A stretch of 64,000 nt of DNA from Membranipora membranacea (taxonomy: Eukaryota > Bryozoa > Gymnolaemata > Cheilostomatida > Membraniporidae), in assembly GCA_914767715.1 (NCBI GenBank), contig OU612073.1:2418001-2482000 (forward strand), given 5' to 3'. Below the pieces are notes generated by a model. It had not been told where the DNA came from. It made no database searches and was given only the letters and a program-made list of their open reading frames with translations. The translations under genes and the position numbers were made by a program. Below, in pieces: positions 1 to 64,000 of the stretch; the first letter of the stretch is position 1, and each line of letters starts with the position of its first letter.

Positions 1-212
1 ATGCCAGAGGGAGCCAGATATCCCAATTTCCCAGCAACAGATATAATTGGTTGTAGATGTTTCTGCTTTTATACTCTATTTTCTTGCCATTTGCGGTTGC
101 AGAAATAACCTTTCTGGACTGACAACACATAGCCAACACTCAAATATTAATGTATTTACCATCTATTAGTATGGCTCCAGCATGAGAACAGTTTACTCCC
201 CATTGTTTTCGA
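1..212. other. unique left flank, no gene seen
   Basis: AT-rich sequence in which I see no exon, RNA gene or repeat. It ends at the left edge of the hAT-like element and carries that element's left target-site copy at 205-212. Confidence 0.5.
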
Positions 213-1678
213 CAGGGCTCTCAACCACTCAGGTTTAGCCCGAGTTACTCAGATTTTTGGTTTAACTCAGGCTACTCAGGGGATTTGAGAATGTAAGCTA
301 AAAACTCAGATTTTGCTCGTTGGCAGAGATGAATAATATATAAATAATGCTAAATGTTGCCTTACAATAATTTATGCCTTATTATTAATGAATGATCAGG
401 TATTAGATTCTAGTTGTGATAAGCTATGTAAATAATACTGCACTGCCTAAACTAATAATACCAAAGATTATAAATACTCTCACTGCGCTGCCTATTCAAG
501 TCATTTATGTGAAATCGATATGGCTAAATTCCAATTTGCATTTGAGAATGCTTTTAAAATTTAGCTTGTAACGAACTTGACATGATTGAATGAATCTAGT
601 CTCTAATTTGAATACACTAATAATAATAAATTCTATTTATGAAACGCTTAATAAAATTGTTTAAAAACAATGGTTTCTAAGCGTTATAGAATATCGACAC
701 TTTACACCCAGACCCCCACTGAGATGAATAATAAAGATAACATCAAACTTTTGCATGAGAATAATGTGTGGTATTTGTTGTAGGTATTTCATTTCATTTG
801 TGATAAGCTATGGTCTTATTGAACTGCCAATCCCAGTGATTTGCGAAATAGATTATTATGTCTAAATAGAAGTTTAGACATGCTAAAAAAGTGATTTTGC
901 AGGTGAACCGGATAAATCCAGGCAATGATTTCAATAGCATCAAATTACATTGATTATGGCTTTCTACCCTGGCGCCTCGACTCGTCAGCCTTTAAATCAA
1001 TATTTCTACAACCATCATATTTTAACATCATGGGGATACATTTTCGCCTGTGGCGACGGCCTTGGTTAGTCCATATGAATTGGTTCATCTGGATCAAATC
1101 TAAAATTGTTTACGATTTTATGTTTACAAGTAATGCTCTAGGTTTTTATTGATTTACTTGCTATCACAAACATGAAATGTTGCGAGAAAAGGAAGCATAT
1201 ACTTTGTCAATAAAGGAGCTTGTTGCTAGAGTATGGAACTTGCATTTGAGGGCATCGCTCTAAAAAAATTGTGTTCGATGTGATGCTCATCAGCAAAACA
1301 GCACAATAATATCAAGGTCGCCTACGTCAAGCCTCAAATTCTTGGCAACATTAAAAACTTTCCTTAGTAATTTCTTGTCTATGGTACATATGCTCATATG
1401 CAAAACAGGCAGACAGTACATCAAGAGGGAAACCTTTGAACATCATGAAAGCTAATGGCTTTGAACTTAGATGCAACATAATTTTAACAACATACATTCT
1501 TTGACTTGCTTTGCCAGCTATTCTTTGCACATAATCTTCAAATATCAGGGAATATTGTGCCATCTCAGGCGTACCCTCAGCTGTTTATGCTCAGGGTGTT
1601 TTACACCTTTAAAATACCACTATATGACATGCTAATATCAAAACTCAGGATTCGAATCATCCCAGGTTGAGAGCCCTG
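213..1678. mobile_element. hAT-like non-autonomous DNA transposon
   Basis: The left end starts CAGGGCTCTCAACC at 213. The right end is its inverse, GGTTGAGAGCCCTG, ending at 1678. The flanking 8-mers are GTTTTCGA (205-212) and GGTTTCGA (1679-1686), identical at 7 of 8 bases, as expected for an aged 8-bp target-site duplication of the hAT superfamily. ACTCAG-type words cluster just inside both ends, like hAT subterminal repeats. The 1.47-kb interior is AT-rich. Short open frames at 925-1152 (+) and 1351-1563 (-) do not look like a transposase, so it is probably a deletion derivative or large MITE. It lies just outside the duplicated unit and is not seen near 41.2 kb. Confidence 0.75.
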
Positions 1679-1923
1679 GGTTTCGATGGTACAAATTTAC
1701 TGCAGTACCAATCCTAGAGGTCTAGGCTGAGTGTAAAAATGGTTGTCACGGTTAGGTCGATGTAATTTGCTGACCAATGTAGCATTTGTCTCCCCTAGCG
1801 AAGTGCTTGTTTTTGAGAATGCTTTACATCCAGACACCAAGTAATCAAATAAGACATGAGCATCCTCAATTAATTCCTGTAAACCAGTATCACATCCAAG
1901 AAATTTGAAATAGGCAAATAATA

Positions 1924-1957
1924 CAATATGTCACATACCATTGTATGTGACATATTG
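1924..1957. repeat. perfect 14-bp palindrome at the duplication edge
   Basis: Arms CAATATGTCACATA (1924-1937) and TATGTGACATATTG (1944-1957) are exact inverses around a 6-base spacer. Homology with the second unit starts inside the right arm; the matching site near 41208 keeps only that arm. The position suggests the hairpin took part in the duplication break, which is inference. Confidence 0.7.
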
Positions 1958-2595
1958 TTGGTTATTTGTTAGGTCATCTCTATGATTATATAACTTAATT
2001 TACCTCAAGCCCCCCTCAAGCGTTTAAACCTCGATAGATACCTGAAGGTCTGATGCACTAATCACCCTCCGCTGTATCAGCTGACTGATTGATCTTCATT
2101 GCTACTCTAGTTCTGTTTTAAGCTTCCTCACATTTCCAACTGAACTCCACTATATTGAATGCTGCCATAAAGATCGAAAGATTTGACTGGTTTGCCTCAC
2201 ATATAATGCTGCTATAGCGCTGACAACATCCAGGTAAGCTATCTATTTTTTATAGAAGTTGTGAGCTTGACTGAGTCTGCTTGATGTGGGCTGTGTCTCT
2301 CCTTTGTCAGCAGAGAACGGTAATTTAATCTACATGATGCATTACAGCACAAAAACTCACTGCTTTACTGAAACTAACTTATACAAGACAAACGATAGAG
2401 TAACAAACTAGAAAAGATGCATATAAAGCCAGTATTATAGTAGTGCTTTGCTTACACGAAGGGAATATGATGCCTCGTTCAAGTGTTTAACTATAGAGCT
2501 TTCAGCTCTTAGCTCTTACTCTGCTCAGAGCCCTTCAATACACCATATATACAGGACTACTTCCTTCATGATGACCTACTTTTGAGTTATTTTAC

Positions 2596-2708
2596 CATGG
2601 CAGACATGTTATTGCTATAGGTGTGCGTTGTTGAAGAAAAATTAGATTTTGCTTGCATGACACGTCCGTTTATTTGATCGGAGGTGGAACAAATCATGAA
2701 CAGGCAAT
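2596..2708 (-). pseudogene. candidate minus-strand exon, unrecognised
   Basis: Read on the minus strand, a pyrimidine-rich tract ending in TTTTAG precedes 2708 and a GTAAAA donor follows 2596. The frame between is open for about 37 codons (…STSDQINGRVMQAKSNF…). In unit 2 the same place has an extra T in a poly-T run, which shifts the frame, so at most one copy can be coding. No family is recognised. The splice signals are the only support, and it may be chance. Confidence 0.3.
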
Positions 2709-2879
2709 CTAAAAGAAAATAAGAGGATACAGAATAATTAGAATCATGATAACCCGCTTGTTGAATATTTTTTACACAAAAAATAAATATTACAACAAAG
2801 AGGCCATAAAGGACGGACATCAGTACCAGTGAAAAGGCCTTGTATCAGACATCAAATATGATGTGAGCAGGTTGAGATA

Positions 2880-5800
2880 TCAAACCTACTTTTATTGGTC
2901 AATCAAAGATACACAGACACAAGTGAGTACTGCCTAAATTTTGTGATCCAGTATGGCTTGTGCTGCAGGTAGGGTGGGAGCGATGCACCACCCACACTCT
3001 TTTGTTTTATCAAAATCACCTGCTGATAATAAATGCTAGGCTCTGCTTATTACTTTATGTTGGTTAAAAAATCAGTTCAGTCACTAATCACATTCCGTTG
3101 AAGAATAGGCGGTGAAATAGTGGGTGCCTTTAGGGCGAGGCGGTGATTTCTGCACAGATTTGCTTTCAGTTTGTAGGCAGGTCGGAGCACACCTGGGGTC
3201 CAAAAAGTTTCAGTAGTCGGTGGACTGCATGTGAAATTCAAGACTTCCATGCTGAAGACCGGCGCTTTAACAACTGTGCTAAATCTTCTTCCGCCTTCAG
3301 TTTACTGTAAAGTTAAAAAGACCGAAAAGATTAAAACTTGTATTGTTGCAGACACTTGGAGAGCCCACCTTTACTAGGGTTGACTCGGGTAGTTTAAAGA
3401 ACTTGTGTCTCACTAAACGATACCGGTATTATACCCTACATGTCAAATATTCAGTCAAATGTCGTTGCTTTTAACTATTTGTTATTTGTACACTTTTTAG
3501 AAGATTTCATCATATGCCGGGAGCCAGGTATTCTGAGTCAGGCCTGAGAACCAAGACACGTATTAAGCAATATTATCTACCTGTGTACAAGATGGATTAT
3601 AGGGGAGGGTAACTCCAAATTGTAATCATTTAAGAAGTGAAGTGAGGAAGAGCAGCCTCATAACCCTGGCTAGTACTAGTAGTAGTAACTATGGGGAGTA
3701 ACGCCTGGCTAGTGACAAATATTATCAGTGTGATGTAACGATGAGTTAGAGACTGAAGGTGAAAGACAAGGCTGCATACATAGAGGACTCTATCATCACA
3801 ATCAAAATCCAGTATTCAGTCACTAGAGGGTTTGTCACTGAATTCTGAAGGGGACACTGAGTCATAAACAAATTTGTAAAACTGTCACTCAGAGAAATAA
3901 GCATAATTTTTTTCACACACAAGTCAATGGTTTACACCAAATGCCACTACAAATGCACTTAAAAACTGTGCATTAATATGAAAACATTGATCAATAGACG
4001 CTTTAATAAAATTGAAGCTTATCATTAGAGAAATACAGTGACTCAGACTGCAACGTTATCAAGCATTCAATTTGTTCACTCCTGATTGATAGTGTAATGC
4101 CACAAATTTGCTCACTATTTGTCACTCACTTTGAATATTGTGTGAGATCAGAGTCTGCTCGATGGATTCGATTTGATCACCTCATTGATATTGCTGGATA
4201 AGAGGACTGCTATAATATTGAGTACATTAGGAGCACATCGTAGAGGTTTTACAGTACAGCTCCTGTAATATAAAACACATCTAGGCATACACAAATAGCT
4301 GAGTGCTCCTTTATTAGAATATCATGACAAAGTTTGATGGACTATGTTGGTTAAACAAGATGGGTTATGGTGACACTTTCATATGAAAACTTAATTCCCT
4401 TGGAGCAGCCCTTGAGAAATACAACAGATTGATTATATAGATAATGAGCTATCACATATTCCACTTTTGATCGTAACATATATCTGAAGTGTTACGGTCA
4501 GCGCACAAGAAACTTTTGTGGCTATTTTAGGTCTGCATCATTTAAGGCAGGATAGCAAGAATTCTTGGAACTCAAATGGATTGCACTGCCTTTTGTCAAA
4601 TTCTATCCAGCAGTTTTTTTATAGACAAGGCACCAAAATAGAAAGAGCACAGTTTCATCCCATATTGTCGCCGGGGGAGCGGTAACTCAGAGGTTTGGTA
4701 AAGTAAAATTTGGAGTAATCAGCTCTCTGATCAGAGAGGTGATAACTCCTAAGTATAGTTGGTACTGAGACATTAAAATCTCATCTCTGTTACCAAAATA
4801 TTTTGAGCAAGAAAGGGATAAGAAATCTGCTGTTAACTCAAACACTCTTTATACAAACCTCTAATCAGTGATGGTCTGCAGTAGTATATTATAGTAGAGT
4901 CATGGTCAATCAAAGATACACAGACACATATCAGTACTGCCTGAGTCATGTAATCCAGTAAGGCTGGTGCTGCAGGTAGGATGGGGGGGGGAGAGAACCA
5001 CCCACAGTCTTAGCTTCTGTCCGCATCACTTGCTGATAATGAAGCTGATGAGAATTAGAAGATATCACCATTAATTGTAATATTAACCTCTAACCTGAGT
5101 GTGTTATACTGTGAGAAGATCGAGTTAAGGGAAGGTACAGTCTCTGTCTCGTCATATACAGAATTAGATAGACTTGGTTGCAGTTAATCATATCTGTATA
5201 ATCTGATATCAATGGCTCCACCAGCTACACAGTCTACTGACATGGAGAGAGAGAATGTAAAATAGTAATTCTCTAGAAACATGATATTATAATGTCTCTG
5301 TTACTATCATTTTTGGTTGGTGTAAGTGAAGTGTAGTGAAATAGGCATATAATTATTAATTAAGACTGATAGTAAAAGAGAAAGACAAGTCTGCATGCAT
5401 AGAGTACACTCTGGTCACAATCAAACAGTAACTAGTGGGTGTTTTTCCGGATTATGAAGGAGACACTGAGTTAAAAACAAATTTGTCAAATTGCCGGAGA
5501 AACATGAGTCAATGGTGACATACCAAATGACGCTGTAAATGCCCTTATAGTGATCGGTTAGTATGAAGACATGGATCAATAAACGCTTTAATACCAATTG
5601 TAGCTTATCATAAGAAGCACAATCAGTTATACTTTGGGTCAGTTTTTATCTGATTTTAGATTTGGCGCTGGCTGACGGCTGACAGACTTAAAACTCAGGT
5701 AAGTTATCATAGAAATATTAAAATTGGATGTCATACACTATAATTGAAATGATGAACAAAGTAAAAAGGACCACCAGGAATAAGTCTTAGCGCTCAGACG

Positions 5801-6760
5801 GCTGTATAAACATAATAACTAAACATTTTATATTGTAGTCATTCTCTGAGTAAAGTAATTCCTGAGGCTAAGGGCTTTTGATCGGAGGTGTTTTCTTGAG
5901 CTTTATTTTAGCTGATACAATATATAAATGTTAGTCTAACTTCTCAGACGGCTTCATTATCAAGCATTCAATACGTTCCTTCCTAATTGCTTACTATTTG
6001 TTACCCACTTTGAATATTGTGTGAGATCAGAGAGCGCTCAATGAATTTGATTTGATCACCTCACAGATCAAGTTGGATGAGGACTGCTTTAACGTTGATT
6101 TCATCAAGAGCACAGGATAGAGGTACTACAGTACAACTCCTGTAATATAAAACACTTCTGGTCATGCATGGATAGCTGAGTGCTCTGTATTAGAATGTCA
6201 TAGGCAAGTTTGCTGGGTTATGTTAGCTAACCAAGCAAGATGTGTTATCATGTGTTATAGTAACATGAAAACATAACCCCCCCCCCCACGGGGAGCAGCC
6301 ATTGAGAAAAAAGAACAGTGAGCTTATATAGATTATGAGCTATCACACATTTAACTTCTAATCCTGACATACATTCGAAGTGTTACTGCCTGCATGCAAG
6401 AAACTGTTGTGGCTATTTGTTTCTGCGTCATTTAGAGTAGGATAGCAAGAATTTCTTGGGACTCAAATGTTTCACATTGGCTTTTGTCAAATTCAGCAAA
6501 TATTTTACATCAAGATAAAAGTTTCATTCTCATTCTGTGGTCGGGGGATTCAGTAATTCAGTTGTTTGGAAAAAATAATTTGGGGTAATCAGCTCTCTGA
6601 TCAGGGAGCTAATAACTCCTAAGTATAGTTCATTCTGTGACAGTTAAATCTCATCTATGTTTCCAAAACATTTTTATCATAAAAGGACAAAAAATATGCT
6701 GATAACTCAAACACTGTTTACACAAACCACTCATCTGTGATGGTCTGGTTGTATATATTA
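2880..6760. repeat. old diverged tandem duplication inside unit 1
   Basis: Two consecutive segments, about 2880-4900 and 4905-6760, share ordered landmarks: a stretch around TGCTGCAGGTAGG (2963 and 4969), the phrase CAATAGACGCTTTAATA against CAATAAACGCTTTAATA (about 3993 and 5578), TCAAGCATTCAAT (4059 and 5960), and the GGAGCAGCC block (4400 and 6291). They are clearly diverged, so this duplication is much older than the 39-kb one, and the pair recurs in unit 2. I see no convincing gene in it. An 11-base poly-C run lies at 6277-6287. Confidence 0.6.
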
Positions 6761-7647
6761 GTTAAGATACATCGTGTTGTTTCTGAGCAAAGTTAACGGC
6801 ATAATCTATAGTTAATGGCAGAGCATCAGTCATGCTTGGATCTCATTTCATACCCTCTCTCACAGTGTGTACTATCTATGCTTCACCTTATTATGATTAT
6901 GATTATTATTATGATCAGAGTTTACGACATACATGAGTGTACAGTGTACTGTAAACAGACTACACTAACACAAAGGTACAAGGATAAAAAGATATAGAGA
7001 GATCATTTATATCGGCATACTGATTGTTGTTATATCGCTGATTCATTTATTGTCAGGGCTGAAGAGGGAATATGAGGTTTAAGGGATGCCTGTATTCTTT
7101 TTTTTGGTATTTCCTATATTTGTTACTAGCTGCTTTCGAACTATCTATCATATCTAAAAGTTCACTTACCAAACAGGCAAGAGAGCAAGGCGAGGCCGTC
7201 CTAGTGTCCGACTAAATCAGCTGAAGCTATAATAAGTCTGCGGTATCTCAGTCAATCTTTCATCTCAAGCTTGATGATGGCATCAGTCTCTGGTATAACT
7301 GTATCTGGTTTTCAGCACTCAGCACTCACCTGACTTTAATAAGTGGATAAAACTATAAAACAATCATCACCTACTTCATCTTAGAAGAAACGGAACAGAA
7401 GCGCTTGCCTGACTGACATAGTATCAAATATATTATGTGTCTAGTAAGCAGTCCTGTTCTACTGCATGACTATGGAGTCGACTGAAGTTAGGCTATCTTA
7501 GGTATTTGTCGATAATTAAAGAGCGGACAATTCATAAATAACAATTAATTATTGCCATAATCAGATTGACAACCATTTGAATCTCACTTCAGTGATGGCA
7601 TGTGATAATAATCAGCTGACTGTTGTTCTGACATACTATGAGCTTAC

Positions 7648-8458
7648 CTGAGTGGATGGTTGGTTAGTAGACGGGCATCTGATGAGAACGTCTGATTAGT
7701 AGAGTCAGCAACTGGGGATATTATTTTTCTCACCATCTCATAATTAGTAGCTAAACATCTCTTTATGTCTGCGTAACACCTGTGGGTATTAGCAGCAGTC
7801 TTCATTTGAGGGTTCTGTTCTGTTAAAATAAAACAAAGCATGCCTTAACAACCATAAACAAGAGTACGAACCGTATGAATATAGACAGGACATTCTCATT
7901 TGTAGATTGGGATAAGGATATCGGGGACTGTATTTAGTGGAACAAAACAGGTCTGAGAAAAACAACTACTGATATTTTCCCATCATCCACTGTTAAAGTA
8001 CTTCATGGCTGCCACTGATGATAAGAGACATCATATGCCTTTCAAATGTTGATCAAAAGCTTCAGAGAGTGTGCAAGTTTAAAAAGGATAATTACCATGT
8101 ACCACTGAATACTGCATACTTACTAACTTGCTACTTGTAGATATATCACCATCTTCTTTGTACAAGCTATCAGCACTATGACAAAACCGTCTCTCCATTT
8201 AACATTCCAGTTCGTCAACACTGGGTCATTGGTTAGTACCAGCCGCCATCTTAGCCAGCCACTGCGGGTCCTACCAGGTGGTAGGTTGTACCTTAGCTTA
8301 GCTGATGATGGAGCTATTTTGATAAAACTAAGTCCTGCAATGAGGAATCAAGAGATGCCCATAGTTGGTCTGTGGGGAGTCAAGTAGTTGCTGATGTCAG
8401 TCGCGACTTCTCCATAGTGCATGGTTCGGAATATGCCGAGTCTGCGAAACTCTCGCAT
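7648..8458 (-). pseudogene. broken minus-strand gene, unit 1 copy, unrecognised family
   Basis: Two exons join in phase. The first runs from an ATG at 8458 to 8240 (MREFRRLG…, donor GTACTA); the second is 7819-7648 (acceptor TTTTAACAG, donor GTAAGC; EQNPQMKTAANTHRCYADIK…). The frame is supported by mostly synonymous differences against unit 2 (GAG/GAA, TTT/TTC). Two defects are visible. An in-frame TGA at 8348-8350 is also present in unit 2 and could come from CGA by CpG decay. One G is lost near 8267 (CGGGTCC here, CGGGGTCC in unit 2), which shifts the frame before the donor. The last codons before the splice read LPPGRTPQWLAKMAA in unit 2. More exons may exist on both sides, for example an open stretch near 8608-8668. 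I do not recognise the protein. Confidence 0.55.
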
Positions 8459-9647
8459 TGTGGGTAGGTAATGTTTTCAACAATAATATCATGTATTCTC
8501 AGAAGATTGGCATAGTTTGAGATACAATATCAGACACCCTCAAAATGTACATTGTAATATGTTATGCCCAGATCAGGGTATGCTATAATAAAAGTACTTG
8601 CCTATACATAATATATGTGCAGCCTGTTAATGAGTTGCTCATCAGGGGATACCACCTTCTACACAAACAATAAAACTTGTCATTCAATGCAGGGAGATTG
8701 AAGAGGAGAATTGGGCTTTTTATAACATATCTATAATATGAGTAGAATCACTTTGATGTATTATGCACCAATAGTCCCTCTTCTGCATGTTTTTCATAAG
8801 GTACCAACTGCCCATACAGTTTTCAGTAAATGCATGAAGCCTACATCATTGATTGTCTCAAATAACACTCTCACTTCCCAGAGAATTTCATGGGATTGCA
8901 TGACAAACAATGACAGTTATGTAACAGCTGGCTGACCAATTAGTCATAATAGCTATATATTATGTTTGATTACTCGTTGCTTGGGCTGGGACTGGAAATA
9001 AATTTATTCTGTGATCTTGGAATTTGCCAAAAACCAATTAGTCTTTGGAATTGTGTATTGCAATGAGCTTTTGTTGGTTCCCACTTCCACCTACAATCAA
9101 GCTACTAAATCTCACCAAGGTAAACTCTTTAATTGTAGTTATACTAGCATTTTTTTAAATTTATTACTTGCTTCTTGTGCAATAAATTATTCAAACAGGA
9201 AATGACATTAAATGAACATACTTGAACCACCCTTTTTCATTAGAAGAATCTCATTGGCCAATTCAGTCATTTCAAGCACATGATTGGCTTTATACCGGTT
9301 TCCGGTTAGCCACTGTTGAGAATCCCAATTAACCAAAATATCTTGAAGCTGAATACAGTGAATTTCTCAACAGAACTCATCATCCATCAGAAGTAGCATA
9401 GGGCAGGCTCCCTGTCGAAACAATATCCTCCTTTTAAAGTGTTTAACTAAGGAATAAGATACTTTTTGTTAATTTTACTCTTTGGTGTAACTCATTGTCT
9501 TCACTCCTTGGTTAATTCAAGGAGTAAAACTCTTATACTCCTATATTATATTAGGTGTTTTGATACACAAGTTGCTGTGTTTTGCTGCAGACACAGAGTA
9601 TGGAGACTGTATTACAAAGTTTTAATTTACAGTTTGTTAACTTGTAG
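8459..9647. other. spacer between divergent genes, CCAAT-type boxes
   Basis: No clear exon except a weak minus-strand candidate at 8608-8668. At 9250-9300 ATTGGCCAAT and GATTGG words lie close together, as in many animal promoters, between a minus-strand gene and a plus-strand gene. At about 9558 unit 1 lacks the 4.2 kb that unit 2 has at 49362-53566. Confidence 0.35.
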
Positions 9648-9954
9648 ACACTAACACGACAGCCTTCTGACCTGGAGCAGAAGCTTGTTGAGATGACTGA
9701 TATATACACAGATGAAATCAAGAAACTTTCCTCAGGTAAAATCAAGCTGGCACTTTCAAATGATATTCAAGTTTATGCTCTCTCAGGGTGACTTTTTATC
9801 AACTTTATCAACAACTTAGTAAGATATGACAGCATGAAAGGTTGCTCTAAACTCTTGCTCTAACTGATCGATATAGAACTCAGACGATTGACAAAATATT
9901 GGTGAGAACTACAATCTGTTTGGTGTGTATACCCGAGAGGAGTCAATGTTAGCA

Positions 9955-10070
9955 AGAGTTAAGTTTAGCTAGGGGATGACTTAAGAGTTAAGTTTAGCTA
10001 GGGGATGACTTAAGAGTTAAGTTTAGCTAGGGGATGACTTAGGAGTTAAGTTTAGCTAGGGGATGACTTA
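9955..10070. repeat. 29-bp minisatellite, four copies
   Basis: Four tandem copies of a 29-base unit containing AAGTTTAGCTAGGGGATGAC lie in an intron of the coiled-coil gene. The first three are identical over the visible core; the fourth starts GGAGTT instead of AGAGTT. Unit 2 has the same four copies with the same variant at 53976-54091. Confidence 0.9.
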
Positions 10071-10473
10071 ATTGTAAGCTAGCACTGAATGTTGGCTGCT
10101 GAGGTGGGAGTCTATATAAAGTAAAGATTGTGAGTTAAGCTGTTTCAAGTATGCGCAAGATGGCAAAAGTTTCCTCCTACCAATAAATTTACTCCTATAA
10201 TATATATTTATAACCCTTTTACGAGTTGTACCCTCATGAGGAAAAAGAAAGCAAGACAGTTAAATATAGTATATGATTTTGAAATATGTATATGAAAGGA
10301 AGTTTTTTTCTGATTTACAATGATCCTTGTCTAAAGAAATTTTACAAATGCGTTGTTAACGCCTGGCAGAGGACATTTGTGTTGTGTGTCAGGACACACC
10401 TTGCGAAACATCAAATATTAATTGAGATTTAGCTTTTTTGGATCAAGCTTCAATCTGGATTTATGTGTTTCAG

Positions 10474-10583
10474 AAAACTCACACTTGAAAGCTGATAAAC
10501 AGGAAATACATGAGAAGAGGCAGTTTCTGGAGATAGAGTTACAAAAAGCTAAACTGGCTCTTGAAGAATCTCATAAGAACCAA
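10474..10583 (+). pseudogene. coiled-coil exon with destroyed splice donor
   Basis: The exon encodes ENSHLKADKQ… to …EESHKNQ. In unit 2 the exon end is followed by GTAAGA. Here the same place reads TAAAGA, so the donor GT is gone and a TAA stop follows Gln directly. Read-through would end the protein here. Confidence 0.8.
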
Positions 10584-11172
10584 TAAAGAGAGAAAAAATA
10601 AAATTCTAGTGGGCTCAGGAAGGCAAGCAATATGTTGTATGTTAATCCAGAACTTCATTACTTCATCACATTATTATTATTAGCTTTTCATGGCCTCAGA
10701 TTTCCCATTGCCACTGAATAATCCTTAGTGGTCACTGAGAGAGACAGATAATTTGATGGGAAGGTGTCTCTTTTTATCCTCGTCTTTGTTGTCACTAAAG
10801 TGGTCACTGTTATCAGACTCCCGTATCAGGTGATGATAATGATAATATACCTACATTATGAATGATCCTTGATTAGTTTATGCGCTAAGAGGATAAACGT
10901 CTAATAGTTCTAGTATATGTTTATGACCAGGATCGAGTCATTGTAGTTCTGTTTGTGAAGCTGGTTGAGAAAATTAAATTTGTGTTTTTAGGGTGAGAAG
11001 CAAGAAATCATTTCAGCAGAAAAGAGTCGGGGAGACAACCTTCTGAAGAAAGTAGCTCACTTAGATCGCCAGCTGATAGAGGAAAAGCAACTTAGGTACA
11101 CTTGATTGGTCTTAGTCTGCTGCTTGTTATGTCATAGTCACTGGATACAAATTTATCAGAAACCATTGCGTC

Positions 11173-11272
11173 CTCTCATCCTCTGCATGATGATGTCACA
11201 GTGAACAGGATGTGCACTACAAGAAACAAACACTTCCTGTTCACTGTGACATCACAATGCAGAGAATGAGAG
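11173..11272. repeat. fold-back element (38-bp arms)
   Basis: Arms 11173-11210 and 11235-11272 are inverses of each other with only a few mismatches (core GATGTCACAGTGAACAGGA). They lie around a 24-base loop in an intron. The size and structure fit a small MITE. The same element is at 55222-55321 in unit 2. Confidence 0.75.
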
Positions 11273-12081
11273 TTACCTTCCCTTATTGGAGGCACTCTTT
11301 CCAACATCAATAATTCATGCTAAGTAGAGCATTGAATTTTTCTGTCATGTAAATCTGATACAACTTTATCATAAGTAACTGCCGGACTATGCATTCATCT
11401 TTGGGTAGCCTTTAAGTATGTATGAATGCATATACTAACAATAGATGTCTCTCTGTTCTAGATTTGCTTTGGATAGAGCTAGTGGAGAACTTGGGCAGAG
11501 ATTTGATGAGATGGAGACCTTACTCAAACAAGAACCCTTAGAGGTAACCTTGGGGTCACTTAGTCTGTTAGAGATATAGGAAGATGTCTATTTGCTCTAA
11601 TAAACAACACACGTCTCACGTCTTTTTATAGTCTCGATACCCTGTGATACCGTGTGAGAAACCTTGATGTTGCTTGAGTTTTAGTTTCTGGTAGCAGTAC
11701 GGTCTACGCATTGTATACTAATAGTAGATCTCTTATTATTCAAAGAGTTGGCAATTAATCCATATTTTATGCCCACTGCTTTATTATGGTGTGGATTTTT
11801 AGATCTCGTCTCAATAAGCGTCTTATGATTCATTTATTGGGGAAGGAGACCATCAAATGATGCCCCTACCTAATTGTTCCCTCTTGATTTAATAATAAAA
11901 GTTGCAAAAAATATGGTCTTTTTCAGAGACAAGGGTGCAGAATTTAAGCAATCCACTAGTCGGTTAATTTGGCAATGTCCATAAATGTCACAAAACTCTC
12001 CGATCTTGTGAATTTTATCTACGATTATCAATGATTACCGGTATTAAAAATAATATTATCAGTTTTTATTCTTCAATTCAG

Positions 12082-12211
12082 ACACAAAACTTCACCACAG
12101 ACTTTGTAAGAATGAAGAAAGATTTGAGTAAGAAATGTGAGGAGGTGAAATGAGAGAAGGACAGACACCGATCTATCGAACAGGAAATGGTCACCGTCTG
12201 TCAGGAGCTCG
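12082..12211 (+). pseudogene. coiled-coil exon with stop shared by both copies
   Basis: The frame reads TQNFTTDFVRMKKDL…KCEEVK, then TGA (12151-12153), then EKDRHRSIEQEMVTVCQEL, and ends in phase 1 so that it joins the exon at 12778 (ETKIGEMEN…). The same TGA is at 56205-56207. A CGA (Arg) ancestor fits the charge pattern and CpG decay. Removal as a 43-base mini-intron (GTGAAA…CAG) is possible but would delete well-formed heptads. Confidence 0.7.
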
Positions 12212-13445
12212 GTGGGTTAAGCCTCATTTGATGTGTCATAGGCTTGGACATTATCGGTGTGTGTATGATAGTTTGATATTATTGATTAACTACATATCTC
12301 AGTCGGCCTAGTGTAAGGAAAGCCTAACAAACGCAGACAAACTGTGTCAGCGAATTGATTGAGGGTAAAATAACTATATAAAGGGGAGGTATGGAAAAAT
12401 TTGATGCAAATTATCAATGTTGTGCGGATTGGCTGTGTGGCTGTCCATGGAACAGGAGAAGGTGGCTGGCCTGATCATCATAAAACCATCCGAACTCTAT
12501 TTTGTATGTCTCATAAGTTAATTGATTCAAATCAAGCATCGGTCTATGTAACAAATGCTCTTGTCCACATCTAAACTGAGTGTAAGAGGACTGAGGCGTA
12601 GAAACCTCACAATAATTCAGGACATCTCTGAAAGCAGTACTAAGTTGTCCATATATATGCATACAAACATACTCTATTGTAACTTGTCTTTGACAAAGTT
12701 TACCAATCAAAGTTATCTTATCTTATATTACTTTTGCTACTAGTTATGCTTATTCAAGTTACCCTATATTATCACAGAGACAAAGATTGGTGAGATGGAG
12801 AATATGAGACATGAGAAAGAGAAGATAACTGATGACATGTCTGTAGTACACAATCAGTATAAACAGCTCAACACACAGCTAGAGGCTATGCAGAACTTGT
12901 TCAACGAGTATCAGGTTAGCTTCTAAAACAGTAAAGTTTGAGCTTAGGTTGCAAAATGTGGTACCCGTCAGGTCAGGTCCCAGGCAGTTTAATTTTGGGA
13001 CTAGCCTCATTTTGGAATATCCTTTTCGTATCGGTAAACTCCTATCCTTCTCGAAGCTGGCAAACGAGAAACGCCCCACAAGCAATATGCTGCAAGTTTG
13101 GGGCGGTTCTGGTATGTCAGGTTTACTTGTAGCTTATTGTAGATTATCTGCCTGCTGTTGCTTAAGGCTGGGAGGACTAGGCTATTAAAAAAGCGAAAAA
13201 CAAAATTATTGTTAATCTCTACCAAGTAATTGACCTACTTATACTGGTTCACAGAAAGTGAAATCACTTATAGAGGACGAGTTTACTAAGCTAAACACTC
13301 GTATTGAGGAGCTTACTGGTGAGAACTCCAAACTTTCTCAGGAGCTGATCAGATCTCAGGCTAATGATGAGTCTGCCAGACTAATGGATACAAGACAACA
13401 ACTGAGACAGACCAGCAAACAGCGAGATCAGCTCCTCACTGACAA

Positions 13446-14464
13446 GTTAGTCACTCATTACTCACTAATTTTGTCCTTCATCAAAGTTCACAGTAGTATA
13501 CAGTTAGCCCAGTTACACTGCCCTCTTTTTCAACAAAAAACCTAACCAGTTGCGTTTGGTTCGTACAGATGCTTCTTGCAGGTGCTCGATTAAAGTATCA
13601 TATAGTTGTATACTATTTTAATTTCCCACTTTGTCCATGGTTCCACCACTAGAAGGTATATCTCTGATCATACCAGTCAATTTAGACAATCACCTACCAT
13701 GTGCCTAATACTCATCTTAGATCCTGACATCTCTTTTTGAATATTGAATTGAGTTTATTTTGGTGTTAAAAACACATCACGGTTTAGGTATGATCCGTAT
13801 CTCTCAATTATTAAGAAGACGAATATCAAAAGGCACAAAGCTGGACAAAATTCTTGAGGTTCTAGTTTTTGGCATGGTAAAATATCGACTATTAGTTTTA
13901 TAACAATTGCGTAAAATGTGACTATCATCAACGATAGAATGTTGAGCTAAATTAAAATACTCATGTCAACAAAACAGTCAACCTGATAAGTTATTGTGGC
14001 TCTGTGAGTAACACAGTAGAGATGATTAGGGAGTTCAAAAGAATTTCAGAGAGCTTAATGAAATCAAGCGATACAGGGTGCTGGCAGCAACATTATCTAA
14101 GATTTGTGTCTCTTATCTTCTCAGTCAAAGCTCCATCTCGTATCTCAAACATTAATAACAAAAAATGTAGCTAACAAGGAAATAGCAGGGCAGGTGAACG
14201 ATGTCATGCACAGATATAAAAGTTATATTTTGTACACCTTACTACTACTATGAGCCTGTAATCCTCGCATTGAGAAGATTATGATCCAGGACACTTGTAC
14301 TAAATGGACACAGTTTTCTTTTCCTAGAATGACACAAGAAAAGTTGAAGTTGTATCTGGATTTCGGTCTCATTCAATAATGAAGAGTGTTTTTTCACCCT
14401 TACAGATAAATTGATAAAATTTCATAAGAACAACTTCCAGATCTGTTTTTAATATCTCATACAG
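13446..14464 (+). pseudogene. intron region where a coiled-coil exon has been deleted
   Basis: Unit 2 has a 199-base exon at 57939-58137 between the homologues of the flanking exons. Here the sequence jumps across about 350 bases at about 13745 and the exon is absent. The exon at 13255-13445 ends in phase 2 and the one at 14465 starts in phase 0, so joining them shifts the frame. Confidence 0.8.
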
Positions 14465-14662
14465 GTGGACGGTGCCGTAGATGCTATGGACGGTGAGAGA
14501 ACTGAACTCCAATCTCAGATAGAATCATACAAAGCACAGCTCTCTGCTGCCATGGAACTTATAGAGGAGGAGAAGATTATCACACAGGAGTTAGAACAGA
14601 AACTTCTGTCTCTCGGAGCTACAGTAAGAATATAATTATTGATGTTAAATAATATTTTACCT

Positions 14663-14730
14663 ATTTGAAGTTGCTACCCCTCTATCGAACAGTAGACTAG
14701 TAGATCAGTAGAGGGAGAGCAACTTCAAAT
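14663..14730. repeat. short hairpin repeat (22-bp arms)
   Basis: Arms 14663-14684 and 14709-14730 are inverses with two mismatches (core ATTTGAAGTTGCT). It lies right after an exon donor. The same structure is at 59065-59132 in unit 2. Confidence 0.7.
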
Positions 14731-15019
14731 TAGATCAAACCCAATCTTTGTTGAAGGATCACTTTAAATTGTGGTAAGGCATTATCCTGTCAACGACCAA
14801 TGAGTCCATGAGTTTTGTCAGATTTATTGACGAAATGTATTGCCCATCAAGGCTAGAGGATGACTGAGTTGTGAGTATATTGAGAAAGCCTGACAATTGT
14901 ACAATAAGTGAGCAGAGCAACTTAATTTATCAAATAAACTTAAGTGTATTTAGATTGATCAAAAATAGATAGGCCACGTTATAGTCAGGTCAGTATGAAG
15001 TCTTTCTCAATTTTTGTAG

Positions 15020-15211
15020 CCAGATTTTGCTCACTTTGATCGCCGTCTGGCAGAGCTGAGCGAGAAGAAAAATAACTTATCCTATGAGAACGGAAAACTA
15101 AACGCACAGGTTGATCAGCTTAGAGAACAATAAGACTCCCACAAACAAGAGCAGGACAAATATGACAAGACAAACAAGAGGCTTCTTCAGGCTGAGAATA
15201 AAGTCAAAATG
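15020..15211 (+). pseudogene. coiled-coil exon with private TAA stop
   Basis: Encodes PDFAHFDRRLAELSEKK…QVDQLREQ, then TAA at 15131-15133, then DSHKQEQDKYDKTNKR…. Unit 2 has an open frame at this codon (…LREELDPHKQ…), so this stop arose after the duplication. Confidence 0.8.
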
Positions 15212-18200
15212 GTACTCAGTCTCCATCATCAGCATCATCATCTGTTGTGTTGTTCGTCATGTCTGTGAGGCCCATCAAGTGATTTTCTGTGGCTTGGTCT
15301 CGGGTGACTCTTTGTAAGACTCTCACATGAATATGACATGCAGTCCTTACAGCATTATTTGGTCAGATCACAACCAAGAAAATGCATGAACTGAGATTGG
15401 TGTATTTTAACTGTGAATTATCCTCAGCCTAAATCAAAGCTATTGATTACCCTAGAGCAGTAAATGTTACCGAGAATTGAGTTAGCCAGTTTGGAGTGAC
15501 TCAAAGTTAGCTTGCACTATATTTTGGCTTACTGAACTCTATATGAAGAGGAGGTGGTGCATAAAAGTTAGCTAGCTATTTAAAGCAAGTGTAAAATGGC
15601 AAACCTTAATTCCTACAAATACTTAACTCCTTGAGGATAATTTGATTCCAGTTGAAGCATGAGTTGGATAATTGTAAGCACGCTTTAGCTCAGTCAGAGA
15701 CGACCTCACAGCAGTTACGGACTACATCAGAGCACAGAGAGACAGATTACAACTCAGCAGTGAGAGTCCGAGATGAGGCACTCAGAGACGCTAAAACACT
15801 CACTGCCAGAGTCGACAGCCTAGAGGAGGTCATCAAACAGCAGGTAGGAGGAGGATGTGTTTGTTATCATTGTTGTGGGATTTCTTACTTGTGGTTTCAA
15901 GATTTGAACCTGTCCAAATTATATAAAACCAATCGTACTCAAAAGAAAGAGAAGTTCATAGTGATTACACCTCACATGATCAGCTTGGTTGTGGTTTCTG
16001 GGCTTTTTGTATTTTATTGCCGGTTTTTTATTACTATTCATCACGAATGATCCTAGTCAACTCAAAAAATTTATGCATCTCTTTAATTTTTCGGCCAAGA
16101 ACATTTTTTTAAGATCCACACTACTCCCTTCCCCTGTGGGTAACCATGACTGTTCTGTCCTTTTACATTTATACAGGAAGAAATGAAATCTGATATCGAA
16201 GAGAAATTAAGGGATGACAATTCTAAAGTAGCCGAGTCTCTAGAGAACATGATGGCCTTACACACAGAGCTCCAGTGTAAATACGAGTCACTCCAGATAG
16301 AGCTGGGCGAGAAAGATACACAACTCAGTCAACACAAGAAAGACAAGTACAGAAAATTGATAAGAATAATTATTGTTAACAGGAGGAGGGTAAAGTAATA
16401 GTGACAATATGATCCTTATTTGACAGCAAATGACACATGAACGGCAAAATTAAGTTTTGATTTTCAAAAGCAGTATATAATGTTCATTTGATGTGAATGG
16501 GCATATCCTTTCCCTTCCCATCTAATCTGACAGAAATGTGAAAGCCTGCACCATCACAACTGCAACACAATTAATACAAAGCCGATGGTGATTCATATAA
16601 CATAATCCGTTCAGTGCGCTATTGGTCCAGTGGGGGGAACAAACTGGGCTGATGTAGGAGGGTTTCTCTCATTCTTTTGTGCAGCAAACATTTTATACTT
16701 TTATAATTTGTTCCATTTAACAGGAAGGCTGCAGAGAGTAAAATAGAGAGAGCAGAAAGGCAGCTTGACTCCACATCCCGAAAATTATCGGACATACTAC
16801 AGTTGTATTGCAATACAAACATTTACACTTATGGCTGTTGCTCACCCATTTTACATGGTCGGATAAAGGAACAGATGTTCGAATTTAAGTCAATTCACAC
16901 TGTACCCGCTTAGTTAGTATTATACTTCTCATATATCTTCATATTGGCTTGAAGATGCCCTGTCTCTAAATGAGATGCTGTCCGGAAAATATAACAACTA
17001 CTTGTCTTTGGCATCAAGGGCAATTTATCACTAATCATTCTTCTTTAATCATTCAGACTAAGAACATTGAACGGGAACTGAAGTCTGTTAAGAATGACAA
17101 CTCCAAATTAGTAAAAACCCTACAAGAGACTCTAGAGCTCAATGAGCAGCTGAGAGCTCAAGTATCAATACTAGAAGAGACTGTGTGTAAACAGCAGACT
17201 GACTGCGAAAAGGCTATTACTAAGAGGTGAGAATAATGAATAATAATAATGTGCTCGGTAAAAACTTATATATAATCACTTATCTAAAAAATATCTATAT
17301 ATATTTTTCTTTTTTTTGTTTGTCTTTTGTTTATGAGGTCAAAAATTTGTTATTTTAATTTGTTTATAACATACTTATTAATATGAAAACCTCAATTAAA
17401 ACACATAATAAATAATAATAACGAGATACATATCACATCCATCCCTCCCTAAGTAAGTTATATATTCCGGATAGATCTTGATTGTTTCATTGCCAACATG
17501 TTGACCTCATTTTGAACATTTCAGTCTTTCTCAAAGTCAGGTCATGTAAGTTGGCTGAGTTTTTAAGTGCAGGAGAGTGTGATTATCAAACCCGCATTCA
17601 ACATAAATTATGGATGTGTTTCTATTCTGTTGTATTAAAATAAAGAATAATATGGCGAACCCAACTAAAAGGGAACATTTTCAGACAACCAATTTCCATT
17701 CTCTAATATTCCAGGAAAGATCTTGAGAATCGATTATCACAGCAGGAGTCGGCGTCCAGCTCAAGAATAGCAGAGTTAGAAACACAAATAAGCAGAGAGA
17801 GGGACAAAGCTTATCAGAAAATGGAGGATCAGCTTAAAACAGTGAGTGTCTGTCATTAGGAAAAACCTTATATTGAACTCTGCAAAAATCATAATCTGAT
17901 AGTTTGTGTTGCTGAGATGACAGAGACTTGCTAGAGGTCTCAAACGCAATTGACTTACTGTTCGATGAAACTAAAATCTTCTGCCTGAAAAATTCGGACA
18001 AGAAAACAAATTTGCCTAGTTCAAAATCAATAGTTTTCAGATCAAGTAATACCAGGGATTTGGCTTAATATCCTTGCACATTCTCATTGGAGGACCACCC
18101 TTGGTCTTGCATCACCTAATAACCTACCTTTTCAGTTTAACCTCATCTTTGCAAGCTCTATATCACCAGTAGCAATTATTTCTTTGAGATGTAATCGAGT

Positions 18201-18465
18201 CTGTTGTTGTTTCTTTACTTGTTTCTCATCTGATAACTGCAGCTGGTGTTCAATGAGAAGAAGCATCTGATTAGAAGGAGTGTCCCTGCGGTCTTCTGAC
18301 TTTACGTTGAAATGATCAGACATGGAAAAGCGCTCTCCTACTTATTTGAACAAACCGTTAAGGTCGAGTATTATCTTGATCAGCTTGATTTGGTGAGAAG
18401 TCCTTGTTTAACATGAATATAAAAACTGTTCACAATTATCATACTGCAGGTTCTAAAAGAGACAG

Positions 18466-18641
18466 AATATTTTGGAACGTAACAGTGACCTCTTACATCA
18501 GAACTCATCACTCAAATCAGAATTCTCGGAGCTCAATGCCTCAGTTGAGAATCTAAAGAACAAGTTATCCGATGCCAGGGATGAGATATCTCGTGTGAAG
18601 GATAATCTAAACACAAGAGCAAGCAATCCTCGAAACTGAAG
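18466..18641 (+). pseudogene. coiled-coil exon with probable frameshift
   Basis: Starts NILERNSDLLHQNSSLKSEF and keeps good heptads to …RVKDNLN, then runs into TGA just before the GTAGCT donor. Dropping one base in the A run near 18610 restores an acidic helix (QEQAILETE). A compensating loss near 18763 in the next exon (18750-18795) would bring back the frame that ends in NEDKNDHSL. The pair of indels is inferred from heptad quality and phase; the unit 2 equivalent lies outside the window. Confidence 0.5.
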
Positions 18642-19062
18642 GTAGCTTCTTAATAATAAATCATTCTCTTACTGCTTTTTAGAGCCACTTTTCAGTGAAG
18701 TGTGATCAATTTTCCCTAGATTCAGAGTTTCTCCCCCTCTCCTTATCAGCAGAAGTAGAGCTATGTTAAATGAAGACAAAAATGATCACAGCCTGGTTAG
18801 TAAAAATGTCAATAAGTAGCAGTCACTTTATTTGTTGGTCACACTCTCATGTGAAATGCAATCACAATATCTTGAGATTATACAGCCAGCTTCATATTTT
18901 TTTTATATGATTAAGGTTGATTGAAATCCGATGTCTTATCACTCGCTCAACCCGAGGCATAGGCGGCGGCGGCGGATGTTGTTACATGATTTTTGTTTTC
19001 GCTCATAATCATCATTTTATATTATTTACATAAATTAATATCACTTTTTCCGTATGTCACAG

Positions 19063-19221
19063 GACATTGAGCATAATACGAGACGACTCCAAGATGAAAA
19101 TGAGTAGTTGTTCTCTAAAACCAAATCAAAGCAGAAAACTATCGACAAATTTGCGTCACAGTTTAAGGAAGTTCAGCAGGAGATGAAACAGCTGGTAACT
19201 CTACACACAGAGCAAACTGAG
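19063..19221 (+). pseudogene. coiled-coil exon with in-frame TAG
   Basis: Reads DIEHNTRRLQDENE, then TAG (19105-19107), then LFSKTKSKQKTIDKFASQFK…EQTE. The acceptor (GTCACAG), the donor (GTGAGA) and the 159-base length keep phase 0 with the neighbours, so the stop is the only defect. Confidence 0.7.
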
Positions 19222-21249
19222 GTGAGATTGTATACTTATACCATAGTCTTAAAAAGTGTCAGTCCTACTAGGCCATGGTTCTCAGGCTTCAAAGTCATTA
19301 GAACGTATGAAAAATAACAGTCTGTGAACTTAATTGCAGTAAAACTGCTGCAAAGTCTGAAAATTGGGATTATAGTGGATCATAGTGACTTATTGTCTCC
19401 ATCAGTCCACTATGATCCTCTCTAATATGTATTTTTAAAAGGCTATTTTTTGACAATTTAAACATTTTTATTATTTTTATTTGCCCTGTGAAGACACAAT
19501 AGTTGACTTACTGGGGTAATATATCCATTTTTCTAACAAGACTGACCCTTTAATATATTAAGTCTATGACTTAAACTGTCATAGATCTGACTACCATCTA
19601 TAGCTATACTCTCAGCTATGCTGGGACATGTAACTCCAAATACACATAAATATGTGCAGAGACTGATTGATAAGTTTTTACTGGTCTAAATAACACTCTC
19701 TGCTGTGATGAAAATCATTGCTTTTACATTGGGGAACCTTGCATGTCTCAAAGAGATGGGTAAACACATTTACATCCAATGCAGTATCCGTGTGCCCACG
19801 GAAGATAGAAAAAGAATCACGAAGACAAAACCGACCATTGCTTTGGATATAGTATGTAAATGATCTAGATATTGCAACATACCATTTGTTGTTACCCTTG
19901 ACCTGATTTCAGAGAGAAAACAGCTGCTAACTCTACTGGTCCTTGATTTAATCCTAAATTATTATCTTCTTAGCTAATCTAATTTTGGGATTTGATGTGA
20001 GATGGTGCCAAAGACTTTTCAAATTGAGGACAATTTATTTACTTTCAATTCCTTGTAGTAGCGATTTTCACATTGTAAGCAGAAGTATTTTTCGATAGGC
20101 AGCGTTGTGTTGAAAGCCATATATGTGTTCTCATTTCAGCTACTGGGTGAGAAAGAAAGGTTGCTACATGCTGAAGAAATGAAAACTGCAGAACTTAGGA
20201 AAAAATATCACGATTGCCGAAAACAGGTACCGAGGATTTTTTGCCCATTGACTGGTTGACACAAATATTCAGGTTCCAGAAATCCACATAGCAGTCAGTG
20301 CCTACTGAGGGCCATAAATCAGCATTGATAACTGTTATATAGTTGTATGGAAAGTTATTGTTGTATAGAGTTTTGTTATCTTTTCTCTTGTGGAGACAAC
20401 TCCCAAGTCCAAGGCACATGTATTGTCAGCCATCTCGTTTGGTCTATCGATGAGTACAAGAATATACAGAACATTCAGAACACAATATACAGACTTGTAG
20501 GAATATAGTGGAGCGTGCCCTGCACCAGACTAGTGTTGGTAGTGTAGAAGGTGTTGGGAACCTTGCTACGTAGGTTGAGAAAAACACACGACCCCCTTCT
20601 GGAGGCTTTGGACATCACATCCTGGTTGTTTATGCAATGTATAACACTCTTATCCAGCTTTCTGGATATCCTTGAGCACCTGTTGTTAGTGGTTAGTGGA
20701 AATTTCCTGAGTCAACCCCGTCATAATTAATCTCAACTTGAATCAAACGGGAATACTTTAATGTAATTAACTAGTATCAGGTCAGTTGGGGTAATTTACT
20801 AGCGGACAGGATTGTTACTGTCTTGTACCTGACTACAATCTAATACTTACCATGTTATACATTTTGTAGATCGCCACACAGCAAGCCATGCAAAAAGCAA
20901 CAGAGACAAGGCTTATGGAGGGAAATAATGACACTCTTATTGTAAGTCGCAGTGATCTATACCAGTTCTACTTATGCATCATACTGTAGAGGAGTACATA
21001 TAGCTGACGCTTAGGGCTGCTTCTTTTGGAAATCTATTTGTAAGTTAGCACTAAATATTACTAGCTGAGGTTCGAATCTATGATAAATAATGAATTGAAG
21101 TGAGTGACTACATGTAAGCGTACCTTAAACTTAGCTTAACTAAGCATATAGGGTAAGTTATAATATGTGTGCTGTAGGTAACTAAGCATATGGTTATAAC
21201 AATTAAATCATGCGATGATCTTTTATATCTCGTGACTTGTTACTGGCAG

Positions 21250-21437
21250 GCCACAGAAACACTAGAAGATACCAATCGTTATTTAAGGATAGATTTTCTG
21301 CTCTCACCTCGGAGTTAAGCTCAGCTAAGAGGCATCATCTCGATCTGGAGTGGAAAAATCTAGATAAAAATCAACAGCTGACTCTGGAGAGAAAGAAGAT
21401 GGACAATACAACGGCTAAAGCTAGAAATATTATCAGG
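21250..21437 (+). pseudogene. coiled-coil exon with one-base deletion
   Basis: The first 13 codons (ATETLEDTNRYL) and the remainder (DRFSALTSELSSAKRHH…) lie in different frames. The switch is at the TTTAAGG run near 21285. The exon is 188 bases; 189 would fit the phase-0 exons on both sides, so one A has probably been lost. Confidence 0.75.
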
Positions 21438-21563
21438 GTAAGTGAGAGCTGTAAGTAATATGACTTACAATGAGAATCTTCACAGGTAACTGTGTAAGTT
21501 CTAATACAAAGATCCTCTGCATATTCTTATAACTCTGAGCTCCCTTTGAAGGGCTAATCACGG

Positions 21564-21587
21564 CCCCCCCCCCCTCCCCCCCCCCCC
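21564..21587. repeat. poly-C tract
   Basis: Twenty-three C with a single T in 24 bases, in an intron of the coiled-coil pseudogene. Confidence 0.9.
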
Positions 21588-21993
21588 GAGGTGCAAAGTT
21601 AGCCTTTCCACACATTACGTTTTATGTCAGCTAGCCCAGCCTAGTGCTTGCTATAAAAAATCACCTGAAGCTAAACTCAGGTAGCGTTTACTTCTCTAGG
21701 ATAGTCAATGATTTCCCCAGTGATAATCGTGAGGTATGACGTGTGCCTCTGTTAAATTCAGCCATTCAGCTTGTATGATAATCGGAGTCGCTTGATTAAT
21801 ATGGGATCAATTAGTTCATTAGGTCAATCTTTGATTTAAATATATTTACAGCTATGCTAATTTAAACTTTGATGGAAGTACACTGCTGTATTCTTTCAGA
21901 TGACAACTGATTGGTCAATTCTGAGCTGGCCCAGTAGCGCTACCATATATATAGTATATTATTTCTCTATGGCTTGTCCATAGCCTTCGTGCC

Positions 21994-22053
21994 TATATAT
22001 AATATAAATATATATATATAAATATATATTTATACATATATATATATATATAG
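21994..22053. repeat. AT-rich simple repeat
   Basis: An imperfect TA dinucleotide run of about 60 bases in the intron before the exon at 22123. Confidence 0.85.
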
Positions 22054-22548
22054 ATAAAGGGACAGTGGCAGAAGCTCAGGCCTATCATTACAAACTAAGA
22101 CTTTTATTTACTCTGTTTACAGGCTAGTCGACACCAGCTGACTAATATAGCTGATAAGACAGAGTTTGATGCCTCACTTAGAGAAACATCCAAAGAGAGG
22201 CTCAGATTGACCTCCTCACCTATCAGGTATGTTCTAACATTCCTTGTCATCTTGTTACTACCAAATAGCAATGATCAGCATTAAGACTTACCTCAGTAGA
22301 CAAGTTTAATCTTTATATGAAATTTTGTATTGTGGACTTACCTGAATAGATTAGCTCAATATTTATGAATCGCTATTGCTGACACAATGTGTGCCTGTCA
22401 TGTCTCATGTATCTATATTTGTTTGCTGACTGCTGTCCACTTTAGCTATAACAGCAGGCCACCGTGCAGCGAAAACTTAAGCTTATCTTGACAGGCCTTT
22501 TTATGGAACAGGAGTAAGCAACTGTAAGAACATGGTTACAATTTTCTG

Positions 22549-22629
22549 TCTTGACAAGATTGGTTAGTGGGCGGCGGGTGGGCTGGTGGGGCGTGGTTGC
22601 CTCACCGCCAACAAAACTTGTCAAGACAG
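22549..22629. repeat. small inverted repeat
   Basis: CTGTCTTGACAAG (22549-22561) and its exact inverse CTTGTCAAGACAG (about 22617-22629) flank a GC-richer core in an intron. This may be a remnant MITE. Confidence 0.45.
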
Positions 22630-23226
22630 GCTAAGTTACAATTATCTGTCTTGTATTCTCCTGTGAAATGAGTGTAACTTCTCTAATAGAATGATCCATA
22701 GTTGTCCTCTCTCTGATGTTAAGTAGGTAACTCCAGATTGTCTTGCTTGATTGGTCAAATATTCCACAAAGTTATAAGCCCATTTTTATATTACATAGGT
22801 CTCCGAGACAGCAAACTATCCATGATATAACATTAGATGATATACTGAGTGTATCCCAACAACCACAAACTCCGTCCACTTCATACAAACACAACCAAAA
22901 AAGAGCTGATAAAATAGACTCTGATCATCTTATATCAGCGTCACCGGTATGTAACATGAACATCAGATAATCATTTACTTTAAAAAAACCACCATTCAAA
23001 GTTTAGTCATAATGTGTTTTCTGTTTGTAGCGCTATGTTATGAATAATGCAAGTCAGCCATAATAATAGCGTTATGTCCTTTTGTAGTAACAGGTCTTTT
23101 TGTGAGTGACAGGAAAGTTTATCTCAAGAGGGAGATCATCTACTGTTCACACTATAGTAGTCAAAACATGATGATGTCCCTTGTTAGTATAAAAAAATTA
23201 ATGTTGATTTAATGTTGTTATTGTAG

Positions 23227-23295
23227 TTTACATCCAGCAGTCAGAAATTAGATGCTATAATTAATGAAATGGAGAAAAGACGGCTGATTTCCTGA
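23227..23295 (+). pseudogene. terminal exon of the coiled-coil gene
   Basis: The acceptor TTGTAG is followed by FTSSSQKLDAIINEMEKRRL-I-S and TGA. Phase 0 agrees with the preceding exon 22799-22946 (RSPRQQTIHDITLDDILSVS…), whose donor is GTATGT. The downstream 3' UTR ends near the AATAAA at 24131. Confidence 0.75.
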
Positions 23296-24130
23296 AAATT
23301 GACGAGACGGTGTCTCCATTTTAGTCACAGCTCTGAGATTTCTACCTGCCACATACCAACTGGCAATGATAAATTATGTTTATTGTTTCTTGTGTTATTT
23401 CTGTGGAGTTTTTGTTTGGTTATTAGTGACTGATTCACTTGTAGGCTTGTGATATTCTAGTGTTTTAGTTGGTCAATTGTTTATGACTTTATAACCTAGC
23501 CGTCATTTTGGTCAGATAATTTATGGCAGTTTTTGCTACTAATCATCAGAAATATCTGCTTACAATAATGTTTTAGATTTTTATGATGACTATAAAATTA
23601 TTGTGGGGTGTACACTATGACTATCCAAACAGTGGGAGAACACCAAGCATGATCATATTTCACATTCTTTGGTATAGCGTCCAACACTTTAGCATCAGAA
23701 TTGAGTGACCTCATCGTACACATGGACAGTAAATCACATCATCATAATAGTGCTGTAAGAACATGATCATAGTTGAACAATGTGATAAGCAAAAATATCA
23801 TGTTTTATATCATTAAAACCAAGCCGGTAACTGCTACTTTGATTATGGCAAGTGATTTTGTTGGTATTTTTTACATTTTTCTGTAAAAGCAAAGTGACCT
23901 GTTAAGTTGCAGTTATTTTTGGACACTTTTTAGTAGTCAAACGATGTAGATTACTTCAACTTATCTGAGCAGATAAATAAGACTGATGTAACTTTTATTT
24001 ACAAGTCATTAGAAGTTATCTTTTCATCATTCATGAGAAGACAAGTACTACTTTCTATAACAAATCGTCAATGTATCTGTAAATGTGTATTGTGAACCTT
24101 GGTTATAACTATAACTGTGAAACGATGAAT

Positions 24131-24136
24131 AATAAA
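24131..24136 (+). terminator. polyadenylation signal of the coiled-coil gene
   Basis: AATAAA lies about 840 bases after the stop codon and close to the end of the convergent minus-strand Roco-caspase gene (stop at 24624). The 490 bases between the two hold no gene. Confidence 0.5.
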
Positions 24137-24623
24137 GAAAAAGAATTGACTTTTTACATGTGCTGTAGAGTTATACTGTTAAATAACCGAGAGCTGGTCT
24201 CCCATTATCTGCTTATATGATATCAGACTATACAAAAATGTTTGCTATAAGCCAACTGAGATAGACTCTTGAGGTTGCACTGTCTCCTTAATTCTAGGGA
24301 TAAGGTGACCCTGTGTCATAGGACAGGCTAGCGTAGATCTGAACTTTACCGCAGTCATCCAAAAAGTGACAATAGTGTTTTTAGTAAAATCGAGGCTGTA
24401 TAATAAAATATGCCAGCTGTTATAATAATACTGAAAAATAAAATCAACTGCTAAGAATGTAAACATTTTGTTAGAGAGAACAGCATCATATAACTTCTGG
24501 CTACAAAACTGATGTGTCATATTCTCTGTGAAACTAAAATAATAATACAGAAATGCTGAGTTATGTAGCCTCAGAGAGCACCACATCACAAATGTCCTTT
24601 TGTACTCTAGGACATAATGTATC

Positions 24624-24724
24624 CTAAGATGTGACATCAGCTTCAGGTCTTGACTGTGCCACTTTCCACTTCAAAAACAACCGAGAGCTTTCCTTTTCTC
24701 CTTCAGTGATCTCTTCTAGTTCGC
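24624..24724 (-). CDS. Roco-caspase exon 18: C-terminal tail
   Basis: Encodes GELEEITEGEKESSRLFLKW and KVAQSRPEADVTS, then TAG at 24626-24624. It is a short acidic tail with no domain. Acceptor TTTATCCAG. Confidence 0.7.
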
Positions 24725-27700
24725 CTGGATAAACAAATAAAGTACATATGTTGAGGAAAGAAGATTGAACAACCACTGGGTTTTGAAAAGTCATGATTGA
24801 AATTAACATTTGTGTTACTTCTTCTTGTGGGTCAGAAGGAAAAGGAAATTCCAAAACTGCTGGCAGATTTCAATCAAATAAATTAAGCACAAGCAGGAGC
24901 ACGGGCTAAGAATCTTGGAATCCTGAAGAGCCAGTGCATCAGAGTAAGGGTGCAGACCCCTGAGGAACGCCAGCCGAACAAAAACTCACAACTTATTCAA
25001 GGTTAAATCTCAAGATTGATTTGAGACCAGTGTTAGCATTCTACCCTAGAGTTCCTCTCCTGGGATCTGGAGCTATAATTGGCACAACAAGGTTCAAGTA
25101 AATGGCTAGTTCCAGAATGCACTGCACATTGGGACAACAGTGAAAAACCTTCTAATGAGATAATCATGTTAAACTCAGACATACCAGGAAGCCAGGAGAG
25201 ATAAGTCAGTCTTGGATTTCTGAGATCAGTAGTGAGACTATCTGGATGTTCTCCTAGTTTTCTCATATCTATTCCAGGCTGTAAGAAGAGCATCCTGGTT
25301 CCCATATTACAAGTTATCCTCGGCATCTGAGCTACGTATGCCTCTTCTTTTCTCTCAGGAGGGAGAGATGTCTTTAGCTGGATAGTAGCCTTTACAGTTA
25401 ACTTATTCACTGCTTCCTGCATCTGTTAAACAACATGTCCGAATGCCTTATCAAACGATCTAGTTGAAAATTTGAAAGTGTGATCTACGTTTCAGAGTTT
25501 CAATGATGTTAAATGCAACAGTTTTAACTTACACATACCATCCATTTGTCTCAATTTTCAAATAAGTATCAAAATTTGGCAATGACATTGAAAAATGAAA
25601 TTCATATGGAATCTGTCAAGATGGTTTAGTTCTAAAGGTAGAAACTTATGCACAAAAAATTACTTTAAACAATGTCATGTACTTACTATGTTTCCCAGCA
25701 TCTGAAGGTGATATCGATGAGCATACTTGTAGAAAGTGATAATTAAACCTCTTATGAAGGGCGATCCATTCTGATCTCGAGGAGCAACAAAACCTGAAAC
25801 ACACCAATCAATATAAAGATATGAATAGTTTATCGCTGCTTATCAAGCTGGTAGTGAACAGGGAATTTTTTTGGTTTTAATTAGATAGTCTCTGTAGGGT
25901 TATTAATGTGAAGCTACTTCTACACACCGTCAAAGCTAGACTGTATGATGAAGAGATCAGCTACTATGCCATCTTCTGGTTTGTTATCCATATAGTATGT
26001 CCTTATACGTGAGTTGTCTCCTGATGCTTGACCTAATTCTGTACTGACTTCTGTGTGCACCGCTGGGTCAGGTGCTACGACATCATCGAGCATTATATCC
26101 CTGTTACCTATAAATATGACAACAGTAACATTTTAGTTCACTTCAATTGATAACTGAAGGAGTACCTCTAAGTTTGATCCAGAGACATATTTTGCTATCA
26201 GAGTAAAATGCAGTTCATATATAAATCCATATATCCATTATATAATCAATGACCTATCCTATCTATCATACAATTATTGCATCAATGAGAGGCAGTTCAT
26301 TTATTGCATCAAGTAAGGTAAACATGATTTCGATCACAACAAAATAATTATGGTTTTTGCTGATGAATGGATGTCCCAATAGAAATATACATACATTACA
26401 GTCGTCCTTACTTTGTGAATTAGATCAAGTATGATCCAATTTGCCTGTTTTTGTGCCGCCAGCAGTTGAATGGAAACAGCCACAATGTGGTCAAATAGGA
26501 TCAAACCTGATCTAATTGGGGATGGTAAGACTTAGATATGAATATGCTGTGCTCTGATGGTAGTGGTCATTTGTATTTAGTAGTAAAATTTACTAACCTC
26601 CAGCGCAGGCTTGTATAATGATGAGTTTTGGTTTTCCTTTCATAGCCGGGAAATTTCTGGCTGAGATTAACTGATAGATTTCAGTCAGCCTGATGTGTTC
26701 GTCATCTGACCCTTGGACACTCCCTTCAGCACCATGACTAGTTATAACCAGTACAAACATTCCTAGATCTTTGTATACTGAGCAGCCTGTCTGGTCTACC
26801 AGCTGAGTTTCTCTGTGAATATCTGTCACTATATCCTTTAGAAAATCAAATGTTCATTGTCACTGGGCAGCGATGGAGACTGGCCTCCCTAACAGAACGC
26901 TGTCAGGGACATTAATATAAACTAACTCACTGATGATTGAATAAATCACAAAAGGAGGCTGCTACCTAGGCTAAATAGACAATGGAAAAATGTTTACCTT
27001 TGCCCTGTAGTTTTTATACTCTCCATTCACAACAAACCCAAAGTTCTCCAGCATATTCTTCATATTATCATGATCAATGTCAGCACCCTTTCTCCAGACT
27101 TGTTGACCTTGTTGATTAGTGTACTCATACTTATTAGATAGTATGAGGGCGCGACCTCTTGTCTTAGTCATCTTATATCTCATCTAAAATAGGGTAGGGC
27201 AGGCATATTTTAGGCTCTACACTTCATCTGTCTTGAGATTAGTCGTAAACACAAATCAAAACCGCTAGAACTCAATATTTCAACCCTATTTCAACTTATA
27301 GGAATTTTGTTTGGTTCGTTTATTCAGATTTGTAGTAAGAAAAGATATCATATTCAAAAGATATTCCTTGAGTCGTCTGCTTTTTCAGCGAGCAACCACA
27401 ACTTCTAAACATAACTCTTGTTTATATTTATATCTTCTGTGTAAAGCTCTGAGTCGGATAAATATTTCTGAGCAGTTACTTTTTATTCGTTAGCAAGTAA
27501 AATGCAGATAAAGTCTCACTTAGGCTGTCGGGTGTCTATAGTTGAATAAGGAGAACTTACCGTTTCCCGTGAGATAGTTGACTGTGAGTCACTGAGGACC
27601 AGCGGTAGGTCGATTATTGGAGGTTGTGATGTCATCAGCTCTATGATCTCATCCACAGCTTCCTCATTATTCTGTGTATCATTTCTGACATTCTCTCCAC

Positions 27701-30700
27701 CAGCTGCTACTGCTCTGTGTGTCTCTTCAGGTTGTATAGCTGTGAGGAGACAATTTAAATGAATTGTGAGTGAATCTGGCCAATTAAACAGAGAATAAAG
27801 AAGTCTGAGAAACAATTTATAGATATATAACTCAAGAAGTCAATGATGATATTTAGGATAATAATGATATTACAATCTTGTTATTGAAGGATAATTTAGG
27901 TTGGCTGTACAGACCCAGACGAGCTGTTGAGTCCGGTGGCTGGAGAGTGGAGATATAAGCGCTGACTTTATCTTTATCTGGTTCTGTCAGCGATAAACCT
28001 GTCGGAGAGGAGAATAAATAATGGGAGGAAGTTAGTTATGTTACATTAATACACACTCAAGTACCATGAAAAAAATTGATCAAAATATTTTAATTGAATG
28101 GCTGAAAGTATTCGGAAATAAATTTACTGAAAGAAAGGACATGTACAAGAAATAAGATTTGTGTGGGATCTGCTCACACTTACACGGAAATCTTAGAGGC
28201 CTCGGTACTTTGAGTTGTCCAAGATTAGTTTGGTCGTTACAGCAGCTCACAGGGTCAGCGTTAGAAAGGAGTGTGCTCAGCTGATGAGAAAGAGGTAGAT
28301 ATTTGTTAGTGTGTCTCAGAGGAGAATACCAATCTGGATCTTCTTCTGTCTCAGGCTCAGACTCAGACTCGTGTAGATACAGACAGTGAGCACAGTAGAA
28401 CTCACAGATAGGTCGAGCTGCAACCCAGATAGACAGCAGGTGCTTTATGAGCGAGTCTGTGATGCCAATCAGTTGCTTCCATGAGGAATCTAATTCCTCC
28501 ACAGGTGTATCTACCTGTATAGTGACTCTGCGATCAGCACTGCTGTGTACTACACGGCTTACAGTGTTACCATGGTGTACCATAGCACCGTTACGAGCTG
28601 TTCTGATACGGAGACCGGGGTCAGTGAAGGGGGTCAGATATACACATGTTAGCAGGTAGTATGCGTATGAGGGAGGTGATAGGCCAAGAAAGTTTATATC
28701 CACTCTAAGTTGTAGAAGCTTATTGTCAGTAGGAATAAGGTCCAGGGCGTCAGTGGAGAAGTAGGGGATGATGAATGTATTCCTTGGTGATTTATGAACT
28801 GGACCACATAAGAGATGGAAAGCCTTAAGCAGTGGCAAAGCCACCTCATATGGAAAGTTTGGTTGATAGAACAAGTTCAATAGAACAGCCTCATCAACGA
28901 CTCCACTCTGCAACAGACGATCAACAAGTTTTGTGTATCTCTTTTTTGAGATCATCTCATTTCCTATAGCTATAATCCTGGGTTGGGCTGCCAGTCTAGA
29001 CTTCCACCGATCTCTAAATCTGTGGTGAAACAGGAGAGCGATTGCGTCGGTGACGGCAGTAAGTCTATGGAAAACATATCCCCTCAGACTATCCTCATGT
29101 TCAAACCACAGAACTCGACCAACATTGTGCATATAACGGAGCACAGTGAGATTTGCATCTCCTGGAAACTTTTTTGTGACTTCAGTGAGAAGAATGAAGG
29201 GCACATCACTCATCTGATCAAAGAAGAGAAGAAGCAACTCCCAAAGTTTTGGGATTATTGTGAAGAATGGTTCAGCTCTGATCTGTAGGGTCTGCAGTAT
29301 CTGGAGGATAACCTCCTTACTGTTAACACTGCTGTCTAACACAAATATATTCTGCGGAGGAAAGATTTCTGATGATGATGAGAAGAGGGTAATACTACAG
29401 AACTCAGAGGGACCTTTAGTAAATCTCTTCTCTTCCTCTATCATATCCCTGATTAGAGAAGTCAGAGTACCTAGCAGCTCAGTCCTTCTGGTGTTAAAGC
29501 TAGACACAGAGAATTTGTCTTTATGGGTGAGGACAAGAAGAGGAGGGCCTAGACGAGGACATGACACATATAAATGTGACATGTAGTCCAGGACCAGTAT
29601 CCTCACCGCTTCTTTCGGGCCACCTGATGACAACAACTCCTCAAATTGCTCCATATTGACAACAACGACTGGAATATAATTACTTCGTATTACCATATGA
29701 TAGGAAATATGGTAAATACGGTCACCTCCAAAATCAAATACTTTCAACTGTGACTCTCCAACTGTGATCTCATCCATTTTGAAAACCTCAGTAGTGTCAT
29801 CCTCAATCCCTTCTCTGTTACGATATGTGAGACTTCTTTCCTTTGTTTTCAAACTATTAATAAGACTAGTTTTACCTGCCATTCTGTTACCGATCACTGC
29901 TGCAGATACTATAGGGAGCTTTACACCACCGTGCTGTTTGAGATCTGTGTAGTATTTTCTTAGAGCCTGCAGGCCCTGCTCACAGACTGCGTAGGGAGGA
30001 GATGTCAGAGCTACACAGTCACCACAGTCCAGGTTCTCTAGAGCAGGTAGAAGAAGAAGACGAGAGTCTAATGATTTGAGTTTTCTGTTACCGTAGATGT
30101 TCAATGCCTTGAGCTTCTTCAGTTGTATAATAACTGGTGGGAGAGATGTGAAGATATTACCTCCTATATTTATGGTCTCCAGGTTCGAGAGATTTGACAA
30201 CCTGAAATAATAATTGTATGAGATATAAGAATTTAGATAAATACAGACGACTATTCTCAATATCGGTCTACAGCTCTTTTGGCACCATTGCCTGAAATAA
30301 TTGTATAGCATCAAAGGGCAGATGATAGTGTTGCTCAAGTATCACAAATATAGACATGACATAAATTTAATTCAACACTGTGTTAATTGCATCATGCATC
30401 ATTGGGTGATTATATCTGGTAGGTCGTAACTTGTCTCCCTCCGCTCAATATCTCACCCCATCCCAACAACTCCTCACCAATGAGTGAATTTATGATTAAT
30501 TTGTATTTATAATGGCTATGTGCAGCTTCAGTACGTTTGTGTACAAATCCCAAAATAATCATTCATGGCCGACATCAATGATTTTTTTTTTAAAGTTGGT
30601 GTAATCGCACATAGGCAACTTAAAGTAGACTGCCCTGTTCATATTTTATTATTTTATTATGTGTGATAGTTTGGCAACTTTTTGAATAGGCAAAAATTGA

Positions 30701-33700
30701 CATCTTAGGTCAGATTCGCAGCCTCTTTGTGTTTTTGGGAAATTCTCACAATTCCTCGAAAGAGGTTTGTCTGAAGAGAATCATATTGTCTTTGAAAGGG
30801 TGAAAGAAAACCTCGTGGCCAACATAGTCTCGCTTCTCAAGTCTTATATGGGCTCATTTAATGAGACAGCAAGATGGCGCTGATGGCTACTACCTCCACT
30901 ACTATCGACATCCTCAACATGGAAGCTCTACACCTAATTTTATCATCCTACCAAAAGCTTCATAGGCGTACCAGGGCAAAAGGTTCTTTTACAGATGCGA
31001 TTTCCACCATGTTGAAAATGATCAGATGTTAATCAGCTGTTCTCAGCTCATCTCTACATTTTGGGTATGCAGTTGACTGTGCAGGCATATTCTATCTACT
31101 TTGCTTGTTGACAGTTGAGGGACTTCAAATGAAATTGAACCGAAACATTTTTTATTATGGGAACTCAACTCTTTAGGAATAAAATCTGAATTAAATCTCA
31201 TGTAAGAGCAAGATGGCTCTGAATTTCGCCAACCAATGCTTTGAAAATATACAGCGAAGAGGCAAAAAATTGGTTTCAGAAAAAAGACTTCCACATTTTC
31301 CAAAAAGACGGATTTGATGACGACAATTAAAAAACTATGGTAAACACGTCAAACATCACTACTGTATCATATGTATATTTTGGGTCTACAATATTTGAAA
31401 ATGTAACTTGTAGTATAGACAAATCGGAAAATAATTTTTCACTTAATATTTGCTCCTGAAACGTACAAAATATATTTAAAGACATCGAGAATTCGTCTTC
31501 ATCGTGTGAAATCCTAAAATTTTGGAAAACAGAAATTTGCGTTACGTGTGTACTGTGTACTGAAGTGGAAAATTTTCTCGAAAAAGCGAATTTTTTAGAG
31601 GGAAAATAATTATTAGTTGTCTTCTTCTTGTACAGGAAAAACCAATCTTTAAACTTACTTATATCATAATTATTCTTAATGGACAACTGTCGAATTCCTA
31701 TTGGCTGAGGGATGGGAGCTTTCACCATTCCAGTCAGTTGCATGTTTATGCACTGATCTTTCTGAATTTGGGTAACTTGAAATTTGAGGATGGCGTTTAA
31801 AAGACTAACGGAAACATACATACTTATATCAGTCATTTATAAAGAATACACACACATACCTGGTACTTATATCAGTCATATATAGAATATACACATATAC
31901 CTGGTACTTATGTATATCGAATATCTATATAATTAATAAATATGATGGTGGTCTTTAAAAAACCTGTTGGAAATATATATATATAATATAGATAAAATGA
32001 TATATATATATATATATATTTCTATCAGTCATAATATACAGAACACACACACATACCTGGTACTTATCTCAGTGAGCCCACAGTCAGACAGATCCAGCTC
32101 AGTCAGCTCAGTCAGCTCATACAGACCATCAGGTACAGATCTGAGTGCTGGGTTCTCACTGAGGTCCAGGTACTGTAACTTAGTCAGCTGTGATATCCTG
32201 TATTATATATAATATGAGTCAGATATAATTACTTGTGCTGGAGGATTAATATTATACAGCAAGATATTTCTCAAACAATATATTAAATTTTCTTCATTTC
32301 GCATGAATATGATCAAAGTATATCATAATATCTCATATTAAATCTGAATATCTATATAATTAATAAATATAGAATTATTCTCCTGCTACATGAGTGCAAA
32401 GATGAACTTACGCTACTGATATCAGTCACATAAGGAATACACACACATACCTGGTTCTTATCTCAGTGAGCCCACAACTAGACAGATACAGCCCAGTCAG
32501 CTCAGTCAGCTCATACAGACAATCAGGTACAGATCTGAGTGCTGGGTTACTACTGAGGACCAGGTACTGTAACTTAGTCAGCTGTGATATCCTGTATTAT
32601 ATATAATATGAGTCAGATATAATTACTTGTGCTGGAGGATTAATATTATACAGCAAGATATTTCTCATACAATATATTAAATTTTCTTCATTTCGCATGA
32701 ATATGATCAAAGTATATCATAATATGTCATATTAAATCCGAATATCTATACAATTAATAAATATAGAATTATTCTCTGGCTACATGAGAACAAAGATGAA
32801 TTTACGATACTGATATCAGTCACATACAGAACACACATACCTGGTACTTATCTCAGTGAGCCCACAGTTATACAGATTCAGCTTAGTCAGCTCAGTCAGC
32901 TCACACAGACCATCAGGTACAGAGCTGAGTGCTGAGTTATCATTGAGGTTCAGGGTCTCTAGCTTAGTCAGCTGTGATATCCTGTATTATAAATAATATG
33001 AGTCAGATATAATTACTTGTGCTGGAGGATTAATATTATACAGCAAGCTATTTCTCAAACAATATATTAAATTTTCTTCATTTCGCATGAATATGATCAA
33101 AGTATATCATAATATCTCATATTAAATCTGAATATCTATATAATTAATAAATATAGAATTATTCTCTGGCTACATGAGAACAAAGATGAATTTACGATAC
33201 TGATATCAGTCATAATATACAGAACACACACACATACCTGGTACTTATCTCAGTGAGCCCACAGTTATACAGATCCAGCTCAGTCAGCTCAGTCAGCTCA
33301 CACAGACCATCAGGTACAGATCTGAGTGCTCGGTTATTACTGAGGTCCAGGGTCTGTAACTTAGTCAGCTGTGATATCCTGTATTATATATAATATGAGT
33401 CAGATATAATTACTTGTGCTGGAGGAGTTATGTTATCATACATTCTTAAATGATAAATCAAATTTACTTCATTCCGCATGAATATGATCAAAGTATATCA
33501 TAATATGTCATATTAAATCCGAATATCTATATAATTAATAAATATAGAATTATTCTCTGGCTACATGAGAACAAAGATGAATTTACGATACTGATATCAG
33601 TCACATACAGAACACACATACCTGGTACTTATCTCAGTGAGCCCACAGTTATACAGATTCAGCTTAGTCAGCTCAGTCAGCTCACACAGACCATCAGGTA

Positions 33701-36693
33701 CAGATCTGAGTGCTCGGTTATTACTGAGGTCCAGGGTCTGTAACTTAGTCAGCTGTGATATCCTGTATTATATATAATATGAGTCAGATATAATTACTTG
33801 TGCTGGAGGAGTTATGTTATCATACATTCTTAAATGATAAATCAAATTTACTTCATTCCGCATGAATATGATCAAAGTATATCATAATATGTCATATTAA
33901 ATCCGAATATCTATATAATTAATAAATATAGAATTATTCTCTGGCTACATGAGAACAAAGATGAATTTACGATACTGATATCAGTCACATACAGAACACA
34001 CATACCTGGTACTTATCTCAGTGAGCCCACAGTTATACAGATTCAGCTTAGTCAGCTCAGTCAGCTCACACAGACCATCAGGTACAGAGCTGAGTGCTGA
34101 GTTATCACTGAGGTTCAGGGTCTCTAGCTTAGTCAGCTGTGATATCCTGTATTATAAATAATATGAGTCAGATATAATTACTTGTGCTGGAGGATTAATA
34201 TTATACAGCAAGCTATTTCTCAAACAATATATTAAATTTTCTTCATTTCGCATGAATATGATCAAAGTATATCATAATATCTCATATTAAATCTGAATAT
34301 CTATATAATTAATAAATATAGAATTATTCTCTGGCTACATGAGAACAAAGATGAATTTACGATACTGATATCAGTCATAATATACAGAACACACACACAT
34401 ACCTGGTACTTATCTCAGTGAGCCCACAACTAGACAGATACAGCACAGGCAGCTCAGTCAGCTCACACAGACCATCAGGTACAGATCTGAGTGAGTTATT
34501 ACTGAGGTCCAGGATCTGTAGCTTAGTCAGCTGTGATATCCTGTATTATATAAAATATGAGTCAGAAACAGTATCTTGTGCTGGAGGATTTATGTTATCA
34601 TACATTTTTAAATGATAAATCCAATTTTCCTCATTCCACATAAACATCATCAAACTATATCATAAATCTCATATTAAATCCGAATATCTATATAATTAAT
34701 AAATAGAGAATTATTCTCTGGCTACATGAGTGCAAAGATGAGATTGTACAGCACACGTTGTTTAAAATTTTATATATAAGTACACATAGAACATGGCCAA
34801 GTTCAATACACAAGTTTAAATACTTTAATTACTAAATTCCTTGATGGTATGCAGTAAAGTTTTTTGTTAAGTTCCAATATTAAATCTAATCATATATTTT
34901 TAATTTGCCTATGTATGTTATTTGTGGTGTATACTGGCCACCAATAATAAAAATGGGCGATGCAAGAGTAGCCGGTGTCACATAGAAGGCTGCGGATAGA
35001 TTGTTTCATGTAAGGTTTTCTCATTTTTAATTCCGATCAAAAGAATGGAACAAAACGACATCAAATAAGACTTAATTCAAGCTTGCTGTTGGATAAGAAT
35101 ATTTTGCTAATGCTTTAGTAAGTGTGAGTAAGCGGGCTGTGAGACAAGGATAGAGTTAATAGGAGCCTCGCCCGGGTCATATCACTGATAAATAACTCAG
35201 AAATATAGCATAATGGTATTATGTGTACTCTACTTACTTCTGCCATTCAAATGTGCCCTGCCTGAGAGAGTCTTCATCAATAGCGTTCAGTCTGAGCTGT
35301 AGGAGATGAGGAGCTATAACTGGTAACCAGGAGGGGAAACTCTTCAGAAAACAGATACGGAGATGAGTGATAGAGTTATCTCCCTTATCAAACTCTATCT
35401 CCTCCCATGTCATGTCTCTGTAGTCTGTGTACCGTAAGTCAGGTATCCTCTCTATCTCCTCCTCTCCTGAGTGTCTGTACCAGACTGTGTACTTCTCTAT
35501 AATGTGATTATATTAGAGATAAATATAATAAGGCATTAAAGATCATAAATATTAGAATTATATTGATCTTTGTGTACTCATAATACTTATATGGAAATGT
35601 TAGTTAACAGTTAGATAAATTGTTGTCAACAATACTATAGAATTTAGAATGAAATACAGGTGCAGATTGGTCGGTGTGGTTTTAGTTGTCTGATCTTAGG
35701 TGCAGAATATGTTACATTTGAGGCGCAGTCGAGTTGATAAAACACACCAAACAACCTGTGAGAATAGGAATGCAACAACATTATGAGTTGTCTGACCTTA
35801 CAAGCCTATGTCTATTACTTATAAAAACCGTCAGTAGGGAGAAATATCCTTGCTTTTAGCTATTGCAACAATTTCTGTTTCCTAACATTAGGAAAAGTTC
35901 CCATCAGCTGCTGAATTTATGCATCACAAATCATGAGTGTAATATTACAGTTATTTTTAGTTTGACAAGGTTAATCAACTCCGCCCCCCCCCCCCCCGTG
36001 GGTTTCATCATAGACAATGATATTGAAGAAATTTTACGATTGATATGAGTTTCGGCAAGTTTTTAGCTGAAAAATATGTCCTGTAAATAGTGATCAACCA
36101 CGCATCTATGTATAAAGGCAAACTGCTAATGGAAATACCCATCCGGGGCCAACTGGCCATCCTTTTCACCTTGTATCAATTTCAGCATGTCACTATAACA
36201 AAGCCATCTGGTTGCAAATATTGTAGCCGGATGGCCTAGCAGCAATTTGTATTACAAACCCATCCGCATGGCTGTTTGGCAACCATTGGTGGCCCAATAC
36301 CAACTAGAAAGGGCATTCATCAGCCTACTGATGCCGTATACCCATCCGTATCTGTTTTTATCCCAGTAAACTATTCTGGATGGTTTCCCCCTATAAAAAC
36401 CCATCTGGTAACTGCTGGTTGCCAAGTTGTCATCATGCAGCTGACAAATTAACCGGTTGGTACTTTGGAAACCACTTGAGTTCCAATATAGCTTAAGAAA
36501 CTTTCACTCAGCAATTTCCAAGGCTAATTGGTGCAAAATAACCTACTGAAATGGCATAAGATAAATTAGATTGTCAAACAATTTCATCCTTACCGTCAGA
36601 AACTGACTGTCCATCACCTTTAGCTGAGGGAGGAGGATTATTTCTCTTTGAAGAAGGCTCAGCTTTTCTGATACATGATAGGTAACTTCCCAT
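24624..36693 (-). CDS. LRR-Roc-COR-caspase protein (18 exons, 1557 aa)
   Basis: Exons in transcript order: 36693-36594, 35496-35238, 34540-34403, 34146-34006, 33762-33622, 33378-33238, 32981-32841, 32591-32451, 32197-32057, 30201-28184, 27998-27915, 27739-27561, 27183-26998, 26835-26598, 26107-25928, 25793-25687, 25422-25185, 24724-24624. All phases match and the total is 4674 nt. Layout: acylation-type N-terminus (1-10), LRRs (about 120-530), Roc (P-loop GNRMAGKT 552-559, DFGG 604-607, THKD 673-676), COR (to about 1120), linker (to 1208), caspase p20 (1209-1350, His1304, Cys1347), p10 (about 1350-1520). Known for the families: Roc-COR is the GTP-driven dimer switch of Roco proteins, LRRs sense ligands, and caspases cut after Asp. 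Inference: a membrane-linked danger sensor that activates its own protease. The ATG at 36693 is preceded in frame by TAG and starts an N-myristoylation motif. The gene is intact and converges with the coiled-coil pseudogene. The linker donor GTCTGT at 27914 is the weakest splice call. Confidence 0.85.
25185..25422 (-). CDS. Roco-caspase exon 17: end of caspase p10
   Basis: Encodes MQEAVNKLTVKATIQLKTSL…, then QMPRITCNMGTRMLFLQPGI, which matches the (K)QxPxxxSxLxKxLYF strand that ends p10. About 30 further residues follow (DMRKLGEHPDSLTTDLRNPR…), then donor GTATGT in phase 1. Confidence 0.8.
25687..25793 (-). CDS. Roco-caspase exon 16: caspase p10 core
   Basis: Encodes GFVAPRDQNGSPFIRGLIIT and then FYKYAHRYHLQMLGNI. 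It matches the GYxSxRxxxxGSxFIQxL loop and helix of caspase small subunits, which form the substrate pocket. Confidence 0.8.
25928..26107 (-). CDS. Roco-caspase exon 15: intersubunit linker and p10 start
   Basis: Encodes GNRDIMLDDVVAPDPAVHTE… through …YYMDNKPEDG to ADLFIIQSSFDG. The Asp-rich part lies where caspases are cut between large and small subunits. The ADLF..QSS segment matches the ADxLxxYST strand that opens p10. Confidence 0.8.
26420..26515. repeat. 96-bp fold-back element in Roco-caspase intron
   Basis: TTAGATCAAGTATGATCCAATTTG (26420-26443, shown in pieces: TTAGATCAAG, TATGATCC, AATTTG) is matched in reverse at 26492-26515 with about 20 of 24 bases. A small MITE is likely, in the intron just after the exon with the catalytic Cys. 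Confidence 0.6.
26598..26835 (-). CDS. Roco-caspase exon 14: caspase catalytic His and Cys
   Basis: Encodes DIVTDIHRETQL…MFVLVITSHGAEGSV… and …KPKLIIIQACAGG. The catalytic His is in SHG (codon at 26736-26734, residue 1304). The catalytic Cys is in QACAG (codon at 26607-26605, residue 1347). The 43-residue spacing is typical of true caspases. Both residues are present, so this is not a pseudo-protease. Confidence 0.92.
26998..27183 (-). CDS. Roco-caspase exon 13: start of caspase p20
   Basis: Encodes MRYKMTKTRGRALILSNKYE, which matches the usual caspase start (GxALIIxNxxF). After it, RKGADIDHDNMKNMLENFGF corresponds to the R-x-G-x-x-x-D…L…LGF stretch of caspases. It runs phase 0 to phase 0. 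Confidence 0.85.
27561..27739 (-). CDS. Roco-caspase exon 12: acidic linker
   Basis: Encodes AIQPEETHRAVAAGG… to …SDSQSTISRET. It is polar and acidic with several Asp, as expected for a flexible prodomain-like link ahead of the caspase. It ends in phase 0 at GTAAGT. Confidence 0.75.
27915..27998 (-). CDS. Roco-caspase exon 11: COR-caspase linker, part 1
   Basis: Encodes CLSLTEPDKDKVSAYISTLQ and a few more residues, with no recognised domain. The acceptor CTCCGACAG is good. The donor GTCTGT is weak but is the one that gives phase 1, as the next exon needs. Confidence 0.55.
28184..30201 (-). CDS. Roco-caspase exon 10: last LRRs, Roc GTPase and COR
   Basis: A single 2018-nt exon. It starts with LRRs (LSNLETINIGGNIFTSLPP…). 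Roc follows: P-loop GNRMAGKT, then DDTTEV in the switch region, DFGGDRIY for the G3 DxxG-type motif, and THKD for G4. After Roc comes COR: a helical N-terminal half (…FPPQNIFVLDSS…) and a second half with IPYFSTDAL and a FYCAHCLYLHE stretch, like the C-x2-C seen near the end of COR in some animal Roco proteins. No kinase domain follows. The exon ends in phase 1 at GTAAGT; an upstream in-frame ATG at 30338 lies in the intron and is not the start. Confidence 0.9.
30202..32056 (-). other. long intron between LRR array and Roc-COR exon
   Basis: A 1855-base intron. Open stretches on the minus strand (31043-31303, 31327-31836) have no recognisable domain, splice context or codon pattern, so I treat them as chance. 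Short TA-rich simple repeats lie at about 31970-32020. Confidence 0.6.
32057..32197 (-). CDS. Roco-caspase LRR module exon (last)
   Basis: A 141-nt, phase 2-2 module reading LQYLDLSENPALRSVPDGLY and then LDLSDCGLTEIST. It splices over a 1.85-kb intron to the Roc-COR exon, where three more LRRs complete the array. Confidence 0.85.
32451..32591 (-). CDS. Roco-caspase LRR module exon
   Basis: A 141-nt, phase 2-2 module reading LQYLVLSSNPALRSVPDCLY and then LYLSSCGLTEIRT. It differs from its neighbours mainly at the exposed strand positions. Confidence 0.85.
32841..32981 (-). CDS. Roco-caspase LRR module exon
   Basis: A 141-nt, phase 2-2 module of the LETLNLN subtype, near twin of 34006-34146. 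This implies block copying of more than one module. Confidence 0.85.
33238..33378 (-). CDS. Roco-caspase LRR module exon
   Basis: A 141-nt, phase 2-2 module, near twin of 33622-33762. It differs mostly in the second repeat (LDLYNCG here, LNLYNCG there). Confidence 0.85.
33622..33762 (-). CDS. Roco-caspase LRR module exon
   Basis: A 141-nt, phase 2-2 module. Exon and flanking intron are almost identical to the next module (33238-33378), including the unusual intron variant TTATGTTATCATACATTC, which suggests a recent copy. Confidence 0.85.
34006..34146 (-). CDS. Roco-caspase LRR module exon
   Basis: A 141-nt, phase 2-2 module (acceptor TAATACAG, donor GTATGT). It belongs to the subtype LETLNLN…LSSVPDG…LNLYNCG, which it shares with the exon at 32841-32981. 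Confidence 0.85.
34403..34540 (-). CDS. Roco-caspase LRR module exon (first, 138 nt)
   Basis: The first of seven phase 2-2 exons read on the minus strand. It encodes two LRRs of about 23 residues and is one codon shorter than the other six (a deletion in the LRS-ENP segment). Symmetric phase lets modules be added or lost without breaking the frame. Confidence 0.85.
35238..35496 (-). CDS. Roco-caspase exon 2: pre-LRR region
   Basis: Encodes EKYTVWYRHSGEEEIERIPD… then THLRICFLKSFPSWLPVIAP and LQLRLNAIDEDS, which look like an LRR cap or degenerate first repeats. The acceptor ATTATAG and donor GTAAGT are clear. It runs from phase 1 in to phase 2 out, fitting the LRR modules that follow. Confidence 0.8.
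35497..36593 (-). other. first intron of the Roco-caspase gene
   Basis: Has a poly-C run at 35984-35997. Between about 36130 and 36480 the words CATCCGG, CATCTGG, CCATCCG and their inverses recur at least eight times with GGTTGCCA words between them. No exon is seen. Confidence 0.5.
36594..36693 (-). CDS. Roco-caspase exon 1: MGSYLSC N-terminus
   Basis: Encodes MGSYLSCIRKAEPSSKR… with Gly2, a small residue at position 6 (Ser), Cys7 and basic residues at 9-10. This pattern is used for N-myristoylation plus nearby palmitoylation. The rest is Pro/Ser-rich and looks disordered. It ends in phase 1 at a GTAAGG donor. An AG precedes the ATG by nine bases, so an upstream non-coding exon is possible. 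Confidence 0.7.
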
Positions 36694-36987
36694 ACCTGTT
36701 TCCTATAATAGAATAAGTGAAAACTTCTGCATCCAAATGTCGTCAGACAGCTTACGTATACAATAGGGACCCTGATATGTTTTAATCAATCTGACAGAAA
36801 AGTCATTGAATTCTATAACTCCACTGACCGTAAAAAGTAAAATGTTTTTGTCATCTTGTTTTGCTTCCTGACCAATTTTGGTACATGGTTGAGTGTTCTT
36901 AATTCAGTTTAAGAGTAACTGAGAGATGGAACAAAATATATATAACATTGTTTAAAGCCCTATGAGACAGGATGCAAACCATGCGTT

Positions 36988-37195
36988 CTACTATCTAAGG
37001 GTACTAAATTGAGGTACATGTTATATTATCCACTATCTGAGTTATAAGACTGCAACCTCAGTGTTCGGAGAGAAAGAAACCTGAGCTCAGTCTCACTCAT
37101 AGATGTAATGGACCGAGAGTTTTGTTGCCAAGGATAGATTTTAAGAGGCGGGACTTTAGGTGGCAGTGCAAAAAGTTTTATTGACTTTAAGTAAC
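36988..37195 (+). repeat. dispersed repeat, copy 1 (about 208 bp)
   Basis: Starts CTACTATCTAAGGGTACTAA and ends at a TTGACTTTAAGTAAC. A diverged direct copy lies at 38311-38522. It may be a SINE or MITE family; I see no clear ends. Confidence 0.6.
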
Positions 37196-38310
37196 AGAGT
37201 GATGACATTTTGGAATTTACTAAGAAAAAACGAAGTCAAGCCAGCTGTTAAATTATGTCATCAGCGTTTATAGTTGTGTTTGTCACTGGAATCTCTATTA
37301 CCTCCTACTTTACCCATCTCCTGATTCACTTAACTCAAATATGATGATAATATAATAGGAGAGTGATCAGCGAACCGAACGCCTTCACAGTAAAATTTAT
37401 CTTGATCATCAAAGTCCTCCACTACTCTGATATTTGCATGAGGGTGTACAGGCTGTAAATAAATCTAAGAAGTTCCTTGTTTGGAATGAAAACTTTTCTA
37501 ATTCTATCAGAATGAAACAGTTGCAGCGTCAGACCCTACCCTGGCCTAAAAACACAAGCTGTACCCTAAAACAATCGGATTGAAATTGTTGATTAATCTG
37601 GAATTATTTCGACAGTAAGTCGATAAAAATTGATTTGTGAGTAAATGGGTAAATGAGTTCCTTAGATAGATATTCTGAACCCTTAAATGGTCTAATAATT
37701 ACATGAGATTACATGGTCTTTCATCATAAAAGAATGGTGTGTGGTTGCTAGCGAGAATTGAAGTAGAGATAAAACTACCATATGAATAATAACATGCCAA
37801 ACCACAGGACCTGCCATGCCAAAAGGCAGAGAAGCCACCTTCCATCTCAATAGGTACCTGTTGTATAGTTCTATACCACTACACAATAAGGACCTCGCAC
37901 CCCTAATTTGTTGTTGGTTTTAATTGGATTCAGTTTAGTCGACCGCATATGATAACTGTGTGAGTTTGAGAATTGTTCTAGTATTTCAGGGCTATCAGTC
38001 TTTTTAAATAATTTTAATTTGAATAATTGCATGATATTACTGCACAGATTAAGGGTGTGAAGGTTCCCTGGCTCTTGGAGCATAAACTGAGCCTGAATTT
38101 AACCAACATGTCTTCTCCAATTCTTTGGTCTGTCTTTTGCAATACTTAATTGGCCCTCCCCTCCCTCTTTTATCTCTTGTTTCAAACAAGATAAGGGGAG
38201 TTAGTTTGCATATATGTCAGGCGTCAGTGTTACCGCATATTCATCTCTGTTGCAAAAGGCTACCTGGGCGAGCGTAGGTAGACTGAGGATAATATTGTCT
38301 ACATTTTTTT

Positions 38311-38522
38311 CTACTATCTAAGGGTACTAAATTGAGGTACATATTATATTATCCATCATCTGAGTTTTAAAACTGAAATCTCAGTGTCCGGAGAGAAGGA
38401 CATGTGAGCTCAGTCTTACTCGTTGATGTAATGGCTGAGAGTTTTGTTGCCAAGGTTATAAAGGTTTTAAGAGGTTGGAATTTAGTTGGCAGTGCAATAA
38501 ATGTTTATTGATTATAAGTAAC
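38311..38522 (+). repeat. dispersed repeat, copy 2 (about 212 bp)
   Basis: The same order of landmarks as 36988-37195: CTACTATCTAAGGG, ATATTATCC, GAGAGTTTTGTTGCCAAGG, GGCAGTGCAA, AAGTAAC. About 80 percent alike by eye. Confidence 0.6.
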
Positions 38523-40312
38523 AATATGTTTACCCTCTCGATTAATAAACCGAATATAGTAACCAAGACTTTGGTTTTTATCAATGTAAACAGCCAAAGC
38601 TGCCAGATTTTTGAGCACGACGCAATAGCTGACGCAAATTATTCAGTTATGGAATCATTCACGAATAACCTTACTATTCACAGCAGTAATTTATACCGCT
38701 CCAGTTTTTGTCTCAGATAAGCCTTATTTCTATAACAGCCAATGAGTAACTCTTGGCCTATCTTTATGGCTTGCCTTCGTGGGTTGCAACCATGTTTTCT
38801 GTTATCACCATGTTTAAACTGGTTTAATAATAATTGCATAGGGCAAACAGTATGACTGATAAAGAAGAGATAACAACGTTACAACCTTCTTTATAGCACT
38901 CCTAAACATAGACAAACTTACTAAGGACTAATATCTCACCGTCTAGAATTACTCTAGAATCAATGTCACATATAAATGATTTTCAGACACAAATAGACCA
39001 CTACACAGAGCAAGAGTTTAAATAGCTAAATTAAGGGTATAACATAAAGTGACCCAAATCGAGCTGAACTAAAATCTAAGTGTTATTTCATCATCTAGGT
39101 AGGGTAATTGATGTAAGTGTTCTAATGGCCTGTTACCACTAGAACGTAGCCGTTAGACCTCCATGTAGCGACCAGTTTTGTTCAGTGAATTTTTGACCTG
39201 TTGTCTCCTGACCACTGCTACAGTTTTATGCCCGGTTGGCTATGTCACATCCAGACATGATTGTATCAGTCATTTACTTGCTCAAACTTACCTATTGGTA
39301 TCAGTTCGCGACATCAATATGGCTTTGATATAGATATACATGCTGTTTCAATCCTGGCTGAATGGATTTGTCACAAATATGATGAGTGGTTTGAATTGAA
39401 CCCATCCACTTCTATGTTGCAAATCACCCTAAGACAGTTAATTCTAGCTAGAGCTCTAATATGCTATATAGTTTGAAGGTGACTTAATATTAGCTAGCAC
39501 CAGTTTTCTGTAGCAAAGGTTGGTGTTCATATTATGTAAAGTATTGGGCGAATGGAAGTTGGCCATAACTTTCACTTTTTGATTCTGCGTGTAAAGCCAG
39601 ACTTTTCCTCCTGCAAAAACTTAACTTAACTTTGCTATGGTAGGCAACCACCGATTGCCCATTTAATAACTGGATCCCTATGTGGCAGGCAGCACAACCA
39701 GCCCTTAAAAGCGTTCGGGATGGCGATCGCGGCTGTAGGCGGTTGTTAAGGGGTGGATGGGAAGCTAGGAAACTCCGTTTTTTGCAATTTATTACTTTTT
39801 TAACTTTAACACCTGTTAACAGCACTTTTGCCTCATCTCACAGAGTTCTAATCCAAGATCTGTGCATTACTAGCCTAAGCTCAGAAGAAAGGATTGCTCC
39901 AAGTCAATATTATTGTCTTTACTCAACAATTTTGCTAATTTTTCTGATTTACCGCTGCATGTTACTCCTTGCTAATAACTCTCTGCTGCACCTCTCCTTA
40001 CATTCTGACCATGAGTGATTCTCTCCAACACGAGGTAAATATAACTCCAATTGCTTCTGGGAAATTGAGGTTTTAATTTAGAAATCAAACTAATCAACTT
40101 GGATTGGACTGCGCAGACATTACTTACTTACTTACTTCAATCAATCAACGACAGCAGGGAGAATGACAGTGACAGCTAGTGACAATCAAAACAAATGGTC
40201 TGCTCTGCTGGTGTTGACAGTATATATTAATAAATTGTAATGACAAATGACAATATTTCCATGCCCTCTCTGTTTGACATATTAAGTGTGAAGACTTTGC
40301 ACATCAACCATA

Positions 40313-40470
40313 CGTACATACATACATACATACATACATACATACATACATACATACATACATACATACATACATACATACATACATACATACATACATA
40401 CATACATACATACATACATACATACATACATACATACATACATACATACATACATACATACATACATACA

Positions 40471-40501
<31 letters not shown>

Positions 40502-40538
40502 CATACATACATACATACATACATACATACATACATAC
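40313..40538. repeat. CATA tetranucleotide microsatellite
   Basis: About 226 bases of TACA/CATA repeats with one slip (CATTACATA) near 40470. Long open frames through it are products of the repeat and not genes. Confidence 0.97.
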
Positions 40539-41207
40539 TTGACATGTTGTTTGTCTACTTTTTTTTCTAATCTGCATTGAATGTACATGGCCTGATAGTT
40601 TAGGTCTATGTGATTATGATGATCAGAATGGTTAAGTGACTGATTTGTCTCGGCAACCTGAGCTACCATTTCAATAGAAGACACAGCATGGAGGATCCAT
40701 AGTGCTCAAATATTATTCATTAGAGAAATGGTATGTAACTACTTTATCAAGATACATATAAATTTGATGTCAGTTGCTAGAATGACAATCTATTGACCCG
40801 GGATAAAGTGAAGATGTCAGACATTCTATGGATGCATGTGAGCCAAGTCACGCATATACAGTCCAGCTAGTTAGTTTAGGCCTGTTAGCCTGAGCTGAGG
40901 GTTCCTTTTTAATTTGGTTCTAGTTTGAACAGTTGTATATTGAGCCAGCCATTAAAACATCAACATTAATTTTATAGGGCAATTTTAATGATTGGGGAAC
41001 CAACAATAGTTTATTAGTAGGTTTATAGCTTCTTCACATTTTGTCAAGATAATGGCAGATTTTTTCTCACCTGTTAGGCTTTTGTGGCAGGTGTATAGAA
41101 TATCATTTTATTAGATTACATGCTCCATGCAAGCAAAATAATTTTATATTAGTATAATTTTAAAAAAATTGGGAATGCGCAAAACAGAGAACATATCTAC
41201 ACATTGG

Positions 41208-44200
41208 TATGTGACATATTGTTGGTTATTTGTTAGGTCATCTCTATGATTATATAACTTAATTTACCTCAAGCCCCTCTCAAGCGTTTAAACCTCGATA
41301 GATACCTGAAGGTCTGATGCACTAATCACCCTCCGCTGTATCAGCTGACTGATTGATCTTCATTGCTACTCTAGTTCTTTTTTAAGCTTCCTCACATTTC
41401 CAACTGAACTCCACTATATTGAATGCTGCCATAAAGATCAAAAGATTTGACTGGTTTGCCTCACATATAATGCTGCTATAGCGCTGACAACATCAAGGTA
41501 AGCTATCGATTTTTTATAGAAGTTGTGAGCTTGACTGAGTCTGCTTGATGTGGGCTGTGTCTCTCCTTTGTCAACAGTGAATGGAAATTTAATCTACATG
41601 CTGCATTACAGCACAAAAACTCACTGCTTTACTAAAACTAACTTATACAAAGCAAACAATAGAATAACAAACTAGAAAAGATGCATATAAAGCCAGTATT
41701 ATAGTAGTGCTTTGCTTACACAAATTGAATATGATGCCTCGTTCAAGTGTTTAACTATAGAGCTTTCAGCTCTTAGCTCTTACTCTGCTCAGAGCCCTTC
41801 AATACACCATATATACAGGACTACTTCCTTCATGATGACCTACTTTTGAGTTATTTTACCCTGGCAGACATGTTATTGCTATAGGTGTGCGTTGTTGAAC
41901 AAAAAAATTAGATTTTGCTTGCATGACACGTCCGTTTATTTGATCGGAGGTGGAACAAATCATGAACAGGCAATCTAAAAGAAAATAAGAGGATACAGAA
42001 TCATTAGAATCATGATAACCCGCTTGTTGAATATTTTTTACACCCAAAAAAAATATTACAACAAAGAGGCCATAAAGGACGGACATCAGTAGCAGTGAAA
42101 AGGCCTTGTATCAGACATCAAATATGATGTGAGCAGGTTGAGATATCAAACCTACTTTTATTGGTCAATCAAAGATAACAGACACAAGTCAGTACTGCCT
42201 AAATTTTGTGATCCAGTATGGCTTGTGCTGCAGGTAGGGTGGGAGCGATGCACCACCCACACTCTTTTGTTTTATCAAAATCACCTGCTGATAATAAATG
42301 CTAGGCTCTGCTTATTACTTTATGTTGGTTAAAAATCAGTTCAGTCACTAATCACATTCCGTTGAAGAATAGGCGGCGAAATAGTGGGTGCCTTTAGGGC
42401 GAGGCGGTGATTTCTGCACAGATTTGCTTCCAGTTTGTAGGCAGGTCGGAGCACACCTGGGGTCCAAAAAGTTTCAGTAGTCGGTGGACTGCATGTGAAA
42501 TTCAAGACTTCCATGCTGAAGACCGGCGCTTTAACAACTGTGCTAAATCTTCTTCCGCCTTCAGTTTACTGTAAAGTTAAAAAAACCGAAAAGATTAAAA
42601 CTTGTATTGTTGCAGACACTTGGAGAGCCCACCTTTACTAGGGTTGACTCGGGTAGTTTAAAGAACTTGTGTCTCACTAAACGATACCGGTATTATACCC
42701 TACATGTCAAATATTCAGTCAAATGTCGTTGCTTTTAACTATTTGTTATTTGTACACTTTTTAGAAGATTTCATCATATGCCGGGAGCCAGGTATTCTGA
42801 GTCAGGCCTGAGAACCAAGACACGTATTAAGCAATATTATCTACCTGTGTACAAGATGGATTATAGGGGAGGGTAACTCCAAATTGTAATCATTTAAGAA
42901 GTGAAGTGAGGAAGAGCAGCCTCATAACCCTGGCTAGTACTAGTAGTAGTAACTATGGGGAGTAACGCCTGGCTAGTAACAAATATTATCAGTGTGATGT
43001 AACGATGAGTTAGAGACTGAAGGTGAAAGACAAGGCTGCATACATAGAGGACTCTCTCATCACAATCAAAATCCAGTATTCAGTCACTAGAGGGTTTGTC
43101 ACTAAATTCTGAAGGGGATACTGAGTCATAAACAAATTTGTGAAACTGGCACTCAGAGAAATAAGCATCCATCCGATTTAGGACTCAGACTGCAACGTTA
43201 TCAAGCATTCAATTTGTTCCTTCCTGATTGATAGTGTAATGCCACAAATTTGCTTACTATTTGTCACTCACTTTGATTATTGTGTGAGAGCAGAGTCTGC
43301 TCGATGGATTCGATTTGATCACCTCATTGATATTGCTGGATAAGAGGACTGCTATAATATTGAGTACATTAGGAGCACATCGTAGAGGTTATACAGTACA
43401 GCTCCTGTAATATAAAACACATCTAGGCATACACAAATAGCTGATTGCTCCTTTATTAGAATATCATGACAAAGTTTGATGGACTATGTTGGTTAAACAA
43501 GATGGGTTATGGTGAAACTTTCATATGAAAACTCAATTCCCTTGGAGCAGCCCTTGAGAAATACAACAGATTGATTATATAGATAATGAGCTATCACATA
43601 TTCCACTTTTGATCATAACATATATCTGAAGTGTTACTGTCAGCGCACAAGAAACTGTTGTGGCTATTGTAGGTCTGCATCATTTAAGGCAGGATAGCAA
43701 GAATTTCTTGGAACTCAAATGGATTGCACTGCCTTTTGTCAAATTCTAGCCAGCAGATTTTTTATAGACAAGACACCAAAATAGAAAGAGTACAGTTTCA
43801 TCCCATATTGTCGCAGGGGGAGCGGTAACTCAGAGGTTTGGTAAAGTAAAATTTGGAGTAATCAGAGAGCTGATCAGAGAGCTGATAACTCCTAAGTATA
43901 GTTGGTACTGAGACATTTAAATCTCATCTCTGTTACCAAAATATTTTGAGCAAGAAAGGGATAAGAAATCTTCTGATAATTCAAACACTCTATATACAAA
44001 CCTCTAATCAGTGATGGTCTGCAGTCGTATATTATAGTATAGTCATGGTCAATCAAAGATACACAGACACAAATCAGTACTGCCTGAGTTATGTAATCCA
44101 GTAAGGCTGGTGCTGCAGGTAGGATGGGGAGATGCACCACCCACAGTCTTAGCTTCTATCCGAATCACTTGCTGATAATAAACGTTAGGCTCTGCTTATT

Positions 44201-47200
44201 TCATTAATTGCTTCAGTTTACTGTAAATTTAAAAAAAGACGGAAAATATTTAGATTTGGATTGTCACAGAGACTTGGATTGTTCTACTAAGGTTTTGTTC
44301 GGGTAGACTAAAGAACTAGTGTGCCACTAAATGGCCATTAACCATATCAACAAACTATTGAACATAACATCAAGTGGATTCTACTGCTACCCACCGATAT
44401 TATACTCTGCATGGCCAATATTCGGTCAAATGTCGGCGCCATCCAAGCATATCATTTATTTAATCTACTGATAAAATAGAATATCTGCATTGCGGATAAC
44501 TATAGTAATTGTTGTATCAAATATTTCAGTCATTTTCAACAGATTCTACATGACCTGGAGAGACAGGTACTCTGAGTCTGGCCTGAGAACCAAGACACGT
44601 ATTGAGCATCATAATCTACCCGGCTACAAGATGGATTACAGGGAAGGGTAACTCCAAATTGAGATAATTTAAGAAGTGCAGCGATGAACCCGTAACTCTA
44701 GCTAGTAGTAGTAACTATGGGGAGTAAAGCCTGACTAGACTAACATTATCAGGATATATTGGAGGACAAACAGACCCAAAAATCGGTTGAGTTCATATGT
44801 ACTTATACATGTTGATAGCCCTGAAGATAACTAATGAGTTATACTGATAGTCTGCCTCAGTATCTTTACATGATAATTATCATGAAGCTGATGAGAATTA
44901 GAAGATATAACCATTGATTGTAATGTTAACCTCTAACCTGAGTGTGTTATACTGTGAGAAGATCGAGTTAAGGGAAGGCACAGTCTCTGTCTCGTCATAT
45001 ACAGAATTAGATAGACTTGGTTGCAGTTAATCATATCTGTATAATCTGATATCAATGGCTCTACCAGCTACACAGTCTACTGACATGGAGAGAGAGAATG
45101 TAAAATCGTAATTCTCTAGAAACATGATATTATAATGTCTCTGTTACTATCATTTTTGGTTGGTGTAAGTGAAGTGTAGTGAAATAGGAATATAATTATT
45201 AATAAAGACTGATAGTAAAAGAGAAAGACAAGTCTGCATGCATAGAGGACACTCTGGTCACAATCAAACAGTAACTAGTGGGTGATTTTTCTGGATTATG
45301 AAGGAGACACTGAATTAAAAACAAATTTGTTAAATTGCCGGAGAAAATGGTGACATACCAAATGACACTGGAAATGCCCATATAGTGATTGCTTAGTATG
45401 AAAACATGGATCAATAAACGCTTTAATACAAATTGTAGCTTATCATAAGAAGCACAATCAGTTATACTTTGGGTCAGTTTTTATCTGATTTTAGATTTGG
45501 CGTTGGCTGACAGACCTAAAACTCAGGTAAGTTACCATAGAAATGTTAAAATTGGATGTCATACACTATAATTGAAATGATGAACAAAGTAAAAAGGACC
45601 ACCAGGAATAAGTCTTAGCGCTCAGACGGCTGTATGAATATAATAACTAAACACGTTATCTTGTAGTCCTTCTCTGAGTAAAGTTCCTGAGGCTAAGGAC
45701 TTTTGGTCAGAGGTGTTATCTTGAGCTATCTTGAGTTATCTTGACACAATATATAACTGTTAGTCTAACTTCTCAGACGGCTTCATTATCAAGCATTCAA
45801 TACGTTCCTTCCTAATCGCTTACTATTTGTTACCCACTTTGAATATTGTGTGAGATCAGAGTGCGCTCAATGAATTTGATTTGATCACCTCACAGGTCAA
45901 GTTGGATGAGCACTGCTTTAATGTTGATCTCATCAAGAGCACAGGATAGAGGTACTACTCCTGTAATATAAAACACATCTGGTCATGCATGGATAGCTGA
46001 GTGCTCTGTATTAGAATGTCATAGGCAAGTTTGCGGGATTATGTTAGCTCACCAAGCAAGATGTGTTATCATGTGTCATAGCAACATGAAAACATAACCC
46101 CCCCCCACGGGAAGCAGCCATTGAGAAAAACAACAGTGAGCTTATATAGATTATGAGCTATCACACATTTAACTTCTAATCCTGACATACATTCGAAGTG
46201 TTACTGCCTGCATGCAATAAACTGTTGTGGCTATTTGTTTCTGCTTCATTTAAAGTAGTAAAGTAGAATTTCTTGGGACTCAAATGTTTCACATTGGCTT
46301 TTGTCAAATTGAGCAAATATTTTACATCAAGATAAAAGTTTCATTCTCATACTGTGGTCGGGGGATTCAGTAATTCAGGTGTTTGGAAAAAATAATTTAG
46401 GGTAATCAGCTCTCTGATCAGGGAGCTAATAACTCCTAAGTATAGTTCATTCTGTGACATTTAAATCTCAAAAATGTTTCCAAAACATTTTTATCATATA
46501 AGGACAAAAAATATGCTGATAACTCAAACACTGTTTACACAAACCTCTCCTCTGTGATGATCTGGTTGTATATATTAGTGTTGTTTCTGAGCAAAGTTAA
46601 CGGCATAATCTATAGTTAATGTCAGAGCATCAGTCATGCTTGGATCTCATTTCATTCCCTCTCTCACAGTGTGTACTATCTATGCTTCACCTTATTATGA
46701 TTATGATTATTATTATGATCAGAGTTTACAACATACATGAGTGTACAGTGTACTGTAAACAGACTACGCTAACACAAAGGTACAAGGATAGATAGATATA
46801 GAGAGATCATTTATATCGGCACACTGATTGTTGTTATATCGCTGATTCATTTATTGTCAGGGCTGAAGAGGGAAGATGAGGTTTTAGGGATGCCTGTATT
46901 GTTATTTGTTACTAGCTGCTTTCGAACTATCTATCATATCTAAAAGTTCACTTACCAAACAGGCAAGATAGCAAGGCTAGGCCATCCTAGTGTCCGACTA
47001 AATCAGCAGAAGTTATAAAAAGTCTGCGGTATCTCAATCAATCTTTCATCTCAAGCTTGATGATGTCATCAGTCTCTGGTATAACTGTATCTGGTTTTCA
47101 GCACTCAGCACTCACCTGACTTTAATAAGTAGATAAAACTATAAAACAATCATCACCTACTTCATCTTAGAAGAAACGGAACAGAAGCGCTTGCCTGACT

Positions 47201-47433
47201 GACATAGTATCAAATATATTATGTGTCTAGTAAGCAGTCCTGTTCTACTGCATGACTATGGAGTCGACTGAAGTTAGGCTATCTTAGGTATTTGTCGATA
47301 ATTAAAGAGCGGACAATTCATAAATAACAATTAATTATTGCCATAATCAGATTGACAACCATTTGAATCTCACTTCAGTGATGGCATGTGATAATAATCC
47401 GCTGACTGTTGTTCTGACATACTATGAGCTTAC
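41208..47433. other. unit 2 copy of the gene-poor duplicated block
   Basis: Matches 1944-7647 of unit 1, including the old internal tandem repeat. The candidate minus-strand exon of 2596-2708 is frameshifted here (extra T near 41900). About 700 bases at 44180-44882 are missing in unit 1; the deletion lies between short GATAAT repeats. Confidence 0.6.
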
Positions 47434-48245
47434 CTGAGTGGATGGTTGGTTAGTAGACGGGCATCTGATGAGAACGTCTGATTAGTAGAGTCAGCAACTG
47501 GTGATATTATTTTTCTCACCATCTCATAATTAGTAGCTGAACATCTCTTTATGTCTGCGTAACACCTGTGGGTATTAGCAGCAGTCTTCATTTGAGGGTT
47601 CTGTTCTGTTAAAATAAAACAAAGCATGCCTTAACAACCATAAACAAGAGTACGAACCGTATGAATATAGACAGGACATTCTCATTTGTAGATTGGGATA
47701 AGGATATCGGGGACTGTATTTAGTGGAACAAAACAGGTCTGAGAAAAACAACTACTGATATTTTCCCATCATCCACTGTTAAAGTACTTCATGGCTGCCA
47801 CTGATGATGGGAGACATCATATGCCTTTCAAATGTTGATCAAAAGCTTCAGAGAGTGCGTAAGTTTAAAAAGGATAATTACCATGTACCACTGAATATTA
47901 CATACTTACTAACTTGCTACGTGTAGATATATCACCATCTTCTTTGTACAAGCTATCAGCACTATGACAAAACCGTCTCTCCATTTAACATTCCAGTACG
48001 TCAACACTGGGTCATAGGTCAGTACCAGCCGCCATCTTAGCCAGCCACTGCGGGGTCCTACCAGGTGGTAGGTTGTCCCTTAGCTTAGCTGATGATGGAG
48101 CTATTTTGATAGAACTAAGTCCTGCAATGAGGAATCAAGAGATGCCCATAGTTGGTCTGTGGGGAGTCAAGTAGTTGCTGATGTCAGTCGCGACTTCTCC
48201 ATAGTGCATGGTTCGGAACATGCCGAGTCTGCGGAATTCTCGCAT
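47434..48245 (-). pseudogene. broken minus-strand gene, unit 2 copy
   Basis: First exon 48245-48026 (220 nt, phase 1 out) and second exon 47605-47434 (172 nt, phase 2 out) join as …PQWLAKMAA-EQNPQMKTA…. The frame is whole except for the TGA it shares with unit 1 (in GIS-stop-FLIAGLSS). The residue after YADIKRC is Ser here and Leu in unit 1. The family is unrecognised. If the TGA lies in a real exon, the protein ends there in both copies. Confidence 0.55.
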
Positions 48246-49361
48246 TGTGGGTAGGTAATGTTTTCAACAATAATATCATGTATTCTCAGAAGATTGGCAT
48301 AGTTTGAGATAGAATAACAGACACCCTCAAAATGTACATTGTAATATGTAATGCCCAGATCAGGGTATGCCTACAATAAAAATACTTGCCTATACATAAT
48401 ATATGTGTAGCCTGTTAATGAGTTGCTCATCAGGGGATACCACCTTCTACACAAACAATAAAACTTGTCATTCAATGCAGGGAGATTGAAGAGGAGAACT
48501 GGGCTTTTTAGAACATATCTATAATATGAGTAGAATCACTTTGATGTATTATGCACCAATAGTCCCTCTTCTGCATGTTTTTCATAAGGTACCAACTGCC
48601 CATACAGTTTTCAGTAAATAAATGCATGAAGCCTACATCATTGATTGTCTCAAATAACACTCTCACTTCCCAGAGAATTTCATGGGATTGCATGAAAAAC
48701 AATGACAGTTATGTAACAGCTGGCTGACCAATTGGTCATAATAGCTATATCTTATGTTTGATTACTCATTGCTTGCTTGGGCTGGGACTGGAAATAAATT
48801 TATTCTGTGATCTTGGAATTTGCCAAAAACATCAAAAATCAATTAGTCTTTGGAATTGTGTATTGCAATGAGCTGTTGTTGGTTCCCACCTCCACCTACA
48901 ATCAAGCTACTAAATCTCACCAAGGTAAACTCTGTAATTGTAGTTATACTAGCTTTTTTTTAAATTTATTACTTGCTTCTTGTGCAATAAATTATTCAAA
49001 CAGGAAATGACATTAAATGCACATACTTGAACCACCCTTTTTCATTAGAAGAATTCCATTGGCCAATTCAGTCATTTCAAGCACATGATTGGCTTTATAC
49101 CGGTTTCCGGTTAGCCACTGTTGAGAATCCCAATTAACCAAAATATCTTGAAGCTGAATACAGTGAATTTCTCAACAGAACTCATCATCCATCAGAAGTA
49201 GCATAGGGCAGGCTCCCTGTCGAAACAATATCCTCCTTTTAAAGTGTTTAACTAAGGAATAAGATACTTTTTGTTAATTTTACTCTTTGGTGTAACTCAT
49301 TGTCTCCACTCCTTGGTTAATTCAAGGAGTAAAACTCTTATACTCCTATATTATATTAGGT

Positions 49362-51430
49362 TGCACCCAATGGACGAAGCACCGGGCTGTCGATTGGTAG
49401 TGTGTTCCATTCTTTTGCAGTTCTTATGAAGAACAATTGCTGGTAGTGGAGCGTATTAGTGTGCGGAATGTAGTACCGATGTTGGTGCTTTCGTGCTGAG
49501 CTTGATGATGTAAGCTGCATATGGCCTGAGCCTTGGGGCACCCCGAAGGTAACAGCTGCTTCAGATGATTCCTCTCCGTCTACGACTATCTTTTGGACAC
49601 GGTTAGTTAGAAAGTCGTCAATCCATGCTATTATTTGGAATGAGACTCCTAGGTTTGACAGTTTTGTGAGAAGTTTTTGGTGATTTACCTTATCAAAGGC
49701 TTTACTGAAATCTAAGACGCATGCCTCAGTTTCATGGCCTTGATCCGGGTTATGTGATATGTCTGCGACCAGTTCTATCAGCTGCTTTTCACAGCTTCTG
49801 TTTTTACGGAAGCGGTGTTGGTGTTTGTAGAAGAGGTCTTGAGTTTCTGCGAAGTTCATGAGGCGGCTGGTGATGATGTGCTCCATCACCTTACTGAGAA
49901 CACATGTGAGGCTGATTGGTCGGTAGTTCCGTGGTAGGTATCTTTCACCCTTTTTGAAAACAGGACACACAATAGCGCTCTTCCAATCCGCAGGTACAGC
50001 TCCATTGTCGAGAGAGTTCTGGAACAAGCTGGTTAATGGTCCAGCAAGAACATCTGCAAGCTCGCAATGCCGTCTGGGCCAGCAGCTTTATTAAGTTTGA
50101 GGGCCTTCAGCTGATTAAGGACACCGTTCCTACATACACGAATCTCGTCCACCTTTGGTGACAGGGTGGCACTGGTGTAGTCAGCTTTCTCTGTCGGAGT
50201 TGAGAATACAGACGTGAACTGGGTATTCAGCAGCTCTGCGCGTTCTTTTGCTTATGATACTAGGTGGTGACCATCTTTGAGTGCTCCGATGCTGGCTGAA
50301 GCTGGCGACCTTCTATGTTTAACATAGGTCAAGAAACGCTTGGATAGCTCCTCTTTAGTTTTGTTTTCGTCAGTGGACAAGTTGTGTACGTAGGCTGAGT
50401 GTTGCCTGCGGAGTTGGGTCTTCACTAGTTGTTTGTACATAAGATATCTTTGTTCTAGACGTGGTGTGCCTCTCCTTTTACATCTTTTGTACAACCTGTT
50501 ACTCGTCTTGATCAGTTTGTGTAGATCTCTGTTGATCCAGGGACATGAGTCCTTCTTCCTTGTAGGTCTTCTTGGTATACAGTATTCCATTGCTGTGGTT
50601 ATCTCATCTTTGATCAGCAGCCAATGGTCATCAGGGGATGGTATGTAAGCCTTCTCGATCAGTCCTAGTCTCGGTTAAAGATAATCGGACATAGCTGTCC
50701 AATCAGCTTTGTTGAACAGCCATACATGTTGACGAGGTTGAGTTTTGTTGACTGGGGATATGGCCAGCTCAAGGTAGGCTATGGCGTGGTCACTTATGCA
50801 GGGGATCACCTGCTCAGGCATATTGGTGGCTATGAGATCGAGAATGTTTTTGGTGGTTTCTTTGTCTTTTGTGTAGTGGGTTCTTGTTGGTTCAGTGATG
50901 TGCTGTGTTAGACCGAAGTCATCCAACAGGTCACTGAATTCGTGGTGGAGGAAGGTATGTTTAGTTCCGCCTTTCAGTGAGATATCAGACCAGCCAAAGC
51001 CAGGGAGGTTGAAGTCACCGGCAATGATATAGGAGTTAGGGCGTTTCTTCTTAGATAACCGGGTTAGGGATTCTCTGAGGTTCTCAGTGAATGTTTTGTC
51101 TACTATGTTGGGTCTATAACAAGCCGCAATATAGATGTCACGGTGGCGTAAACAATCGACCAGAGTATCTCAGCCTTTGTCTTAATACTCACAGAGGTGC
51201 TAGTGATCGATGAGTTGATGGCAACTAGTACCCCTCCTCCACTCTCAGTTGTCCTATCCTTTCTGTATATTGTGTATGAGTCGCTTTCCAGTTCTGAATC
51301 AGCTATGGTATTATTGAGCCAGGTCTCAGTGGCTATCACGATGTCAGGTTTTGTGGTCTCGAGTAGGTTGATCCAATTGAGTAGGTTGTGGTCTCGAGTA
51401 GGACTTTAACGCTGTCCCAATTGAAACTCC
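49362..51430 (-). mobile_element. decayed non-LTR retrotransposon (LINE), endonuclease and RT
   Basis: Minus-strand pieces in order: AP-endonuclease part near 51400-51103 (IATETWLNNTIADSELESDS, SGGGVLVAIN); a later endonuclease and linker part 50926-50675; a linker with SCPWINRDLHKLIKTSNRLY (50590-50252); and RT 50027-49500 with ADWKSAIVCPVFKKG, NYRPISL, FSKAFDKVNH and GVPQGS. The YxDD region is deleted: right after GVPQGSG the frame enters the C-terminal end (RTAKEWNTLPIDS). Pieces lie in different frames, so it is inactive. It resembles Jockey/CR1-type LINEs. The 3' end stops abruptly at 49362 without UTR or tail. Absent from unit 1. Confidence 0.85.
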
Positions 51431-51479
51431 CCGATAACATTGTGGTCGTTATTGTATTTTATGTAGAGTTGTGGGGTCC

Positions 51480-51810
51480 CTCAGAGTAGTTGGACAACTC
51501 CGAAAGGCGATATCTCATTTTCAGCACGGAACCAAACTCTCTGACGGAACAAACTAGTATACAGCTTGTAAAATCACATATAGATTGTGTACATGATTAT
51601 TTGGCGCCAAATTTGTTTACATTGGATTTATTTCTCATTGGTTATACATGAATGTGATCAGCCAATTGGTCAATTTGTTTACATCACATGCCTGACATGG
51701 CGCATAAAACAAATACCTTGGATTTTCAAATCCATTCCCTTGGTTCTTGGTGTCAAGAAAACCTAAAGTTACATCTACTGTGTAAAACTACTAGGTGGCA
51801 AAAAACATCA
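51480..51810 (+). promoter_or_regulatory. probable promoter and 5' UTR of the coiled-coil gene
   Basis: Directly upstream of the likely start codon at 51811. Contains TTGGCGCCAA (51601-51610), an E2F-like palindrome, and CCAAT boxes in both directions (ATTGG 51637-51641, CCAAT 51662-51666). Such pairs are common in promoters of cell-cycle and centrosome genes; the assignment is inference. Confidence 0.35.
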
Positions 51811-53975
51811 TGGAGGGAAGGTCTCCCCGAGGAGTGGTGCCTGTATCAAAGAATGTGGTGCAAATGATGAAAACAAGACTTGAAGATGTTGAGGAATCTG
51901 CAAATCAACTCACCCGACCAAGCCCAAGGTAATAACTTGAGAGTCTAAATTACAAAGAGTAGAGTTAGTAGTTGTTCTTGTAACCACAAGAATATATACT
52001 TCACTTAATTTCTAAGAGAGTGACAATCTAAAAGGTCTGAGTCAGTCACTTGCTTGCTGGTGGTGAGTTTAGCTTGATTATATTTAAGCAGACTTCATTG
52101 AATTGAATGGCTGGTGTGGCAGTTTCTATTTTAAGTTGACTTGGAAGTTGACTTGAAAGCAATGTGCTATTTGGTATCATCAATGACCAGCTGTGACAAT
52201 GGGTACATGTAGAACTATAAGACTTATGATATTCTCATGCAGAACATTTGGGGTGATTCAATTAGAATATAGAAAAGTCGCAACTAACACATTAGGTTAT
52301 TCGCTGCCTGTCCACTGTTTATCCAGCCCCAGATTCCGTTTCAATCAAGGAGTAATTTAGGTTGAAGTCCGTTGTCCACTGTTTATCCAGACTACATAGC
52401 CTTTCCAGCCCCTACCCATGTTTCAATCACGGAGTAACAGGGATCTTGGATAGCTCAGTGTCAGAAGTGTCTGATTTGGGATCATGAGTAGTACAGTAGG
52501 GAATTATCCGGTAGGAAACAAAATGCCCCTGCTTGTTGATTTAATTAACCCTGGATAACTTGCCGGCAAGGTAGCCTAATATTCTCTGTAGAGAAATGAC
52601 ATATTTTAGAAGAATATACATGTCTGTGATTCTTGATGTCTAGGCCTATTGAATGAACTTTTAAATTTAACCAAAATTCCACAATTCCCTAGCCTAGATA
52701 TAATTTAAAATATGTGGAATAAAGCGTTGAGCTTTCTATGTTTGTATGCACCCTCAGCATAGTGGATAAGGTCTAGACAAAAAGTTTGGGGGTTTTCAAA
52801 CAAAGATAAGTAGCTGTCCAGGGTTTGTCCACAGGATGATGGAAAGATAGCGAATAAGTCTCTAATTGATACCATTCCCAGATTAACAATCAATGTAGGG
52901 TAAATTCAGCCACTACAGATTTTTCCACCGTTTTTGTGATAAACAATCATGAGAGGGTTTGTCTTGGAATGAGACATTCAACTAACATTAGCTCATATCT
53001 AAGGCGTCAACCTAAATCAATCTCTCAAATTTTATTTATTCTGTTTGTAGGAAATACTTACTGCCAAGCAGCAAGGAACAACAGACAGGTTCTCTATTTT
53101 ACTTTCAAAGGTAAGGTTGATAGTATAGAGACAGTGCAGTGCCCCATTCCACCCTCTAAAAGTTTACAATGTGCAATCAACTTATGCATGTGCATTAATG
53201 AATACAGGTTTTCCTTTCACAATAGTGCTAGGATTGATTCCAATGCACTTTTTGTTTGCAAACAAAAAAACCGACCTCACCAGCCATTGGAAGAATAAGA
53301 TTCTAGTAGAAAAATGTAACTATTCAATCCCACTTCAAACATGTTTCAGTATACAGTATGATTTCAATTGAAGCAGTAGCCTATCTTTGTTCAGATGTGT
53401 CATATATGTTTATTTGATACAGATACATGTTTATTGAGCGTAGAAGCAGTTTGTCAACACCTCAATCAATCCTAACAGCGCCGCCTTTGGACACTCTGAT
53501 CTGATTGGTTTAGGTTTTCCACTCTCACCTTTTTTCAATTTCCCACTAATCCAATACAACACTGTGTTTTGATACACAAGTTGCTGTGTTTTGCTGCAGA
53601 CTCAGAGTATGGAGACTGTATTACAAAGTCTTAATTTACAGTTTGTTAACTTGTAGACACTAACACGACAGCCTTCTGACCTGGAGCAGAAGCTTGTTGA
53701 GATGACTGATATATACACAGATGAAATCAAGAAACTTTCCTCAGGTAAAATCAAGCTGGCACTTTCAAATGATATTCAAGTTTATGCTCTCTCAGAGTGA
53801 CTTTTAATCAACTTTATCAACAACTTTATCAACAACTTAGTAAAATATGACAGCATGAAAGGTTGCTCTAAACTCTTGCTCTAACTGATTGATATAGAAC
53901 TCAGACGATCGACAAAATATTGGTGAGAACTACAATCTGTTTGGTGTGTATACCCGAGAGGAGTCAATGTTAGCA

Positions 53976-54091
53976 AGAGTTAAGTTTAGCTAGGGGATGA
54001 CTTAAGAGTTAAGTTTAGCTAGGGGATGACTTAAGAGTTAAGTTTAGCTAGGGGATGACTTAGGAGTTAAGTTTAGCTAGGGGATGACTTA
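53976..54091. repeat. 29-bp minisatellite, unit 2 copy
   Basis: Four copies of the same unit as at 9955-10070, with the same variant in the fourth, so the array has not changed length since the duplication. Confidence 0.9.
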
Positions 54092-55221
54092 ATTATAAGC
54101 TAGCACTGAATGTTGGCTGCTGAGGTGGGAGCCTATATAAAGTAAAGATTGTGAGTTGACAATGTTTTGCCTAAAGTTAAGCTGTTACAAGTATGTGCAA
54201 GATGGCAAAAGTTTCCTCCTACCAATAACTTTACTCCTATAATATATATTTATAAACCTTTTACGAGTTGTACCCTCATGAGGAAAAAGAAAGCAAGACA
54301 GTTAAATATAGTATATGATTTTGAAATATGTATATGAAAGGAAGTTTTTCTGATTTACAATGATCATTGTCTAAAGAAATTTTACAAATGCGTTGGTAAC
54401 ACCTGGCAGAGGACATTTGTGTTGTGCGTCAGGACACACCTTGCGAAACATCAAATATTACTTGAGTTTTAGCTTTTTTGGATCAAGCTTCAATCTGGAT
54501 TTATGTGTTACAGAAAACTCACACTTGAAAGCTGATAAACAGGAGGTACATGAGAAGAGGCAGTTTCTGGAGATAGAGTTACAAAAAGCTAAACTGGCTC
54601 TTGAAGAATCTCATAAGAACCAAGTAAGAGAGAAAAAATAAATTTCTAGTGGGCTCAGGGAAGGCAAGCAATATGTTGTATGTTAATCCAGAACTTCATT
54701 ACTTCATCACATTATTATTATTAGCTTTTCATGGCCTCAGATTTCCCATTGCCACTGAATAATCCTTAGTGGTCACTGAGAGAGACAGATTATTTGATGG
54801 GAAGGTGTCTCTTTTTATCCTCGTCTTTGTTGTCACTAAAGTGGTCACTGTTATCAGACTGCCGTATCAGGTGATGATAATGATAATATACCTACATTAT
54901 AAATGATCCTTGATTAGTTTATGCGCTAAGAGACTAAACGTCTAATAGTTCTAGTATATGTTTATGACCAGGATCAGGTCATTGTAGTTCTGTTTGTGAA
55001 GCTGGTTGAGAAAATTAAATTATTTCTTTTGTGTTTTTAGGGTGAGAAGCAAGAAATCATTTCAGCAGAAAAGAGTCGGGGAGACAATCTTCTGAAGAAA
55101 GTAGCTCACTTAGATCGACAGCTGACAGAGGAAAGACAACTTAGGTACACTTGATTGGTCTTAGTCTGCTGCTTGTTATGTCATAGTCACTGGATACAAA
55201 TTTATCAGAAACCATTGCGTC

Positions 55222-55321
55222 CTCTCATCCTCTGCATGATGATGTCACAGTGAACAGGATGTGCAATACAAGAAACAAACACTTCCTGTTCACTGTGACA
55301 TCACAATGCAGAGAATGAGAG
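55222..55321. repeat. fold-back element, unit 2 copy
   Basis: Arms 55222-55259 and 55284-55321, as at 11173-11272. Confidence 0.75.
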
Positions 55322-57309
55322 TTACCTTCCCTTATTGGAGGCACTCTTTCCAACATCAATAATTCATGCTAAGTAGAGCATTGAATTTTTCTGTCATGTA
55401 AATCTGATACAACTTTATCATAAGTAACTGCCGGACTATGCATTCATCTTTGGGTAGCCTTTACGTATGTATGAATGCATATACTAACAATAGATGTCTC
55501 TCTGTTCTAGATTTGCTTTGGATAGAGCTAATGGAGAACTTGGGCAGAGATTTGATGAGATGGAGACCTTACTCAAACAAGAACACTTAGAGGTAACCTT
55601 GGGGTCACTTAGTCTGTTAGAGATATAGGAAGATGTCTATTTGCTCTAATAAACAACACACGTCTCACGTCTTGTTATAGTCTCGATACCCTGTGAGAAA
55701 CCTTGATGTTGCTTGAGTTTTAGTTTCTGGTAGCAGTACGGTCTACGCACTGTATACTAATAGTAGATCTCTTATTATTCAAAGAGTTGGCAATTTATCC
55801 ATATTTTATGCCCACTGCTTTATTATGGTGTGGATTTTTAGATCTCGTCTCAATAAGCGTCTTATGATTCATTTATTGGGGAAGGAGACCATCAAATGAT
55901 GCCCCTACCTAATTGTTCACTCTTGATTTGATAATAAAAGTTGCAAACAAATAGTTTGCAAAAAATATGGTCTTTTTCAGAGACAAGGGTGCAGAATTTA
56001 AGCAATCCACTAGTCGGTTAATTTGGCAATGTCCATAAATGTCATAAAACTCTCCGATTTTGTGAATTTTATCTACGATTATCAATGATTACCGGTATTA
56101 AAAATAATATTATCAGTTTTTATTCTTCAATTCAGACACAAAACTTCACCACAGACTTTGTAAGAATGAAGAAAGATTTGAGTAAGAAATGTGAGGAGGT
56201 GAAATGAGAGAAGGACAGACACCGATCTATCGAACAGGAAATGGTCACCGTCTGTCAGGAGCTCGGTGGGTTAAGCCTCATTTGATGTGTCATAGGCTTG
56301 GACATTATCGGCGTGTGTATGATAGTTTGATATTATTGGTTCACTACATGTCTCAGTCGGCCTAGTGTAAGGAAATGCTAACAAAGGCAGACAAACTATG
56401 TCAGCAAATTGATCGAGGGTAAAATAACTCTATAAAGGCGAGGTATGGAAAAATTTGATGCAAATTATCAATGTTGCGCGGTGTTGAGAAGGTGGCTCGG
56501 TGTTGAGAAGGTGGCTAACCTGATCATCATAAAACATTCTGAACTCTATTATGTATGTCTCATAAGTTAATTGATTCAAATCAAGCATCGGTCTATGTAA
56601 CAAATGCTCTTGTCCACATCTAAACTGAGTGTAAGTGGACTTAGGCGTAGAAACTTCACAATAATTCAGGACATCTCTGAAAGCAGTAATAATTTGTCCA
56701 TATATATGCATACAAACATACTGTATTGTAACTTGTCTTTGACAAAGTTTACCAATCAAAGTTATCTTATCTTATATTACTTTTGCTACTAGTTATGCTT
56801 ATTCAAGTTACCCTATATTGTCACAGAGACAAAGATTGGTGAGATGGAGAATATGAGACATGAGAAAGAGAAGATAACTGATGACATGTCTGTAGTACAC
56901 AATCAGTATAAACAGCTCAACACACAGCTAGAGGCTATGCAGAACTTGTTCAACGAGTATCAGGTTAGCTTCTAAAACAGTAAAGTTTGAGCTTAGGTTG
57001 CAAAATGTGGTACCCGTCAGGTCAGGTCCCAGGCAGTTTAATTTTTGGACTAGCCTCATTTTGGAATATTCTTTTCTTATCGGTAAACTCCTACCCTTCT
57101 CGAAGCTGGCGAAAGAGAAACGCCCCACAAACAATATGCTGCAAGTTTGGGGCGGTTCTGGTATGTCAGGTTTACTTGTAGCTTATTATAAATTATCTGC
57201 CTGCTGTTGCTTAAGTCTGGGAGGACTAGGCTATCAAAAAGGCGAAAAACAAAATTACTGCTTATCTCCCCCCAGTAATTTACCTACTTATACTGGTTCA
57301 CAAAAATAG

Positions 57310-57494
57310 AACTCACTTATAGAGGATGAGTATACTAAGCTAAACACTCGTATTGAGGAGCTTACTGGTGAGAACTCCAAACTTTCTCAGGAGCTGATCA
57401 GATCTAAGGCTAATGATGAGTCTGCCAGACTAATAGATACAAGACAACAACTGAGACAGACCAGCAAACAGCGAGATCAGCTCCTCACTGACAA
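57310..57494 (+). pseudogene. coiled-coil exon with shifted splice acceptor
   Basis: In unit 1 the acceptor is CACAG before AAAGTGAAATCA. Here it reads CACAA AAATAG AACTCA: the old AG is lost, but the change GTG to TAG makes a new AG six bases on. The exon then starts NSLIEDEYTKLNTRIEEL in the correct frame, shorter by two codons. Confidence 0.65.
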
Positions 57495-57938
57495 GTTAGT
57501 CACTCGTTACTCACTAATTTTGTCCTTCATCAAAGTTCACAGTAGCATACAGTTAGCCCAGTTACACTGCCCTCTTTTTCAACAAAAAACCTAACCAGTT
57601 GCGTTTGGTTCGTACAGATGCTCCCTGCAGGTGCTCGATTAAAGTATTATACGGTTGTATGCTATTTTAATTTCCCACTTTGTCCATGGTTCCACTACTA
57701 GAAGGTATATATCTGATCATACCAGTCAATTTAGACAATCACCCACCATGTGCCCAATACTCATCTTAGATCCTGACATCTCTTTTTGAATATACTTAGG
57801 CTACATGAATCAAATCATGCTGTACCTCTCCTGATTACATATAGATGTTATAGTATATAATGTGATCAGTACCATCTATCGATGTCTGATATGTAAACTC
57901 AGGCAAAGTGTTATCTTGTGATTTCATTGTGATTTCAG

Positions 57939-58137
57939 CGAGGAGTTGTCTACCCGAGTTGAGGCACTGTAATCGACGAATCAGGAGTTAGAACAAGAGC
58001 TGGATGATTTAAAGGATACTGCTGATAAGGAGGCGGAGACTAAGTATACTATGGTTGGTGAACTACAGGAGAGGCTGGCTACTCTGAAGAGTGAACTTCT
58101 CTCACTAGAAGGAGATAAGGCTAATATACTAAGTGAG
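57939..58137 (+). pseudogene. coiled-coil exon present only in unit 2, with TAA
   Basis: Acceptor GATTTCAG, donor GTATGT, phase 2 in and 0 out, exactly bridging the neighbours. It reads EELSTRVEAL, then TAA (57970-57972), then STNQELEQELDDLKDTADKE…. The stop is in a good coiled-coil frame. Confidence 0.75.
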
Positions 58138-59064
58138 GTATGTATTGAATTGAGTTTATTTTGGTGTTAAAAACACTTCACGATTTAGGTATGATCCGTA
58201 CCTCTCAATTATTAAGAAGACGAATTTCAAAAGGCACAAAGCTGGCCAAATTCTTGAGGTTCTAGTTTTTGGCATGGTAAAATATCGACTATTAGTTTAA
58301 CAACAATTGCGTAAAATGTGACTATCATCAACGATAAAATGTTGAGCTAAATTAAAATACTCATGTCAACAAAACAGCCAACCTGATAAGTTATTGTGGC
58401 TCTGTGAGTAACACAGTAGGGATGATTAGGGAGTTCAAAAGAATTTCAGAGAGCTTAATGAAATCGAGCGATACAGGGTGCTGGCAGCTTAAGCCCAAAC
58501 ATTATCTAAGATTTGTGTCTCTTATCTTCTCAGTCAAAGCTCCATCTCGTATCTCAAACATTAATAACAAAACACGTAGCCAAAAAGGAATTAGCAGGGC
58601 AGGTGAACGATGTCATGCACAGATATAAAAGTTATATTTTGTACACCTTACTACTACTATGAGCCTGTAATCCTCGCATTGAGAAGATTATGATCCAGGA
58701 CACTTGTACTAAATGGACACAGTTTTCTTTTCCTAGAATGACACAAGAAAAGTTGAAGTTGTATCTGGATTTCGGTCTCATTCAATAATGAAGAGTGTTT
58801 TTTTACCCTTACAGATAAATTGATAAAATTTCATAAGAACAGATCTGTTTTTAATATCTCATACAGGTGGACGGTGCCGTAGATGCTATGGACGGTGAGA
58901 GAACTGAACTCCAATCTCAGATAGAATCATACAAAGCACAGCTCTCTGCTGCCATGGAACTTATAGAGGAGGAGAAGATTATCACACAGGAGTTAGAACA
59001 GAAACTTCTGTCTCTCGGAACTACAGTAAGAATATAATTATTGATGTTAAATCATATTTTACCT

Positions 59065-59132
59065 ATTTGAAGTTGCTACCCCTCTATCGAACAGTAGACT
59101 AGTAGATCAGTAGAGGGTGAGCAACTTCAAAT
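59065..59132. repeat. short hairpin repeat, unit 2 copy
   Basis: As at 14663-14730. Confidence 0.7.
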
Positions 59133-60562
59133 TAGATCAAACCCAATCTTTGTTGAAGGATCACTTTAAATTGTGGTTAGGCATTATCCTGTCAACGACC
59201 AATGAGTCCATGAGTTTTGTCAGATTTATTGACGAAATGTATTGCCCATCAAGGCTAAAGGATGACTGAGTTGTGAGTATATTGAGAAACCCTGACAATG
59301 GTACAATAAGTGAGCAGAGCAACTTAATTTATCAAATAAACTTAAGTGTATATTTAGATTGATCAAAAAAAGATAGGCCACGTTATAGTCAGGTCTGTAT
59401 GAAGTCTTTCTCAATTTTTGTAGCCAGACTTTGCTCACTTTGATCGCCGTCTGGCAGAGCTGACAGAGAAGAAAAATAACTTATCCTACGAGAACGGAAA
59501 ACTGAACGCACAGGTGGATCAGCTTAGAGAAGAATTAGACCCCCACAAACAAGAGCAGGACAAATATGAAAAGACAAACAAGAGGCTTCTTCAGGCTGAG
59601 AATAAAGTCAAAAAGGTACTCAGTCTCTAGCATCAGCTGTTGTGTTGTTCGTCATGTCTGTGAGGCCCATCAAGTGATTTTCTGTGGCTTGGTCTCGGGT
59701 GGCTCTTCGTAAGACTCTCACGTGGATATGACATGCAGTCCTTACAGCGTTATTTGGTCAGATCACAACCAAGAAAATGCATGAACTGAGATTGGTGTAT
59801 TTTAACTGTGAATTATCCTCAGCCTAAATCAAAGCTGTTGATTACCCTAGAGCAGTAAATGTTACCGAGAATTGAGTTAGCCAGTTTGGAGTGACTCAAA
59901 GTTAGCTAGCATTATATTTTGGCTTACTGAACTCTATATGAAGAGGAGATGGTGCATAAAAGTTAGCTAGCTATTTGAAGCAAGTGTAAAATGGCAAGCC
60001 TTAATTCCTACAATTACTTAACTCCTTGAGGATTATTTTATTCTAGTTGAAGCATGAGTTGGATACTTGTAAGCACGCATTAGCTCAGTCAGAGACGACC
60101 TCACAGCAGTTACAGACTACATCAGAGCTCAGAGAGACAGATTACAACTCAGCGGTGAGAGTCCAAGATGAGGCACTCAGAGACGCTAAAACACACACTG
60201 TCAGAGTGGACAGCTTAGAGGAGCTCAGCAAACAGCAGGTAGGAGGATGTGTTTGTTATCATTGGTGTGTGATTTCTTACTTGTGGTTTCGAGATTTGAA
60301 CCTGTCCAAATTATATAAAACCAATCGTACTCAAAAGAAAGAGAAGTTCATAGTGATTACACCTCGCATGATAAGCTTGGTTGTGGTTTCTGGGCTATTT
60401 TATTGCCGGTTTTTTATTACTATTCATCACGAATGATCCTAGTCAACTCAAAAAATTTATGCATCTCTTTAATTTTTCGGCCAAGAGCATTTTTTTAAGA
60501 TCCACGCTACTCCCTCCCCCTGTGGGTAACCATGACTGTTCTGTCGTATTATATTTATACAG

Positions 60563-60732
60563 GAAGAAATGAAATCTGATATCGAAGAGAAATTAAGGGA
60601 TGACAATTCTAAGGTAGCCAAGTCTTTAGAGAACATGATGGCCTTACACACAGAGCTCCAGTGTAAATACGAGTCACTCCAGATAGAACTTGGCAAGAAA
60701 GATACATAACTCAGTCAACACAAGAAAGACAA
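60563..60732 (+). pseudogene. coiled-coil exon with private TAA stop
   Basis: Reads EEMKSDIEEKLRDDNSKVAK… to …GKKDT, then TAA (60707-60709), then LSQHKKD. Unit 1 has CAA (Gln) at this codon (16321-16323), so the stop arose after duplication. Confidence 0.8.
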
Positions 60733-61351
60733 GTACAGAAAATTGATAAGAATAATTATTGTTAACAGGAGGAGGGTAAAGTAATAGTGACAATATGATC
60801 CTTATTTGACAGCAGATGACACATGAACGGCAAAATTACGTTTTGATTTTCAAAAGCAGTATATAATGTTCATTTGATGTGAATGGGCATATCCTTTCCC
60901 TTCCCATCTAATCTGACAGAAATGTGAAAGCCTGCACCATCACAACTGCAACACAATTAATACAAAGCCGATGGTGATTCATATAACATAATCCGTTCAG
61001 TGCGCTATTGGTCCAGTAGGGGGAACAAACTGGGCTGATGTAGGAGGGTTTCTCTCATTCTTTTGTGCAGCAAACATTCTATACTTTTATAATTTGTTCC
61101 ATTTAACAGGAAGGCTGCAGAGAGTAAAATAGAGAGAGCAGAAGGGCATGTTGACTCCACATCCCGAGAATTATCGGACCTTCAATCTACACAGACAAGT
61201 CAGGTTTGTCTTATATTTTCGCCGCATTGTTGTTTTTTGTAGCACTCAAACATGGAGTAGGCTACCACTAAATCCTATGTGGAGCCTTTTGAGCGCTCAA
61301 ACTCGGCAACCACGTGAAATCGCCACTATTGCACATAAATTTCTTTATATG

Positions 61352-62291
61352 TTATTGGTGTAGTGATATGTCCCTCAGTGTGAGGTGGCGTCCTTCTGCG
61401 TCATTCAGCTTCTTTGTAAGACGCTTTGCCTTTATTTGACAGGCTTCATGGCTTACTGGTGGTTGCTCTAATGTTATGTCACATATTTTAGGTTTTATCT
61501 CAAGATCACTGACACATATGTCTTCCATCGGCTCAGGTTGATTAATAATATCTGGGGTATAAGATGCTGCCTTTTCTTCTTTTCTTGCTGAGGAGGTTGA
61601 AGCTGTCGGCATGAGGGTTGAGGTCTCCGGATTATAGGCTGGTCTGATGTCATGTTTTTTCTCTTTGATCGCCCTATTTGCTCGTCGGTATACTGGGAGG
61701 ACGGAAAATTTATTGCCAGTGTCATAACCTAAGTTTTTGATTGGTAGCGGTCTGTTGTTGGATGGGTAGCCGTGGACGAAGTGCGCACTACATAATCTAG
61801 AATGCTGACTAGGCTGCCAGGGTGACTTGTTATCCAGGTCAACTTGTCTGTTCACCAGCAAAACCCACAGCCTTTTCTCCTCTTCATCTTGAGGAAAGGG
61901 GAAAAGCTGGTATGGCAAACATCCACATTCACCTATTGAGAAATATAAATACATCAAAAGTGACCAATATTTGTAACGGTAATGTATTTGTATGTATTTG
62001 TATGTAATGTATTTGTAAGGTTATGATGAGCACATATTACGCAATAGTATGTTAAGAGCGCCATAAGTTTTATCAGTAACTGATTAATCAAGTTTTCAAA
62101 AAAAAATTGCTATCAAAATTTAATTGTCATTTAATAAATAGTGCTCAAAATATTATAGTATGAGGTATATCAATCTTTTAAAGTTGCTTACCTTTTGTCT
62201 TTGAGTGCTTATCACACATGGTCTTCTTTATAGCGCTCAGCTTTTTTGAGTGATTAGTACATTTAACAACAGCACAGCTAACTTGCGGCAT
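61352..62291 (-). CDS. THAP-domain zinc-finger protein (two exons, 226 aa)
   Basis: Exon 1 62291-62192 (MPQVSCAVVKCTNHSKK…, donor GTAAGC, phase 1) joins exon 2 61932-61352 (GECGCLPYQLFPFPQDEEEK…, stop TAA). The Cys pair C6-x4-C11 plus LCSAHF (C81-x2-H84), with FPFP and Trp56 between, form the C2CH THAP zinc-binding pattern, a sequence-specific DNA-binding fold. The gap from C11 to C81 is longer than the usual 35-53 residues. Extra Cys/His (C25, H28, C36, C38) fill it, as in the long THAP-like domains I associate with invertebrate DDE transposases. The second half is polar and undomained; no transposase catalytic domain follows. It lies antisense inside a coiled-coil intron. Unit 1 lacks the segment. 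It could be a small gene or the 5' part of a dead DNA transposon. Confidence 0.65.
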
Positions 62292-64000
62292 AATGAAAAA
62301 ATTCTGGTTCCAGATATTTAGTCAACTTGTTATGTGTGTTTCTAATAATGTAATGTAGCGTTACACATTTCCTTGTTTACACCACATTCCATAGTGAAAT
62401 AATCGTCCAATCATAGCTCTCATACTGTTTTGTTTGTTTACAATAATGGCTTGCATCTGCAAGGGTGACCACATTACGATGATGCATGCTACTATTCATT
62501 GATGCAAAATCAGTTGTCCAAGCTCTGCAGGTATGTTGTAGAGACTGAGGGTTTACATGATTTAGTTATATTGGGTTTGTGGCTTACCCCCCTAGAAAGC
62601 TTTGAATTTGCAGTCTGAAGATCTCACCCAATGGTTTTTTATATGAAGTACCACACCCTCAAAACAAGAGGAGACAACTCTAGTTTATTAAAAACAGGTG
62701 ACAAATAATGCAGGAAACTGGTGTATACAAACATTTACACTTATGGCTGTTGCTCACCCATTTTACATGGTCGGATAAAGGAACAGATGTTCGAATTTTA
62801 GTCAAATCACACTGTCCCCGCTTAGTTAGTATTATACTTCTCATATATCTTCATATTGGCTTGAAGATGCCCTGTCTCTAAATGAGATGCTGTCCGGAAA
62901 ATATAATAACTACTTGTCTTTGCCATCAAGGGCAATTTATCACTAATCATTCTTCTTTAATCATTCAGACTAAGAACATTGAACGAGAACTGAAGTCTGT
63001 TAAGAATGACAACTCCAAATTAGTAAAAACCCTACAAGAGACTCTAGAGCTCAATGAGCAGCTGAGAGCTCAAGTATCAATACTAGAAGAGACTGTGTGT
63101 AAACAGCAGACTGACTGTGATAAGGCTATTACTAAGAGGTGAGAATAATGAATAGTAATAATGTGCTAGGTAAAAACTTATATATAATCACTTATCTAAA
63201 AAATATCTATATATATTTTTCTTTTTATTGTTTGTCTTTTGTTTATGAGGTCAAAAATTTGTTATTTTAATTTGTTTATAACATACTTATTAATATGAAA
63301 ACCTCAATTAAAACACATAATAATAAATATTAATAACGAGATACATATCACATCCATCCCTCCCTAAGTAAGTTAAATATTCCGGATAGATCTTGATTGT
63401 TTCATTGCCAACATGTTGACCTCATTTTGAACATTTCAGTCTTTCTCAAAGTCAGGACCTGAAAGTTGGCTGAGTTTTTAAGTGCAGGAGAGTGTGATTA
63501 TCAAACCCGCATTCAACATAAATTATGGATGTGTTTCTATTCTGTTGTATTAAAATAAAGAATAATATGGCGAACCCAACTAAAAGGGAACATTTTCAGA
63601 CAACCAATTTCCATTCTCTAATATTCCAGCAAAGATCTTGAGAATCGATTATCACAGCAGGAGTCGGCGTCCAGCTCAAGAATAGCAGAGTTAGAAACAC
63701 AAATAAGCAGAGAGAGGGACAAAGCTTATCAGAAAATGGAGGATCAGCTTAAGACAGTGAGTGTCTGTCATTAGGAAAAACCTTATATTGAACTCTGCAA
63801 AAATCATAATCTGATAGTTTGTGTTGCTGAGATGACAGAGACTTGCTAGAGGTCTCAAACGCAATTGACTTACTGTTCGATGAAACTAAAATCTTCTGCC
63901 TGAAAAATTCGGACAAGAAAACAAATTTGCCTAGTTCAAAATCAATAGTTTTCAGATCAAGTATTACCGAGGATTTGGCTTAATGTCCTTGCACATTCTC

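Follow-up and report, generated by a model that had tools for sequence, protein, structure and literature searches.

The locus described here, on the minus strand of a 64,000 nucleotide stretch of the Membranipora membranacea genome (the window, in what follows), raises the question of whether an LRR-Roc-COR GTPase and a complete caspase are produced as a single polypeptide, whether such a chain is found elsewhere, and what it may do. The link between nucleotide state and output is still debated for Roco GTPases of the LRRK2 group, and a natural Roco-caspase fusion would allow Roc-COR assembly to be read out by direct measurement.

Splicing of the locus returned exactly the gene model of the initial annotation, with 18 exons joining in consistent phases into 1557 residues; all 17 introns are of the GT...AG type and the stop codon ends at 24624. 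The features of the gene are listed below, one per line.

24624..36693, minus strand: whole gene, LRR-Roc-COR-linker-caspase, 18 exons, 17 introns, 1557 aa (splicing and translation, Pfam, relatives)
36594..36693, minus strand: exon 1, MGSYLSC start, predicted N-myristoylation signal (MGxxxS common to P0017, P0036 and P0037)
35238..35496, minus strand: exon 2, WYRHSG block 5' of the LRRs (WYRH[ST]G also in P0017, P0036 and P0037)
32057..34540, minus strand: exons 3-9, seven phase-2 cassettes of two LRRs each, with near-identical introns (138 nt once, 141 nt six times)
28184..30201, minus strand: exon 10, last LRRs, Roc GTPase and COR (Pfam Roc; fold and PDB matches)
29868..29891, minus strand: P-loop GNRMAGKT, residues 552-559 (sequence motif)
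27561..27998, minus strand: exons 11-12, COR-to-caspase linker, holding intron 11 at 27914-27740 (homologous segment in relatives)
26598..27183, minus strand: exons 13-14, large (p20) part of the caspase (Peptidase_C14 match on each exon alone)
26734..26736, minus strand: catalytic His codon, SHG, residue 1304 (sequence)
26605..26607, minus strand: catalytic Cys codon, QACAG, residue 1347 (sequence)
25185..26107, minus strand: exons 15-17, intersubunit segment and small (p10) part (Pfam; weak caspase-9 match; alignment)
24624..24724, minus strand: exon 18, C-terminal tail and stop, the least certain exon (splicing; no counterpart in relatives)

The weakest splice site of the gene is the donor of intron 11, a poor GTCTGT at 27914. 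Several alternative donor/acceptor pairs of this intron also preserve the frame, so that the exact join between exons 11 and 12 is unsure. At the other end of the caspase, exon 18 and the last 60 or so residues have no counterpart in the aligned relatives from Watersipora subatra, described below, and most of the relatives' chains finish shortly past p10.

A near-direct duplication flanks the gene (1936-18085 against 41198-64000, in blocks 95-98% identical), corresponding either to a tandem array or to an unpurged second haplotype. The stretch that breaks up its second copy contains pieces of a LINE-type retroelement with reverse transcriptase and endonuclease domains (49356-51405, minus strand). 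The window also holds an ORF with a THAP domain (61355-62020, minus strand, 29.1 bits) and, at 40304-40613, a microsatellite, long low-complexity repeat with encoded CMYV/HTYI runs.

Within the spliced protein, Pfam recognizes LRRs (LRR_4, 168 bits), a Roc domain at residues 550-636 (30.4 bits against a cut-off of 27) and Peptidase_C14 at residues 1217-1490 (98.7 bits, positions 1-232 of the 233 in the profile). The Roco hallmarks are present, namely a Roc domain with P-loop (GNRMAGKT, starting at residue 552), DxGG (DFGG, 604) and (T/S)HxD (THKD, 673) motifs. A COR domain was not found above the Pfam cut-off, COR-A scoring 12.0 bits on exon 10 against the required 35.3; of the three profiles suggested along with the initial annotation, Roc and Peptidase_C14 were thus recovered, while COR was not. 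That COR directly follows Roc is seen from the fold: the predicted model of exon 10 (pLDDT 85.6, pTM 0.84) aligns over its full length to the structures of LRRK1, LRRK2 and CtRoco. Unlike the reviewed LRR-Roc-COR group, the chain does not end after COR, and carries downstream a complete Peptidase_C14 domain, covering the whole profile and including the catalytic His and Cys in their HG and QACxG contexts (SHG starts at residue 1303, QACAG at 1345). Pfam found neither CARD nor DED in the window protein, where Roc-COR occupies their place. Identity as an NLR was ruled out, no NACHT or NB-ARC STAND ATPase being listed by Pfam at E values up to 1.

Relatives were collected by three homologue searches, all of which need common 5-residue words, the first two scoring the approximately 8000 best word-sharing candidates. 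The window protein gave one match, P0001; the alignment of the two gave 35 proteins; with the caspase region of P0005 as query, 12 were retrieved, 11 from W. subatra and one from a shrimp, the latter featuring repeated caspase domains and no Roc. Pooling yielded 18 distinct relatives from W. subatra (Bryozoa), about 25-37% identical to the window protein in Roc-COR. Peptidase_C14 is above cut-off in 12 of them (P0004, P0005, P0036-P0045), and in nine of these 12 matches to LRRs and to a Roc or Ras-like GTPase are also found (P0004, P0005, P0036-P0039, P0041, P0042 and P0044). Many LRR and GTPase matches in the nine are below cut-off: their Roc matches all fall short of the curated value, and three attain that of the MMR_HSR1 GTPase model. 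As for the other three, P0045 has kept LRR, COR-A and caspase and lost the P-loop, while the P0040 and P0043 models start within Roc, yet align to Roc-COR.

The fold of a whole relative was also evaluated. P0039, folded along with 31 other proteins (pLDDT 76.9, pTM 0.64), gave a predicted model in which a single chain resembles both LRR-Roc-COR structures and caspases, with TMt of 0.66-0.77 among the matches listed; the caspase fold is thus seen on a relative's model. The annotation of P0005 as isoform X2 implies at least two transcript models. According to the W. subatra genome paper, the Ensembl annotation was based on the transcriptome (PMC12902671), and the protein models of this species are likely to rest on RNA.

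A caspase above cut-off was not found in the remaining 6 of the 18 relatives (P0001, P0012, P0013, P0016, P0017 and P0032). P0001, named as a MFHAS1 homologue, continues past COR across the linker and enters the caspase, with a match to profile positions 1-49 of 18.2 bits against a cut-off of 21.4. The P0012 and P0016 models end just short of the caspase, and P0017 and P0032 have no caspase match. P0013 hardly differs from P0004 in Roc-COR (end branches of 0.026 and 0.018) and is divergent past COR. With six relatives lacking a caspase above cut-off, the presence of this domain is either labile or understated by incomplete models.

On a Roc-COR tree of 44 rows, 8 changes are required to account for the distribution of the caspase label. 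These are not read as repeated gain, because 24 of the 44 rows are exon-sized fragments whose C-termini are unseen, and some models are truncated. Long branches lead to P0045, P0033 and P0015; P0034 and P0035, whose match was too short, lie outside the tree, and P0046 was also left out. The 24 fragments (P0002, P0003, P0006-P0011, P0014, P0015 and P0018-P0031) are Roc-COR ORFs from metagenome contigs, similar in length to exon 10 and matching the window at identities of up to 65%; they may be animal exons that gene prediction took for prokaryotic genes.

Some members show features of their own. In P0044 (1869 aa), the Roco-caspase part is followed by fibronectin type III repeats and by a hydrophobic C-terminal stretch which, by eye, resembles a membrane span. 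An acidic motif similar to SDLSDVExEGYCDE recurs between COR and caspase in W. subatra linkers, for instance those of P0005, P0036, P0038 and P0042, and is absent from the window chain; it is a possible site of phosphorylation or of cleavage after Asp.

The search of other genomes for the same layout, proposed with the initial annotation, thus showed that the one-chain architecture recurs in W. subatra, and the occurrence of the same chain there rules out an oddity of a single species. All named species carrying the fusion in the searches made are W. subatra. To judge from these predicted proteins, LRR-Roc-COR-caspase fusions make up an expanded family, apparently of bryozoans, the expansion being seen in W. 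subatra at least. The original proposal of a sensor, a Roc-COR switch and an active-looking caspase on one chain is supported by the reading frame, the Pfam matches, the predicted Roc-COR fold and the relatives.

Two rival explanations concern the gene model itself. According to one, the locus consists of two adjoining genes, a LRR-Roc-COR gene whose end lies close to the in-frame stop at 27853 and a caspase gene starting from the ATG of exon 13 at 27183. Several observations are in its favor: the intron 11 donor is weak, read-through of exon 11 meets that stop, exon 13 opens with an ATG, intron 12 contains AATAAA signals at 27487 and 27324, and the P0012 and P0016 models stop just before the caspase. 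The relatives point the other way, since all 12 caspase chains of W. subatra also align to Roc-COR and P0001 continues from COR into the caspase start. The alignment across relatives moreover extends from the COR end through the exon 11 segment and, weakly, the linker to the caspase start, and the exon 13 ATG lies at the start of a conserved YKM...RGR block. We therefore consider this split very unlikely, and it was set aside as the main reading because single annotated W. subatra proteins span COR, linker and caspase. Even less credence is due to a pseudogene or an assembly artefact: the large duplication around the gene could be an unpurged second haplotype, but 1557 codons without a single internal stop, intact splice sites and catalytic motifs, and clear Roc-COR similarity to the relatives make this explanation hardly tenable.

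The caspase of the single chain looks like an active enzyme. The His-Gly, as counted in the multiple alignment, and QACxG motifs are present in 13 out of 13 caspase-bearing chains, the window chain included. Arg residues at 1239 and 1415 lie in the expected caspase context, and we take them to be of the S1-pocket type, associated with Asp specificity. Several Asp residues are found in the intersubunit segment, so that self-processing would be possible. The p10 part by itself matches solved caspases weakly (caspase-9, E 0.016). Among solved structures, the window caspase is closest to caspase-2, with reconstructed ancestral caspases and caspase-9 coming next; the P0005 caspase is closest to CED-3 and caspase-9. 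Effector caspases match both almost as well as initiators. Initiator caspases are activated by proximity, and the nearness to caspase-2, caspase-9 and CED-3, all of initiator type, would fit with this kind of activation.

The opposite end of the protein suggests a membrane location. Exon 1 encodes MGSYLSC and exon 2 encodes WYRHSGEEEIERIP. An MGxxxS start and a WYRH[ST]G block are found together in P0017 (MGNGQS), P0036 (MGAKSS) and P0037 (MGCSLS); in P0041 YRHSG is present and the MG start is absent. The combination, common to four chains, supports exon 1 as predicted. MGxxxS at the N-terminus, with Gly2 and Ser/Thr at position 6, is presumably an N-myristoylation signal, and a myristoyl membrane anchor is accordingly predicted for the chain.

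The LRR region is built from repeated exons. Since exons 3-9 are all of phase 2, cassettes could be added or skipped in frame, and their alternative use is possible. The cassette exons are 86-99% identical to one another and their introns are equally alike, intron 3 being identical to intron 6 and intron 4 to intron 5 (100%), which suggests a young or homogenized array, shaped by recent conversion or duplication. In the seven W. subatra relatives tested, the top-ranking repeat period is 46-47 residues or twice that, weakly so in three of them.

Changes among cassettes are biased towards replacement. In the six 141 nt exons, pooled pN is 0.095 and pS 0.025, values drawn from few changes and from exon pairs that are not independent, and the introns behind exons 4-8 differ on average by 0.060; some exon pairs reverse the trend, their introns being more divergent than the exons (for the 4-7 pair, 0.066 in the intron and pN 0.010). 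Counted in minimal codon steps, replacements make up 22 of the 24 changes (binomial p 0.035). Of the 10 concave-strand positions, which we assigned from the LxxLxLxx pattern and which form the predicted ligand face, 9 are variable, against 5 of the 36 others (Fisher p 1.6e-5). This contrast is partly expected from constraint on the framework, whereas pN exceeding pS is not. The replacement-rich change would fit a role of the LRR face in recognition, and makes of it a testable hypothesis.

On these grounds we regard as rather probable a membrane-anchored one-chain receptor, in which recognition by the LRRs would engage a Roc-COR dimer cycle activating the chain's own caspase by proximity, within a family whose expansion is seen in at least one species of bryozoan. 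The N-terminal myristoyl anchor would tether the chain to the membrane, and a fan of LRRs made from exchangeable two-LRR exons would take a ligand, from a pathogen or from non-self. Ligand-bound LRRs would shift the monomer-dimer equilibrium of Roc-COR at the membrane, and the dimer would adjoin two caspase units. Self-processing of the paired units might then occur at Asp residues in the stretch joining p20 to p10; the processed caspase would carry out local proteolysis or kill the cell.

One element of the initial annotation, the dimerization of COR driven by GTP, had to be revised. In the available text of a review on Roco proteins (PMC6337361), CtRoco is described as mainly monomeric with GTP and dimeric when nucleotide-free, and LRRK2 dimers as located at the membrane. 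CtRoco being monomeric with GTP, the signal for dimers may be the hydrolysis or loss of GTP; hydrolysis or membrane recruitment would be the more likely trigger.

It is conceivable, and we propose it tentatively, that these proteins are lineage-specific one-molecule death receptors, expanding and diversifying in bryozoans for the recognition of pathogens or of colony self and non-self, with one gene doing the work that an inflammasome or apoptosome divides among sensor, adaptor and initiator caspase. No description of such receptors in the phylum Bryozoa was found in the literature searched, and, given the colonial life of bryozoans, how they tell self from non-self is a question still to be answered. 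The colony reading is motivated by the listing of bryozoans among colonial animals with allo-incompatibility, in the portion of the source consulted (PMC8195603).

Both the role and the activation of the one-chain protein could be different from those proposed. It could serve in development or housekeeping, for instance in tissue regression or renewal, instead of recognition. Caspases have developmental roles too. Human MFHAS1, a member of the same Roco group, is without a settled receptor role in the review text (PMC6337361). The size of the W. subatra family and the replacement-rich ligand face of the LRR cassettes are better suited to recognition, and a developmental role seems to us unlikely, if well worth keeping in mind. 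Less probable still is that the caspase serves as a scaffold or decoy, or that activation of the chain comes from a partner and not from its own dimerization. The logic from nucleotide to dimer is unsettled for Roc-COR, in the same text (PMC6337361), and P0045 retains its caspase though the P-loop is lost, both of which would suit a scaffold or a partner; the retention of both catalytic motifs in every caspase-bearing chain argues against it. The preferred reading is thus still the receptor activating its own caspase, which would represent an animal case of sensor, switch and initiator-like caspase within one gene.

Comparison with known systems sets the limits of what is new. The closest proteins are those of W. 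subatra (P0004, P0005, P0036, P0038 and P0042 among others), which share the one-chain LRR-Roc-COR-linker-caspase organization of the window and differ in their longer linkers, carrying the SDLSD-type acidic motif that the window lacks; these fusions stand in public databases under automatic names, as "MFHAS1 homolog" or "uncharacterized". Human MFHAS1 and the Chlorobium tepidum Roco have an LRR-Roc-COR core and fold like those of the window, but no protease domain is given for their group in the review sections available (PMC6337361). LRRK1 and LRRK2 share the LRR-Roc-COR fold and, again from that partial text (PMC6337361), an enzyme placed C-terminal of COR; in contrast to the window, the enzyme is a kinase and other accessory domains are present. 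DAPK1 is also a Roco protein, and one linked to cell death, but features a kinase before Roc and a death domain, with neither LRR nor caspase (PMC6337361, same sections). The topologies reviewed there are LRR-Roc-COR, LRR-Roc-COR-kinase and the DAPK type, none with a caspase, and the word "caspase" does not occur in the accessible text (PMC6337361). No published Roco-caspase fusion was found in the literature searched, which mostly lay outside subscription journals, so that the original remark that no named family ends in a caspase agrees with this literature and with the Roco topologies in the consulted part of the review (PMC6337361).

Other systems resemble the window in part. In the TLR/MyD88-like proteins of Aplysia, Roc-COR is combined with an immune output domain in an invertebrate, with TIR where the window has the caspase, as far as the excerpted source describes them (PMC9334734). 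Brown-algal ROCO genes, proposed as immune receptors, also have LRR exons of phase 2 and exon shuffling; unlike the window, they carry one LRR (72 bp) per exon and encode LRR-ROC-COR only, with no caspase in the sections seen (PMC11378527). Bacterial metacaspase-NACHT-WD40 proteins (PMC3501461) similarly join a caspase-type protease, a P-loop NTPase and repeats in one chain, but with a STAND ATPase and WD40 in place of Roc-COR and LRR, and a metacaspase in place of an animal caspase. Protease-NTPase fusions as such are therefore already known elsewhere; what is new in the bryozoan proteins is their Roco architecture, which is shared by an expanded family. Beyond the initial annotation, the analysis brought out this expansion, a predicted N-myristoyl anchor and LRR exon cassettes that have diversified.
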